The notes under the pieces were generated by a model. The model saw only the letters and a list, made by a program, of their open reading frames with translations, searched no databases and was not told the DNA's origin. This document shows, in pieces, positions 1 to 40,961 of a stretch of 40,961 nt of DNA. Made by a program: the position numbers and the translations under genes. Position 1 is the first letter of the stretch. Every line of letters starts with the position of its first letter. The stretch comes from Oscillospiraceae bacterium (GTDB lineage: Bacteria; Bacillota; Clostridia; Oscillospirales; Oscillospiraceae): contig JAFZDL010000086.1 of NCBI GenBank assembly GCA_017561205.1, positions 1-40,961 on the forward strand, in the 5' to 3' direction.

Positions 1-1
1 G

Positions 2-157
2 GACGACCTGATCACCGGTTATGAGTTCATCAACCTGGGTAAAATGATGGACTTCATCAAGAAGGGCGATGATGCAAATGAGGCTCTGAAGAAGGCAAAG
101 GGCAGCTATGGCCGCTTTGCTGACGCTGCCAAGTACATCGACCCCCGCCACGAATAA
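2..157 (+). CDS. C-terminal end of a protein, possibly a NifU-like Fe-S cluster scaffold (partial)
   Basis: Only the last 51 codons are inside the window; the reading frame is open from the first bases to a TAA at 155-157. The tail is charged and helical (a KKAK segment, ending DPRHE). No diagnostic NifU cysteine falls in this piece, so the identification rests on context: GGGtGRT-family genes in clostridia are often preceded by an iron-sulfur scaffold gene. The stop lies 15 bases before the next start, with the next gene's RBS between them, so the two are very likely co-transcribed. The function is inferred from the neighbourhood only. Confidence 0.4.
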   Translation, partial: DDLITGYEFINLGKMMDFIKKGDDANEALKKAKGSYGRFADAAKYIDPRHE

Positions 158-172
158 GAGGAGGACACAGAT

Positions 173-1171
173 ATGGCATTGTTTGAAGGTTACGAAAGAA
201 AAATCGACAAGATCAATGGTGTCCTGGCTCAGTACGGTCTGGAATCCGTTGAAGCTTGCCGCGAGATGTGCACCGCTAAGGGCTTCGATCCCTACGAAAT
301 CGTAAAGGGCATTCAGCCCATCGCATTTGAAGACGTGGCTTGGGCTTACTGCGTAGGCGCTGCCATCGCTATGAAGAAGGGCGTTACCAATGCTGCTGAC
401 GCTGCTGAGGCTATCGGCATCGGCCTGCAGGCATTCTGCATCCCCGGCTCCGTTGCTGAGGACCGCAAGGTCGGTCTGGGCCACGGCAACCTGGGCGCTA
501 TGCTGCTGCGCGACGAGACCAAGTGCTTCGCTTTCCTGGCTGGCCACGAGTCCTTCGCTGCTGCTGAAGGCGCTATCGGCATTGCCCGTTCCGCCAACAA
601 GGCTCGTAAGGAGCCCCTGCGTGTTATCCTGAACGGCCTGGGCAAGGACGCTGCACAGATCATCTCCCGTATCAACGGCTTCACCTATGTGAAGACCCAG
701 TTCGACTACTACACCGGCGAGCTGAAGATCGTTGAGCGTATCCCCTACTCCACCGGCGAGCGCGCTGCCGTTAACTGCTACGGCTGTGACGATGTCCGTG
801 AGGGTGTTGCTGTTATGCGTTACGAGGGCGTTGACGTTTCTATTACCGGCAACTCCACCAACCCCACCCGCTTCCAGCATCCCGTTGCCGGCACCTACAA
901 GAAAGAGTGCATGGAGAATGGCCGCAAGTACTTCTCTGTTGCTTCCGGCGGCGGTACCGGCCGTACCCTGCACCCCGATAATATGGCTGCTGGCCCCGCT
1001 TCCTACGGTATGACCGATACTATGGGCCGTATGCACGGCGACGCTCAGTTCGCCGGCTCCTCCTCCGTCCCTGCCCACGTTGAGATGATGGGCTTCCTGG
1101 GCGCAGGCAACAACCCCATGGTCGGTATGACCGTTTCCGTGGCTGTTGCTGTGGAAGAGGCTCTGAAGTAA
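173..1171 (+). CDS. GGGtGRT family protein
   Basis: This 332-residue protein contains the family's name-giving glycine motif GGGTGRT at about residues 259-265, in a long glycine- and alanine-rich C-terminal half with repeated small-residue turns. The family is widespread in anaerobic Firmicutes and its biochemical role is not established; co-occurrence with Fe-S scaffold genes suggests a link to cofactor metabolism. The start is supported by a GAGGAGG-type RBS just upstream (159-166). Codon usage is strongly biased to preferred codons (CTG, GGC, ATC), as in highly expressed host genes. A terminator follows at 1185-1217. Family assignment is confident, function is not. Confidence 0.88.
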   Translation: MALFEGYERKIDKINGVLAQYGLESVEACREMCTAKGFDPYEIVKGIQPIAFEDVAWAYCVGAAIAMKKGVTNAADAAEAIGIGLQAFCIPGSVAEDRKVGLGHGNLGAMLLRDETKCFAFLAGHESFAAAEGAIGIARSANKARKEPLRVILNGLGKDAAQIISRINGFTYVKTQFDYYTGELKIVERIPYSTGERAAVNCYGCDDVREGVAVMRYEGVDVSITGNSTNPTRFQHPVAGTYKKECMENGRKYFSVASGGGTGRTLHPDNMAAGPASYGMTDTMGRMHGDAQFAGSSSVPAHVEMMGFLGAGNNPMVGMTVSVAVAVEEALK

Positions 1172-1184
1172 GATTTTGATACTG

Positions 1185-1217
1185 ATCCGGGAAGCGGTTT
1201 CGCTTCCCGGATTCTTT
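1185..1217 (+). terminator. Rho-independent terminator after the GGGtGRT gene
   Basis: A perfect 12-bp stem (ATCCGGGAAGCG paired with CGCTTCCCGGAT) has a GTTT loop and is followed by TCTTT. It begins 13 bases after the GGGtGRT stop codon. The U-run is short, but the stem is long and GC-rich. Confidence 0.85.
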
Positions 1218-1228
1218 AGGAGCAAACT

Positions 1229-1981
1229 ATGAAAGAAGTACTGTATACCATCCCTGTCAACGAGGGATTTGAGGCGGATGACGAATGCCCCTTCTGCTTT
1301 ATGGAGCGGGCAGAGGAGGAGCGGGCCCTGCGGTATGTGGCCGGTCCTGCCGCAACCTATATGGAACCCACTGTCCGGGCGGCTACCGGCCGTGTGGGAT
1401 TTTGTACCCACCATATGAAATCTCTCTATGACTTTGGCAATAGCTTGGGCGCGGCATTGCTGCTCCAGACCCACTATACCTCTGTGTTAGACGAGCTGAA
1501 GAAGAAAGCGAGAAATCCGGAAATTCCTGCGAAAAAGAGCCTCTTTGGCAAGAAAGCAGCCCCTGCGGATACCCCTTATTGGGAAGTCTTGGCCTCCCGT
1601 GAGCATAGCTGCTATATCTGCGATAAGATCGAGTACAATATGTCCCGGTGCTACCATACTTTCTTTGAACTGCTGAAAGAGGATGAATTCCGGTCGAAGC
1701 TGAAAAACTCCAAGGGCTTCTGCGTGCGCCATTTCGCCCGGATGTTAAAAGAAGCGGAGCGCTACCTGCCCGAGAGCCAAAAGGATTGGTTCTATCCCAC
1801 GGTCTATAAGCTGATGACAGAGAATATGGAACGGGTGCAGGAGGATTTGGAGTGGTTCATTGCCAAGTTTGACTACCGCAATGCCTCCGAGCCTTGGAAA
1901 AACTCCCAGGATGCGCTTCCCCGCACTATGCAAAAGCTCCAGGGTCTGCATCCCAGTGATCCGCCCTTTAAGAATAAATAA
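1229..1981 (+). CDS. DUF6062 family protein
   Basis: A 250-residue soluble protein with paired Cys/His clusters typical of DUF6062: CPFC at residues 20-23, FCTHH at 58-62, CYIC at 128-131 and C165-x-x-H168. The pattern looks like two repeated zinc- or metal-binding units, each a CxxC followed by a C-x-x-H or CxHH about 35-40 residues later. No membrane segment is seen. An AGGAG RBS lies at 1218-1222. The gene is followed closely by the XRE regulator (13 bases). The function of the family is unknown; the paired metal sites suggest a structural or redox role, which is inference. Confidence 0.8.
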   Translation: MKEVLYTIPVNEGFEADDECPFCFMERAEEERALRYVAGPAATYMEPTVRAATGRVGFCTHHMKSLYDFGNSLGAALLLQTHYTSVLDELKKKARNPEIPAKKSLFGKKAAPADTPYWEVLASREHSCYICDKIEYNMSRCYHTFFELLKEDEFRSKLKNSKGFCVRHFARMLKEAERYLPESQKDWFYPTVYKLMTENMERVQEDLEWFIAKFDYRNASEPWKNSQDALPRTMQKLQGLHPSDPPFKNK

Positions 1982-1994
1982 GCGGAGATTCACT

Positions 1995-2594
1995 ATGGAA
2001 TTTAACGAAAAGTTACAGGAATTGCGCAAGCAAAAAGGCCTGACCCAAGAGGAATTGGCCGATGCCCTGTTCGTATCCCGTACAGCAGTTTCCAAATGGG
2101 AGTCGGGTAGGGGATACCCCAATATTGATTCGCTAAAGTCTATCGCCAAATTCTTTGGTGTTACACTCGACCAACTGCTTTCTACAGAACAGGTGCTGAC
2201 CATCGCCCGGGAAGACCAAAAAGAAAAAGAGCGCCATGTCCGTAATGTGGTCTTTGGCTTGTTGGATCTAAGTGTTGCGCTTTTTCTGTTCTTGCCACTG
2301 TTTGGACAGAGTGTCGACGGGGGAGCGGAGGCGGTTTCCTTGCCGCAGCTTACCCAAATTTCCGGGTATTTGAAAATTGGATATTTTGTGATTGTGATTT
2401 TCAGCGCCCTGTGGGGCATTTTGATGCTGGCTTTGCAGAATTATCCTTTCAAATGGAAAACACTCATTTCTATTCTCATTACTGCTGTGGGCACGCTTTT
2501 GTTCATTATCAGCCGGCAGCCTACCGGCGCGACCTTGCTACTGGTGTTTTTGGCAATAAAAGTGTTGATGACACGGAAGGTGTCATCCCTGTGA
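1995..2594 (+). CDS. Membrane-anchored XRE-family transcriptional regulator
   Basis: A 199-residue protein starting at ATG 1995, preceded by a GCGGAG RBS. Residues about 8-62 form a classic Cro/CI-type helix-turn-helix (LTQEELADALFVSRTAVSKW, then GYPNIDSLKSIAKFFGVTLDQLL). After a charged linker come about four hydrophobic segments (roughly 85-105, 128-150, 155-172, 178-192), so the DNA-binding domain is tethered to the membrane. This layout is common among Firmicutes regulators of neighbouring membrane-protein genes, which suggests that the PAP2-like gene 82 bases downstream could be a target (inference). An upstream in-frame start inside DUF6062 is rejected because it would overlap that gene heavily. 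Confidence 0.85.
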   Translation: MEFNEKLQELRKQKGLTQEELADALFVSRTAVSKWESGRGYPNIDSLKSIAKFFGVTLDQLLSTEQVLTIAREDQKEKERHVRNVVFGLLDLSVALFLFLPLFGQSVDGGAEAVSLPQLTQISGYLKIGYFVIVIFSALWGILMLALQNYPFKWKTLISILITAVGTLLFIISRQPTGATLLLVFLAIKVLMTRKVSSL

Positions 2595-2619
2595 CAAGGC
2601 GTTTCTTGTGAAAAAGAAT

Positions 2620-2669
2620 AACCTCCTGTATGGTGTATGTGGGCAGATGCCCAACACTTACAGGAGGTT
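2620..2669 (+). promoter_or_regulatory. Hairpin that sequesters the RBS of the PAP2-like gene (or terminator overlapping it)
   Basis: AACCTCCTGTA at 2620-2630 pairs perfectly with TACAGGAGGTT at 2659-2669. Inside, GTGT/ACAC and GGGC/GCCC (2641-2644 with 2649-2652) add further pairs around an AGAT loop. The 3' arm contains the AGGAGG ribosome binding site for the ATG at 2677, so the folded form hides the RBS. It is followed by TTTTATATT, so the same fold could act as a terminator for the regulator gene upstream. Both readings predict low expression of the downstream gene unless the structure is opened. Confidence 0.7.
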
Positions 2670-2676
2670 TTATATT

Positions 2677-3318
2677 ATGAATAAAAAGAAATTTGTCCTT
2701 GCGCTTGCCTTGATAGTGGCATTTTCCTTGTGGACACTTGCGCTTTGCTATGTGGATGTGCAGCCTATCGGCCCTCGGGAATCTGCCGTGGGCTTTGCAA
2801 CCCTGAATGGCTTTGTCCACAGACTCACGGGTGTAAATATGACTCTGTATACGATTACCGATTGGCTGGGCTTGGTGCCGGTTGCCTTTGGCTTCGGTTT
2901 TGCCATATTGGGCCTTTTTCAATGGATCAAGCGGAAAAATATCTTAAAAGTTGATTCTGATATTTTGGTGCTTGGCGGCTTTTACATTCTTGTGTTGGCA
3001 GTTTATATTCTTTTTGAAACTGTGGTGATCAACCGCAGACCGGTGCTGATTAACGGCTATTTGGAGACATCCTATCCTTCGTCCACCACGCTGCTTGTGC
3101 TGTGCGTAATGCCTACAGCGGCCCTACAGCTTCGCAATCGGCTGAAAGCAGTGATGCTGCGGAATATTGTCACCACTACGATCGCTGCTTTTGTAGTCTT
3201 TGTGATCGGCGGCAGACTCTTATCTGGTGTCCATTGGCTTTCTGACATTGTAGGCGGAATCCTTTTAGCCGGCGGCCTGGTGGTGGCCTATGATACAACC
3301 TGCCACCTTGTAGAATGA
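2677..3318 (+). CDS. PAP2-superfamily-like membrane protein with altered catalytic motif
   Basis: A 213-residue protein with about five to six membrane segments, starting with a KKK-anchored hydrophobic helix. PAP2 phosphatases carry three motifs; here motif 1 is reduced to NRRP, motif 2 reads YPSSTT in place of the usual PSGH/PSSH, and motif 3 is present as GRLLSGVHWLSDIVGG with His and Asp in register. The motif-2 histidine, a general acid in active enzymes, is replaced by Thr. The ATG at 2677 is chosen because AGGAGG at 2662-2667 precedes it; earlier in-frame starts would include the hairpin. The fold assignment is good; phosphatase activity is doubtful. Confidence 0.8.
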   Translation: MNKKKFVLALALIVAFSLWTLALCYVDVQPIGPRESAVGFATLNGFVHRLTGVNMTLYTITDWLGLVPVAFGFGFAILGLFQWIKRKNILKVDSDILVLGGFYILVLAVYILFETVVINRRPVLINGYLETSYPSSTTLLVLCVMPTAALQLRNRLKAVMLRNIVTTTIAAFVVFVIGGRLLSGVHWLSDIVGGILLAGGLVVAYDTTCHLVE

Positions 3319-3337
3319 ATCACAGATTTAAGTAAAA

Positions 3338-4207
3338 CTATTTGTTATTATTGGAGAACACATCGGCAACTTCGCTGATTGTAATGTAGGCAAAATTGTC
3401 GATATCATGGACAAGTTCTTTCATACGTACTACCTGATAGCGATTCACAACAAAGTAGATCATAGATTTTTCTTTGTTGGAGTAGCCGCCTTTGGCATCT
3501 AAATAGGTTGCGCCGCTTCCGAATACTTCGCACAGCTTGCTGCACACTTCCTGGGGATGGTCGGTAATAATAATGGCGCATTTGGCTCTGTCAATGCCGT
3601 CTACAATAAAATCAATGGTTTTCAGTGCTGCGGCATAGGTGACGATAGAATACAGAGGCAGGATCCAGCTGTGCAGGATAATACCGCAAATGATATAAAG
3701 CAGGACATTATAGATCATCACAAAGGTTCCCACAGTGATACCAAGCCGCTTTGCAAAGATAACAGCCATAACCTCGATGCCGTCCATTGCGCCGCCGTAG
3801 CGGATTGCAAGACCGCTGCCAATGCCGGAGATCACGCCGCCAAACAGGGCGCAGAGCAGAAGATCTGTTCCTGCCAGGGGAGAGGCTATGCTCACATCAA
3901 TGGGCAGTACATCGGTTATCAACCAAGCGCACAGAGAATAAACAAAAACCGCAAAGATAGCGTATATGGTAAATCGCAAGCCTTGGTTTTTTAAGCCGAA
4001 TAAAAACAACGGAATATTTAGAATCAGCAGGAAAACAGAAAGTGTCAAAAATGACGGGGTCAGTTGATCCAAAAGCATAGAAGTACCGGAAATGCCACTG
4101 TCATAGAGCTTTACCGGCATCAAAAAGACTGTGATGCCAAATGCGTTTATAATACCCGCCATGGTGATCATCAATAGGTTTTTAACCTTGATTTTTTTTC
4201 CCTTCAC
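3338..4207 (-). CDS. YitT family membrane protein (DUF161 + DUF2179)
   Basis: A 289-residue protein. The first ~210 residues hold about six membrane segments typical of YitT/DUF161, including a GxGSGLAIRYGGAMDGIEV stretch conserved in the family. The last ~75 residues form the soluble DUF2179 domain (from about KCAIIITDHP onward), a small ligand-binding-like fold. The start codon is GTG with TGGAGGAATT upstream on the minus strand, and a weak extended -10 (TGATAGAAT) lies further upstream at 4246-4251. It lies downstream of, and in the same direction as, the displaced rpsI end. Substrate is unknown for most family members. Confidence 0.9.
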   Translation of the reverse strand: MKGKKIKVKNLLMITMAGIINAFGITVFLMPVKLYDSGISGTSMLLDQLTPSFLTLSVFLLILNIPLFLFGLKNQGLRFTIYAIFAVFVYSLCAWLITDVLPIDVSIASPLAGTDLLLCALFGGVISGIGSGLAIRYGGAMDGIEVMAVIFAKRLGITVGTFVMIYNVLLYIICGIILHSWILPLYSIVTYAAALKTIDFIVDGIDRAKCAIIITDHPQEVCSKLCEVFGSGATYLDAKGGYSNKEKSMIYFVVNRYQVVRMKELVHDIDNFAYITISEVADVFSNNNK

Positions 4208-4282
4208 AGCAATTCCTCCACAAGATTAAAATGATTTGCAAACATATTCTATCATAAAGCTTTATAAAAATAAACAGAAAAA

Positions 4283-4308
4283 AAGACCACCCTCGAAAGG
4301 GTGGTCTT
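4283..4308 (-). terminator. Rho-independent terminator, probably of the rplM-rpsI operon
   Basis: A perfect 11-bp stem (AAGACCACCCT paired with AGGGTGGTCTT) with a CGAA loop (TTCG on the minus strand). Read on the minus strand it is followed by a run of T, so it terminates leftward transcription. The only leftward gene ending just before it is the rpsI 3' remnant at 4328-4375, whose stop codon is 20 bases away. It is therefore best read as the original rpsI terminator left behind by prophage integration. Confidence 0.85.
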
Positions 4309-4327
4309 GAAACATCGTAGCAACCAA

Positions 4328-4377
4328 TTATCTCTTGGAGAACTGGGGTGCGCGACGGGCGGCCTTCAAGCCGTACT
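4328..4377 (-). pseudogene. rpsI: Displaced 3' end of rpsI (ribosomal protein S9) marking the left attachment site
   Basis: Read on the minus strand from 4375, the sequence encodes YGLKAARRAPQFSKR followed by TAA (4328-4330). This is the highly conserved C-terminus of bacterial ribosomal protein S9. The codon before it is TAG (4376-4378), where an intact rpsI normally has a lysine codon AAG, and beyond that the similarity ends. A native terminator follows at 4283-4308. No rest of S9 is present. The simplest reading is integration of the phage into the 3' end of rpsI, with the phage copy of these ~48 bases restoring the gene at the right junction outside the window. Identity to rpsI is confident; the exact core limits are not. 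Confidence 0.88.
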
Positions 4378-4440
4378 ACTTGAAGCCAAACAAGAAAAGT
4401 TCCCTATTCCCAACGGGTTTTCCGTTTTGTTTTCACAATG

Positions 4441-4464
4441 AACCTCAAACTGAACCTCAAACTG
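4441..4464. repeat. Tandem 12-bp direct repeat between attachment site and integrase
   Basis: AACCTCAAACTG occurs twice in a row (4441-4452 and 4453-4464). The second copy overlaps the last codons of the integrase gene. Its position between the core site and int, and its tandem form, are typical of arm-type integrase binding sites. That role is inferred. Confidence 0.6.
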
Positions 4465-5653
4465 GGGTATCTTGAAAAGCCATATTCACTTTTGAGATAA
4501 GATCCTTTGGGCGGTTGTAGGTTAGGTGTGCGTAAATATCCAATGTGATCTTTGCGTTTTCGTGCCCGGCAAGAGCCTGGACAGTTTTAACATCCACGCC
4601 TGCCAGCAGCAGGTTCGTGATGTAGGTGTGCCGCAGCTGATGGGGTGTAACATGGAAATCGATACTGTAAACGACTTTGCTGTTATGCGCTGCAGCTTCA
4701 CCGAGAACCGGCTGCACCACATGCTTTGTCTTTACGCCGTCCTTGTACCGGTAGTAGACCCGTTCTTCTGCGGTCCGGGTCGTGATATACTTCCATAGCC
4801 GCTGCCACTGTGTTCCGGACAACGGCTCCCCATCCCGGTTGGCAATGACATAATCGGAGATCGAAGCTTCCTTGACGGCCTTCAGATGCCGCACAAGCTG
4901 TGGCGGTATCGGGATCGTGCGCCGGGAAGCTTTGGTTTTCAGATCGTGAGTAACCACAGGGCGGTTGTTCTCAATGTGCCAGGCACGATCCACATAAATG
5001 TGCGGTGCTGCATCGTCGAGGAAAACACAGTCCCATTGCAGAGCCAGAGCCTCTTCCCGGCGCAGACCGGAATATAGGCAGACCAGGACAAAGGTGTACG
5101 GGGGCAATCCTCTGATCGCATCAAGAAGGGTTTGCACCTGCTTTTCGGTGAGCGCCTTTTTCTCCTTGGCGCTCTTGCCGCCTTTTGGATCCAAGTCCTC
5201 ACACGGCGAATGATCTATGATGTCGCTTTTGTATGCCGAGTAGAAAATGGACTTGTAGAGCATCTGGACACTCCGGTAGATGGAAGCGGATCTTTCTGCC
5301 GCTTTGGTGATCGCCATATTCACATCGTCCGGGGTAACATCGGCCATATACTTATCACCGAGAGGTTCGATGATGTAATTCTTGACCTTTGAGGTGTAGT
5401 CGGCCAATGTGGTTTTGCGGACGTGTGCGGATCTCATTACGAGCCATTTTTCGGCATAGTCTTTGACGGTGGGGTTCTCCCGGCGAAAAACCGCTTCCTC
5501 GATCTCCCGTTCGGCCAGCTTGATTTTCATAGTCAGCTCGTCCGGATCCTTGGCATAGAGGGCAACATACTTTCCGTCGCTGTCCTTGATCCGCTTGCGG
5601 TATTGATTTCGACTGGGTACCCATTCGTAGGTTGGCTTTTTAGGGCGGGCCAT
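4457..5653 (-). CDS. int: Tyrosine recombinase / phage integrase
   Basis: A 398-residue integrase. The N-terminal part has an AP2-like arm-binding region (about 1-55) and a SAM-like core-binding domain (about 60-160). The catalytic domain shows all active-site residues: R198 (SGLRRE), K241 region (KTKASRR), H338 and R341 (HQLRHT), H364 (LAGHENAKIT) and the nucleophile Y374 (LDIYAHL). Length matches Firmicutes phage integrases. The start at 5653 is chosen for the AAAGGAGG RBS just upstream on the minus strand; an in-frame start 57 bases earlier lacks one. The gene ends 80 bases from the rpsI-derived site, the usual int/attP layout, and carries no frameshift, so it looks functional. Confidence 0.96.
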   Translation of the reverse strand: MARPKKPTYEWVPSRNQYRKRIKDSDGKYVALYAKDPDELTMKIKLAEREIEEAVFRRENPTVKDYAEKWLVMRSAHVRKTTLADYTSKVKNYIIEPLGDKYMADVTPDDVNMAITKAAERSASIYRSVQMLYKSIFYSAYKSDIIDHSPCEDLDPKGGKSAKEKKALTEKQVQTLLDAIRGLPPYTFVLVCLYSGLRREEALALQWDCVFLDDAAPHIYVDRAWHIENNRPVVTHDLKTKASRRTIPIPPQLVRHLKAVKEASISDYVIANRDGEPLSGTQWQRLWKYITTRTAEERVYYRYKDGVKTKHVVQPVLGEAAAHNSKVVYSIDFHVTPHQLRHTYITNLLLAGVDVKTVQALAGHENAKITLDIYAHLTYNRPKDLISKVNMAFQDTPV

Positions 5654-5864
5654 TGGAACCTCCTTTTTAGCTTGCGCCCTGTACCCGGCTATGTTATAAT
5701 AGCAGGGCAAGGCTGTGATCTGTGAGAGGGTCTATGCTGGGCATCTGCCGTCCGTGGTGTTGGCGCACCATGGGCGGCTCCTTCTATTTTAGGATCTCTA
5801 ATTACGAGATTATCATAGTTGCAGATATAGGTTAGCATTAGTATAGCAATAGAATAGAATAGCT

Positions 5865-5903
5865 ACGCGTGCGAGCGCACGCGCACGCGTGTATACGCGC
5901 GCG
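5865..5903. repeat. CG-rich alternating purine-pyrimidine tract with nested inverted repeats
   Basis: ACGCGTGCG (5865-5873) and CGCACGCGT (5882-5890) form a 9-bp inverted repeat, and CGCGT/ACGCG (5886-5890 with 5895-5899) forms a second, mutually exclusive one. From 5875 to 5903 the bases alternate strictly purine-pyrimidine. It sits between the stop of the YbjQ-like gene and the integrase start, within otherwise AT-rich DNA. It could be a terminator hairpin for the leftward YbjQ gene, although no T-run adjoins it, or a region prone to Z-form or cruciform DNA. Confidence 0.6.
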
Positions 5904-5922
5904 AGAGAAATGCCACTGTGTT

Positions 5923-6186
5923 TTAGTCATTGGAGAGCCGGACCGCTGTTCCAATACCACACAAATTCATTCCGTTCATTTCCATGCTGACGGAAATAAT
6001 GGCATCGGCTCCAAGATCTGCCGCTTCCTGTTTAAGAACCTCACAAACACCGTCGACACCGGCTTTCCATCCTCGCTGCGTTGCCTTGTTCCCTCCGGGA
6101 AGTGCTGCAACCACGGCACCGGATACGATACCAAGATAGCTGGCGATCTTACGGCCTTCAATGTTGGGGGATGTTGTAATAATCAT
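5923..6186 (-). CDS. YbjQ / UPF0145 family protein
   Basis: An 87-residue protein beginning MIITTSPNIEGRKIASYLG, the family's typical N-terminus (a threonine-rich strand, then a GxxV segment). It ends ISVSMEMNGMNLCGIGTAVRL, the conserved C-terminal strand region with LGADAII before it. The family forms ring-like oligomers and its role is poorly known. ATG 6186 is preceded by GGAAGG. It lies in the lysogeny module between integrase and repressor and is transcribed leftward, so it should be expressed in the lysogen as an accessory (moron-like) gene. It could also be a host-derived gene captured by the phage. Confidence 0.85.
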   Translation of the reverse strand: MIITTSPNIEGRKIASYLGIVSGAVVAALPGGNKATQRGWKAGVDGVCEVLKQEAADLGADAIISVSMEMNGMNLCGIGTAVRLSND

Positions 6187-6284
6187 AAAGCACCTTCCTA
6201 TGTGATTTCGCAAAGGATCCACCAAGGGATCCCCTATACATTATAGCGCATGTCGTTGTCAGTCGAATGTTATATTTTTTCTAT

Positions 6285-6316
6285 TTTCCCAAAACGGGAA
6301 ATTTCTATGCTATAAT
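6285..6316 (+). promoter_or_regulatory. Extended -10 promoter with palindrome for the 41-codon gene
   Basis: TGC-TATAAT (6308-6316) is an extended -10 element. The -35 region has no clear hexamer but contains the inverted repeat TTTCCC-N5-GGGAAA (6285-6290, 6296-6301), placed where a regulator could help or block polymerase. The RBS and start of the small gene follow 39 bases after the -10. Confidence 0.65.
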
Positions 6317-6354
6317 GGGCTTGCCGGCAGTACCCACGAAAGGAGAAAAGCTCT

Positions 6355-6480
6355 ATGAAGCAGGATCAGCCAAAGCCCAGTCTGAAGGAGATCTTGGCAG
6401 CGGAATTGTTTGCCAAGCTGTCGGAGTCTGCCCAGGATGTGATTATTGAACAGCTAAAAGACCTTTTATCGAAGCAATGA
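6355..6480 (+). CDS. Small 41-residue protein of the lysogeny module
   Basis: A short gene (41 codons) with an AAAGGAGAA RBS at 6340-6348 and a consensus promoter upstream. The product is polar and probably two helices (PSLKEILAAELFAKLSE, then an EQLKDLL helix). The codons are well formed and the start signals are better than chance for such a short frame. It runs toward the leftward repressor gene and their 3' ends overlap by 38 bases (6443-6480), so the two mRNAs are complementary there. I know no function; a modulator of repressor or integrase expression is a guess based on position. Confidence 0.65.
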   Translation: MKQDQPKPSLKEILAAELFAKLSESAQDVIIEQLKDLLSKQ

Positions 6481-6817
6481 TGAAAGCCTGCTGTTCCTCG
6501 TTCAGCATATCAAAGAGTTCGATATACTCTGCCTTACGCCCATCGCTGTTTGCAGCGGTGGGCGTTACGCTTCTTTCCATAGGAACATCGTAGCCCATCA
6601 GCCATGCTTCGGAAACATTGAGAGCCAGACCGAGGATGGTCAGCTTTTCCTGTCCGGGCTCGGTCTTTCCGGACACATACTGGCTAAGAGTGTTCTTTCC
6701 AAGGTTGACACCATACCGCTGACAAAACGGCTGCGCAGCACGAACAATGTCGGCTTGTCGGATCTGCCGCTTATCCATAATTTGTTGTAGACGCTCGCTT
6801 GTTGTGTAAGGCTTCAT
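6443..6817 (-). CDS. XRE-family phage repressor (CI-like, short form)
   Basis: A 124-residue protein. Residues about 7-70 form a lambda-repressor-like helix-turn-helix (RQADIVRAAQPFCQRYG, then LGKNTLSQYVSGKTEPGQ and LALNVSEAWLMGYDVPM). The C-terminal tail (ELFDMLNEEQQAFIIASIKG) is a helical oligomerisation-type segment. There is no S24 peptidase domain, so it cannot be inactivated by RecA-driven self-cleavage like lambda CI; induction must work another way. It is divergent from the Cro-like gene at 6994, and the shared control region carries its promoter and operators. RBS is GAGGGAGGGC. It is the best candidate for the lysogeny repressor. Confidence 0.88.
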   Translation of the reverse strand: MKPYTTSERLQQIMDKRQIRQADIVRAAQPFCQRYGVNLGKNTLSQYVSGKTEPGQEKLTILGLALNVSEAWLMGYDVPMERSVTPTAANSDGRKAEYIELFDMLNEEQQAFIIASIKGLLAVQ

Positions 6818-6846
6818 AGCTTTGCCCTCCCTCTTGATATGCCAAT

Positions 6847-6875
6847 AGTATACACCATATTGAATAAAAGTTCAA
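6847..6875 (-). promoter_or_regulatory. Leftward promoter of the repressor gene
   Basis: On the minus strand, TTGAAC (6870-6875) and TATACT (6847-6852) are separated by exactly 17 bases, close to the sigma-70/A consensus. The -35 overlaps a TTGAA-N6-TTCAA palindrome (6860-6875). The first GTTC-N9-GAAC operator lies about 15 bases upstream of the -35, so repressor bound there could control its own gene. Confidence 0.8.
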
Positions 6876-6889
6876 CAGCAAAAATAAAA

Positions 6890-6910
6890 AAGTTCTAATT
6901 TTTTGAACTT
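6890..6910. promoter_or_regulatory. Operator 1 of the lysogeny switch
   Basis: AAGTTC (6890-6895) and GAACTT (6905-6910) form an inverted repeat with a 9-base AT-rich spacer. The core GTTC-N9-GAAC is repeated exactly at two further places in this region, which is strong evidence for a protein-binding site. It lies between the two divergent promoters. Confidence 0.8.
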
Positions 6911-6915
6911 GCCTA

Positions 6916-6944
6916 TTGCATTTTTGAATTTAGTGTGTTATATT
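6916..6944 (+). promoter_or_regulatory. Rightward early promoter (PR-like)
   Basis: TTGCAT (6916-6921) and TATATT (6939-6944) are 17 bases apart. Transcription would start near 6951, exactly at operator 2, so repressor bound there would block it. This promoter drives the Cro-like gene and the early operon. Confidence 0.7.
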
Positions 6945-6950
6945 GCTAAC

Positions 6951-6971
6951 AGGTTCAACGCCTATGAACTT
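6951..6971. promoter_or_regulatory. Operator 2 of the lysogeny switch
   Basis: GTTC (6953-6956), nine bases, GAAC (6966-6969), flanked by AG and TT as in operator 1. Its centre is 61 bases (about six helical turns) from the centre of operator 1, on the far side of the rightward promoter. It overlaps the expected transcription start and lies just before the RBS of the Cro-like gene. Confidence 0.8.
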
Positions 6972-6993
6972 GTACGAAAGGAGGAAATCGCAC

Positions 6994-7215
6994 ATGGCGT
7001 ATGATTATAGCAAGCTGAGCGGCAAGATCCGTGAGGTGTTTGGCACCAACGGAAAGTTTGCTAAGGCTATGGGGCTGTCTGAACGCACTGTTTCTTTGAA
7101 AATGACCAGCAAGGTTGGTTGGAAACAGGAGGAAATGGACAAAGCTATGAACCTGCTCGGCGTACCCTGTGAAGAAGTAGGCACTTATTTTTTTAAGCAA
7201 AAGGTTCATAGCTAA
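6994..7215 (+). CDS. DUF739 family Cro-like DNA-binding protein
   Basis: A 73-residue protein opening MAYDYSKLSGKIREVFGT, the signature start of DUF739 phage proteins, with a short helix-turn-helix (KFAKAMGLSERTVSLKMTSK). It is the first gene rightward of the control region and divergent from the repressor, the position of cro in lambda-like switches, so it probably turns off the repressor gene during lytic growth. ATG 6994 is preceded by GAAAGGAGG; an in-frame start 51 bases upstream is unlikely because it would precede the RBS. Operator 3 overlaps its stop codon. Confidence 0.88.
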   Translation: MAYDYSKLSGKIREVFGTNGKFAKAMGLSERTVSLKMTSKVGWKQEEMDKAMNLLGVPCEEVGTYFFKQKVHS

Positions 7216-7222
7216 TGAACTA
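7202..7222. promoter_or_regulatory. Operator 3 at the end of the Cro-like gene
   Basis: GTTC (7204-7207), nine bases, GAAC (7217-7220), again with the AGGTTC form of operator 2. It spans the stop codon of the Cro-like gene. A distant third operator of this kind could support looping with operators 1 and 2 about 250-310 bases away, or act as a roadblock. Confidence 0.7.
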
Positions 7223-7244
7223 CCGGCGTGAAAGGAGCACAAGT

Positions 7245-7472
7245 ATGGGTACACTACTGACCCGCAAGGAAGCTGCAGCAAAGCTCGGCATTTCCGTGGA
7301 CACGCTGGATGCAGAACGAGCCAGCGGCCATTTGGCTTACATCCAACGGAAGCCGGGCGGCAAGGTTTGGATCGCCGAGGAAGCGATCAATGATTACTTA
7401 TCCAGAGCGACGCACCCTGTACGACCTCCGGTCAGAATGACCAAGGAAACATACAGGAACCGTCGAGCCTGA
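7245..7472 (+). CDS. Excisionase-like helix-turn-helix protein
   Basis: A 75-residue protein with an Xis/MerR-type winged helix: LLTRKEAAAKLGISVDTLDA is the recognition helix-turn-helix, followed by a wing with GGKVWIAEEAINDYL. Length and layout fit phage excisionases and small AlpA/MerR-like regulators. It is the second gene of the rightward operon, after the Cro-like gene, a common place for xis-like genes. RBS GAAAGGAG at 7230-7237. Excision is the likeliest role, but regulation of early genes is equally compatible with the sequence. Confidence 0.75.
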   Translation: MGTLLTRKEAAAKLGISVDTLDAERASGHLAYIQRKPGGKVWIAEEAINDYLSRATHPVRPPVRMTKETYRNRRA

Positions 7473-7508
7473 GAATAAGCGCACAGCGCAGAAAGGAGTT
7501 GAGAGGTG

Positions 7509-7715
7509 ATGGCATATTACAGGCGCTGCCCCTGCTGTGGAGCGAATAACGATCCCGGCGAGATCTGTGATTGCCAGGGCGAGGACGAAAAAAAGGAGGC
7601 CACCCCCGTCGCACCGGGAATGACCTCAGGCTTTATACCCATTCCATCTTATCAAGGGGCAAATCAAAAGTCAATCTTTGAAAGGAGAGATGCCCTTTGG
7701 CGGACAATGATCTGA
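7509..7715 (+). CDS. Small protein with N-terminal zinc ribbon, unknown function
   Basis: A 68-residue protein with CPCC at residues 7-10 and CDC near residue 21, forming a probable single zinc ribbon at the N-terminus, followed by a polar acidic linker and a short basic tail. A GTG lies directly before the ATG; ATG 7509 is preferred given GGAG at 7494-7497. Its 3' end overlaps the next gene by 19 bases. I do not recognise a family; many phage early regions carry such short zinc-ribbon proteins, which usually bind nucleic acid or another protein. Confidence 0.65.
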   Translation: MAYYRRCPCCGANNDPGEICDCQGEDEKKEATPVAPGMTSGFIPIPSYQGANQKSIFERRDALWRTMI

Positions 7716-8077
7716 GAGATCTCCGGGTGCAAAAGCAGCTGCCGGTTAAAGATATGGTCGAGGTTGTCCGTACCCTGTATCCGAAATTCGATAAGACCGT
7801 ACAGAGCAAATGTGAGAATGGCAGTTCTTACGGCATAGCCCTCCGCCCGGATGCAATGGAAGCCCTTTACAAGCAGTTTGCCCCGGAGATTCTGGAGGGG
7901 CGCAGGCTGGCCCACAAAGAACGCCATAGATTAACCTGTCGTATATCTGCCAGGTTAGAGAACGACGACTATGCGGCGTTGCAACAGCACCTAAAGGCAG
8001 ACGGATACGCAACTATGCAGGATCTGCTTACTGATCTTGTGCGGAGGTACTTAAAAGCAAAGGAGGATGCTGAATGA
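7697..8077 (+). CDS. Conserved phage early protein, unknown function (TTG start)
   Basis: A 126-residue soluble protein. The first half (LRVQKQLPVKDMVEVVRTLYPKF, then QSKCENGSSYGI) resembles a divergent helix-turn-helix of the kind found in clostridial phage early proteins. The last ~45 residues (a Cys-Arg-Ile-x-Ala-Arg-Leu strand followed by an amphipathic helix with MQDLLTDLVRRYL) look like a ribbon-helix-helix module. I therefore suspect a two-domain DNA-binding protein. The start is TTG, placed 8 bases after AGGAGA; no ATG or GTG is suitably located. It overlaps its downstream neighbour by an ATGA junction. Confidence 0.75.
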   Translation: MADNDLRDLRVQKQLPVKDMVEVVRTLYPKFDKTVQSKCENGSSYGIALRPDAMEALYKQFAPEILEGRRLAHKERHRLTCRISARLENDDYAALQQHLKADGYATMQDLLTDLVRRYLKAKEDAE

Positions 8078-8289
8078 ACATCCCCGATCACCCTGTTATC
8101 CGGAACATGGAAACCACCGGCACGCCGGATGGAAAAGCTGAGCAGTATCCTCGGTGCCCTGCCTGCGGCGAGGAATGCGAAACAGTATTCCGGGATCGCT
8201 TTGGCGCATACATCGGCTGCGACGTGTGCGTGGAAACAAAAGATGCGTGGGAAGTGGATGTGTGCTTCCCGGAAAGCGAGGTTGAATGA
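8074..8289 (+). CDS. Small zinc-ribbon protein, unknown function
   Basis: A 71-residue protein with CPAC at residues 28-31 and CDVC about 20 residues later, giving one four-cysteine zinc ribbon, ending in an acidic tail. The ATG overlaps the preceding stop (ATGA), so it is probably translated by coupling. Family not recognised; similar one-ribbon proteins sit just before DUF3846 genes in other phages. Confidence 0.65.
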   Translation: MNIPDHPVIRNMETTGTPDGKAEQYPRCPACGEECETVFRDRFGAYIGCDVCVETKDAWEVDVCFPESEVE

Positions 8290-8654
8290 AAGGCATTGTA
8301 ATTACCCCTGAGAATGTGATCTCTGTCCAGGACTTCGGCGATCCGCTGTATAAGACAGTCGGCGCAGCTGTTGGTGGTGGCATTGAGATTGTACACCCCA
8401 GGTTACTGGAACAGCCTTTTTGCATGATCGTAGACGACGAGGGGTTGTTGAAGGAGTACCCCTTGAATGTGGTCGGTAGTTTTCTCTATGAAACACTCAG
8501 CCACGGGTATCCGATTGTCGGCACAGTCGTGTTCATGAAAGAAGGGTTCCGAGATGGAGAACCGGACATCATCGGCCTGTCCGATGAAGATATCCAGTAC
8601 TTAACTGATAAGTTTAATCACTTTTTCAAACTGAAAGGAGAAACTACCCCATGA
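8286..8654 (+). CDS. DUF3846 family protein
   Basis: A 122-residue protein with the DUF3846 pattern: an I-E-I-V-x-P-R-L-L-E-x-P-F-C-M-I-V-D-D-E-G-L stretch at about residues 38-59, then PLNVVGSFLYETLSHGYPIVG. The family is found in phages and mobile elements of Firmicutes, often beside replication genes; function is unknown. Start overlaps the previous stop (ATGA) and the stop overlaps the next start region, so it is part of the same coupled operon. The C-terminal ~30 residues are an additional helical tail. Confidence 0.85.
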   Translation: MKGIVITPENVISVQDFGDPLYKTVGAAVGGGIEIVHPRLLEQPFCMIVDDEGLLKEYPLNVVGSFLYETLSHGYPIVGTVVFMKEGFRDGEPDIIGLSDEDIQYLTDKFNHFFKLKGETTP

Positions 8655-9640
8655 TTATTAAACCTGAAAAGCTGACTTTCGCCGATAAGAAAGTCCGTAT
8701 CCTGATTGCTGGCTTCCCTGGCATTGGTAAGACCACTCTGGCACTTTCTTCTCCTGATCCGCTGTATGTCGATGTGGACCTTTCCGCAGAGCGCATCAAT
8801 CGTGATGTACTGAACCTTGCGAAAGGTATTACACAGCCCCGGGATTACAAGGAACTGCGGCAGGATCTTGGCCTTGGCTGCACTGAGATGGAACTGCAGG
8901 CGGTGAGAAATAGCCTTGCAGACTATAAGACCATCGTCGTTGACACTGGTGGTAAGCTGCTTGCCATCATGGGCCAGTACGGTATGCGGATCGACCCCAA
9001 GTATGGCCGAAAAGATGGAAGTCTGTCCTTGCAGGGCTATGGTTGGCTCGGCAAAGAGTTCCAGCGCTTCCTCGATCACATCATCTATCAGCTGGACAAG
9101 CACATCGTAATCGTATTCCACACTGTTGAGGAAAAGGATGGCGACGATACCAAGCTGCGGATCAAGGCAGAAGGATCCTCCAAGAACTCCGTGTGGGAGG
9201 TTATGGACCTGGGCGGCTTCGTAGAAATGCGTGGCAACCAGCGCACTATCGGCTTCTCCAACTGTGAGCGTTACTTCGCCAAGGGCACCCGTGGTATTCA
9301 CGGCGTTTACCCCATCCCCGAACTGACCCCCGGCACACCCAACGATTTCCTTACCAAGCTGTTCGAGAAGTACAATGCCGTATCTGCGCAGGAAGCGGAG
9401 AAAGCTGCAGAGGACAAAGCTGCCTATGATGCCGCTATGACTGAGGGCTATCAGCTGATTGCGACGGTAGTCGATGCAGACACCGCAACAGCTGCGCTGC
9501 ATGGAATCAAGGCAATCAAGCACGCACTGACTTCCGAGAAGGAACTTGGCGCCGCTTTCAACAAGCAGGTCAAGGAACTGGATCTGATTTGGAACAAGGA
9601 GCAGAAGCAGTACACGCCGAAACCCAAGGAGGATAAGTGA
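8651..9640 (+). CDS. AAA_24 family phage ATPase (RecA-like, Sak4-type recombination protein)
   Basis: A 329-residue P-loop ATPase: Walker A GFPGIGKTT at residues 21-29, Walker B YKTIVVDTG ending at D98, and an FHTVEEKDG sensor-like segment later. This is the pfam13479-type nucleotide-binding protein that in many phages acts as a RecA-like single-strand annealing ATPase (Sak4-like). A basic and alanine-rich helical tail (about 250-329) extends beyond the core. The downstream PD-(D/E)XK nuclease and SSB fit a phage recombination module: nuclease resects, ATPase pairs, SSB coats. RBS AAAGGAG at 8634-8640. Family confident, exact role inferred. Confidence 0.88.
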   Translation: MIIKPEKLTFADKKVRILIAGFPGIGKTTLALSSPDPLYVDVDLSAERINRDVLNLAKGITQPRDYKELRQDLGLGCTEMELQAVRNSLADYKTIVVDTGGKLLAIMGQYGMRIDPKYGRKDGSLSLQGYGWLGKEFQRFLDHIIYQLDKHIVIVFHTVEEKDGDDTKLRIKAEGSSKNSVWEVMDLGGFVEMRGNQRTIGFSNCERYFAKGTRGIHGVYPIPELTPGTPNDFLTKLFEKYNAVSAQEAEKAAEDKAAYDAAMTEGYQLIATVVDADTATAALHGIKAIKHALTSEKELGAAFNKQVKELDLIWNKEQKQYTPKPKEDK

Positions 9641-9957
9641 TGGAGAAAGTAGGAAAGCCGAGAGAAAAATCCCCCTATGCAGGCATGGTTGTCAAGACAA
9701 AGCCGGATGTTGGCATCGACCTGACCTCAGGAAGATCTTTGGGAGACCAAGATTTTCGCATTGAGGATTGGTGGGAAAATGTTTCTGGCCAGTCGTGGAT
9801 GAACTCGGATGGAAACCCGGCCGCAATGAACTATGCTTTTCGCATTGGCATGGGTGGCGGTAAGGTGCCGCTCGATAACGAGGTGCTTTATGGAAAGATC
9901 GGCTGGTTTGGCTATCTCTTCCATGTTTCGGAACTCTGCTTGCCGGAGGTGGGTTAA
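9640..9957 (+). CDS. Conserved phage protein between ATPase and nuclease, unknown function
   Basis: A 105-residue soluble protein, basic at the N-terminus and rich in Trp, Gly and Met (DWWENV, then a GMGGG segment). No motif I can name. Its start is fused to the stop of the ATPase gene and it ends directly before the GTG of the nuclease gene, so it is translated in step with both and may assist the recombination module. Confidence 0.7.
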   Translation: MEKVGKPREKSPYAGMVVKTKPDVGIDLTSGRSLGDQDFRIEDWWENVSGQSWMNSDGNPAAMNYAFRIGMGGGKVPLDNEVLYGKIGWFGYLFHVSELCLPEVG

Positions 9958-10569
9958 GTGGCTCGTTATCTCATGACACACTCCCTGCTTTCATCGTGGA
10001 TGTACTGCCTTAGGGAAAATCCCTATGAGGATGCGACCACTGAATCGGATCCCATGGGCGACTTCCTAAAGGTTCTGCGCCGGGAGCCTACCGAGACTAC
10101 CGAAGCTATGGCTAAGGGCATCGAGTTTGAGAACCTGGTTGACGATATTGTAAACGGCTTCCACGACAAAACACACAACTGGTACGATGCGGCAAAGCAG
10201 GTGGCAGATCGTGTGCGCGGCGGTGTTCCGCAGATGAAGATCAACAAGGAAATTACCGTAAACGGGTTCACCTTTGTGCTCCATGGGCGGCTCGATTGGC
10301 TGAAAGCCGGAGAGATCGTCGATGTCAAGTACACCGGCAAATATGAAAGCGGCAAATTCTTCACCAGCACGCAGCACCCTATGTATTTTGAGTTGGTTCC
10401 GGAAGCGAACAGTTTTACTTACCTTGCCAGCAACGGTAGCAATGTGTGGCCGGAAACCTATCGCCGGGATGAAGCGCAGGATATCAAAATGGTTATTGCG
10501 AATTTCCTCGACTGGCTCGTAGCAACCGGACATATCGAAACCTACAAGAAGCACTGGGAGGCACGATGA
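9958..10569 (+). CDS. PD-(D/E)XK superfamily nuclease (RecB/Cas4-like)
   Basis: A 203-residue protein with the restriction-like nuclease core: GIEFE (E56/E58) as motif I, LHGRLDWL with D113, EIVDVKYTG giving D122-x-K124, and a downstream helix with PMYF and a TYLASNG strand corresponding to the QxxxY region. This matches phage exonucleases paired with recombinases. Start codon is GTG directly after the previous stop (GTTAAGTG). It should generate single strands for the AAA_24 protein. It lacks the four cysteines of Cas4, so it is not a Cas4 homolog in the strict sense. Confidence 0.85.
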   Translation: MARYLMTHSLLSSWMYCLRENPYEDATTESDPMGDFLKVLRREPTETTEAMAKGIEFENLVDDIVNGFHDKTHNWYDAAKQVADRVRGGVPQMKINKEITVNGFTFVLHGRLDWLKAGEIVDVKYTGKYESGKFFTSTQHPMYFELVPEANSFTYLASNGSNVWPETYRRDEAQDIKMVIANFLDWLVATGHIETYKKHWEAR

Positions 10570-11108
10570 AAGGTCCAATGCGAGGGCGCTTGGTCGACAT
10601 GTCTATCGGCCTAAACCAGAAGTACCGGATTACTGTCGAGGTGGATCGTGACTTCCGGGAGGACTACGAAAAGCTGAAAGACCAGGATCTTGACATTGAG
10701 ATCAAGAAGCACCGGGATAAACGGTCAAAATCAGCAAATGCCTATTTCCATGTGCTGGTCAATAAGATCGCATCTGTCCGCGGCGGTAGCGACGATGCTA
10801 CCAAAAAGAGTCTGGTTATTGAGTACGGTGCTTTGGCAAAGGACGAAGACGGTTTTACTGTCGGTTTCAAACTGCCGGTATCCGTCGATGTCGATACGGT
10901 CTACCCCTATGTTAAGTGCTTCGATACCCGGGAAGAAAACGGAAAGCTGTTCAACTGCTATTTGGTCTATAAGCAGACCCGGTTGATGGACAGCAAGGAA
11001 ATGGCCCGGCTGATCGATGGCGCTATCGAGGTTGCCCAGGAACTGGGCATTGAAACCGATACCCCGGAGCAGTTGGCACGGTACAAGGAAGATTGGAGCA
11101 GACAATGA
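10566..11108 (+). CDS. NinB-like phage recombination protein
   Basis: A 180-residue protein. The central motif HRDKRSKSANAYFHVLVNKI and the C-terminal helix with MDSKEMARLIDGAIEVAQEL followed by GIETDTPEQLARYKEDW are typical of NinB (Orf)-related proteins of clostridial phages, which bind SSB-coated single-stranded DNA and help strand exchange. It sits between nuclease and SSB, as expected. The N-terminal strands (about 13-45) are family-specific. ATG overlaps the previous stop (ATGA); an internal ATG at residue 12 is a possible alternative start. Assignment is by motif and context, so moderate confidence. Confidence 0.65.
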   Translation: MKGPMRGRLVDMSIGLNQKYRITVEVDRDFREDYEKLKDQDLDIEIKKHRDKRSKSANAYFHVLVNKIASVRGGSDDATKKSLVIEYGALAKDEDGFTVGFKLPVSVDVDTVYPYVKCFDTREENGKLFNCYLVYKQTRLMDSKEMARLIDGAIEVAQELGIETDTPEQLARYKEDWSRQ

Positions 11109-11491
11109 AACAAGGTCAAGAAGTCTATTGCCCCTACTGTGGCAATAAAGCGGAGTATGTCGATAGCGCAGAGATCTACGGCAAAAGCTATGGAATGGTT
11201 TACCTGTGCCGCCCCTGTGATGCCTATGTCGGTGTTCATGACGGAACAGATACACCCCTTGGCCGACTGGCTAACAGAGATCTCCGCAGGTGGCGCAACA
11301 GAGCGCATGCCGCATTCGATCCCCTTTGGCAGCAAGGCCGATACCGGCGCCGGCGAAACGATGCTTATGCGTGGTTGGCCGGGAAGATGGGATTAACCAA
11401 AGAGGAAACCCACATTGCAATGTTCGATGTGGAGCAGTGTAAACAAGTAATTCAGATTATGGACAACGAAAGGAGAAATCCAAATGTGTAA
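11105..11491 (+). CDS. DUF3268 family zinc-finger protein
   Basis: A 128-residue protein whose N-terminal half shows the DUF3268 pattern: CPYCGNKAEYVDSAEIYG, then YLCRPCDAYVGVHDGT and PLGRLANRDLRRWRNRAH. The two CxxC pairs make a zinc ribbon; the second half is a basic helical domain (RYRRRRNDAYAWLAGKMG). Such proteins are common in phage replication regions and are thought to bind nucleic acid. ATG 11105 follows GGAAGATTGGAG; an earlier TTG in frame is less likely because it would swallow the RBS. Confidence 0.85.
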   Translation: MKQGQEVYCPYCGNKAEYVDSAEIYGKSYGMVYLCRPCDAYVGVHDGTDTPLGRLANRDLRRWRNRAHAAFDPLWQQGRYRRRRNDAYAWLAGKMGLTKEETHIAMFDVEQCKQVIQIMDNERRNPNV

Positions 11492-11771
11492 GTGTAAATG
11501 CGATACCCCCGAAGAGGGCGTTCTGCTCGATGAGGACTTTATCGCTGTTCCTGTTTCTTATTACGAGGAACTGATCCGGGCGCAGACTGAGAGGGATATC
11601 CTCGAAGCAACCATCGAGGGAAAAAACCGGTACAGCATTGAACAGGTGCTCCAGGGTATCAAGGACGCCCGGGAAAAGCGGCTGCGCTGTATGTGCATTT
11701 CAGAGGAAAAAGGCCAGGACGAACCTGTTCCTGCGACCGATCCTGCAGAGGATGTGAACGAGGATGCTTAA
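11484..11771 (+). CDS. Small Cys-rich phage protein, unknown function
   Basis: A 95-residue protein opening MCKCKCDTP and ending in a very acidic tail; a central helix (YYEELIRAQTERDILEATI) may form a coiled coil, and a CMC pair occurs near residue 70. RBS AAAGGAG at 11470-11476. It overlaps the preceding gene by 8 bases and the SSB gene by 8 bases. No family recognised. Confidence 0.65.
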   Translation: MCKCKCDTPEEGVLLDEDFIAVPVSYYEELIRAQTERDILEATIEGKNRYSIEQVLQGIKDAREKRLRCMCISEEKGQDEPVPATDPAEDVNEDA

Positions 11772-12240
11772 TCACATCACTATCATGGGTCGCTTGACCC
11801 GGGATCCCGAGCTGCGCCGCACTGGTTCCGGTATTGCGGTGGCAAGCTTCACCGTTGCTGTGGATCGTGACTTCTCTGGTAAAGACGGTGGAGAAAAGGA
11901 AACAGACTTTATCGATTGCGTTGCTTGGCGGCAGACCGGTGAATTTGTTTCTAAGTACTTCACCAAGGGCCGGATGATCGTTGTGTCCGGACGGCTCCAG
12001 ATCAGACCTTGGACAGATAAGGATGGCAATAAGCGCAGATCTGCCGAGGTGGTCGCTGATAACTGCTACTTCGGTGACAGCAAAAAGGATGGCGAGGGTG
12101 GATCCAGCGCACCGGCGCAGAATAGCTACGGCAACTACGGCGGTGGCTATGGTGGATCCAACAGCGCTCAGCCTGCACCGGCCTATCCTCAGTCAAATTT
12201 CGATTTGATAGAGGGCGACGACTCTCAGCTTCCGTTTTAG
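11764..12240 (+). CDS. ssb: Single-stranded DNA-binding protein
   Basis: A 158-residue SSB: the OB-fold starts MLNHITIMGRLTRDPELR and contains TDFIDCVAW and the GRLQIRPWTDKDGNKR strand; a Gly/Ser/Pro-rich flexible linker (about 108-148) leads to the acidic tip DDSQLPF, the docking peptide for partner proteins (usually DDDIPF). The tip has Q-L-P-F, close to consensus, so recruitment of replication and repair proteins is expected. It protects single strands during phage replication and recombination, next to NinB-like and helicase-loader genes. Confidence 0.95.
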   Translation: MLNHITIMGRLTRDPELRRTGSGIAVASFTVAVDRDFSGKDGGEKETDFIDCVAWRQTGEFVSKYFTKGRMIVVSGRLQIRPWTDKDGNKRRSAEVVADNCYFGDSKKDGEGGSSAPAQNSYGNYGGGYGGSNSAQPAPAYPQSNFDLIEGDDSQLPF

Positions 12241-12274
12241 GAGTGCTGGAGGTTGCACCTAAGGAGGTGAAAAC

Positions 12275-12994
12275 ATGTCGATTAACAGGCCTGTTGAAAT
12301 GTCGTTTTGGACAGATCCAAAAGTGGTTGATAACTTCACCCCGGAAGATCGGTATGGTTTTCTCTATTGCATGACCAATATGCACACAAATCTTTGTGGT
12401 TGTTACGAGGTTAGCATTAAGACGATCTCCCGGGAGACGGGTTACACGGAGGACGCAATAATCCACCTGCTAAAACGGCTCGACAGTGTACACAATGTTA
12501 TCCGCTACGATGTCAAGACCAAGGAACTGTTGGTATGCAACTGGTACAAGTACAAGTGGCACGAATCAGAAAAGGTTAACGATCCTCTGTTGAAAGAGAT
12601 CCGCAAGGTGAAAAGCGATAGCTTCCGGGCGTATCTCGCTGAACTATACAATTCCCGGAAAACCGTAACTGTCCAGTATGTACCGGATGAAAAGAGCCAA
12701 AAGCCTAAAGAGCCACGCACCAAGCACGGCGAATATGGTTGGGTGAAGCTGACAGAAACAGAGTATCAGCGGCTGCTTGCTGATCTCGGTGCAGCAGAAC
12801 TCGAAAGGTGCATTCGGTATATTGACGAGTACGCGCAGATGAACAACAACAAAGGCAAGTGGTCTGATTGGAACCTTGTTGTTCGCAAGTGCCATCGTGA
12901 GAAATGGGGCTTGAAACAGGGATCGGCTTCGGCACCGGCTTCCGGAACGGATCGAATACTCGGAATGATTGAAAGAGGTGACTTTGATGAATAA
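12275..12994 (+). CDS. Phage replication initiator-like protein (N-terminal winged helix)
   Basis: A 239-residue protein. The N-terminal ~110 residues look like a winged helix of the DnaD/RepO type (FGFLYCMT-like helix, CYEVSIKTISRETGYTEDAI recognition region, then KTKELLVCNWYKYKW). After a basic linker (KEPRTKHGEYGW) a second helical domain (LTETEYQRLLADLG ... CIRYIDEYAQMNNN KGKWSDWNLVVRKC) resembles the DnaD-type C-terminal domain. It is followed by a helicase loader gene with an 8-base overlap, which fits an initiator-loader pair. The AAGGAGGTG RBS at 12260-12268 is strong. Specific DNA target unknown. Confidence 0.7.
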   Translation: MSINRPVEMSFWTDPKVVDNFTPEDRYGFLYCMTNMHTNLCGCYEVSIKTISRETGYTEDAIIHLLKRLDSVHNVIRYDVKTKELLVCNWYKYKWHESEKVNDPLLKEIRKVKSDSFRAYLAELYNSRKTVTVQYVPDEKSQKPKEPRTKHGEYGWVKLTETEYQRLLADLGAAELERCIRYIDEYAQMNNNKGKWSDWNLVVRKCHREKWGLKQGSASAPASGTDRILGMIERGDFDE

Positions 12995-13601
12995 GGCGGA
13001 AGCTGCGAAAGTAATAGCGGTTTTGCAGATTAACTACCCTGAGAACTTTCGCAATAAATCCGACGAAGTCATTAAGGCAACTGTCGATCTGTGGGCTCGG
13101 TCCTTCGCCGACGAACCTTATGCCTTGGTGTCAGCTGCGGTGATGGCTCACATGCTATCGGACACAAACCGCTTTATGCCGCCTGTCGGTGTCGTCAAGG
13201 CGAAGATAGCAGAAATGCTAAAGCCTGACGAAATGACAGAGCAGGAAGCATGGGGGCTGGTAGCAAAAGCCCTCCGGAACAGTACTTACGGTGCCGACGA
13301 GGAATACGCAAAACTGCCCCCCGCAGTCCAAAGGGCTGTTGGCGGCGCTTCCCAACTGAGGGATTGGGCAATGATGGATACGGAAACGGTACAATCTGTT
13401 GTTGCTTCCAATTTCCAAAGATCCTACCGGGTAACGAGCCAACGGGAACGGGATTGGGAAAAGCTGCCTGCTGGCCTACGGACTTATGTGGCAGAGATCG
13501 CCGAAAACAGCTTCGGCAGATTGGAAGCCCCATCACTCAGCATCACGGATGCTGAGAGAGCCAAGCAAGATGCAATAAAGAAACTGCGTGAAGCAGAATG
13601 A
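12987..13601 (+). CDS. Replicative helicase loader/inhibitor, G39P-like
   Basis: A 204-residue protein. Residues about 1-75 match the G39P-type N-domain: an aromatic NYPENF stretch, LWARSFADEPYALVSAAVMAHM and RFMPPVGVVKAKIAEM. In phage SPP1, G39P delivers the helicase to the origin-bound initiator and inhibits it until then. The C-terminal half is a charged helical region that may contact helicase. It is translationally coupled to the initiator-like gene (8-base overlap). No phage helicase gene is seen, so the phage probably recruits the host DnaC/DnaB helicase. Confidence 0.8.
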   Translation: MNKAEAAKVIAVLQINYPENFRNKSDEVIKATVDLWARSFADEPYALVSAAVMAHMLSDTNRFMPPVGVVKAKIAEMLKPDEMTEQEAWGLVAKALRNSTYGADEEYAKLPPAVQRAVGGASQLRDWAMMDTETVQSVVASNFQRSYRVTSQRERDWEKLPAGLRTYVAEIAENSFGRLEAPSLSITDAERAKQDAIKKLREAE

Positions 13602-13623
13602 CCAAATATAGGAGGTTTTCAGA

Positions 13624-14025
13624 GTGAACGGAAATGGTATGTATGCAGCGGTCAAGGACAACGCCGGCGTGCGGGCGGTGTTCATCGAGGAAGAGATCCT
13701 GGATCTGCACCGCTTAAACACAAAAACTGCTCAGCGCAGAAACGCAGCTGCGCAGATGGCAACCGAGAACGCAAAGGCCGCTGAAAAGCAGCAGCGAGAT
13801 CTGGCTAAGGCTGCACGCCGCAAGGCAATGGCAACCCGGCGCCTGATCGTGCAGGAGCTGAAGGTGCTGGCAGGTGTGATCGCGGTTGGACTTGGAATGA
13901 GAGCCGGTTTGGTGGCTGCTGCATGGGCCATCCCGGTACTCGCATTCTTCCAGGCGGTTGTTTTCTTCAAAGCGGGAAAATACTTTGGAAAGTATTTCCC
14001 CCGGTGGTTCCAGTTATGGCAGTAA
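13624..14025 (+). CDS. Phage membrane protein with coiled coil, unknown function
   Basis: A 133-residue protein starting with GTG after AGGAGGTTTTCAGA. Residues about 33-85 are a highly charged Ala/Lys/Arg-rich helix (probable coiled coil), followed by one or two hydrophobic segments (about 88-118, with GVIAVGLGMRAGLVAAAWAI) and a short basic/aromatic tail. It is likely anchored in the inner membrane with a long cytoplasmic coil. The location amid replication genes might point to membrane attachment of phage DNA or proteins, but that is speculation. Confidence 0.7.
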   Translation: MNGNGMYAAVKDNAGVRAVFIEEEILDLHRLNTKTAQRRNAAAQMATENAKAAEKQQRDLAKAARRKAMATRRLIVQELKVLAGVIAVGLGMRAGLVAAAWAIPVLAFFQAVVFFKAGKYFGKYFPRWFQLWQ

Positions 14026-14546
14026 GAATGGATCTCCCCCACGAAAAGGATCCACGGCGCCAGTGGTTAGGATTACGAGCAAAACGGATGGGGCAGGAAT
14101 TTGAAAGCCTTCTCGACGAAAGCTTTGCCTACTATGACGAGCGTGGTTTTGCGTGCATCGAAAAAACACCGGAGCCGATGAAGCCGACCAAGGATATTGG
14201 GAACGGAAAGTTTATTGCTTGCTACGAAAAGAAAGCCCAGCCTGATTACAAAGGCACCATCAAGGGCGGTAGATCTGTGATGTTTGAAGCGAAATTCACA
14301 TCGACAGAAAAGATGGAGCAGAAACGAGTGAGCCAAGGTCAGACCGATTACATGAACAAGCATCAGCTGCTCGGTGCCCGGTGCTATGTGGTGATCGGCT
14401 TTGCTACTGGAAATGTGTACCGCTTCCCCTGGGAAGATTGGTGCAACATGAAGGAGATTTTTGGCAGAAAGTATGTTACCGAGCAAGACAACCTACAGCG
14501 ATACAAGGTGGACAGATCCTGGAACGGGAAACTGGCCCTCCTGTAA
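14016..14546 (+). CDS. recU: RecU-type Holliday junction resolvase
   Basis: A 176-residue protein with a RecU/PD-(D/E)XK core: GQEFE near residue 27-30, QPDYKG with D77, and VMFEAKFT with E91-x-K93, followed by QTDYMNKHQLLGARCYVVIGF, the conserved helix-strand of the RecU family. RecU cuts four-way junctions formed during recombination. ATG 14016 overlaps the previous stop by 10 bases; a second ATG at 14028 is also possible. It complements the NinB-like, AAA_24 and nuclease genes, completing a phage recombination set. Confidence 0.88.
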   Translation: MAVRMDLPHEKDPRRQWLGLRAKRMGQEFESLLDESFAYYDERGFACIEKTPEPMKPTKDIGNGKFIACYEKKAQPDYKGTIKGGRSVMFEAKFTSTEKMEQKRVSQGQTDYMNKHQLLGARCYVVIGFATGNVYRFPWEDWCNMKEIFGRKYVTEQDNLQRYKVDRSWNGKLALL

Positions 14547-14572
14547 ATTTTACCGAAAAGGAGTAGTTAACT

Positions 14573-15361
14573 ATGAGCGAGATTTCTATGTATGAAGCTC
14601 AAAAGAAGAAAATGGAAGGATTGTGTAACGAACACGAGTTGACCTTCCGTTTTCAGAAAGACACCTATCCGCTGATCTTTACCATTAAGCCCACTGGCGG
14701 TATCGGTGCTCAGATGTCCATGCTGGAGAATGTTGAGGAAGTCGGCTATCGCAGCCCCGATGCTTCCATGACCTGGATCTTTGAGGACGGCAACCTTCAG
14801 ACCAAAGTCACAGGCGGCACCTTCACGATCTCCAAGACCCTGCGCACAAAGATCGAAAACATCCTGATCAAAATGATTACATACTGGCAGCAGTACTTCT
14901 TCCGGGATGTGATCCAGCGTGGCGCTCTCAAGGATGGCATGAAGCCGGAGATCGACGAGAGCGATGCCGACGATACCGATATTGTTTCCGATGGTGTCGA
15001 TCTTCCGGAAGGTGCAGAGCCTTTGGAGGACTATGTGGATGATGCCGAGGGCGAGGATCTTCTGAACGAAGAAACCGACGAACTCCCGGACACTGAGGAC
15101 GAGGATCCCGTTAGTAACGGCGACGAGCCTGTGGGTGGCGTTACGGACGAAGAGATTGCGCAGGCTATCTCCATCATTCGGATGGAAAACAAAGCTTCCG
15201 TATCCCTGTTGCAACGCCGCATGAACATCGGATATGCCAAGGCTGCAATGATCATCGATGCCTTGGAGGAACAGGGCGTGGTCGGCCCCTATAACGGCTC
15301 CCAGCCCCGGGAGGTTCTTCCTTTTGACGAACCTGACGAGGAGGTAACCGAAAATGCCTAA
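14573..15361 (+). CDS. Phage protein with C-terminal FtsK-gamma-like winged helix
   Basis: A 262-residue, three-part protein. Residues 1-~125 form a conserved phage domain (MYEAQKKKMEGLC, KDTYPLIFTIKP, MTWIFEDGNL), function unknown. Residues ~127-188 are a strongly acidic linker (many D and E). Residues ~190-250 match the FtsK gamma fold: EEIAQAISIIRMENKASVS, LLQRRMNIGYAKAAMIIDAL, EEQGVVGPYNGSQPREVL. In FtsK/SpoIIIE this domain reads short polar DNA motifs that orient the motor. There is no motor domain here, so it is a stand-alone reader. RBS AAAGGAG. Domain call is firm, purpose is not. Confidence 0.8.
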   Translation: MSEISMYEAQKKKMEGLCNEHELTFRFQKDTYPLIFTIKPTGGIGAQMSMLENVEEVGYRSPDASMTWIFEDGNLQTKVTGGTFTISKTLRTKIENILIKMITYWQQYFFRDVIQRGALKDGMKPEIDESDADDTDIVSDGVDLPEGAEPLEDYVDDAEGEDLLNEETDELPDTEDEDPVSNGDEPVGGVTDEEIAQAISIIRMENKASVSLLQRRMNIGYAKAAMIIDALEEQGVVGPYNGSQPREVLPFDEPDEEVTENA

Positions 15362-15584
15362 GACCCGTACCGTTCAGAAGTACACCGACAAGGCTATCGA
15401 GCGTGCCGGTACGATGTCCAAGGAAGAGTACCACCGGATCAAACACATGCCCAAGATCGAACTGGTACATTACCTGGACCAGCTGTGCGCCACCGCATAT
15501 AAGACAGGCTACACCGCTGGTTACGAAGCAGGCAAAAAAGAAAACCATATTGCCGCTTCGGAAATCCCGGACGAAGCAAAGTAA
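15354..15584 (+). CDS. Small phage protein, unknown function
   Basis: A 76-residue polar protein with a basic N-terminus and an Ala/Tyr/Gly-rich helix (TGYTAGYEAGKKE). The start overlaps the end of the FtsK-gamma-like gene by 8 bases. No recognised domain. The following methylase-like gene begins 13 bases later. Confidence 0.65.
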   Translation: MPKTRTVQKYTDKAIERAGTMSKEEYHRIKHMPKIELVHYLDQLCATAYKTGYTAGYEAGKKENHIAASEIPDEAK

Positions 15585-15596
15585 GGGAGGGCGGCC

Positions 15597-16454
15597 ATGG
15601 CACAGTTAGTACGGAATGTGAGAACTCAGGCACAAAAAGAACTCGTCAAGATCTTCGACACCGCTTGTTACCGGCATAACCGCTGGCAGGTGTGGTCTGA
15701 TTTCGTGGTGATGGCAGCGATCAGCATTTCCAATGCAGTCGATAGCAGCCACGCCAAGGCGAGAGAGGAAATGTATTTGAACATTGCCAAGAGGTACAAC
15801 AGCAAAGAGTTGGAGTGCTTTGCGGAAATGCTTGCAATGATCGTTACCGCAATCGACCGGGATCCGGACCAAGACTTCTTGGGAGATCTATTTATGTGCC
15901 TGGGCTTAGGCAATGAAAGCGGCGGTCAGTTTTTTACTCCGTACAGTGTTTGCAGAGCCATGGCCGCTATGACCTACGGCGAAGATCTAAAAGAGAAAAT
16001 CAAGAAGCGGGGCTGGGTGTCCGTGAATGATCCAGCCTGCGGAGCCGGGGCGCTGTTGATCGCCTTTGCCAACGAGTGCCGGCGCCCCGGCATTGACATC
16101 AATTATCAAACCTCTGTGCTATTCGTCGCACAGGACATAGACCTGATTGCCGGGTGTATGTGCTATATCCAGTTAAGTCTTTTAGGCTGCCCGGGGTATG
16201 TGGTGGTGGCAAATACCCTCACAAACCCTTGCACAAGCATCGACGGAAATGCCCTAATACCGGTGCCGAGTGAAAACATTTGGTACACACCGTTTTACTT
16301 CCGGGATGTTTGGCATTGGCGGCGCCAGTTTTGGCGGGTGCAGTCGCTGATCGAAGCGGCGCCTGCACCTCTGCCAGAACCGGAGGAAATTATCCCGGAG
16401 GTACCAGCAATCCCATTGACCGAAAACAAAGTCGGTCAACTATCGTTTTTTTAA
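15597..16454 (+). CDS. N6-adenine DNA methylase-like protein lacking a normal motif IV
   Basis: A 285-residue protein. It has the type I HsdM-like SAM-binding signature: GGQFFTPYSV (FTP at 113-115) and NDPACGAGALL (motif I at 145-151), then FVAQDID as motif II. The expected catalytic NPPF/DPPY is absent: the corresponding strand reads VVVANTLTNPC (residues 202-212), and NIWYTPFYF follows later. The target-recognition part is missing too. It may be an inactive or repurposed methylase fold, for example a SAM-binding decoy or regulatory subunit; related phage proteins share this shape. RBS AGGGAGG at 15582-15590. Confidence 0.8.
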   Translation: MAQLVRNVRTQAQKELVKIFDTACYRHNRWQVWSDFVVMAAISISNAVDSSHAKAREEMYLNIAKRYNSKELECFAEMLAMIVTAIDRDPDQDFLGDLFMCLGLGNESGGQFFTPYSVCRAMAAMTYGEDLKEKIKKRGWVSVNDPACGAGALLIAFANECRRPGIDINYQTSVLFVAQDIDLIAGCMCYIQLSLLGCPGYVVVANTLTNPCTSIDGNALIPVPSENIWYTPFYFRDVWHWRRQFWRVQSLIEAAPAPLPEPEEIIPEVPAIPLTENKVGQLSFF

Positions 16455-16511
16455 GGGTTTATTCCCAAATCAGGAGAAGCTGCCCAGGGCAGCACGAAAG
16501 GAGTTAATTAA

Positions 16512-17882
16512 ATGCCGAAGAAAAACAGTGAGAATGTAGAGCAGACAACCCAGCAGTTTGTGATGATCCCCATCGAGAAGCTGCACCCCCACCCGGACAA
16601 TCCCCGTAAAGAACTCGGAGATCTGACCGAGCTTGCCGACAGCATCCGTGCAAAGGGCGTGTTCCAGAACCTTACGGTGGTTCCGTTCGAGGATGATTAC
16701 CGTATTATCATCGGACACCGGCGCCGGGCAGCTTCCGAACTGGCCGGGTTGACGCACCTGCCTTGTGTGATCGTGGATATGACACCCAAGGAGCAGGTGG
16801 AAACGATGCTCTTGGAGAATATGCAGCGAGAGGACTTGACGCCTTACGAACAGGCTCAGGGCTTCCAAATGATGATCGACATGGGCGATACCGTGGAAGA
16901 GATCGTGCAGAAAACCGGCTTTTCCAAAAAGACGGTCAAGCGCCGGTTGAAGATGGCCGAACTGGATCCTACAGTTCTGAAAGAGGTGTCCTCCCGGCAG
17001 ATCTCCATGGAGGACTTCGATACCCTGGCGAAGATCGAGGACATCGGGCAGCGGAATGAGTGTTTGAAGAATATCGGCACCGCCAATTTCGCCATCGATG
17101 TCCAGAAGAAGATCAAAAAGCAGAACATCGAAAAGAACCTGCCTTGGGTAAAGACACAGATCCGCAAGGCGAAGGGCAATAAGATCAATCGCACTCAGAC
17201 CTATTACGGCAACCATTCGCAGATTGGTAATGACATCAATATCCACGAACTGACGGAGGAAACGCAGATCGTGCCGGACACCGGCACAAAAAAGCTGTTC
17301 TACTGTTTGGACGAGGATACCGGCAGACTTAGCTTCTATGTTGAAAAGGAAAAGCCTGCGCCGGTTCGCCGCCCTCAGGCAGAAATCGACCGGGAAAAGG
17401 CAATGGCAGAAGCAAATGAAAAGTGCGCCGAACTGTCGGCTCTGTGCTACAAGCTGAGATCTGAGTTCGTGAAAAAACTGTCCTACGGAAGCAAGAACCA
17501 AAAAGAAATGCTGTACGGACTGGTCAGGGCGATTATCAGCCACGGATTTCACTACGCAAGCGTTTCTTCGTCTGACCTGTTTGCGATTCTTGGAGAGGAA
17601 AGAAAGTGGGAAAGTGGCGAAGAAAAGGGGCTCACTGAGCGGCTTTTGGAAAAGCCGGCAAGCACCTACCCTGGAATTGTGTATGCGGCGTTCTGCGACA
17701 AAGACACAGAGGTTTACCATACGACCTACAAGAAGCAGTGGCCTAAGCACCACGAGAATTTGCGGCTGGACGCCCTCTATGTGTGGCTTACCTCTGTCGG
17801 CTATGTTATGAGCGACGATGAAAAAGCCTTGCAGGATGGTACGCACAGCCTGTTTACCGATCCTCAGCAGGTAAAGAGCTGA
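16512..17882 (+). CDS. ParB/Spo0J-family partition-like protein
   Basis: A 456-residue protein. The N-terminal domain carries the CTP-binding ParB box (GHRRRAA at about 68-74; ENMQRED at about 102-108), then a helix-turn-helix (about 128-145, EEIVQKTGFSKKTVKRRL). It is longer than typical ParB (about 290 residues) because a ~250-residue C-terminal region of unknown fold follows, with a coiled-coil segment around 290-330. There is no ParA nearby, which is usual for phage ParB-like proteins; a role in transcription or DNA organisation is as likely as partition. RBS AAAGGAG at 16497-16503. Ends one base before the next gene. Confidence 0.88.
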   Translation: MPKKNSENVEQTTQQFVMIPIEKLHPHPDNPRKELGDLTELADSIRAKGVFQNLTVVPFEDDYRIIIGHRRRAASELAGLTHLPCVIVDMTPKEQVETMLLENMQREDLTPYEQAQGFQMMIDMGDTVEEIVQKTGFSKKTVKRRLKMAELDPTVLKEVSSRQISMEDFDTLAKIEDIGQRNECLKNIGTANFAIDVQKKIKKQNIEKNLPWVKTQIRKAKGNKINRTQTYYGNHSQIGNDINIHELTEETQIVPDTGTKKLFYCLDEDTGRLSFYVEKEKPAPVRRPQAEIDREKAMAEANEKCAELSALCYKLRSEFVKKLSYGSKNQKEMLYGLVRAIISHGFHYASVSSSDLFAILGEERKWESGEEKGLTERLLEKPASTYPGIVYAAFCDKDTEVYHTTYKKQWPKHHENLRLDALYVWLTSVGYVMSDDEKALQDGTHSLFTDPQQVKS

Positions 17883-17883
17883 T

Positions 17884-19365
17884 ATGAAAAAGGTCTGGGC
17901 AGACTGGGAGGAAAGGTATCTGCGGAACAACTGGCCGGATATGAGTGATGCGGATATCGGAAAGCGGCTTGGTCGCAGCGTCGAATCAGTACGGACACAT
18001 CGGTATGTGCTGGGCATCAAGGTAGATCCTGCCCAATGGGCGCCGGAAGAGGATGCGTATATCCTGGAGCATTGGCAGGATCAGACCGATGAAGAAACTG
18101 CTGCTGCCCTCAACCGAACACCGAATGCCGTGTATACACGAGGCCTGTCGCTGGGCTTGTTCCGCAGAAAAGCCGGGGTGAATAAATGGCGCCGGTGGAC
18201 GCAGGAGGAAGTGTCCTACCTCCGGGATAACTGGGGTATGGTCACAATCCAAGGCATAAGCAGAAAACTCGGTCGCACGGAAGCGGCGATACTGAACAAG
18301 GTCCAGGAACTCGGTCTTGGTGCATTCCTGGAGCACGGCGACTACATCACCCTTCATCAGCTGCTCGTGGCTTTTACCAACACCGGTGCATCCGATACAT
18401 ATAAGCTGAAAAGCTGGATCGAGAACAGAGGTATGCCGGTGCATACCCGTCTGATCAAGGAAAAGCGGGTACGGATAATCTACCTTGACGAGTTTTGGGA
18501 ATGGGCAGAGAAACACAGATCCTTCCTCGATTTCTCAAAGATGGAGCCGCTCGCCCTGGGCGAAGAACCGGCGTGGGTCGCTGAACAGCGAAAAAAGGAT
18601 TTCAAAGCCTTTGCTACCCAGCGGAAGGATCCGTGGACACCTGCAGAGGACAGCCGCCTGATAATGCTCCTGCGGATGCAGAAATACGGATATGCGGAAC
18701 TATCGGAAATGCTGCAACGGTCAGCAGGAGCCATCCAGCGCCGTTGCAACGACCTTGGTATCAAAGAACGCCCGGTTAAGGCTGATAACCACAGCGAGGA
18801 AGCAAAATGGACGGAAGCGGATTTTGAAATATTGGCTGATGGGATCCGTAACGGCGACAGCTACACGGAGATCGGCAGAATGATCGGCAAGTCCGAAAAA
18901 GCGATCCGGGGAAAAGTCTACTTTGTGTATTTAACTGAGCGGGCAGATAAAGTCCGTGAAATGATGGGAGATCAGCCGTGGGGATCCGGTGCGCCGGTAC
19001 CTACAGTTAAACAGGCGGTGCACCTATCGAGAACTCGGACGGAAACCAAAGCGATGCTGGAGCAGCTTGCCGGTGTTCTATATCGTAGAACACTCGAACT
19101 GAAAAAAGTGGATTATGACCACTACTTCCAGCGGGCTATGTGTATGAACTGGGATGATCTGCATAGCTGCTGTGCGGCCGGGTGCGAGGATTGCGACGCC
19201 TGCACCGAGTTTATCCGGATCCAACCACAGTATTGCGTTCGCTGCGGCGCTACTTTCTATGAGCGCAAAGAAAACCGTGTGTGCGCCCGGTGCAGGGCTG
19301 CACGAAAGAGCCAAGCATTTAGAAAATATCAACGCCTTTATGGAGGAAGAAGAAACAATGAGTGA
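17884..19365 (+). CDS. Protein with five SANT/Myb-like DNA-binding repeats and a zinc ribbon
   Basis: A 493-residue protein. Tandem repeats of about 41 residues, each starting with a Trp-containing helix and ending with a conserved VxxRxxxLG(I/L)-type recognition helix, occur at about 5-45, 52-92, 104-145, 251-293 and 309-350. They match SANT/Myb-like (GcrA-type) helix-turn-helices. Between repeats 3 and 4 is a separate winged-helix-like segment (150-220). The C-terminus has clustered cysteines (420-440) and a CVRC...CARC zinc ribbon (451-470). Such a chain of DNA readers suggests recognition of an extended site or DNA compaction. One base follows the ParB stop. Exact target unknown. Confidence 0.8.
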   Translation: MKKVWADWEERYLRNNWPDMSDADIGKRLGRSVESVRTHRYVLGIKVDPAQWAPEEDAYILEHWQDQTDEETAAALNRTPNAVYTRGLSLGLFRRKAGVNKWRRWTQEEVSYLRDNWGMVTIQGISRKLGRTEAAILNKVQELGLGAFLEHGDYITLHQLLVAFTNTGASDTYKLKSWIENRGMPVHTRLIKEKRVRIIYLDEFWEWAEKHRSFLDFSKMEPLALGEEPAWVAEQRKKDFKAFATQRKDPWTPAEDSRLIMLLRMQKYGYAELSEMLQRSAGAIQRRCNDLGIKERPVKADNHSEEAKWTEADFEILADGIRNGDSYTEIGRMIGKSEKAIRGKVYFVYLTERADKVREMMGDQPWGSGAPVPTVKQAVHLSRTRTETKAMLEQLAGVLYRRTLELKKVDYDHYFQRAMCMNWDDLHSCCAAGCEDCDACTEFIRIQPQYCVRCGATFYERKENRVCARCRAARKSQAFRKYQRLYGGRRNNE

Positions 19366-19768
19366 ACAAAAGCAATTTTGGGTGCAGGTTGACGCCTATA
19401 AGCATTGGACTCCCGGTACATATCGTGCAGTAACAAAGGACGAATTGGATGCGCTGATCGACCACTACGGTGGCACGATCCTCCGGTTGGTGTCAAATGG
19501 AGAACAAGGCGCAATGGCAATGTGGGCGTGTTTCAAAAGTAATATTTCTGGCGGTTGTTACAGCGATATGATTAACGCCTACCGATTGCTTACCGATGAT
19601 AAGAAATCTTTGGTAGATCGTGAGCATGAGCTTCGCCATCTGTGGAACCAGTACGAGGAACTGTATCGCATCCGGTACTACGGAACGGTCGAAGCTTATC
19701 ACCTCAAACGAGCAGCGGAAGCCAAAGAGCGCTTCGAGAAATATATGCCAAAGGAACAGAACCAATGA
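19358..19768 (+). CDS. Conserved phage protein, unknown function
   Basis: A 136-residue soluble protein rich in aromatic residues and a long C-terminal helix (YHLKRAAEAKERFEKYM). It starts at ATG 19358, 8 bases inside the end of the SANT-repeat gene, after GGAGGAAGAAG. An ATGA junction joins it to the next gene. No family recognised. Confidence 0.7.
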   Translation: MSEQKQFWVQVDAYKHWTPGTYRAVTKDELDALIDHYGGTILRLVSNGEQGAMAMWACFKSNISGGCYSDMINAYRLLTDDKKSLVDREHELRHLWNQYEELYRIRYYGTVEAYHLKRAAEAKERFEKYMPKEQNQ

Positions 19769-20031
19769 TTGTGGCGAACAGCGGCTTTGTTCCAGTAAAC
19801 CGAGGGCATCGGATCGTGCCAGGATCCCGGCACTTCTGCCGGTACTCCGTGTATGACAATAGAACGGATTTTCCGATCATCATAGACGGCACTGCCGACG
19901 AGTGTGCCAAGGCCCTCAAGAGATCCCGCAACTCCTTCTACTGTATGGTGGATCGAGTGCGGAAAGGAAAGAACAAACGATACACCGTCCTTCAGCGGAT
20001 GGTAGACGAGGAGGATGCCGAAGATGGCTAA
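19765..20031 (+). CDS. Small phage protein, unknown function
   Basis: An 88-residue protein with a basic middle part (RHFCRYSVYDN, then RSRNSFYCMVDRVRKGKNKRYTVL) resembling a short helix-turn-helix such as the phage-type decoders with a CAKALKRSRNSFYCMV helix. Acidic tail. ATGA overlap with the preceding gene. DNA binding is plausible because of the recognition-helix-like stretch, but unproven. Confidence 0.65.
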   Translation: MIVANSGFVPVNRGHRIVPGSRHFCRYSVYDNRTDFPIIIDGTADECAKALKRSRNSFYCMVDRVRKGKNKRYTVLQRMVDEEDAEDG

Positions 20032-20668
20032 GGTCAAAAAGCCAAAGAAGAATAACCGGCACAAAGCCGGAGTTATGGGGAGGTCTGACATCCCTTATGC
20101 GCAGAGAATAGCAATGCAGCAGAACCGGGATATTGTGAACTGCCGGAATCACGCAGCACAAATCACAATGTTTTGTATGAGCATTGCAATGCACGAGGTT
20201 GAGGGTATCGGTTACAAGCGTCTGGTTCGCTTCTCCCTCCACTTCAAGGATATTGTGGACGAGTTCTACGAGGATCCCGAGGTGGGGATGGCTCACGCAA
20301 AGCGCCGTATGGAACAGATCGGAATGCCGATCTCCGGCGAGTTCTTCTCTGTGAAACAAGAGGGTGCAACCGTCCGCGAACAGCAGGTACACGATCACGC
20401 CCTGCAAGCTGCGCAGGTGGCTCAGATCTGCGGTGCTATAGCTATGAACGACGAGTTTGGATTTGGGCAGGAGCGACAGCAGAAGATCTCCGAGAAAACC
20501 AACGAACTTTCCGCCCGGTATGCAAAGGATGGCAAGGGCTTCTTGCTGGAGAAGATGGCAGAGATCGGCTTTTTGATCGTCGACGGTGAAGTGAGGGCGT
20601 TTATCGGTGACGACGGAAAAGCAGTTACCCCTACACAGGCCAAAAAGGAGGGCTACCCGGATGCCTGA
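20024..20668 (+). CDS. Conserved phage protein, unknown function
   Basis: A 214-residue, mostly helical protein with a basic N-terminus (KVKKPKKNNRHK) and long helices of Gln, Ala and Glu residues. It has no membrane segment and no motif I can name. ATG 20024 overlaps the previous stop by 8 bases; an ATG three codons earlier is possible but lies too near the RBS. Coupled to the next gene by an 8-base overlap. Confidence 0.7.
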   Translation: MAKVKKPKKNNRHKAGVMGRSDIPYAQRIAMQQNRDIVNCRNHAAQITMFCMSIAMHEVEGIGYKRLVRFSLHFKDIVDEFYEDPEVGMAHAKRRMEQIGMPISGEFFSVKQEGATVREQQVHDHALQAAQVAQICGAIAMNDEFGFGQERQQKISEKTNELSARYAKDGKGFLLEKMAEIGFLIVDGEVRAFIGDDGKAVTPTQAKKEGYPDA

Positions 20669-20912
20669 AAACACAACAAGGTGCGAACAGTGCAAATTGT
20701 TTATTGAGTTGAAAGAACCGTTCTGCTATGAGAAAACGGGATATCCGCAGGGCGTTACGGTCTATGGCTTCTGCACAAAAGACATCCGCAGGCTAAATAA
20801 TCTTTATCCCGTGTACATACCCGATGGCGGTGTGTGCGGTGATTTCATAAGAGATCCCAACAAGCCGGATCCACCACCCGATGTGCAATTAGTAATCGAA
20901 TACGAGGTGTAA
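20661..20912 (+). CDS. Small Cys-containing phage protein, unknown function
   Basis: An 83-residue protein with CEQC near residue 8 and further single cysteines at about 22, 38 and 59; they could make one irregular zinc site. Proline-rich C-terminus. RBS AAAGGAGGG at 20644-20652. Family not recognised. Confidence 0.65.
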   Translation: MPENTTRCEQCKLFIELKEPFCYEKTGYPQGVTVYGFCTKDIRRLNNLYPVYIPDGGVCGDFIRDPNKPDPPPDVQLVIEYEV

Positions 20913-20914
20913 CG

Positions 20915-21235
20915 ATGCCAGAAAGAAATTATGTGATTGTTGCCAACCGGCACAGAACATGGCCCGGAGGATCCCTGTTGTTTTGGGGCAGGCATACCGA
21001 GGATCACGAGGAACGCAGTTTTGGAGGGTATACCTCCCGGTTTAACCAGTGCGAAAAATACACCCGGAAAGAGCTGGAACAGTGGCGCAGAGGTGATAAG
21101 AAGCACTACCCGTTCTTCGATGAACTGGATATAGGCTCCCCGGCAGAGTTCGGAGAGTATGACGAGGTGCTGTGTACTTTGGAGCAGCTTCAGTCCATCG
21201 GCTTCTCTGTCTGGACTGTGGTCTGCACACCGTAG
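20915..21235 (+). CDS. Conserved phage protein, unknown function
   Basis: A 106-residue soluble protein containing RNYVIVANRHRTWPGGSLLFWG and FGGYTSRFNQCEKYT, a pattern I associate with small conserved phage proteins of clostridia but without a named domain. It starts two bases after the previous stop, after AATACGAGGTG. Confidence 0.65.
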   Translation: MPERNYVIVANRHRTWPGGSLLFWGRHTEDHEERSFGGYTSRFNQCEKYTRKELEQWRRGDKKHYPFFDELDIGSPAEFGEYDEVLCTLEQLQSIGFSVWTVVCTP

Positions 21236-21248
21236 AAAGGATGATATT

Positions 21249-21497
21249 GTGGCAAAGAAAAAGCAGAAAACGGAACAGCCGGCCGCAAAGCCGGCACCGA
21301 TGCGGAGGGTTACGCACAGGGGTTATACCGCTGTACAGAGCCCCAGGAATAACCATGTAATGATCGGCAAAGCCGGCAAGATGGTCTACCACGCACAGTA
21401 CGAGATCAATCTGTCGGAAGATGGTCTGCGCAAGGTGATCGACGACTACATAACCCAAAGTGAAAAGGCGGTGAAACGGCCATGCGTTCCATCATAG
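21249..21497 (+). CDS. Small basic phage protein, unknown function
   Basis: An 82-residue protein starting GTG after GAAAGGATG. The first ~20 residues are very basic and Ala/Pro-rich (disordered); the rest (MIGKAGKMVYHAQYEINLSE) is compact. It overlaps the following gene by 16 bases. No family recognised. Confidence 0.55.
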   Translation: MAKKKQKTEQPAAKPAPMRRVTHRGYTAVQSPRNNHVMIGKAGKMVYHAQYEINLSEDGLRKVIDDYITQSEKAVKRPCVPS

Positions 21498-21982
21498 CGG
21501 CGATACAACCCTTTTGGTGTGGCGAGATTGCATCTTTGAGAAAGAATGCGGAGATCCGAAAAACAAAACCTAATCTGACAGAACCATTCAGGTGCTATAT
21601 CTATTGCACCAAGGCTCCGAAGCTGCGGTTTTGGAGATCTAAGACATATTCCTATGTCGACGATCGGAGCCACAATGCCTTTGATCGTTGCGGCAATGGT
21701 ATGGTGATTGGTGAGTTTATTTGCGGCGGCATTATTCCTCTGGGTAATGTCTCCACGGATCCTTGGGATCTCTTGACAGGAGATAAGCACGAATTCAAAA
21801 AAGCTGTGGTGACTGAAAGCGCAAGGCTTACTGAAAAACAGCTGATCGCCTATGCAAACGGGCGTCCCTGTTACGCCTGGGAGATCGAAAATGTGGTTAT
21901 CTACGACGAGCCTAAGCCGATCACAGACTTCGGCATCAACAAAGCACCTCAGAGCTGGTGCTATGTGAAGGAGGTGGCCTAA
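21482..21982 (+). CDS. ASCH-domain-like protein
   Basis: A 166-residue protein with ASCH features: an opening strand MRSIIAAIQPFWCGEI, then a basic turn (AEIRKTKPNL) leading to CYIYCTK, a VIGEFICGG strand and a C-terminal PQSWCYVKE. ASCH domains share the PUA-like fold and bind RNA or modified nucleotides; phage versions are near replication genes. Here the strand order fits, but an internal helical insertion (about 95-135) is longer than usual. The gene overlaps its upstream neighbour and ends two bases before the next start. Moderate confidence in the fold. Confidence 0.7.
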   Translation: MRSIIAAIQPFWCGEIASLRKNAEIRKTKPNLTEPFRCYIYCTKAPKLRFWRSKTYSYVDDRSHNAFDRCGNGMVIGEFICGGIIPLGNVSTDPWDLLTGDKHEFKKAVVTESARLTEKQLIAYANGRPCYAWEIENVVIYDEPKPITDFGINKAPQSWCYVKEVA

Positions 21983-21984
21983 CA

Positions 21985-22365
21985 GTGTACAAGGTCAAGA
22001 ATATTGCGACCGGAGAGGTCAGAACTGTGTATGCGCTATGCGGCACGATGTTCCTGTTTCACAACGGGCTTGAGTGGCACTACGACAACATGGAGTATTA
22101 TATGCCGGTTGAATGCTGCGACTTCTCCATGGTTAGCGATAGTACCAAGAACGCACTGCTGCAGATTGGTCGTACCGCCCATGGTGGCAAGGATCCCGGC
22201 AAAAAGAAGCAACTGACAATGGAAAAGGCGTTGGATCTGCTGAATGCAGAGTACGAAAAAGCAATGGGGCTTGAGTATATCAGAAACCCTCTTGCGTATG
22301 CGCTATACCAGGTTTGGAAGCTGGCAGACCAGAAGAACGGGGGCGCAGATCGTGGGAAAGCCTAA
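21985..22365 (+). CDS. Conserved phage protein, unknown function
   Basis: A 126-residue protein starting GTG (21985) after AAGGAGGTGG. The first third (YKVKNIATGEVRTVYAL) is a small beta-rich domain, the last third a helix-rich region with a basic end. No membrane or metal motif beyond a CC pair at residues 44-45. Overlaps the next gene by 14 bases. Confidence 0.65.
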   Translation: MYKVKNIATGEVRTVYALCGTMFLFHNGLEWHYDNMEYYMPVECCDFSMVSDSTKNALLQIGRTAHGGKDPGKKKQLTMEKALDLLNAEYEKAMGLEYIRNPLAYALYQVWKLADQKNGGADRGKA

Positions 22366-22522
22366 AATGTTCGGTCTGAACCGCACCTACATACCCAATG
22401 CCCGGGCGGATATGCACCACCGGAAAAAGGCGTTCTACCAAGGGCACAACGCAGAGGACCGGAACCCGAGGATCCGGAAACCTGCTATCAAATCTACGAA
22501 AGGGGCTGCCGAAGATGCGTAA
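22352..22522 (+). CDS. Short basic protein, unknown function
   Basis: A 56-residue, strongly basic protein (many Arg, His and Lys) with GTG start at 22352 inside the end of the previous gene. No clear RBS beyond GGGGGCG. It may be genuine because it keeps the operon's overlapping style and is followed, with an 8-base overlap, by a well-supported small membrane gene; otherwise the space would be empty. Confidence 0.5.
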   Translation: MGKPKMFGLNRTYIPNARADMHHRKKAFYQGHNAEDRNPRIRKPAIKSTKGAAEDA

Positions 22523-22697
22523 GATCTGTTACTGGATTTTGAGTGCTGTCGAATGGATCCTGCTGTTCCTGCTGGTGATCGTCATGGCGCCGCTTGCAAT
22601 GGTCGACGAGCTGTTGCGCAAGCTGCACCGGGAAGATCCGGAACACATGACCGACCAGGAGCGCCGGGAGTACTACGGCTACGACAAAGGGTGGTGA
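22515..22697 (+). CDS. Small single-pass membrane protein
   Basis: A 60-residue protein with one hydrophobic helix (about residues 6-28, YWILSAVEWILLFLLVIVMA) and a charged cytoplasmic tail ending ERREYYGYDKGW. A helix and acidic/basic tail of this size fit phage inner-membrane accessory proteins, including superinfection exclusion or lysis-related proteins, though no specific one is recognised. ATG overlaps the upstream stop. Confidence 0.65.
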   Translation: MRKICYWILSAVEWILLFLLVIVMAPLAMVDELLRKLHREDPEHMTDQERREYYGYDKGW

Positions 22698-22709
22698 GCA
22701 CGGAGCCAC

Positions 22710-23468
22710 ATGAAGAAACATATTGCATCTTGTTCCTTTGGGAAAGACAGTTTGGCGGCGATCATAGTAGGACTGGAAAATAATGAGCCTATGGATGGCG
22801 CTTACTACTGCGAAGTGATGTTCAATCAGTGGATCAGCGGTGAAGTGCCCGAGCACCGAAATTTTATATACGAAACGGCGATACCTTTCCTTGAAAAAGC
22901 GGGTGTTAAGGTGGATGTGGTGCGAGGGAAAAAGACATTCGTTGATCTGTTCCAACACAAGATTGCCGGGGATGGCGATTGGGCCGGTTGCATTTGGTCG
23001 TGGCCGCTATGCAGCAGATGCTATGTGCAACGAGATTGCAAAACCAGACCGTTGGAAGCTTACAAAAAGCAGCAATGGAGCGGGCTTGAGGTTGCTCAGT
23101 ACATTGGTTATGCATCCGATGAACAAGTGCGGCTTGCCAAGCTGGACGGAACAAAGAAAATTTCGTTATTAGATAAGTATGGCATAACCGAGGATGATGC
23201 TACAAGAATATGTGAATCGTACGGGCTGCTGTCTCCAATATATGAATTTGCTCCAAGAAATGGCTGCTGGTTTTGCCCCAATGCAAAGGAGCCGGAACTG
23301 CTGCACTTACGAAAGTACCACCCACACCTATTTGAAGATCTGTTGAAACTCCAAGCTCTTCCGTGCAAGGCAACGGAGAAGTTCAACAGGGATATGACAC
23401 TGTACGAACTCGATCGGCACCTGCGCTCGTTAGAGGATGATTTGAAAAAAAGGGGTAGCAGGATATGA
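22710..23468 (+). CDS. PP-loop / PAPS-reductase-like ATP pyrophosphatase (first of two)
   Basis: A 252-residue protein with an N-terminal PP-loop signature, SFGKDS at residues 9-14, the ATP-binding loop of the PAPS reductase/ATP sulfurylase-like family. Cysteine pairs follow: CSRC with a further C at about 101-110 and GCWFC about 185-190, likely coordinating metal or an Fe-S cluster. This is the phage-type PAPS-reductase-like protein, related to DndC-like enzymes that load sulfur onto DNA, but DndC partners are absent. A larger relative is at 26281. RBS GAGCACGGAGC is weak; the ATG is supported by the PP-loop position. Confidence 0.8.
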   Translation: MKKHIASCSFGKDSLAAIIVGLENNEPMDGAYYCEVMFNQWISGEVPEHRNFIYETAIPFLEKAGVKVDVVRGKKTFVDLFQHKIAGDGDWAGCIWSWPLCSRCYVQRDCKTRPLEAYKKQQWSGLEVAQYIGYASDEQVRLAKLDGTKKISLLDKYGITEDDATRICESYGLLSPIYEFAPRNGCWFCPNAKEPELLHLRKYHPHLFEDLLKLQALPCKATEKFNRDMTLYELDRHLRSLEDDLKKRGSRI

Positions 23469-23749
23469 AAAGAAGAAACCGAGAGTCGAGATCTCGGATA
23501 AAACTCATTCAGGAAAAGCGCCTCACCAAAGAGGAACAGGCGTACATTGGAAACGCCTTGCTAAAACAGAAAAAGCGGTACACCGCCGCATACACCGACT
23601 ATCGCAATGGCCTGTACTTTTCGTACGATCTGGTGATAGGTATGATGCGAGGATCCCGAGCATGCGCAGCGGCAGGCGTGTCGGTAAGTCAAGTAACTGA
23701 TGCTGTGCGCAATCTTGCCGAAGCTGCAAAGTATGCAATCAATACATAG
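23465..23749 (+). CDS. Small phage protein, unknown function
   Basis: A 94-residue basic protein with a helical middle (DYRNGLYFSYDLVIGMMRG) and an Ala-rich tail. It overlaps the PP-loop gene by an ATGA junction. No motif recognised. Confidence 0.65.
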   Translation: MKRRNRESRSRIKLIQEKRLTKEEQAYIGNALLKQKKRYTAAYTDYRNGLYFSYDLVIGMMRGSRACAAAGVSVSQVTDAVRNLAEAAKYAINT

Positions 23750-23761
23750 GAGTGATATAAT

Positions 23762-24016
23762 ATGGCTCAAGAAACAAAGTGCCGTGGCTGCGGCGCACCG
23801 ATTGTTTTTGTTAAAACATCAGCAGGTAAATCCATGCCCTGCAATCCTGGACGGGTGCCGTTCTGGGCAAAACAAAGAGGATCCGGAAAGGTCGTAACCG
23901 TCAGCGGTGATGTAGTCAGCTGTGAGTTCGACGGACCTCGCTCCACAGTTTCCGGCTTCGGCTTTGTATCTCATTTCAGCACCTGTCCGAATGCCGATAA
24001 ATTCCGTAAGAAGTAA
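23762..24016 (+). CDS. Small zinc-ribbon-like protein, unknown function
   Basis: An 84-residue protein with CRGC at residues 7-10, a lone Cys in SMPCNPG around residue 27, and HFSTCP near the C-terminus: this C-x-x-C ... C ... H-x-x-x-C arrangement may form one zinc site in a small beta domain. Such proteins commonly precede late-gene regulators in clostridial phages. RBS AGGAGTGAT at 23750-23758. Confidence 0.65.
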   Translation: MAQETKCRGCGAPIVFVKTSAGKSMPCNPGRVPFWAKQRGSGKVVTVSGDVVSCEFDGPRSTVSGFGFVSHFSTCPNADKFRKK

Positions 24017-24036
24017 TTTGCAAGGGGGTGAACCGC

Positions 24037-24453
24037 ATGACACTGGATGAACTGAACATTCACTTTAATCTCGTTACCGAACTGAAAAAAGCCAAAGATA
24101 TGCTCCAGAACCTGTGGAATGCGGCTTATCCCGGAGGTCAAGTACTAACCGGCATGCCCCATGCACCGGGGGTAAAGGATAAGATCGGCGACTTGGGTAT
24201 TGAGATCGCAGACTTAGAAACAGAGATCGAAGCTATGGAAGCGATGGTCAACAACTCGGCTGTGCCGGTGCTTGCGTTCATAGCCGAGATCCCGGACATA
24301 CAGACACGCATGGTTTTCCGCTTGCGGTTTTGTCGTGGGTATCAATGGAAAGAGGTGGCAAGGATGCTTGGCGGTGGCAATTCTGAGGATAGTGTGAAAA
24401 AGGTTTGCTACCGGTATTTGGGCTTCACGGCAATACCGCCAAATGAGAAGTGA
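24037..24453 (+). CDS. Late-gene regulator-like protein (sigma-70 region 4 / ArpU-RinA-like)
   Basis: A 138-residue protein. The N-terminal ~80 residues are coiled-coil-like helices (ELKKAKDMLQNLWNAAYPGG, then EIADLETEIEAM). The C-terminal ~55 residues form a sigma-factor region-4-like helix-turn-helix: IPDIQTRMVFRLRFCRG, then YQWKEVARMLGG, then NSEDSVKKVCYRYL. It is the last gene before the terminal stretch of the early operon and just ahead of the cargo and packaging genes, the place of ArpU/RinA-type activators of late transcription. Start at ATG 24037 after AAGGGGGTG. No promoter target was found for certain. Confidence 0.75.
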   Translation: MTLDELNIHFNLVTELKKAKDMLQNLWNAAYPGGQVLTGMPHAPGVKDKIGDLGIEIADLETEIEAMEAMVNNSAVPVLAFIAEIPDIQTRMVFRLRFCRGYQWKEVARMLGGGNSEDSVKKVCYRYLGFTAIPPNEK

Positions 24454-24689
24454 GAAGTCGTCCTGTCTCCGCACGGCGTGTCACTTGCAATCCTGCTATA
24501 TGTGTGCTTTACTGTAAACTGTAAAATCTTAACAAGCCAGGCGGCCATCCCTCCGGGGGTGGCCGTCACTATTTTGGGAAGGAGGTTATAGGCTCTGCGT
24601 TTCTCCTTTGCGCAGGGTCTGATCCCGGGCAGGCGTCGGATCGCCAACCGTGCCGGCAGCGGGAAAATCATCAAAGGAGGAAAACCGTA
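24454..24689 (+). promoter_or_regulatory. 236-base gap before the transporter-like gene, with hairpins
   Basis: This is the first break in the operon. CGGCCA (24542-24547) pairs with TGGCCG (24560-24565) with GC-rich inner pairs, followed by a weak AT run, a plausible but weak terminator. A second hairpin has CTGCG-N11-CGCAG at about 24595-24620, downstream of an AAGGAGG that precedes no usable ATG. The segment therefore looks like a leader controlling the downstream cargo genes. No promoter with both elements was clear. Confidence 0.5.
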
Positions 24690-25685
24690 GTGTTTTCGAG
24701 AATTACAAACAAATTCAAAGCAAATCCCATGCTCTACTATGCGCTTAGCATAGCGGCATCCTGGGCCGGTGTCGGATCGCTGATGAACTCCGTCACTATG
24801 ACCCAGACCTATGGCATTGTCCCGTCCATCCTTTGGTCGCTCGGCAACTCCCTGGCGTGTATGCTGTTTGGCATCATTGCCTGCAAGCTGACAACGCTGC
24901 GGAGCCTTATGCGGACAAAGGGAATGAAATACGCCATCGGCATAATGTCGATCTTCCAACTGTGGATCAATATGAACGGCATCCGGGAAGTCTTTTCTGA
25001 TACGCCGATCGGCGCAGTTGGCGGAACGATCATTGTATATGCCGTGTGTATCGGCTTCATTATCGCACTGCTCAAATTCGGTATGATCCGGAATGTCCTC
25101 ACGGATGGTTTTTCGTGGATCGCTGTCTATGTGTTGGTAGCGATAGTAACAGCTGCAGCTTTTATCACAACCGGAGATCTCAATACCGGCATCGGCCTTG
25201 GCTTGGAGCCGGCGAATATGGAGGTCGGTTGGGTCAAGGGCTTACTGCTGCTGCCTGGTCCGTTTACATTCCCGTATTTCTTTGAACTGCTTGATTACAA
25301 TGATGTGAACCAAGATGCTACAAAAAAGTGTAATATCAAGCGGTCCTTCATCCTCGGTGGTGCGCTGTTCGGCTTCTATATGATCTTCACATTTGCGCTG
25401 GCATTTGTGCAGTTTACTCCCTGGCTGAACCTGCTGAAAGCGATCCTTGTCAGCATCATCGGCATTTCCACCATCTCCACCTTCATCTACTCCGAGTACA
25501 TTGTGTTTGGCAGAAAGCTCGGCTTGGCGATTGACATTACGGCAGTTGTGTTCTGGCCGTTGTTCATCAGCCTTGGCGTTATGGGTGTATGGACCCTCAT
25601 GGCTGAACTGCGGGTCTATCTCGTAATCGCCATGCTGCTGATCGCCCTTGTCCAGTGGGTGAAGCAGAAAGGGGTGCGCAGCTGA
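24690..25685 (+). CDS. Polytopic transporter-like membrane protein in a phage cargo cassette
   Basis: A 331-residue protein with about nine to ten hydrophobic segments. The first helix is broken by glycines (SIAASWAGVGSLMNSV), as in LeuT-type secondary transporters; later segments are GIVPSILWSLGNSLACMLF, AFITTGDLNTGIGLG and others. The C-terminus has two further helices and a basic tail. No ABC motif or channel signature is seen. GTG start (24690) follows AAAGGAGGAAAACC. It is translationally coupled to the ParB-like gene (TGATG), so it belongs with that set; an importer or exporter of a small substrate for the enzyme next door is the simplest idea. Family only guessed. Confidence 0.7.
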   Translation: MFSRITNKFKANPMLYYALSIAASWAGVGSLMNSVTMTQTYGIVPSILWSLGNSLACMLFGIIACKLTTLRSLMRTKGMKYAIGIMSIFQLWINMNGIREVFSDTPIGAVGGTIIVYAVCIGFIIALLKFGMIRNVLTDGFSWIAVYVLVAIVTAAAFITTGDLNTGIGLGLEPANMEVGWVKGLLLLPGPFTFPYFFELLDYNDVNQDATKKCNIKRSFILGGALFGFYMIFTFALAFVQFTPWLNLLKAILVSIIGISTISTFIYSEYIVFGRKLGLAIDITAVVFWPLFISLGVMGVWTLMAELRVYLVIAMLLIALVQWVKQKGVRS

Positions 25686-26290
25686 TGGAAATTACCGTTA
25701 AGAAGCTGTCAGAGCTGCGCCCCGCAGCGAAGAATGTTCGCCGGCACACCGATAAGCAGATCGCCGAGTATATCCGTTCTTTGGAAATGTTCGGACAGAT
25801 CAAGCCGATTATCGCTGATGAACACGGCGAGATCATTGCCGGCAACGGTCTGTATCAGGCTTTGGTACAGATGGGCAAGGAAACCTGCGACTGCTACATT
25901 CTGTCTGGGTTGTCCGAAAATCAGAAAAAGAAGCTGATGCTTGCGGATAACCGGGTGTACGAACTCGGCATCACGGATATGGACGCCTTTGACGAAATTA
26001 TCCGGGAACTGGGTAACGACATCGATGTGCCCGGATGGGATGAAGATCTACTGTCTATGATGAACGCAGCTGCGGAGGACGTGGACGATATTGTGAACGG
26101 CTACGGCAGTTACGAGGAAGCCGATGTGAGCCGCCTGGCTGAACGGAAAGCCCCGGACAATGTTCCTACCTCTGCTCCGGTTGAAACCCCGGTTGCAACG
26201 CCGCAGGTAGCCCCTCAACCCGAAGGAAGCCAGGGGCAGGTACAGCGAGTGATCGTCTGCCCTAAGTGTGGTGAGCAGATATGTCTGTAA
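25685..26290 (+). CDS. ParB-like nuclease-domain protein (IbrB-like), first copy
   Basis: A 201-residue protein with an N-terminal ParB-like (sulfiredoxin-fold) domain: LRPAAKNVRRHTDKQIAEYIRS, then IKPIIADEHGEIIAGNGLYQAL and GLSENQKKKLMLADNRVYELG. The usual GxRR catalytic/CTP box is replaced by AGNG, as in IbrB-type proteins. A Pro/Val-rich linker (about 145-185) ends in VCPKCGEQICL, an unpaired CxxC that could pair with another CxxC or bind zinc with its partner. The stop overlaps the start of the PAPS-reductase-like gene by 10 bases. Confidence 0.75.
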   Translation: MEITVKKLSELRPAAKNVRRHTDKQIAEYIRSLEMFGQIKPIIADEHGEIIAGNGLYQALVQMGKETCDCYILSGLSENQKKKLMLADNRVYELGITDMDAFDEIIRELGNDIDVPGWDEDLLSMMNAAAEDVDDIVNGYGSYEEADVSRLAERKAPDNVPTSAPVETPVATPQVAPQPEGSQGQVQRVIVCPKCGEQICL

Positions 26291-27408
26291 AGAAATTCGA
26301 GAGCAGCATTAGTGTCCTCGATGCCGCAAAGACCAGGATTAAAAACCTGTTCGCCAGCGGGTGCAAGGTGTATCTGTCATTCTCCTGCGGTAAGGATAGC
26401 CTGGTGATGTCAAGTCTGACCTACGACTTGATTATGGCCGGCGAGATCGACCGCAAGCAGCTGACGGTGATATTCGTGGACGAAGAAGGTCTGTATAAGT
26501 CGATGGTGGATGCAGCCATGCGCTGGCGCAAAAAGTTTATGTCCATCGGCGTTCCGTTCCTGTGGCTCTGCTTGCCGGTGAAACAGGTGTCGGTACTCGA
26601 CCATCTGTCGGCATCGGAAAGCTGGATCACCTGGGAACCCGGAAAAGAGCACATGTGGATCCGGAAGCCGCCACCTTTTGCGATCTTCCAGCATCCCTGT
26701 CTGCACTACCCGGGGGAAATGAACTATCAGACCTTTTGCAAAAAGGCGTTCTCGGATGGTGTGCAGATGATCGGCCTACGCACGGCTGAGTCGCTTACGA
26801 GATTGCAGTGCATTTCCAGAGCGGATCTGTCGAAGATCAAACCGGGAGGAGCTTTTTATCCAATCTACGACTGGAAAGACAACGATGTTTGGCTCTACAT
26901 CAAGGAGCGAGGTCTTGTCTTTCCTGAAATATATATGCGCCTGTACGAAGCCGGTGTTCAGCGGAACCAGCTGCGCCTGTGCTGCTTCTTTGGAGATTGC
27001 AGCACGCAAGGCCTGCGGTGGATCGCCGAAACCGACAACGATCTGTGGGAGCGCATCCAGCGCCGGGAGCCTAACGCCTATCTCGTACTGCTGTACTGGG
27101 ATAGCGAAATGTTCCGCAGATCTTCCAACAAGCGCCGGGAACTCGAAAAGGATGAAGAGAAAAAGGACTACTGCGCCCTTTGTAAAGACATCCTTTTCCT
27201 GAACACCGATAAATACACCATTGCATCCGACACAAAGAAGCACCTTAAGGCTTGGCGTGGGCTTTTCACCAAAACCTACGGCGTTGCCCAGGAGAAGCAT
27301 TATAAGCGGATGTACGAGGGCCTGTTATACGGAGATCCCAAAATGCGCATACTCCGCATCCTCTGGACCGTGATCTACACGGACTACAACACCAAAGGAA
27401 GGGGGTGA
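26281..27408 (+). CDS. PAPS-reductase-like PP-loop protein (IbrA-like, DUF3440-type)
   Basis: A 375-residue protein with the PP-loop SFSCGKDS at residues 33-40, a VFVDEEG strand, and a PNAYLVLLYW segment. A cysteine set occurs at about 235-245 (LRLCCFFGDCS) and the C-terminal DUF3440-like region has a KDYCALCKDIL motif (about 298-308). This layout (PP-loop domain plus DUF3440 tail) is that of IbrA, a prophage-encoded protein from E. coli that with IbrB (ParB-like) affects expression of other genes. Enzymatic product is not known. ATG overlaps the previous gene, so expression is coupled. Confidence 0.82.
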   Translation: MSVKKFESSISVLDAAKTRIKNLFASGCKVYLSFSCGKDSLVMSSLTYDLIMAGEIDRKQLTVIFVDEEGLYKSMVDAAMRWRKKFMSIGVPFLWLCLPVKQVSVLDHLSASESWITWEPGKEHMWIRKPPPFAIFQHPCLHYPGEMNYQTFCKKAFSDGVQMIGLRTAESLTRLQCISRADLSKIKPGGAFYPIYDWKDNDVWLYIKERGLVFPEIYMRLYEAGVQRNQLRLCCFFGDCSTQGLRWIAETDNDLWERIQRREPNAYLVLLYWDSEMFRRSSNKRRELEKDEEKKDYCALCKDILFLNTDKYTIASDTKKHLKAWRGLFTKTYGVAQEKHYKRMYEGLLYGDPKMRILRILWTVIYTDYNTKGRG

Positions 27409-27412
27409 GCGC

Positions 27413-27937
27413 ATGGCGAATAATGACCTCTTCTCTCCACTGGCATCTTTGCAGTGGGTGGACCGTACAAAGCTGAAGGCCAACGACTATAACCCCAATA
27501 AGGTTAGCGAGGATAATTTGAAACTGCTGGTGCAGTCGATCCTCACGAACGGTTGGACTTTGCCTATTGTTGTAAGACCTGACTACACCATCATTGATGG
27601 CTTTCATCGTTGGACTGTTTCTGGCCGAGAGCCGCTATATACGAAGCTCGGTGGTAAAGTACCTGTGGTTATCGTGGACCATGATGATGAGGCGGACGAT
27701 GTATACGGTACCATCACCCATAACCGTGCCCGTGGTACACATCTGCTCGAACCTATGAAAGCGATCGTTAAGAAGCTGATGGACGAAGGTAAAACTGTTC
27801 CGGAGATAGGTAAGCAGCTGGGTATGAAGCCCGAGGAAATCTTTAGGCTGTCTGACTTCTCTCGTGAAGAGTTCCTGGCTATGATGACCAAGGGTGTGCA
27901 GGGCTATAGCAAAGCTGTGGTGTATCGCTCTACATAG
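27413..27937 (+). CDS. ParB-like protein (IbrB-like), second copy
   Basis: A 174-residue protein with a ParB-like domain: LQWVDRTKLKANDYNPNKVSE, PIVVRPDYTIIDGFHRWTVSG and VPVVIVDHDDEADDVYGTITHNRARGTH. The DGFHRW stretch stands where ParB proteins have GxRR, typical of IbrB-like and ParB/Srx-fold enzymes. A short helix-turn-helix (MDEGKTVPEIGKQLGMKPEEIFRLS) follows. It lies four bases after the IbrA-like gene, with RBS GGAAGGGGGTGAG. Together with 25685 and 26281 it makes a ParB/PAPS-reductase/ParB set. Confidence 0.82.
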   Translation: MANNDLFSPLASLQWVDRTKLKANDYNPNKVSEDNLKLLVQSILTNGWTLPIVVRPDYTIIDGFHRWTVSGREPLYTKLGGKVPVVIVDHDDEADDVYGTITHNRARGTHLLEPMKAIVKKLMDEGKTVPEIGKQLGMKPEEIFRLSDFSREEFLAMMTKGVQGYSKAVVYRST

Positions 27938-28191
27938 TAGCTGCTGTTGTGTTCGCTGTGAGCCAACAGGCGAAGCGCAGAGAAGCGATAGCTATAAGTC
28001 GAGTGTTAACCTTGCTGAGACCGGAGAGGGCTTTGGAGAGCCGCTGAGCGGTGTTGCAACCCGGAAAAAGGTACTGTGACGGGGTGCCCGGGTTTTGGTG
28101 CGGGCTCGTCGACCCCGAAATTCGTTTAGTTAGTAAGGGGAATTTCTACCCGTTTCGTTACACTTTATGTAACACCCCTCCGGGAACGGCT

Positions 28192-28224
28192 GGCAAATGA
28201 CCGGCAAATTACAGGCAAGTTAAC
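28192..28224 (+). repeat. Three phased 11-base direct repeats
   Basis: GGCAAATGACC (28192-28202), GGCAAATTACA (28203-28213) and GGCAAGTTAAC (28214-28224) follow without gaps. One repeat per helical turn puts the same bases on one face of the DNA, as in iterons and terminase R-sites. Confidence 0.7.
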
Positions 28225-28289
28225 GCACACTTTTCAGCGATCCGTGCGTTATAACACACACAAATCCTCTTTTTTGCGTTATTAACGCA
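28220..28289. repeat. Four copies of TGCGTTA(A/T) in alternating orientations
   Basis: Reverse TTAACGCA at 28220-28227, forward TGCGTTAT at 28245-28252, forward TGCGTTAT at 28275-28282 and reverse TTAACGCA at 28282-28289. The first two enclose a 15-base loop with TAACGCAC/GTGCGTTA arms; the last two share one base to form the palindrome TGCGTTATTAACGCA. The starts of the forward copies are 30 bases apart and those of the reverse copies 62 apart, near whole helical turns. Confidence 0.7.
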
Positions 28290-28360
28290 GAAAAGTGCGA
28301 TAAGGGTTTTTCGGTTGGGCATGGCCGAGATCCCCTATGATATCTCCTAATATGACCACA

Positions 28361-28436
28361 AGCAGGTAAGGGTCACGCAGACGGTTGCTGGTACCAACCT
28401 TATGTGCTCCGGTGCAATTCCGTGTGAGCCTGCGCT
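28361..28436 (+). ncRNA. Candidate structured RNA, partly tRNA-like, just before the terminase gene
   Basis: GCAGG (28362-28366) pairs with CCTGC (28429-28433); inside, TCACGC (28373-28378) pairs with GTGTGA (28422-28427); within that a perfect 5-bp stem GGTTG/CAACC closes a 7-base loop CTGGTAC (28383-28399), which is shaped like a tRNA anticodon arm with GGT in the middle. A T-arm-like GGTGCAATTCC follows. However the D-arm lacks GG and the acceptor is short, so a functional tRNA is unlikely. It may be a leader RNA of the terminase gene. Confidence 0.4.
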
Positions 28437-28459
28437 AAAAAGCGAAAGGAGATTGCTAT

Positions 28460-29026
28460 ATGGCTGGAACAGAAGAAAAGATCACGGACGAAACCGAAGT
28501 CAATGTTACCGAACTGGCTACGGTGCTGGGTGTGACTGCCCGGCGTGTTCAGCAGATGGGACAGGACGGCACCATTACGGCGGTGCGCCGTGGCCGCTAC
28601 CTGCTGTGCGATAGTGTCCAGCGATATATCAATTTCCTTTCCAAGCCTGCTGTCGACGACGAGGACAAAAAGACAGAAAAGGCCAAGAGGATGGCCGAGG
28701 CTCAGATCAAGGCGGCAAAGGCTACCGTCGCAAAGATGGAAGCTGAGGAATTAAAGGGCAATATGCACCGGTCGGAAGATGTGGCAGCTATGACGGAAGA
28801 TCTCATTTTTGCCATCCGGGGTGCGCTCAATGCTCTGCCCGGTAGAGTTGCGGTAGATACCGCCAACGCCACGACCGCTGCGGAAACTGCCGAGATCATA
28901 CGCCGGGAAGTCCATAAGGCTATGGGCGAATTGGCGAACTACAAATACGATCCTAAGAAGTACGAAGAAAGAGTGCGTGAGAGGAGAAGCTGGGCTGCAT
29001 CGGAGAGTGACGACGATGGCGGTTAG
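28460..29026 (+). CDS. Terminase small subunit, Nu1 family
   Basis: A 188-residue protein. The first ~60 residues form the winged helix of Nu1 (VNVTELATVLGVTARRVQQM, then GTITAVRRGRYLLCDSVQRYI), followed by a helix-rich region (KTEKAKRMAEAQIKAAKATVAKM; LKGNMHRSEDVAAMTEDL) that dimerises and contacts the large subunit. In lambda, Nu1 binds the R repeats next to the cos site; a dense set of repeats lies just upstream here. RBS AAAGGAG at 28445-28451. The 3' end overlaps the large-subunit gene by 11 bases. Confidence 0.9.
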   Translation: MAGTEEKITDETEVNVTELATVLGVTARRVQQMGQDGTITAVRRGRYLLCDSVQRYINFLSKPAVDDEDKKTEKAKRMAEAQIKAAKATVAKMEAEELKGNMHRSEDVAAMTEDLIFAIRGALNALPGRVAVDTANATTAAETAEIIRREVHKAMGELANYKYDPKKYEERVRERRSWAASESDDDGG

Positions 29027-30968
29027 GCACGAAAGATCTGCGGCACAAAAAGAACTGGATGCGCTGCGGCTCAATAAGGCTATTGCCAAGGCTGTTGCGG
29101 GTATGCAACCTCCGGAAGATCTCACCGTAACCGGCTGGGCGGAAGCACACCGGCGACTGTCTGCGGAGAGTGCAGCTGAACCCGGTCCGTGGCGTACAGA
29201 AAGAACCCCCTACCTCCGGGGGCCTATGGATGCTTTCACTGATCCCAAGGTGAACCACATCGTAGTGTGGGCGGCATCCCAGGTAGGCAAATCGGAGTTT
29301 ATGAATAATGCCATCGGCTATATCATTGACCAGGATCCCGGATCGATCCTGTTCATACAGCCGACGACCATTGACGCAAAGGACTATTCCAAGTTGCGTA
29401 TCGCTCCTATGATCCGGGATTGCCCCACTCTGAAAAAGAAGGTGGCGGCAACCAAGTCCAGGGACTCCGGCAACACCATTCTGCAAAAGACATTCCCGGG
29501 CGGCATCCTCACTATGTGCGGATCCACGGAAGCGCACGCCCTTTGCTCCAAGCCAATCCGTTATGTATTCGGCGACGAGCGAGATCGCTGGGCTGTGTCT
29601 GCCGGCAACGAAGGCGATCCCTGGGATCTGGCTATGGCTCGTCAGACAACCTTCTACAACGCAAAAGCGGTAGAGGTATCAACCCCCACCATCAAGGGCG
29701 CAAGCGCTATTGCAGCTGCTTACGCAACCGGCACTATGGAGCGCTGGAAATCCAAATGCCCCCACTGTGGCGAATACCACGAAATCCAGTGGAAAGACAT
29801 TCGGTACGAGTACGAAGAAAAGGTCGTCGGGGAAAGCAAGGCATTCCTCGTCGGCGAGATCTTCTACATCTGCCCGGGATGCGGCTGCATCTCGACTGAG
29901 TTTGTTATGAAGCGACAGCCTGCAAAGTGGGTAGCCGATAATCCGGATGCCTACTTAACCGGCTGTCGTTCTTTTAAGCTGAATGCCTTTGTCAGCCAAT
30001 GGGCTACTTGGGAGTCGATCATTCAGAAATTCCTAAAGGCTCAAGGCAACTCGAAAAAACTCCAGGTTGTGTACAACACCTGTTTCGGTGAACTGTGGGA
30101 AGATCGCGGCGACATCGAGGACGAGGATAGCTTGCTGGCACGCCGGGAGGAATACCCTGCGGAACTCCCGGACGGAGTACTTGTACTGACCTGCGGTGTC
30201 GATACACAGGATGATCGTTTGGAATTTGAAGTGGTAGGCCACGGACATTTCGGTGAAACCTGGGGTATCAAGAAAGGCATTATTATGGGTCGCCCGGACG
30301 ACGAAAAGGTGTGGGCGGCGCTGGATGATGTACTGGATCACACATACCGCTTTGAAGACGGTTTGGGTCTGCATATCAGTATGACCTTTATCGACGAAGG
30401 CGGCCACTTCACGCAGGAAGTCCGTATGCAATGCCGCAACCGTATCAGCAAGAAGGTGTTCTGCATAAAGGGTATGCCTGGACGGGATCGACCTTTCACC
30501 GGTCCTCCCAAACAGCAGAAGATCGTTGTGCATCAGACGGCTGTTGGCACCTGCTGGCAATACCAGTTGGGCGTTGACTCCGGCAAGCAGATCATTATGG
30601 ACAACATTCGAGTGAAGACGCCGGGTGCGAAATACTGTCATTTCCCACGCCGGGACGATTACGGCCCCGGGTACTTTGCCGGTCTGCTCTCCGAGCATCT
30701 TGTTTATGATGCCGAAAAGAAGCAGCCGTGGATATGGAAAAAGATCCCCGGACACGAACGGAACGAAGTACTCGACTGCCGCAACTATGCGTTGGCGGCG
30801 TTCAAGTCGCTCCCTGTCGATCTTGATGCCGTGGATATGCGTCTAAAGGCGCTCCGGGGGAAACGAACCACAGGGGCTGTTGCAACGGCTCCAAGACCGC
30901 AAACAACGCAACCTGCGCCGCCCCGTCAACAGGGCTCGGCGCTGAATAAATACTATGACAGCTGGTGA
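29016..30968 (+). CDS. Terminase large subunit, GpA family
   Basis: A 650-residue lambda GpA-type motor. Walker A is WAASQVGKSE (about residues 85-94), Walker B with YVFGDERDRW (D187, E188), zinc-binding CPHC (248-251) and CPGC (286-289) in the middle, and an RNase H-like nuclease beginning GVDTQDDRLEF (D396). Length fits the family (640-660). It cuts concatemers at cos and pumps DNA into the prohead. ATG 29016 overlaps the small-subunit stop. A Pro/Gln-rich C-terminal tail follows the nuclease and probably binds the portal. Confidence 0.95.
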   Translation: MAVRHERSAAQKELDALRLNKAIAKAVAGMQPPEDLTVTGWAEAHRRLSAESAAEPGPWRTERTPYLRGPMDAFTDPKVNHIVVWAASQVGKSEFMNNAIGYIIDQDPGSILFIQPTTIDAKDYSKLRIAPMIRDCPTLKKKVAATKSRDSGNTILQKTFPGGILTMCGSTEAHALCSKPIRYVFGDERDRWAVSAGNEGDPWDLAMARQTTFYNAKAVEVSTPTIKGASAIAAAYATGTMERWKSKCPHCGEYHEIQWKDIRYEYEEKVVGESKAFLVGEIFYICPGCGCISTEFVMKRQPAKWVADNPDAYLTGCRSFKLNAFVSQWATWESIIQKFLKAQGNSKKLQVVYNTCFGELWEDRGDIEDEDSLLARREEYPAELPDGVLVLTCGVDTQDDRLEFEVVGHGHFGETWGIKKGIIMGRPDDEKVWAALDDVLDHTYRFEDGLGLHISMTFIDEGGHFTQEVRMQCRNRISKKVFCIKGMPGRDRPFTGPPKQQKIVVHQTAVGTCWQYQLGVDSGKQIIMDNIRVKTPGAKYCHFPRRDDYGPGYFAGLLSEHLVYDAEKKQPWIWKKIPGHERNEVLDCRNYALAAFKSLPVDLDAVDMRLKALRGKRTTGAVATAPRPQTTQPAPPRQQGSALNKYYDSW

Positions 30969-30976
30969 GGTGCATT

Positions 30977-31231
30977 ATGAAAGCAGCAACTATCCAAAAA
31001 CGGATCACCTTTTGGGAGGGAACTCTCGAAAAACTGATGGCCGCATACGAAGCCCTTGCGGCTGGCGGTACAAAATCCTATATGATCGACGATCGGCAAG
31101 TAACCAAGATCGATCTGCCGGTACTGCGCCGGGAGATCGACGAGGCGGAAGCCAAGATCGAGGCACTTACCAATGAACTGAATGGGCAGCGACCCCGAAA
31201 GGCGTTCGGCATCATCCCGTCAGACTGGTAA
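30977..31231 (+). CDS. DUF6148 family phage protein (gpW-like position)
   Basis: An 84-residue protein of two long helices (TIQKRITFWEGTLEKLMAAYEAL and LRREIDEAEAKIEALTNEL) around a short strand segment TKSYMIDDRQVTKI. This matches DUF6148, found in clostridial phages right after GpA, where lambda has gpW, the head-completion protein. ATG 30977 follows GTGAGGTGCAT. A strong terminator follows directly. Confidence 0.8.
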   Translation: MKAATIQKRITFWEGTLEKLMAAYEALAAGGTKSYMIDDRQVTKIDLPVLRREIDEAEAKIEALTNELNGQRPRKAFGIIPSDW

Positions 31232-31236
31232 AAAAC

Positions 31237-31288
31237 GCAACCTAAAAAGGTTGCATTTCCCAAACGCAACCCAAAAGGGTTGCTTTTT
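31237..31288 (+). terminator. Two tandem hairpins forming a Rho-independent terminator
   Basis: GCAACCT-AAAA-AGGTTGC (31237-31254) is followed 11 bases later by GCAACCC-AAAA-GGGTTGC (31266-31283) and TTTTT (31284-31288). Both have 7-bp stems with AAAA loops and near-identical sequence, suggesting duplication of one element. They begin five bases after the DUF6148 stop and separate the terminase from the portal operon. Confidence 0.85.
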
Positions 31289-31319
31289 GTTGGGTATTCG
31301 CCCGTGAGGGCTTTACCAG

Positions 31320-31362
31320 AGGGGTCGTAGCTGCCTTCTGCTCCTTTCGCAGCTGCGCCCCT
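31320..31362 (+). promoter_or_regulatory. Hairpin in the leader of the portal operon
   Basis: AGGGG (31320-31324) pairs with CCCCT (31358-31362), and AGCTG (31329-31333) pairs with CAGCT (31350-31354) around a 16-base loop. It lies between the tandem terminator and the GTG of the portal gene. The role is unknown, perhaps mRNA stability or control of readthrough into head genes. Confidence 0.55.
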
Positions 31363-31391
31363 CAAAATACATACTATCGGAGGCGATAATC

Positions 31392-33005
31392 GTGAGCAAT
31401 GTAAAAGATCGGCGGGTGTCGGCACCGCAGGTCAGCGGATACAGCGAAGCCGGTGCAAGTCTTACCCGTAGAGCGTTAAAAGGGTTTATCCCTCGTAGCG
31501 GTTCGCCTACGGACGATATTGACAAGAACAACGGAACTCTGCGACAGCGATCCCGGATGCTTTATATGGCAACCCCGGTGGCGGCTTCGGCGGTCAACAC
31601 CAACTGCATTAAGGTGGTTGGCACAGGCCTGACCTTGAAGCCCACCATTGACAGAGAACTCCTGGGATTATCCCGGGAGGAAGCAAAGGCGTGGGGGCGC
31701 AGAGTTGAAGCCGAGTGGCGGATTTGGTCCTCGAAGCCTGAGAACTGTGACGCCCTTGGTGTGAACGATTTTGCCGGGCTCCAGGATCTTGCGCTGAAAT
31801 CGTGGCTGCTTAGCGGTGATGTGTTTGGTTTGACCAAACGATACCCGGCAAAGCCGTCAAACCCCTACACCCTCCGCTTGCACCTTATCGAAGCTGACCG
31901 GGTAAGTACCCCGGGTAGCTATGGTGGACATCCTATGCTCGGTGTTACCGAGGGTAAGATCCCGGAGGGAAAGCCGGGTGCAGGCAATAAGATCCACGAC
32001 GGCATCGAGGTAAATGCCAGCGGTCAGATCGTGGCATATCACATCTGCAACCTGTACCCTGGGCAGGTCTCCAGCGAGAAGCGGGAGTGGACACGGGTGC
32101 TTGCCTTTGGCGAAAAGACCGGACTGCCCAATGTGCTGCATATCACAAGCACAGACCGCTGCGATCAGTACCGTGGCGTTCCTTATCTGGCGCCGGTTAT
32201 CGAACCGCTGCTGCAGCTGCGCCGTTACACGGAAAGCGAACTGATGGCCGCACTGGTGCAGAGTTTCTTCACGGCATGGATCGAAACGGAAACCAACCAA
32301 AGCGGGATCCCAATTAACGAGGTCGGCACCGGTGATATTGCCGGTGTTCCCGGATCTAACCCCGGGGAGGGGCAAGTTTCCCGCAACGAAAACGAGTACG
32401 AGATGGCGCCAGGTACGGTGATCCATTTGAAACCCGGTGAAAAGATCCATTTCGGCAACCCCAACATTCCTACCACAGGGTTTGACATCTTTGTTAAAAC
32501 CCTCTGCAAACTGATGGGCGCTGGCTTGGATCTGCCGTACGATGTGCTGATAAAGGAGTTTAATTCCAGTTATAGCGCATCCCGAGGTGCGCTGCTGGAA
32601 GCTTGGGAAGCAATCAGACGGCGCAGATCTTGGCTGGTTAACCGGCTCTGTCAGCCCACATACGAAATGTGGCTTGCGGAAGCTGTTGCCCGGGGTCGCA
32701 TCAAGGCTCCCGGGTTCTTCGAGGATCCGCTTATTCGTGCCGCATGGTGCAAGGCTGTGTGGATCGGACCTGTGCAAGGGCAGCTTGACCCCAAGAAGGA
32801 AGCAGAATCTGCACTCACCCTCGCAAGCAAGAGTGTCAAGACCTACGAAACCATTACCAGAGAACTGGGCGGTGGCGACTGGGAGGACAATGTGGAGCAG
32901 CGGCAGCATGAGCAGGAAATGCTTGACGGTATGAGTGGCGGGAATAATCCCGCACCTGCAAACCCGGTTGATCCGGGCGGCGATCCCAATAGCGGCTCCG
33001 TATAA
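31392..33005 (+). CDS. Phage portal protein, lambda gpB family
   Basis: A 537-residue portal. It contains the lambda-family signatures: RSRMLYMATPVAASAVNTN near the N-terminus, LHLIEADRVSTPG, GVPYLAPVIEPLLQLRRYTE, and FNSSYSASRGALLEAWEAIR. The C-terminal tail is Pro/Asn-rich and flexible. Twelve copies form the ring through which DNA enters the head and to which connectors attach. GTG start with CGGAGGCGATAAT upstream. Gene order terminase, gpW-like, portal, protease matches lambda. Confidence 0.93.
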   Translation: MSNVKDRRVSAPQVSGYSEAGASLTRRALKGFIPRSGSPTDDIDKNNGTLRQRSRMLYMATPVAASAVNTNCIKVVGTGLTLKPTIDRELLGLSREEAKAWGRRVEAEWRIWSSKPENCDALGVNDFAGLQDLALKSWLLSGDVFGLTKRYPAKPSNPYTLRLHLIEADRVSTPGSYGGHPMLGVTEGKIPEGKPGAGNKIHDGIEVNASGQIVAYHICNLYPGQVSSEKREWTRVLAFGEKTGLPNVLHITSTDRCDQYRGVPYLAPVIEPLLQLRRYTESELMAALVQSFFTAWIETETNQSGIPINEVGTGDIAGVPGSNPGEGQVSRNENEYEMAPGTVIHLKPGEKIHFGNPNIPTTGFDIFVKTLCKLMGAGLDLPYDVLIKEFNSSYSASRGALLEAWEAIRRRRSWLVNRLCQPTYEMWLAEAVARGRIKAPGFFEDPLIRAAWCKAVWIGPVQGQLDPKKEAESALTLASKSVKTYETITRELGGGDWEDNVEQRQHEQEMLDGMSGGNNPAPANPVDPGGDPNSGSV

Positions 33006-33016
33006 AGGTGGCCGCT

Positions 33017-33220
33017 ATGAGAAACTACGATCATTTACGGCAACTGGCGCCACGTGCGCTTGCAGAAGCAATTATCAACATTTCCGAAAACTGCTGTCTG
33101 TGTTGCCCCCGGGAACGGGAGCGGCGGTGTAACGAGGACTGCGAAAGCGGCTTAATGGAATGGCTGTTGTCCAAGTTCATTCCGAGCAGCGTTGTTTGGA
33201 AAAAGAGGAGGAAAAAGTAA
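33017..33220 (+). CDS. Small Cys-rich phage protein between portal and protease, unknown function
   Basis: A 67-residue protein with CCLCC at about residues 26-30 followed by an Arg/Glu-rich helix and a CNEDC pair, then a hydrophobic stretch and a very basic end. The cysteines could make a metal site. It is inserted between two structural genes that are adjacent in lambda, so it may be an accessory capsid-assembly or moron protein. ATG 33017 follows AAAGGTGG. Confidence 0.6.
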   Translation: MRNYDHLRQLAPRALAEAIINISENCCLCCPRERERRCNEDCESGLMEWLLSKFIPSSVVWKKRRKK

Positions 33221-33221
33221 T

Positions 33222-34445
33222 ATGAGCATCCCCAAGAGCCCTTGCGTGAGTATTCAGCGCAATGTGTATTCGATGGCCACAACCGATGGCAACTCTGCCG
33301 AGATCGTCATGTATGGCGATATTTACGAGCAGCAGCCCGTAGATTGGTGGACCGGCAAGCCTATCGAGGGTCAGTACATTCTGCTGTCTGACTTCCTGGC
33401 AGACTTGGAACAGATCTCCAACTGCAAGGAGATTACCATCCGCATGAACTCCTACGGCGGTGATGCCGGTGTTTCCAACACCATCCACAACCGCCTGAGA
33501 GAACTGGCAAGAAACGGCGCCAAGCTGACCTGTGTGGTCGACGGCGTTGCAATGTCCGGAGGTTCGTTGATTATGTGCGCCTGTGATACGGTGCAGGTCA
33601 ACCCCTCCAGCCTTATTATGATCCACAAGTGCTGGTGCTACATTTGGGGCGGCTACAACGCCGACGAACTGCGCCAGCAGGCCGATCAGCAGGAAGCATG
33701 GGATAAGATGCAGGTTGCTATCTATAAGCGCAAAACCGGTCTGTCGGAAACTGTGCTGTCCCACATGATGGCTGACACGACCTATATGACAGGCCGTGAA
33801 GCCGCTGAAAAGCATTTTGCCGATGAAGTACTGGAGGACGCAGAGCCTGTGTCCATTGCGGCCAGCGCTGATGGCCGCAGCCTGTTTGTGCGTGGTCGGC
33901 AGATGCACATGGCCCCGGGTATGTTTGCCCCGGACCACATTCCCACGGTTACACCCGAGGATCCTACCCCGGATGTGGCAAATATCAATACGCCGGTGGT
34001 CACCGGCAGTCAAGAAGGAGGAATCTCTATGACCGAACAGGAACTCCGGGAACAGTACCCGGACCTTGTGGCACAGGTAGAGGCGAACGCAAGAGCTGCC
34101 GGCAATACCGAAGCTGTATCTGCCGCTGTACAGGCAGAGCAGAAGCGTATTCAGGACATCGACGCCGTAGCCTGCCTGTACTCCGAGGAAATGGTGCGTG
34201 AAGCCAAGTATGGCGACAAGGCATGCACCGCACAGGAGTTGTGCTACCGGGCTGCACAGGCTGCAGCACAGAAGGGTGGCAAATTCCTTAACGATCTGGG
34301 CGAGGATGCCCAGGCATCCGGCACTGCTGGTGTCGGCGCAGCTGCTCCCCCTGCGAATGAGGGTGGCGAGGAAACCCCGGAACAGATCCGGGCACAGGCG
34401 AAGGCTGATATGAAGGCCTTCCAGGAAAACAAGGAGGTTCGCTGA
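33222..34445 (+). CDS. Head maturation protease, ClpP/S49-like (gpC type)
   Basis: A 407-residue protein. The N-terminal ~200 residues are a ClpP-fold serine protease: MNSYGGDAGV, VVDGVAMSGGSLIM with nucleophile S112, SLIMIHKCW with H135, and MADTTYMTGREAAEK with D185. The remaining ~135 residues are an Ala/Glu-rich scaffold-like region starting at Met 270. The protease cuts scaffold and itself during head maturation. RBS GAGGAGG at 33207-33213. As in lambda C/Nu3, the C-terminal part can be made separately from an internal start (see 34029). Confidence 0.92.
   Translation: MSIPKSPCVSIQRNVYSMATTDGNSAEIVMYGDIYEQQPVDWWTGKPIEGQYILLSDFLADLEQISNCKEITIRMNSYGGDAGVSNTIHNRLRELARNGAKLTCVVDGVAMSGGSLIMCACDTVQVNPSSLIMIHKCWCYIWGGYNADELRQQADQQEAWDKMQVAIYKRKTGLSETVLSHMMADTTYMTGREAAEKHFADEVLEDAEPVSIAASADGRSLFVRGRQMHMAPGMFAPDHIPTVTPEDPTPDVANINTPVVTGSQEGGISMTEQELREQYPDLVAQVEANARAAGNTEAVSAAVQAEQKRIQDIDAVACLYSEEMVREAKYGDKACTAQELCYRAAQAAAQKGGKFLNDLGEDAQASGTAGVGAAAPPANEGGEETPEQIRAQAKADMKAFQENKEVR
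34029..34445 (+). CDS. Nested capsid scaffold protein (Nu3-like) from an internal start
   Basis: ATG 34029 lies in frame within the protease gene and is preceded by AAGAAGGAGGAATCTCT, a near-ideal RBS at the correct spacing; no such signal is needed for the full-length protein. The 138-residue product is helical and Ala/Glu/Gln-rich (EQELREQYPDLVAQVEANARAAG, then a C-terminal EQIRAQAKADMKAFQEN helix), like phage scaffolds. This mirrors lambda, where Nu3 scaffold starts inside gene C in the same frame. It would allow more scaffold than protease to be made. Confidence 0.82.
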   Translation: MTEQELREQYPDLVAQVEANARAAGNTEAVSAAVQAEQKRIQDIDAVACLYSEEMVREAKYGDKACTAQELCYRAAQAAAQKGGKFLNDLGEDAQASGTAGVGAAAPPANEGGEETPEQIRAQAKADMKAFQENKEVR

Positions 34446-34446
34446 T

Positions 34447-34815
34447 ATGAACAAAGAACTCGTTTCTAAGGTCGGCAGCATCGGTCAGGACAATCTGATC
34501 GCAAAGCTGTTTCCCCCTGCAACTACTTTTGGCGTCACCATTCCCGCTGGCACCGGTGTTCTGAAAAGAGGTACCGTCCTGGCTCTGAATGGCGACAAAT
34601 ACGCCCTGCTGAGTGCTGCAACCACCGGTAAGGCAAACTGCGTTCTGGCTGATGATGTGGATGCTTCCGGTGAAGCGGCTGCTGTCGGTGTTGCTTACCG
34701 TACCGGTCATTTCAACCGCAAGGCTCTGATCGTTGGCGAGGGCTACACCATGACCATTGCCGATGAAGAGGAACTGCGCAAGGGCGGTATCCTGCTCACC
34801 GACATGGCAGACTAA
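34447..34815 (+). CDS. Head decoration protein (lambda gpD-like)
   Basis: A 122-residue protein with the HDPD-type pattern: a GVTIPAGTGVLKRGTVLAL strand pair, ANCVLADDVDAS, and VGVAYRTGHFNRKALIVGEGY. Trimers clamp the outside of the expanded capsid. It starts one base after the protease stop region with a TTCGCTGAT context; the RBS is the AAGGAGG at 34432-34438. Location between protease/scaffold and the E-type capsid gene matches lambda. Confidence 0.9.
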   Translation: MNKELVSKVGSIGQDNLIAKLFPPATTFGVTIPAGTGVLKRGTVLALNGDKYALLSAATTGKANCVLADDVDASGEAAAVGVAYRTGHFNRKALIVGEGYTMTIADEEELRKGGILLTDMAD

Positions 34816-34827
34816 GGAGGTAACACC

Positions 34828-35913
34828 ATGAACATTTACGATACCTACTATATGCTGGCCGCTGTGGAAGAGGTCAAGCCCGAGCACACCTTCTTCAAGC
34901 GCCGCTATTTCCCCACTGACCTGGCAATGGATGTCTTTGGCACCTCCCAGGTCCTGGCTGACTACAAGAACACCAACCAGAAGCGGGCTCCCTTCGTGCT
35001 GCCCCGTATTGGTGCTGTTCCTGTTGGCCGTGAAGGTTTTGACACCTTTGCGCTGGAGCCTGCTAACATCAGCATCTCCATGCCTCTGACTGTCGATCAC
35101 CTGAAGAACCGTGGCTTCGGCGAAAGCCTTATGAGCCAGCTGACCCCCGAGGATCGTGCAAAGCGGTTCCTTATGAGCGACCTGACCGAACTGTCTGCCC
35201 GTATCTCCCGTTCCGAGGAAGTTCTGGCTGTGAAGACTATGCTGGATAACGGCAGCGTCATGCAGCACCAGACCGACAAGGAAGGCATTTACGAGAACAT
35301 CGGCGTCAAGTTCTACGACGGCGAGGACAACCCCGCTCAGTTCAATCCCACCGGCAACTGGACACACTCCAAGAAGGGTGCAGACGGTGAGTGGATTATG
35401 GGTTCCTGGTACCACGATGTCTGCGCCATGGCGAAGATGCTGACCAAGCGCGGCCTGCCCGCCCGTGATCTGCTGCTGGCACAGGATCTTGGCGAGTTCG
35501 TCATGGAAGATCCCTGGGTGATGGCAATTCTGGACAACCGCCGCATCGAGATGGGCCGCATTGAGCCTACCGAACTGACTGAGTACGTTACCGATCTGGG
35601 CGTGCTGAACTTCGGCGGCAAGAAACTGGAACTGCTGGTCTGCGACGGCTCCTACGAGGAAGCCGGCGAGGATGTTCCCTATATGCCCGATGGCAGTGTG
35701 ATCGTCACCGCTCCCGGCTGTGGCAAGGGTCTGTACGGCGGCGTCACTCAGCTGGAGGACGACGGCGAGTTCCATACTCATGCCGGTACCCGTGTTCCCC
35801 AGCACATCGTTATCAAGCGTCCTCCCTCCAAGGAAGTGCAGCTGACCTCCCGTCCTCTGTTCGTACCCAAGCGCCTGGCTCCCTGGTCTTCCGCTAAGGT
35901 CACTCTGGGCTAA
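34828..35913 (+). CDS. Major capsid protein, E family
   Basis: A 361-residue capsid protein of the lambda gpE family: TFFKRRYFPTDLAMDVFGTSQV at the N-terminus, a YKNTNQKRAPFVLP segment, then SMPLTVDHLKNRGFGES and the C-terminal VPQHIVIKRPPSKEVQLTSR followed by RLAPWSSAKV. Codon bias is strong, as expected for the most abundant phage protein. RBS AAGGAGGT at 34815-34822. The length (361 vs. about 340 for gpE) is normal. Confidence 0.93.
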   Translation: MNIYDTYYMLAAVEEVKPEHTFFKRRYFPTDLAMDVFGTSQVLADYKNTNQKRAPFVLPRIGAVPVGREGFDTFALEPANISISMPLTVDHLKNRGFGESLMSQLTPEDRAKRFLMSDLTELSARISRSEEVLAVKTMLDNGSVMQHQTDKEGIYENIGVKFYDGEDNPAQFNPTGNWTHSKKGADGEWIMGSWYHDVCAMAKMLTKRGLPARDLLLAQDLGEFVMEDPWVMAILDNRRIEMGRIEPTELTEYVTDLGVLNFGGKKLELLVCDGSYEEAGEDVPYMPDGSVIVTAPGCGKGLYGGVTQLEDDGEFHTHAGTRVPQHIVIKRPPSKEVQLTSRPLFVPKRLAPWSSAKVTLG

Positions 35914-35936
35914 GGCACAGGAGAAAGGAGCAGTAT

Positions 35937-36407
35937 ATGATCCGATTGATTTCCGGTGTCTGTCGTGTCGGCAATAAGCTGATGCGCCCGGCAGATAAGC
36001 CCTTTTCCATCACCAAGGAAGAGGAAGAATACCTTGTGGAACAGGGTGTTGCTAAGTATGTAACCGAGGAAAAGCCTGCGGAGGGGGTTGCAACGCCCCC
36101 TGTCGATCCGGACGGTGCGGCAGCTGGTGTTAACTCGGGTAACGACGAAAGCGGCGCAGATGGCGCTCAGGGCGGCGGTGAAGAAACCGAGGACGCCCTC
36201 ACCATCGTTGACGGTCACTATGTCAAGGAAGAGTTGATGAAACTCACTCGCCCCGAACTGAATGCCATGGCAGAAAGCCTTGGTCTGGACGGTGCGTCCT
36301 GCGACAACAAGGGCCAGGTCGCTGATCTGATCTGCGCTATCGAAGTCGCTGGTAACGACGAGGGCGGTCAGATGCCCAACCTCAACCCGGAGGATCCTGT
36401 GGTATGA
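35937..36407 (+). CDS. Head-completion-type protein with C-terminal HeH/LEM-like domain
   Basis: A 156-residue protein. The first ~50 residues (GKLMRPADKPFSITKEEEEYL-like) are basic and strand-rich, the middle (55-98) is a low-complexity acidic/Gly linker, and the last ~45 (MKLTRPELNAMAESLGLDGA ... NKGQVADLICAI) form a HeH/LEM helix-extended-helix that binds DNA or protein. In phages such proteins sit between capsid and tail genes and help join head and tail. The stop overlaps the next start by four bases. Confidence 0.75.
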   Translation: MIRLISGVCRVGNKLMRPADKPFSITKEEEEYLVEQGVAKYVTEEKPAEGVATPPVDPDGAAAGVNSGNDESGADGAQGGGEETEDALTIVDGHYVKEELMKLTRPELNAMAESLGLDGASCDNKGQVADLICAIEVAGNDEGGQMPNLNPEDPVV

Positions 36408-36769
36408 GTTTCAAGGACATGGTTGCAGCTGATAACCACAGCACCTTCCTCAACCTGGCAGAGTTCGCAGAAAAGCGGACGATAAAGTACGACGGGGAGA
36501 TCTTCGTGGATATCCCCATCGTACTGACCGGGCGTAAAGAAAAGGACCGGCGTGTTCTGGTCAGCGACCATGTCCAGGGTCTATTCCTTGTTACCGACAT
36601 TCTTCATTGCGCTATGTCTGACCTCGGGGGCAAACAACCTGAAAAGGGATCCCGTATCAGCATCAACTACCAGGAGGGCGGCGGTGGCTATTTCGGTAGC
36701 TACTATGTTGCTTCCTCTGTTGAGAAGATGGGTATGCTCCGTGTTGAACTGGAGGCGATCGGCGAATGA
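36404..36769 (+). CDS. Head-tail connector-like protein
   Basis: A 121-residue beta-rich protein (RTIKYDGEIFVDIPIVL, DRRVLVSDHVQGLFLVTDIL, GGYFGSYYVASSVEKMGM). The pattern is typical of small head-tail joining proteins found after HeH/LEM-type genes. No specific family is certain; the order head completion, connector, Z-type tail protein supports it. ATGA overlap on both sides. Confidence 0.65.
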   Translation: MSFKDMVAADNHSTFLNLAEFAEKRTIKYDGEIFVDIPIVLTGRKEKDRRVLVSDHVQGLFLVTDILHCAMSDLGGKQPEKGSRISINYQEGGGGYFGSYYVASSVEKMGMLRVELEAIGE

Positions 36770-37338
36770 GTGTGGTTCGGATTGACGAGGTTGGCAAAAC
36801 CAGTCTGGACAGGATCAATAAACTGCTTGCCGGTGTTCCTGGCGGTATATGGAAAGCTACTTCCGCTGCCATGAAACGATCCGGTGAAACAGCAAAGACC
36901 CGGGCTGGTCAGTTTGCGGCGGCTGAGTACACCATCAGCAAAGGATCTTTTATGCACAATGTTTCGCAGAAGACCCACATTTCCGGTGGCGCTGGCGGCG
37001 TTGTGAGTATGAGCATCGGCTTTGCCGGTACTGTGCTGCCGTTGCTGACTTTTAACACACGGTTTTCGAGGAATGGTCTGGTACAGACGCAGGTAAAGCG
37101 CAATGGTGGCGCCGCCACACTGGAACACGCCTTTGTTGCCAACATATATGGCAGCACGGCGGTGTTTGAGCGTGTCGGTGCCCCTCGTTTCCCTGTGGAG
37201 CAGAAATACGGCCCCAGTACCGGACACATGATGCAGAACGAGCAGGTCATAGAGAAGATGGACGAAACGATCCGGACAACCTTTGACTCTCGTATCGAAC
37301 ACGAGGTGCTTCGTGTTCTCAATGGATGGGGAGGTTAA
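36766..37338 (+). CDS. Minor tail protein Z (GPZ) family
   Basis: A 190-residue protein with the GPZ-type pattern: SLDRINKLLAGVPGGIWKATSAAM, RAGQFAAAEYTISKG, GHMMQNEQVIEKMDETIRTTFD and a final RIEHEVLRVL helix. In lambda gpZ acts late in tail completion and is needed for DNA injection. Fits the order connector, Z, tail completion, sheath. Start overlaps previous stop. Confidence 0.85.
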   Translation: MSVVRIDEVGKTSLDRINKLLAGVPGGIWKATSAAMKRSGETAKTRAGQFAAAEYTISKGSFMHNVSQKTHISGGAGGVVSMSIGFAGTVLPLLTFNTRFSRNGLVQTQVKRNGGAATLEHAFVANIYGSTAVFERVGAPRFPVEQKYGPSTGHMMQNEQVIEKMDETIRTTFDSRIEHEVLRVLNGWGG

Positions 37339-37341
37339 CTT

Positions 37342-37827
37342 ATGACAAGAGTGGTTCTCCTGGAGCAGCTGAAGGAGTTTTCCAAAGCGGCGACAGCGGA
37401 TCTCATTATGCCGGTATCTATGCAGAAGGGCGATACGGAACAGAAATTCCGGGCAGCGGATGTCTACCTTATGCGCCTGCCTGATAGTACGGCAGCGTAT
37501 AAGAAAGCCCCCTACATTCTGCATCAGTTTATCACCGGCGCCGACAGTCAGCCTAAGGGTGAGCGGGATATTTCCACCACAAAGGTACGCACTATTTTCT
37601 GCGTCTACAATGACGATGAACAGGAAGGTGCGCTGATGCTCCTTAACCTGATGGAACGGGTGCGAATCGGGATCCTGAAAAAGATCGTGATTGGCAATCA
37701 GTTCACTCTGGATAAGGAAGCGGGGTTGGAATGCCTTGCATACCCGGACGACACGGCGCCGTACTACGCCGGCGAGATGGTATCCACTTGGATTATGCCG
37801 TCAGTCGAAAGAGAGGTTCCATTATGA
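37342..37827 (+). CDS. Tail terminator/completion-like protein
   Basis: A 161-residue protein, mixed alpha/beta, with a repeated basic/acidic pattern (FIVFCVYNDDEQEGALML-like stretch and NLMERVRIGILKKIVIGNQFTL) known from tail terminator proteins that cap the tube end at the neck. Position directly before the sheath gene in myoviruses supports this. No direct motif proves it. ATGA link to the next gene. Confidence 0.65.
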   Translation: MTRVVLLEQLKEFSKAATADLIMPVSMQKGDTEQKFRAADVYLMRLPDSTAAYKKAPYILHQFITGADSQPKGERDISTTKVRTIFCVYNDDEQEGALMLLNLMERVRIGILKKIVIGNQFTLDKEAGLECLAYPDDTAPYYAGEMVSTWIMPSVEREVPL

Positions 37828-38126
37828 GCGATAACAAATCTAAGCCTGCGGCAAAGAAATCTGCCGCAGTTCAGAAGCCGGCCGCAGAGGTCGGCTTCTG
37901 TGTTTACATCGGTCCTACCATTGCTGGCGTGATCCAGTCCGGTACGATCTTCCGTGGCACCAAGAAAGAGGTACTCAAATCCGTGGCGAACACTACGGAA
38001 CGGTACCCGCTTATGGCGTCGCTGATCGTAACCGGCGACACGCTGGCGCAGGATCGCATCAAAGTCAAAACCCCCGGCAATCTGCTGTATGTGAACTATC
38101 ACAAACTGGCATCCGGGGCCATGTAA
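37824..38126 (+). CDS. Small protein before the tail sheath, unknown function
   Basis: A 100-residue protein with a basic Ala/Lys/Pro-rich start (NKSKPAAKKSAAVQKPA) followed by a compact domain VGFCVYIGPTIAGVIQSG and a short YHKLA end. In contractile-tail phages of clostridia a protein of this kind commonly lies just ahead of the sheath gene. Function unknown. Starts on the stop of the previous gene. Confidence 0.6.
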   Translation: MSDNKSKPAAKKSAAVQKPAAEVGFCVYIGPTIAGVIQSGTIFRGTKKEVLKSVANTTERYPLMASLIVTGDTLAQDRIKVKTPGNLLYVNYHKLASGAM

Positions 38127-38138
38127 GGAGGAAATTCT

Positions 38139-39542
38139 ATGAACCATGGTGTATTCACTACCGAGCAGGCCACCAGTGTTACCACCCCGGCAGTAGCCGA
38201 GTCCGGTGTTGCATTTGTCGTCGGTGCTGCTCCTGTGCAGAGCGCCGCCAACCCCGCAAAGGTCGGCATCCCCGTGATCTGCACAAGTTGGAAGGAAGCC
38301 GTTGAAAAGCTCGGCTACTCCGACAACTGGAAGAAGTACGGCCTGTGCGAGTTTATGTACTCTCACTTCAAGCTGTTCTGCTGCCAGCCCGTGATCTTCT
38401 GCAACATCCTGGATGTGTCCAAGTCCGAAGCCGTTGCCGCTGCGGATATGGATGTGGTCGATCATAAGGTCAAGCTGCCCATCGAAGCCATTGCCGACAA
38501 GGTGGTGGTTAAGGCAAACGACAAGGCGTGTGCTGCCGGCACCGATTACGGCACCTATGTTGATGGTGAGTATCTGGTGATCGAACTGCTGGCCGATGGC
38601 TCCGCTTATGAAGCCCAGAGCCTGAATGTGGCATACTCCAAGGTCAACCACGAAGTTGCAACCGCTGATGTCGCTGCCGGCATCGAAGCTGTTGAACTGT
38701 GTCTGACCACTCTGGGCATTGTGCCCGACCTGATCTGCGCCCCCGGCTGGTCTCATAACCCCACCATTGCAGCTGCTATGGTGGCAAAGGCTGCAACCAT
38801 CAACGGTCTGTTTAAGGCCAAGGCTATTGCCGATCTGGACTGCACCTCCGCTGGTGCCAAGTCCTACACCGAAGCTATTGCGCTGAAGGCTTCCGCCAAT
38901 ATGACCGACAAGGATCAGATTGTGTGCTGGCCCATGCTGCGCAATGGTGCGTACCTGTTCCATAAGTCCACGCAGACTGCCGGTCTGATGTCGCAGGTTG
39001 ACACCAACAACGGCGGCGTTCCCTATGAGTCTCCCTCCAACAAGAACCTGGCGTGTGATGGCCTGGTACTGGCTGACGGCACCGAAGTCAATCTCACTCT
39101 GGCGCAGGCAAACCAGCTGAACGCAGCCGGTATCTCTACTGCGCTGAACTTCGTCAACGGTTGGGTTGAGTGGGGCAACTACACCGGCTGCTATCCCGCA
39201 AGCACCGATGTCAAGGACTATATGATCCCCATTTCCAGAATGTTCGCTTGGGTGGGTAACTCCCTTATCAAGACCTTCTGGAGCAAACTGGATCAGCCTA
39301 TGACCCGCAGGCTGATCGACACCATCCTGGACTCTGCCAACATTTGGCTGAACGGCTTGGTTGGTCAGAACTATCTGCTGGGCGGCCGTGTGGAAATGAA
39401 CGAGGACGAAAATCCTCTGACCAACCTCATGGCAGGCATCATCAAACTGCATGTCTATTTGACCCCTCCCGGCCCCGCCCAGGAGATCGATTTTGTCTTG
39501 GAGTATGACGCCAGTTATGTAACTGCGGCTCTCCAGGGCTAA
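38139..39542 (+). CDS. Contractile tail sheath protein
   Basis: A 467-residue sheath protein. It has the N-terminal handle-like strand VAESGVAFVVGAAPVQSAAN, PDLICAPGWSHNPTIAAAM, and the C-terminal RMFAWVGNSLIKTFWSKLDQPMTRRLIDTI region shared by Mu- and P2-like sheaths. Presence of a sheath plus tube shows this phage is a myovirus. RBS AAGGAGG at 38125-38131. Codon use is highly biased, as expected for an abundant protein. Confidence 0.95.
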   Translation: MNHGVFTTEQATSVTTPAVAESGVAFVVGAAPVQSAANPAKVGIPVICTSWKEAVEKLGYSDNWKKYGLCEFMYSHFKLFCCQPVIFCNILDVSKSEAVAAADMDVVDHKVKLPIEAIADKVVVKANDKACAAGTDYGTYVDGEYLVIELLADGSAYEAQSLNVAYSKVNHEVATADVAAGIEAVELCLTTLGIVPDLICAPGWSHNPTIAAAMVAKAATINGLFKAKAIADLDCTSAGAKSYTEAIALKASANMTDKDQIVCWPMLRNGAYLFHKSTQTAGLMSQVDTNNGGVPYESPSNKNLACDGLVLADGTEVNLTLAQANQLNAAGISTALNFVNGWVEWGNYTGCYPASTDVKDYMIPISRMFAWVGNSLIKTFWSKLDQPMTRRLIDTILDSANIWLNGLVGQNYLLGGRVEMNEDENPLTNLMAGIIKLHVYLTPPGPAQEIDFVLEYDASYVTAALQG

Positions 39543-39558
39543 GGAAGGAGACTGAACT

Positions 39559-40068
39559 ATGGATCAGAGTGTAATCAATTTCGCTGTTTATGAGGACAGT
39601 GTTGAGTTCATGGGTCTGGCAAAGGTTACTCTGCCTGACCTGACCGCTCTTACGCAGTCTATCTCCGGTGCCGGTATCGCCGGCAATGTGGAGAGTGTCC
39701 TGCTCGGCCACTTCGAGGCTATGACCCTGGGCCTTGCTTTCCGGAACACCACCAAACAGGTTATTCGGCTGGCAGAGCCCCGCCGTCATAACATCGACCT
39801 GCGGATCGCACAGCAGGACGAGAACACCGTCAAGGGTGCTGTTGAGGTTCGTAATGTGAAGCATGTGTTTGCGGTCATTCCCAAGAGCACCAAGGGCGGC
39901 ACCGTCGCCCCTGCTTCTCCCACCGATGGCAGCGGCGAGTATGCCATTCGCTACTGGGCTAACTACATTGATGGCAAGAAGGTTTTGGAGATCGATCCTC
40001 TGAACTTCATTTGCTTCATCAATGGTGTTGACTATCTGGCACCTGTGCGTAAGGCACTGGGCAAGTAA
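39559..40068 (+). CDS. Major tail tube protein (myovirus type)
   Basis: A 169-residue tube protein: NFAVYEDSVEFMGLAKVTLPDL, IAGNVESVLLGHFEAMTL and a late GKKVLEIDPLNFICFINGVDYL segment identify the P2 FII-type family. It follows the sheath gene by 16 bases after AAGGAAGGAG. It forms the inner tube driven through the cell envelope at contraction. A stable hairpin follows its stop. Confidence 0.93.
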   Translation: MDQSVINFAVYEDSVEFMGLAKVTLPDLTALTQSISGAGIAGNVESVLLGHFEAMTLGLAFRNTTKQVIRLAEPRRHNIDLRIAQQDENTVKGAVEVRNVKHVFAVIPKSTKGGTVAPASPTDGSGEYAIRYWANYIDGKKVLEIDPLNFICFINGVDYLAPVRKALGK

Positions 40069-40073
40069 TTCAT

Positions 40074-40093
40074 CCGGGGCGGCAACGCCCCGG
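40074..40093 (+). terminator. Stable hairpin with GCAA tetraloop after the tube gene
   Basis: CCGGGGCG (40074-40081) pairs with CGCCCCGG (40086-40093) around GCAA, a GNRA tetraloop. Only ACTTT follows, so it is more likely a partial attenuator or 3'-end stabiliser for the abundant sheath-tube mRNA than a full terminator, because the chaperone and tape measure genes downstream must still be expressed. Confidence 0.65.
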
Positions 40094-40119
40094 ACTTTGA
40101 CTATGAAAGGAGTACCACA

Positions 40120-40470
40120 ATGAGTATTGTTGACAAAACCGAGATCGCTGCCGCTGAACAGGCTGCTTCCACGAGTGTTCCCGTCTACACCCATACTTTC
40201 GCCACCCCTTTTACTCACGGCGATAAGACCTATGAGGAAATGGCTTTTGACTTCGGCAAGCTGACTGGCGGCGACTGCCTGGACATCGAAGCAGAATTGC
40301 AGATGATGGGCAAGCCGCTGATCGCTCCCGAGTTTAGCGGTGAGTTCCTTGTTCGCATGGCTGCCAAAGCTGCCGGCATCGGCGCTGATGTGCTGATGGC
40401 TATGCCTATGGCTGACTACAACCGGATCCGCAGCCGTGCCCGTTCTTTTTTGTTAAAGTCGGGGCTGTAA
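40120..40470 (+). CDS. Tail assembly chaperone, short form (Mu gp41/P2 E-like)
   Basis: A 116-residue protein (TYEEMAFDFGKLTGGDCLDIEAEL, then an EFLVRMAAKAAGIG helix region), matching the tail assembly chaperone family that precedes the tape measure gene in contractile-tail phages. The last codons include the T_TTT_TTG slippery sequence (40446-40452) used to make a longer form. RBS AAAGGAG at 40104-40110. Short and long forms together guide tail tube polymerisation on the tape measure. Confidence 0.85.
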   Translation: MSIVDKTEIAAAEQAASTSVPVYTHTFATPFTHGDKTYEEMAFDFGKLTGGDCLDIEAELQMMGKPLIAPEFSGEFLVRMAAKAAGIGADVLMAMPMADYNRIRSRARSFLLKSGL

Positions 40471-40622
40471 ACGGCGGTAAATGGCTCCGAAAGCAGTGCT
40501 TCATTCTATCATCGAACACCAACACGCCGATCCCATACTGGCTATCGTTGCCGCTTGCGGATCTGCGCTGTTGGCTCGATGTGAACAATGAGGTGCTAGA
40601 GAACAGGAACAAGAAACAGTGA
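40120..40622 (+). CDS. Tail assembly chaperone, long form by -1 ribosomal frameshift
   Basis: At 40446-40452 the sequence T_TTT_TTG lies in frame at the end of the short gene. A -1 slip leads into a frame that stays open from 40452 to TGA 40620-40622, adding 56 residues to the first 111 (167 in total). The extension contains YWLSLPLADLRCWLDVNNEVLEN, matching the GpE/E'-like small domain that P2 joins to its chaperone at the same heptamer. No independent start or RBS lies before this frame. The shift explains why the 176-base gap has no gene. Coordinates span both frames. Confidence 0.85.
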
Positions 40623-40646
40623 TTTTGCAAAAGGAGGGAACCGTGT

Positions 40647-40961
40647 ATGGCAGCAGGCCGCAAAGAATATGAGATGCTATTCCAACTGAACGCCCAACTG
40701 GGCGGCAGTTACAGTAGCACCTTTACCAAGGCCCAATCTCAGGTTGCAGCCATGCAAAAGGAGATTACTGCCCTAAGCAAAACACAGTCCGATATTTCTG
40801 CCTACCAAAAGCAGCAAAGCGCTTTGGAGGCAACTCGGCAAAAACTTCTCACTCTGCAGCAGCAGTACGACAACATCCAAAAGGAGATCGGTGAAACAGA
40901 GGGTTATTCCTCTGCGCTGGAAAACCGGCTGTTGGCAAAGCAGCAGCAGATTGAGAAAACC
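40647..40961 (+). CDS. Tail tape measure protein, N-terminus (partial at window edge)
   Basis: The first 105 residues are visible: a short ordered start (KEYEMLFQLNAQLGGSYSSTF) then long coiled coil with heptad Gln, Lys, Leu and Ala (AMQKEITALSKTQSDISAYQ, then further coil). Tape measure proteins set tail length and their coils begin in this way. RBS AAAGGAGGG at 40630-40638. The rest, probably over 2 kb, lies outside the window. Confidence 0.85.
   Translation, partial: MAAGRKEYEMLFQLNAQLGGSYSSTFTKAQSQVAAMQKEITALSKTQSDISAYQKQQSALEATRQKLLTLQQQYDNIQKEIGETEGYSSALENRLLAKQQQIEKT

What the first reader, a model, noticed from the sequence alone, without database searches (positions are those of the whole stretch)
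24690..27937. Phage cargo cassette: transporter-like protein coupled to ParB-like, PAPS-reductase-like and second ParB-like proteins
Four genes are joined by overlaps or a 4-base gap (25685, 26281, 27413). They sit alone between a leader with hairpins and the packaging region, neither early nor structural. The last three match the IbrB-IbrA-IbrB pattern: PP-loop (SFSCGKDS) with a DUF3440-like tail, flanked by two different ParB-fold proteins whose usual GxRR box is altered (AGNG; DGFHRW). I know of Ibr pairs as prophage regulators; the membrane transporter fused into the same translational unit is new to me. Hypothesis: the transporter brings in or removes a substrate for a nucleotide- or sulfur-related modification of DNA or RNA by the PP-loop enzyme, with ParB-like proteins choosing the target.
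Basis: partly seen in the sequence, partly recalled or inferred. Interest (0 to 1): 0.8.

Follow-up and report, generated by a model that had tools for sequence, protein, structure and literature searches.

The report
Phage symporter coupled to PP-loop/ParB cassette
Many gut phages carry, just before their DNA-packaging genes, a tightly linked gene set that pairs a probable small-molecule transporter with an ATP-using enzyme and two DNA-binding-like proteins, which suggests that these phages import a building block to mark their own DNA.

Summary
Four overlapping or abutting genes (24690-27937) lie between a late regulator and the small terminase of an integrated prophage. The set is a conserved module. 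In two sets of loci not retrieved by the transporter (92 distinct together), 13 are cut upstream and 79 of the other 79 have a transporter upstream. It is exchangeable: most have the window's 10-helix protein (TP), others a 13-helix sodium:solute symporter (Pfam SSF). The PP-loop tree needs 3-4 such swaps, and the 4-base overlap with the next gene is kept. TP matches those phage symporters by profile comparison, but not bacterial SSF profiles or Pfam; a reduced symporter core is inferred. The cassette precedes terminases of five PHROG families.

The PP-loop protein is a distant IbrA relative without a recognised DUF3440 tail and is no CysH or DndC by curated scores. Transporterless relatives exist. 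The best mechanism, inferred and untested, is late import of a small solute used to modify phage DNA before packaging. Phage FP_Taranis carries the same four genes, annotated but not discussed in the main text searched. New variant of a known kind (Ibr-type PP-loop/ParB modules). No substrate or modification is shown.

The parts
24028..24453 (+). Late-gene regulator (RinA-like; sigma-region-4-like), directly upstream of the cassette; context, not part of it
   Evidence: phrog_36 transcriptional regulator 3.4e-9; homologues precede the cassette in many relatives; the homologue in FP_Taranis is annotated RinA-like
24454..24689 (+). Leader with a terminator-like stem (24540-24567)
   Evidence: fold z -1.92; no Rfam match in the window; no promoter-like site on the + strand in 23700-29000
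24690..25685 (+). TP: membrane protein with 10 TM-like segments, a reduced sodium:solute-symporter-like protein (inferred)
   Evidence: no Pfam/PHROG/NCBIfam hit; hhalign to 4 phage SSF symporters Prob 91.7, score 56.1, against at most 23.6 in 30 shuffled nulls; 10 TM-like segments
25685..26290 (+). ParB1: ParB-N-like protein related to the ParB domain of phage ParB-methyltransferases, with a conserved C-terminal CPKCGExxxL
   Evidence: phrog_620 3e-46, phrog_498 (DNA methyltransferase) 3.2e-30; PADLOC type II methyltransferase profile 1.6e-17; both Cys in 98% of 129 distinct sequences
26281..27408 (+). PPL: PP-loop ATP-pyrophosphatase of the PAPS-reductase superfamily (phrog_2302)
   Evidence: PF01507 1.4e-10; phrog_2302 1.4e-82; S35, G37-S40 invariant in 17 aligned
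27413..27937 (+). ParB2: ParB-N-like protein, the most conserved member
   Evidence: PF02195 2.6e-7; phrog_2159 8.1e-72; DGFHRW and HNRARG at 95% or more in 124 distinct sequences
28460..29026 (+). Small terminase subunit that follows the cassette; context
   Evidence: phrog_57 8.6e-28

Best explanation
A late-expressed, horizontally mobile phage cassette in which a dedicated, probably sodium-coupled importer supplies a small polar solute to an ATP-dependent modification enzyme. TP (or an SSF symporter in its place) brings the solute in. PPL, sometimes with a second PP-loop protein (PPLB), uses the PP-loop to adenylate a substrate so that the solute, or a group derived from it, can be attached; TilS, which attaches lysine to cytidine, is a recalled precedent for this chemistry. 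ParB1 and ParB2, nucleotide/DNA-binding-like proteins, bind and select the target. The target is most likely the phage's own DNA shortly before packaging, giving protection from restriction or another marking function. Shown: gene order, overlaps, conservation, transporter exchange, family assignments, position before terminases. Inferred: that TP transports, late expression, the adenylation chemistry, DNA as the target, and the benefit.
For: (1) Association: 66 of 66 and 26 of 26 distinct, upstream-visible relatives in two sets not retrieved by the transporter; together 79 of 79, 68 TP and 11 SSF. (2) TP and SSF symporters replace each other: fewest changes 4, at least 3 forced by starred branches of a quick tree, with sister groups L048(TP)/L049(SSF) and L116(TP)/L085-L087-L326(SSF) at SH-aLRT 100. 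All 12 SSF genes measured keep a -4 overlap with the next gene. Three replacements tested match Pfam SSF at 1.5e-23, 2.8e-23 and 1.7e-20. (3) TP matches the phage symporters in profile comparison and not MFS, xanthine/uracil permease or Na/Ala symporter profiles. (4) Position: of 145 distinct cassettes 93 have a modelled large terminase within 6 kb; 6 show only a small subunit, 24 contigs end under 3 kb downstream, 22 gave no model hit, and 4 of those 22 tested by PHROG are followed by terminases of other families. (5) ParB1 is kin to the ParB domain of phage DNA methyltransferases (3.2e-30). (6) DNA-modification-type genes occur inside related cassettes: a Dam methyltransferase in the transporterless variant L336 (7.7e-34) and a weak glucosyltransferase match in L014 (3.3e-8). 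(7) Published precedent: phage DNA amide ligase CmoY adds glycine to a modified base, and many contigs with its partner CmoX hold a ParBc protein (PMC12783734, passages).
Against: No substrate, activity or modified nucleoside is known. TP does not match bacterial SSF profiles directly (Prob 1.7-2.9), Pfam or a solved structure by sequence (one match, E 2.2, unrelated). PP-loop/ParB sets without a transporter exist: L309, L340, L335, L336, phage PJN03 and two-gene Ibr pairs; the 300-bit limit leaves such far PP-loop relatives out. The slot test did not help: of 35 late-regulator-bounded slots (not de-duplicated) 7 lack PPL and ParB2; 5 of these hold only short ORFs or a lone ParB1-like gene, and 2 (L313, L361) other genes that I read by eye only; no methyltransferase was recognised. 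The Dam and glycosyltransferase cases are single examples. The window's PPL seems to belong to a group with four shared cysteines, so a metal- or sulfur-dependent chemistry is open.
Confidence: 0.4

Rival explanations
1. Ibr-like regulation: PPL with the ParB-like proteins controls transcription of phage or host genes, and the transporter imports a signal or co-substrate.
For: IbrA/IbrB activate prophage eib genes (Sandt 2002, as cited in PMC7649339, passages; original not read); PPL is a distant IbrA relative; the FP_Taranis genes are annotated IbrA/IbrB.
Against: No DUF3440 tail recognised; the position before terminases rather than regulators; a PP-loop enzyme is an unusual transcription factor. 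DNA modification could itself be how IbrAB acts, so the two readings overlap.
Confidence: 0.2
2. Auxiliary metabolism: the cassette increases uptake and use of a nutrient (sulfur compound, amine, amino acid) for the host or for virion production.
For: PHROG and a Clostridium prophage study (PMC11318856, passages) file such genes as auxiliary or host-metabolism PAPS reductases; TP homologues sit in bacterial operons with leucyl-tRNA synthetase and a prolyl-tRNA-synthetase-like gene.
Against: Not a PAPS reductase by curated cut-off (13 of 254.2 bits) and no Cys near the C-terminus is conserved family-wide; ParB-like partners have no evident metabolic role; the place next to packaging genes does not fit a lysogenic benefit.
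Confidence: 0.15
3. Superinfection exclusion or counter-defence: the membrane protein and the nucleotide-binding partners sense or block other phages or host immunity.
For: Modular swapping and the phage-borne location fit an arms-race role; PADLOC gives weak DndC/BrxP similarity to PPL.
Against: No defence system is assigned: the best PPL match is 8.5e-6 over part of a BrxP profile; replacement of TP by a full symporter points to transport rather than a pore or receptor.
Confidence: 0.15
4. tRNA or other RNA modification by the PP-loop enzyme rather than DNA, possibly with sulfur.
For: Many characterised PP-loop nucleic-acid enzymes act on tRNA (recalled); PPL profile matches a tRNA thiolase structure at 7.5e-4 over 48 residues; 48 of 133 PPL sequences share Cys at columns 97, 153, 236 and 303.
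Against: Two ParB-like partners and kinship of ParB1 to methyltransferase ParB domains point to DNA; the cysteine set is absent from most of the family.
Confidence: 0.1

Closest known systems
Faecalibacterium phages FP_Taranis (MG711467) and Pioen (PP479940)
   Same: The same four genes in the same order; annotated in the FP_Taranis record as transporter membrane protein, nuclease, IbrA, IbrB, before the terminase
   Different: 50% (ParB1), 52% (TP), 73% (PPL) and 82% (ParB2) identity to FP_Taranis; annotation only: Ibr and transporter do not occur in the main texts of PMC5883640 and PMC11792537 (supplements not searched)
IbrA/IbrB pairs (E. coli phage PhiR5_2, Streptococcus phage CHPC1148, E. 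coli plasmid NZ_AP022088)
   Same: PP-loop gene followed by a ParB-like gene
   Different: Two genes; IbrA of PhiR5_2 carries DUF3440; no transporter in the operon. On the plasmid a C4-dicarboxylate transporter gene lies nearly 3 kb upstream and a TonB receptor 0.4 kb downstream, both on the other strand
Sodium:solute symporter family (Pfam SSF), phrog_20720
   Same: Occupies the TP position in 12 distinct cassettes; two tested are phrog_20720; profile similarity to TP
   Different: 13 against 10 TM-like segments; TP fails the Pfam SSF model
DndC / SspD PP-loop proteins of phosphorothioation
   Same: PP-loop of the PAPS-reductase superfamily with a ParB-superfamily partner (DndB, PMC10853773, passages)
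   Different: PPL scores 17.1 of 290.4 bits for DndC; no family-wide Cys cluster; DndD/E were not searched for beyond the genes scanned
CmoX/CmoY phage DNA hypermodification (PMC12783734)
   Same: ATP-dependent attachment of a small amine to phage DNA, ParBc proteins in many of the contigs (passages)
   Different: Amide ligase of the asparagine-synthetase type after a carboxymethyltransferase first step; 'transporter' does not occur in its main text

Membership tests
IbrA/IbrB module | PP-loop PAPS_reduct domain | tested here: met
   PF01507 41.9 bits against cut-off 22.5
IbrA/IbrB module | DUF3440 C-terminal domain in IbrA | tested here: not met
   no DUF3440 at E <= 0.1; E. coli phage IbrA 4.7e-33, transporterless variant L309 5.9e-6
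IbrA/IbrB module | ParB-like gene directly after the PP-loop gene | tested here: met
   ParB2 4 bases downstream
IbrA/IbrB module | activates transcription of prophage genes | not testable with these tools
   needs expression data
PAPS reductase (CysH) | curated model score | tested here: not met
   TIGR02057 13 of 254.2 bits; PRK02090 18.6 of 154
PAPS reductase (CysH) | catalytic Cys near the C-terminus (motif recalled) | tested here: not met
   only Cys97 is invariant in 133 distinct sequences; Cys beyond column 200 reach at most 58%
DndC phosphorothioation | curated model score | tested here: not met
   TIGR03183 17.1 of 290.4 bits
DndC phosphorothioation | three cysteines for a 4Fe-4S cluster (PMC10853773, passage) | tested here: inconclusive
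   no family-wide cluster, but 48 of 133 sequences have Cys at columns 97, 153, 236 and 303 together; the window's PPL has Cys at 97, 153, 234/235 and 301, which seem to correspond
SSF symporter (TP) | Pfam SSF model | tested here: not met
   SSF is not among the 16 families that any of 44 members match at E <= 5
SSF symporter (TP) | profile-profile similarity to SSF members | tested here: inconclusive
   Prob 91.5-92.8 to phage SSF symporters, 1.7-2.9 to bacterial SSF alone
SSF symporter (TP) | Na2-site Ser/Thr motif (STxS; recalled from PutP) | tested here: inconclusive
   S260 and S263 invariant in 44 sequences; assignment of the motif is recalled
ParB partition protein | curated ParB model score and GxRR box | tested here: not met
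   TIGR00180 15.5 and 30.4 of 58.45 bits; boxes read AGNG and DGFHRW
Moron (independent transcription unit) | own promoter and terminator | tested here: inconclusive
   no + strand promoter-like site by a simple consensus scan; the one + strand terminator-like stem lies upstream

The most novel reading that the evidence does not exclude
The cassette is a complete 'import and mark' system: a phage-encoded symporter fetches an external small molecule that a PP-loop enzyme attaches to phage DNA as a new, lysidine-like base modification, under ParB-type targeting, just before packaging. It would be a DNA modification system that carries its own nutrient transporter.
Probability: 0.25. Interest if true: 0.88.

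Novelty: new variant of a known kind. Interest (0 to 1): 0.6.

Why it matters
IbrA/IbrB-type PP-loop/ParB genes occur in many phages and plasmids (tblastn with PPL: 212 phage and 581 plasmid records with a match), and I know of no chemistry assigned to them. A version that is coupled to an exchangeable solute transporter suggests that the chemistry needs a small molecule from outside, and so narrows what to look for. It makes the function testable in an inducible gut phage (Pioen) by LC-MS of virion DNA and by transport assays, and would extend phage DNA hypermodification to imported substrates.

Tried and rejected
Filing TP by Pfam, PHROG, NCBIfam and PDB sequences gave nothing usable; the weak PADLOC match of TP to AAA-Csx3 (0.0029, 54 residues) was set aside as probable membrane-segment similarity. 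Slot-swap test: I expected DNA methyltransferases in the slot of related phages without the cassette; none was recognised in 7 such loci of 35, so this argument was dropped. CysH and DndC were rejected on curated scores. The palindromes between ParB2 and TerS were not pursued as ParB sites. A PF02133 comparison family gave no hits in 20 genomes and dropped out as a control. Literature: searches (and 56, swamped by unrelated uses of IBRA) listed no paper that by title, abstract start or passages read describes a transporter coupled to PP-loop/ParB genes; only this open-licence library was searched.

Rows dropped before counts: 4 and 1 loci as duplicates, 10 and 5 cut by contig ends, and 48 of 80 terminase-retrieved loci without a PPL above 300 bits (these include the transporterless variants L309, L335, L336 and L340). 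In one search, 13 of 148 distinct PPL rows without visible upstream were left out, and TP rows were thinned, to 70 tree rows in all. In one search only gene pairs over 70% identical with dS 0.1-1.5 were used for dN/dS.
Full report
What is there. The window begins at base 1 of a contig of a bacterial genome assembly. Host-type genes (GGGtGRT, DUF6062, PAP2, YitT, within 173-4207) are followed by an integrase on the minus strand (4457-5710, phrog_1, 8.4e-61), recombination and replication genes and a large ParB-like gene, then the late regulator, the four genes of the finding, and the terminase genes. I read it as an integrated prophage.

Families. PPL matches PAPS_reduct (PF01507) and phrog_2302; ParB1 phrog_620; ParB2 phrog_2159; TP nothing. 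TP is a rare family in bacterial genomes: 1 of 99 relatives and 1 of 391 genomes of the class, in both cases only the window's own genome. It is frequent in phage contigs: 18 loci by single-sequence scan and 80 kept of 82 confirmed by profile scan. In the collection of 84,980 species genomes there are 44 loci, by record title mostly Oscillospiraceae, Selenomonadaceae and unnamed Clostridia, with single records of other groups and two of Treponema.

Conserved module. In the pooled loci, reduced to 153 distinct sequences (two of them the window's own), 67 read TP-ParB1-PPL-ParB2 and 48 TP-PPLB-ParB1-PPL-ParB2. PPLB is a second PP-loop gene (phrog_424 in the one tested). These include loci found by TP, so I counted again in two sets not found by TP. 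Among 80 loci found by PPL, 76 are distinct, 10 end within 900 bases upstream, and 66 of the remaining 66 have a transporter upstream (63 TP, 3 SSF). Among 80 loci found by the small terminase, 31 distinct ones have PPL above 300 bits, 5 are cut, and 26 of 26 have a transporter (16 TP, 10 SSF). The sets share 15 sequences; together 92 distinct, 13 cut, 79 of 79 with a transporter (68 TP, 11 SSF). One search kept the best 80 of 279, and the 300-bit limit leaves out far PP-loop relatives, so the statement holds for this PPL clade. The 4-base overlap dominates: TP-ParB1 48 of 67, TP-PPLB 43 of 47, SSF to next gene 12 of 12. Median dN/dS is 0.131 for TP, 0.141 ParB1, 0.097 PPL, 0.117 ParB2.

Transporter exchange. 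In 12 of 148 distinct PPL loci an SSF symporter takes the place of TP (three tested match Pfam SSF at 1.5e-23, 2.8e-23 and 1.7e-20). On a quick maximum-likelihood tree (SH-aLRT only) of 70 PPL proteins the SSF label needs 4 changes, at least 3 forced by starred branches. The nearest relative of the window by PPL (L028, 89%) has a TP only 51% identical (L163, same contig), although its small terminase is 84% identical (L294, same contig), so TP types are exchanged too. I take this as the best evidence that the first gene's job is transport and that the rest needs it.

What TP is. Profile comparison of TP with 4 phage symporters gives Prob 91.7 and score 56.1, with 11 symporters 91.5-92.8. Controls: 30 TP alignments shuffled within 21-column blocks reached at most 23.6; MFS 18.8, xanthine/uracil 15.9, Na/Ala symporter 21.6. 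Bacterial SSF proteins alone reached only 24.9 and 26.8, hardly above noise, so the link runs through the phage symporters. By hydropathy TP has 10 TM-like segments, the symporters 13. This fits a symporter stripped to a LeuT-type core, but that is inference. The nearest solved relative of the L027 symporter is the urea symporter DUR3 (1.9e-14); among NCBIfam models its best are the symporter superfamily (125 of 184 bits), PanF (60.8 of 328) and PutP (56.5 of 515.5), all under cut-off. The substrate is unknown.

What PPL is. The PP-loop is invariant. Only Cys97 is invariant among cysteines in 133 distinct sequences, but 48 of 133 have Cys at columns 97, 153, 236 and 303 together, and the window's protein (Cys 97, 153, 234, 235, 301 among others) seems to belong to that group. 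A metal or Fe-S site in this group is possible, so sulfur chemistry is not excluded. CysH and DndC cut-offs are missed widely. The DUF3440 tail of IbrA is not recognised.

Position and mobility. Of 145 distinct cassettes, 93 have a modelled large terminase within 6 kb downstream, 6 show only a small subunit, 24 contigs end under 3 kb, 22 gave no model hit. I looked at ten of these 22 and tested four by PHROG: in all four a large terminase of another family follows; a fifth, phage PJN03, is annotated with one. With the window (phrog_15), L372 (phrog_979) and L009 (phrog_2; a locus whose own PPL is missing, but whose terminase type follows 14 other cassettes), the cassette lies before terminases of five PHROG families (15, 2, 9, 38, 979). 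A module that moves between different packaging genes and is found next to them wherever they could be identified fits a role at the time of packaging.

Variants without a transporter. L309, L340, L335 and L336 carry PP-loop, ParB2-like and ParB1-like genes in another order with no transporter in the slot (in L335 the slot is not bounded by the late regulator); the L309 PP-loop protein does match DUF3440 (5.9e-6), and L336, whose PP-loop frame is incomplete, has a Dam methyltransferase inside (7.7e-34). Phage PJN03 has ParB1-ParB2-PPL before the terminase and no annotated transporter there. The three ordinary Ibr pairs inspected are two genes. The transporter is therefore a trait of one PPL clade.

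Known or new. The FP_Taranis record carries the same cassette with the labels transporter, nuclease, IbrA, IbrB. In the main texts of the papers on Taranis and Pioen the words Ibr and transporter do not occur (supplements not searched). Ibr pairs have been noted as co-activators, regulators or possible virulence factors (PMC4490671, PMC7649339, PMC4541368, passages). My searches listed no paper that describes the coupling.

Verdict. A real, conserved and mobile four- to five-gene phage module; new variant of a known kind; a function in modifying phage DNA with an imported solute is the best guess, at about 0.4.

Noticed in passing
window 22710-23468 (+): A second PP-loop gene outside the cassette, SspD-like (PADLOC 3.3e-13) and phrog_424 (2.6e-21), rich in cysteines. 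Besides the window's own copy, only 2 loci of the first survey hold a homologue (L029, L133).
   Followed up: partly
L135 3017-4057, L136 3177-4232, L137 6953-8005, L139 2759-3763, L147 6255-6896: TP homologues in Clostridia MAG operons without phage genes in view: prolyl-tRNA-synthetase-like gene, HprK-like gene, TP, and in 4 of 5 a leucyl-tRNA synthetase (in L147 TP is short and no such gene follows). Identities tested in L137 (and the first gene of L147), the rest read by eye. May hint at an amino-acid-like substrate.
   Followed up: partly
window 16512-17882 (+): A third ParB-like protein of 456 aa in the early region (phrog_6218, 4.7e-79).
   Followed up: no
window 28228-28297: Cluster of inverted repeats, among them TGCGTTA-T-TAACGCA, between ParB2 and the small terminase: possible packaging or ParB-binding sites.
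   Followed up: no
L336 5020-5565; L014 7815-8636: Extra genes inside related cassettes: a Dam DNA methyltransferase (L336) and a protein weakly like glucosyltransferases (L014). The methyltransferase also matches part of phrog_33262, a PAPS-reductase family (2.4e-7), which hints at PP-loop/methyltransferase fusions.
   Followed up: partly
window 25685-26290 (end of ParB1): ParB1 ends in CPKCGExxxL, its two Cys conserved in 98% of 129 distinct sequences: half of a zinc ribbon at the very C-terminus.
   Followed up: no
L009 1043-1824: A cassette in which PPL is missing and ParB1 runs into a partial ParB2, beside TP: a deletion or an assembly artefact.
   Followed up: no
window 26281-27408 (+): In 48 of 133 PPL sequences Cys at alignment columns 97, 153, 236 and 303 occur together; the window's protein seems to be one of them. 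Possible metal or Fe-S site in one subgroup.
   Followed up: partly
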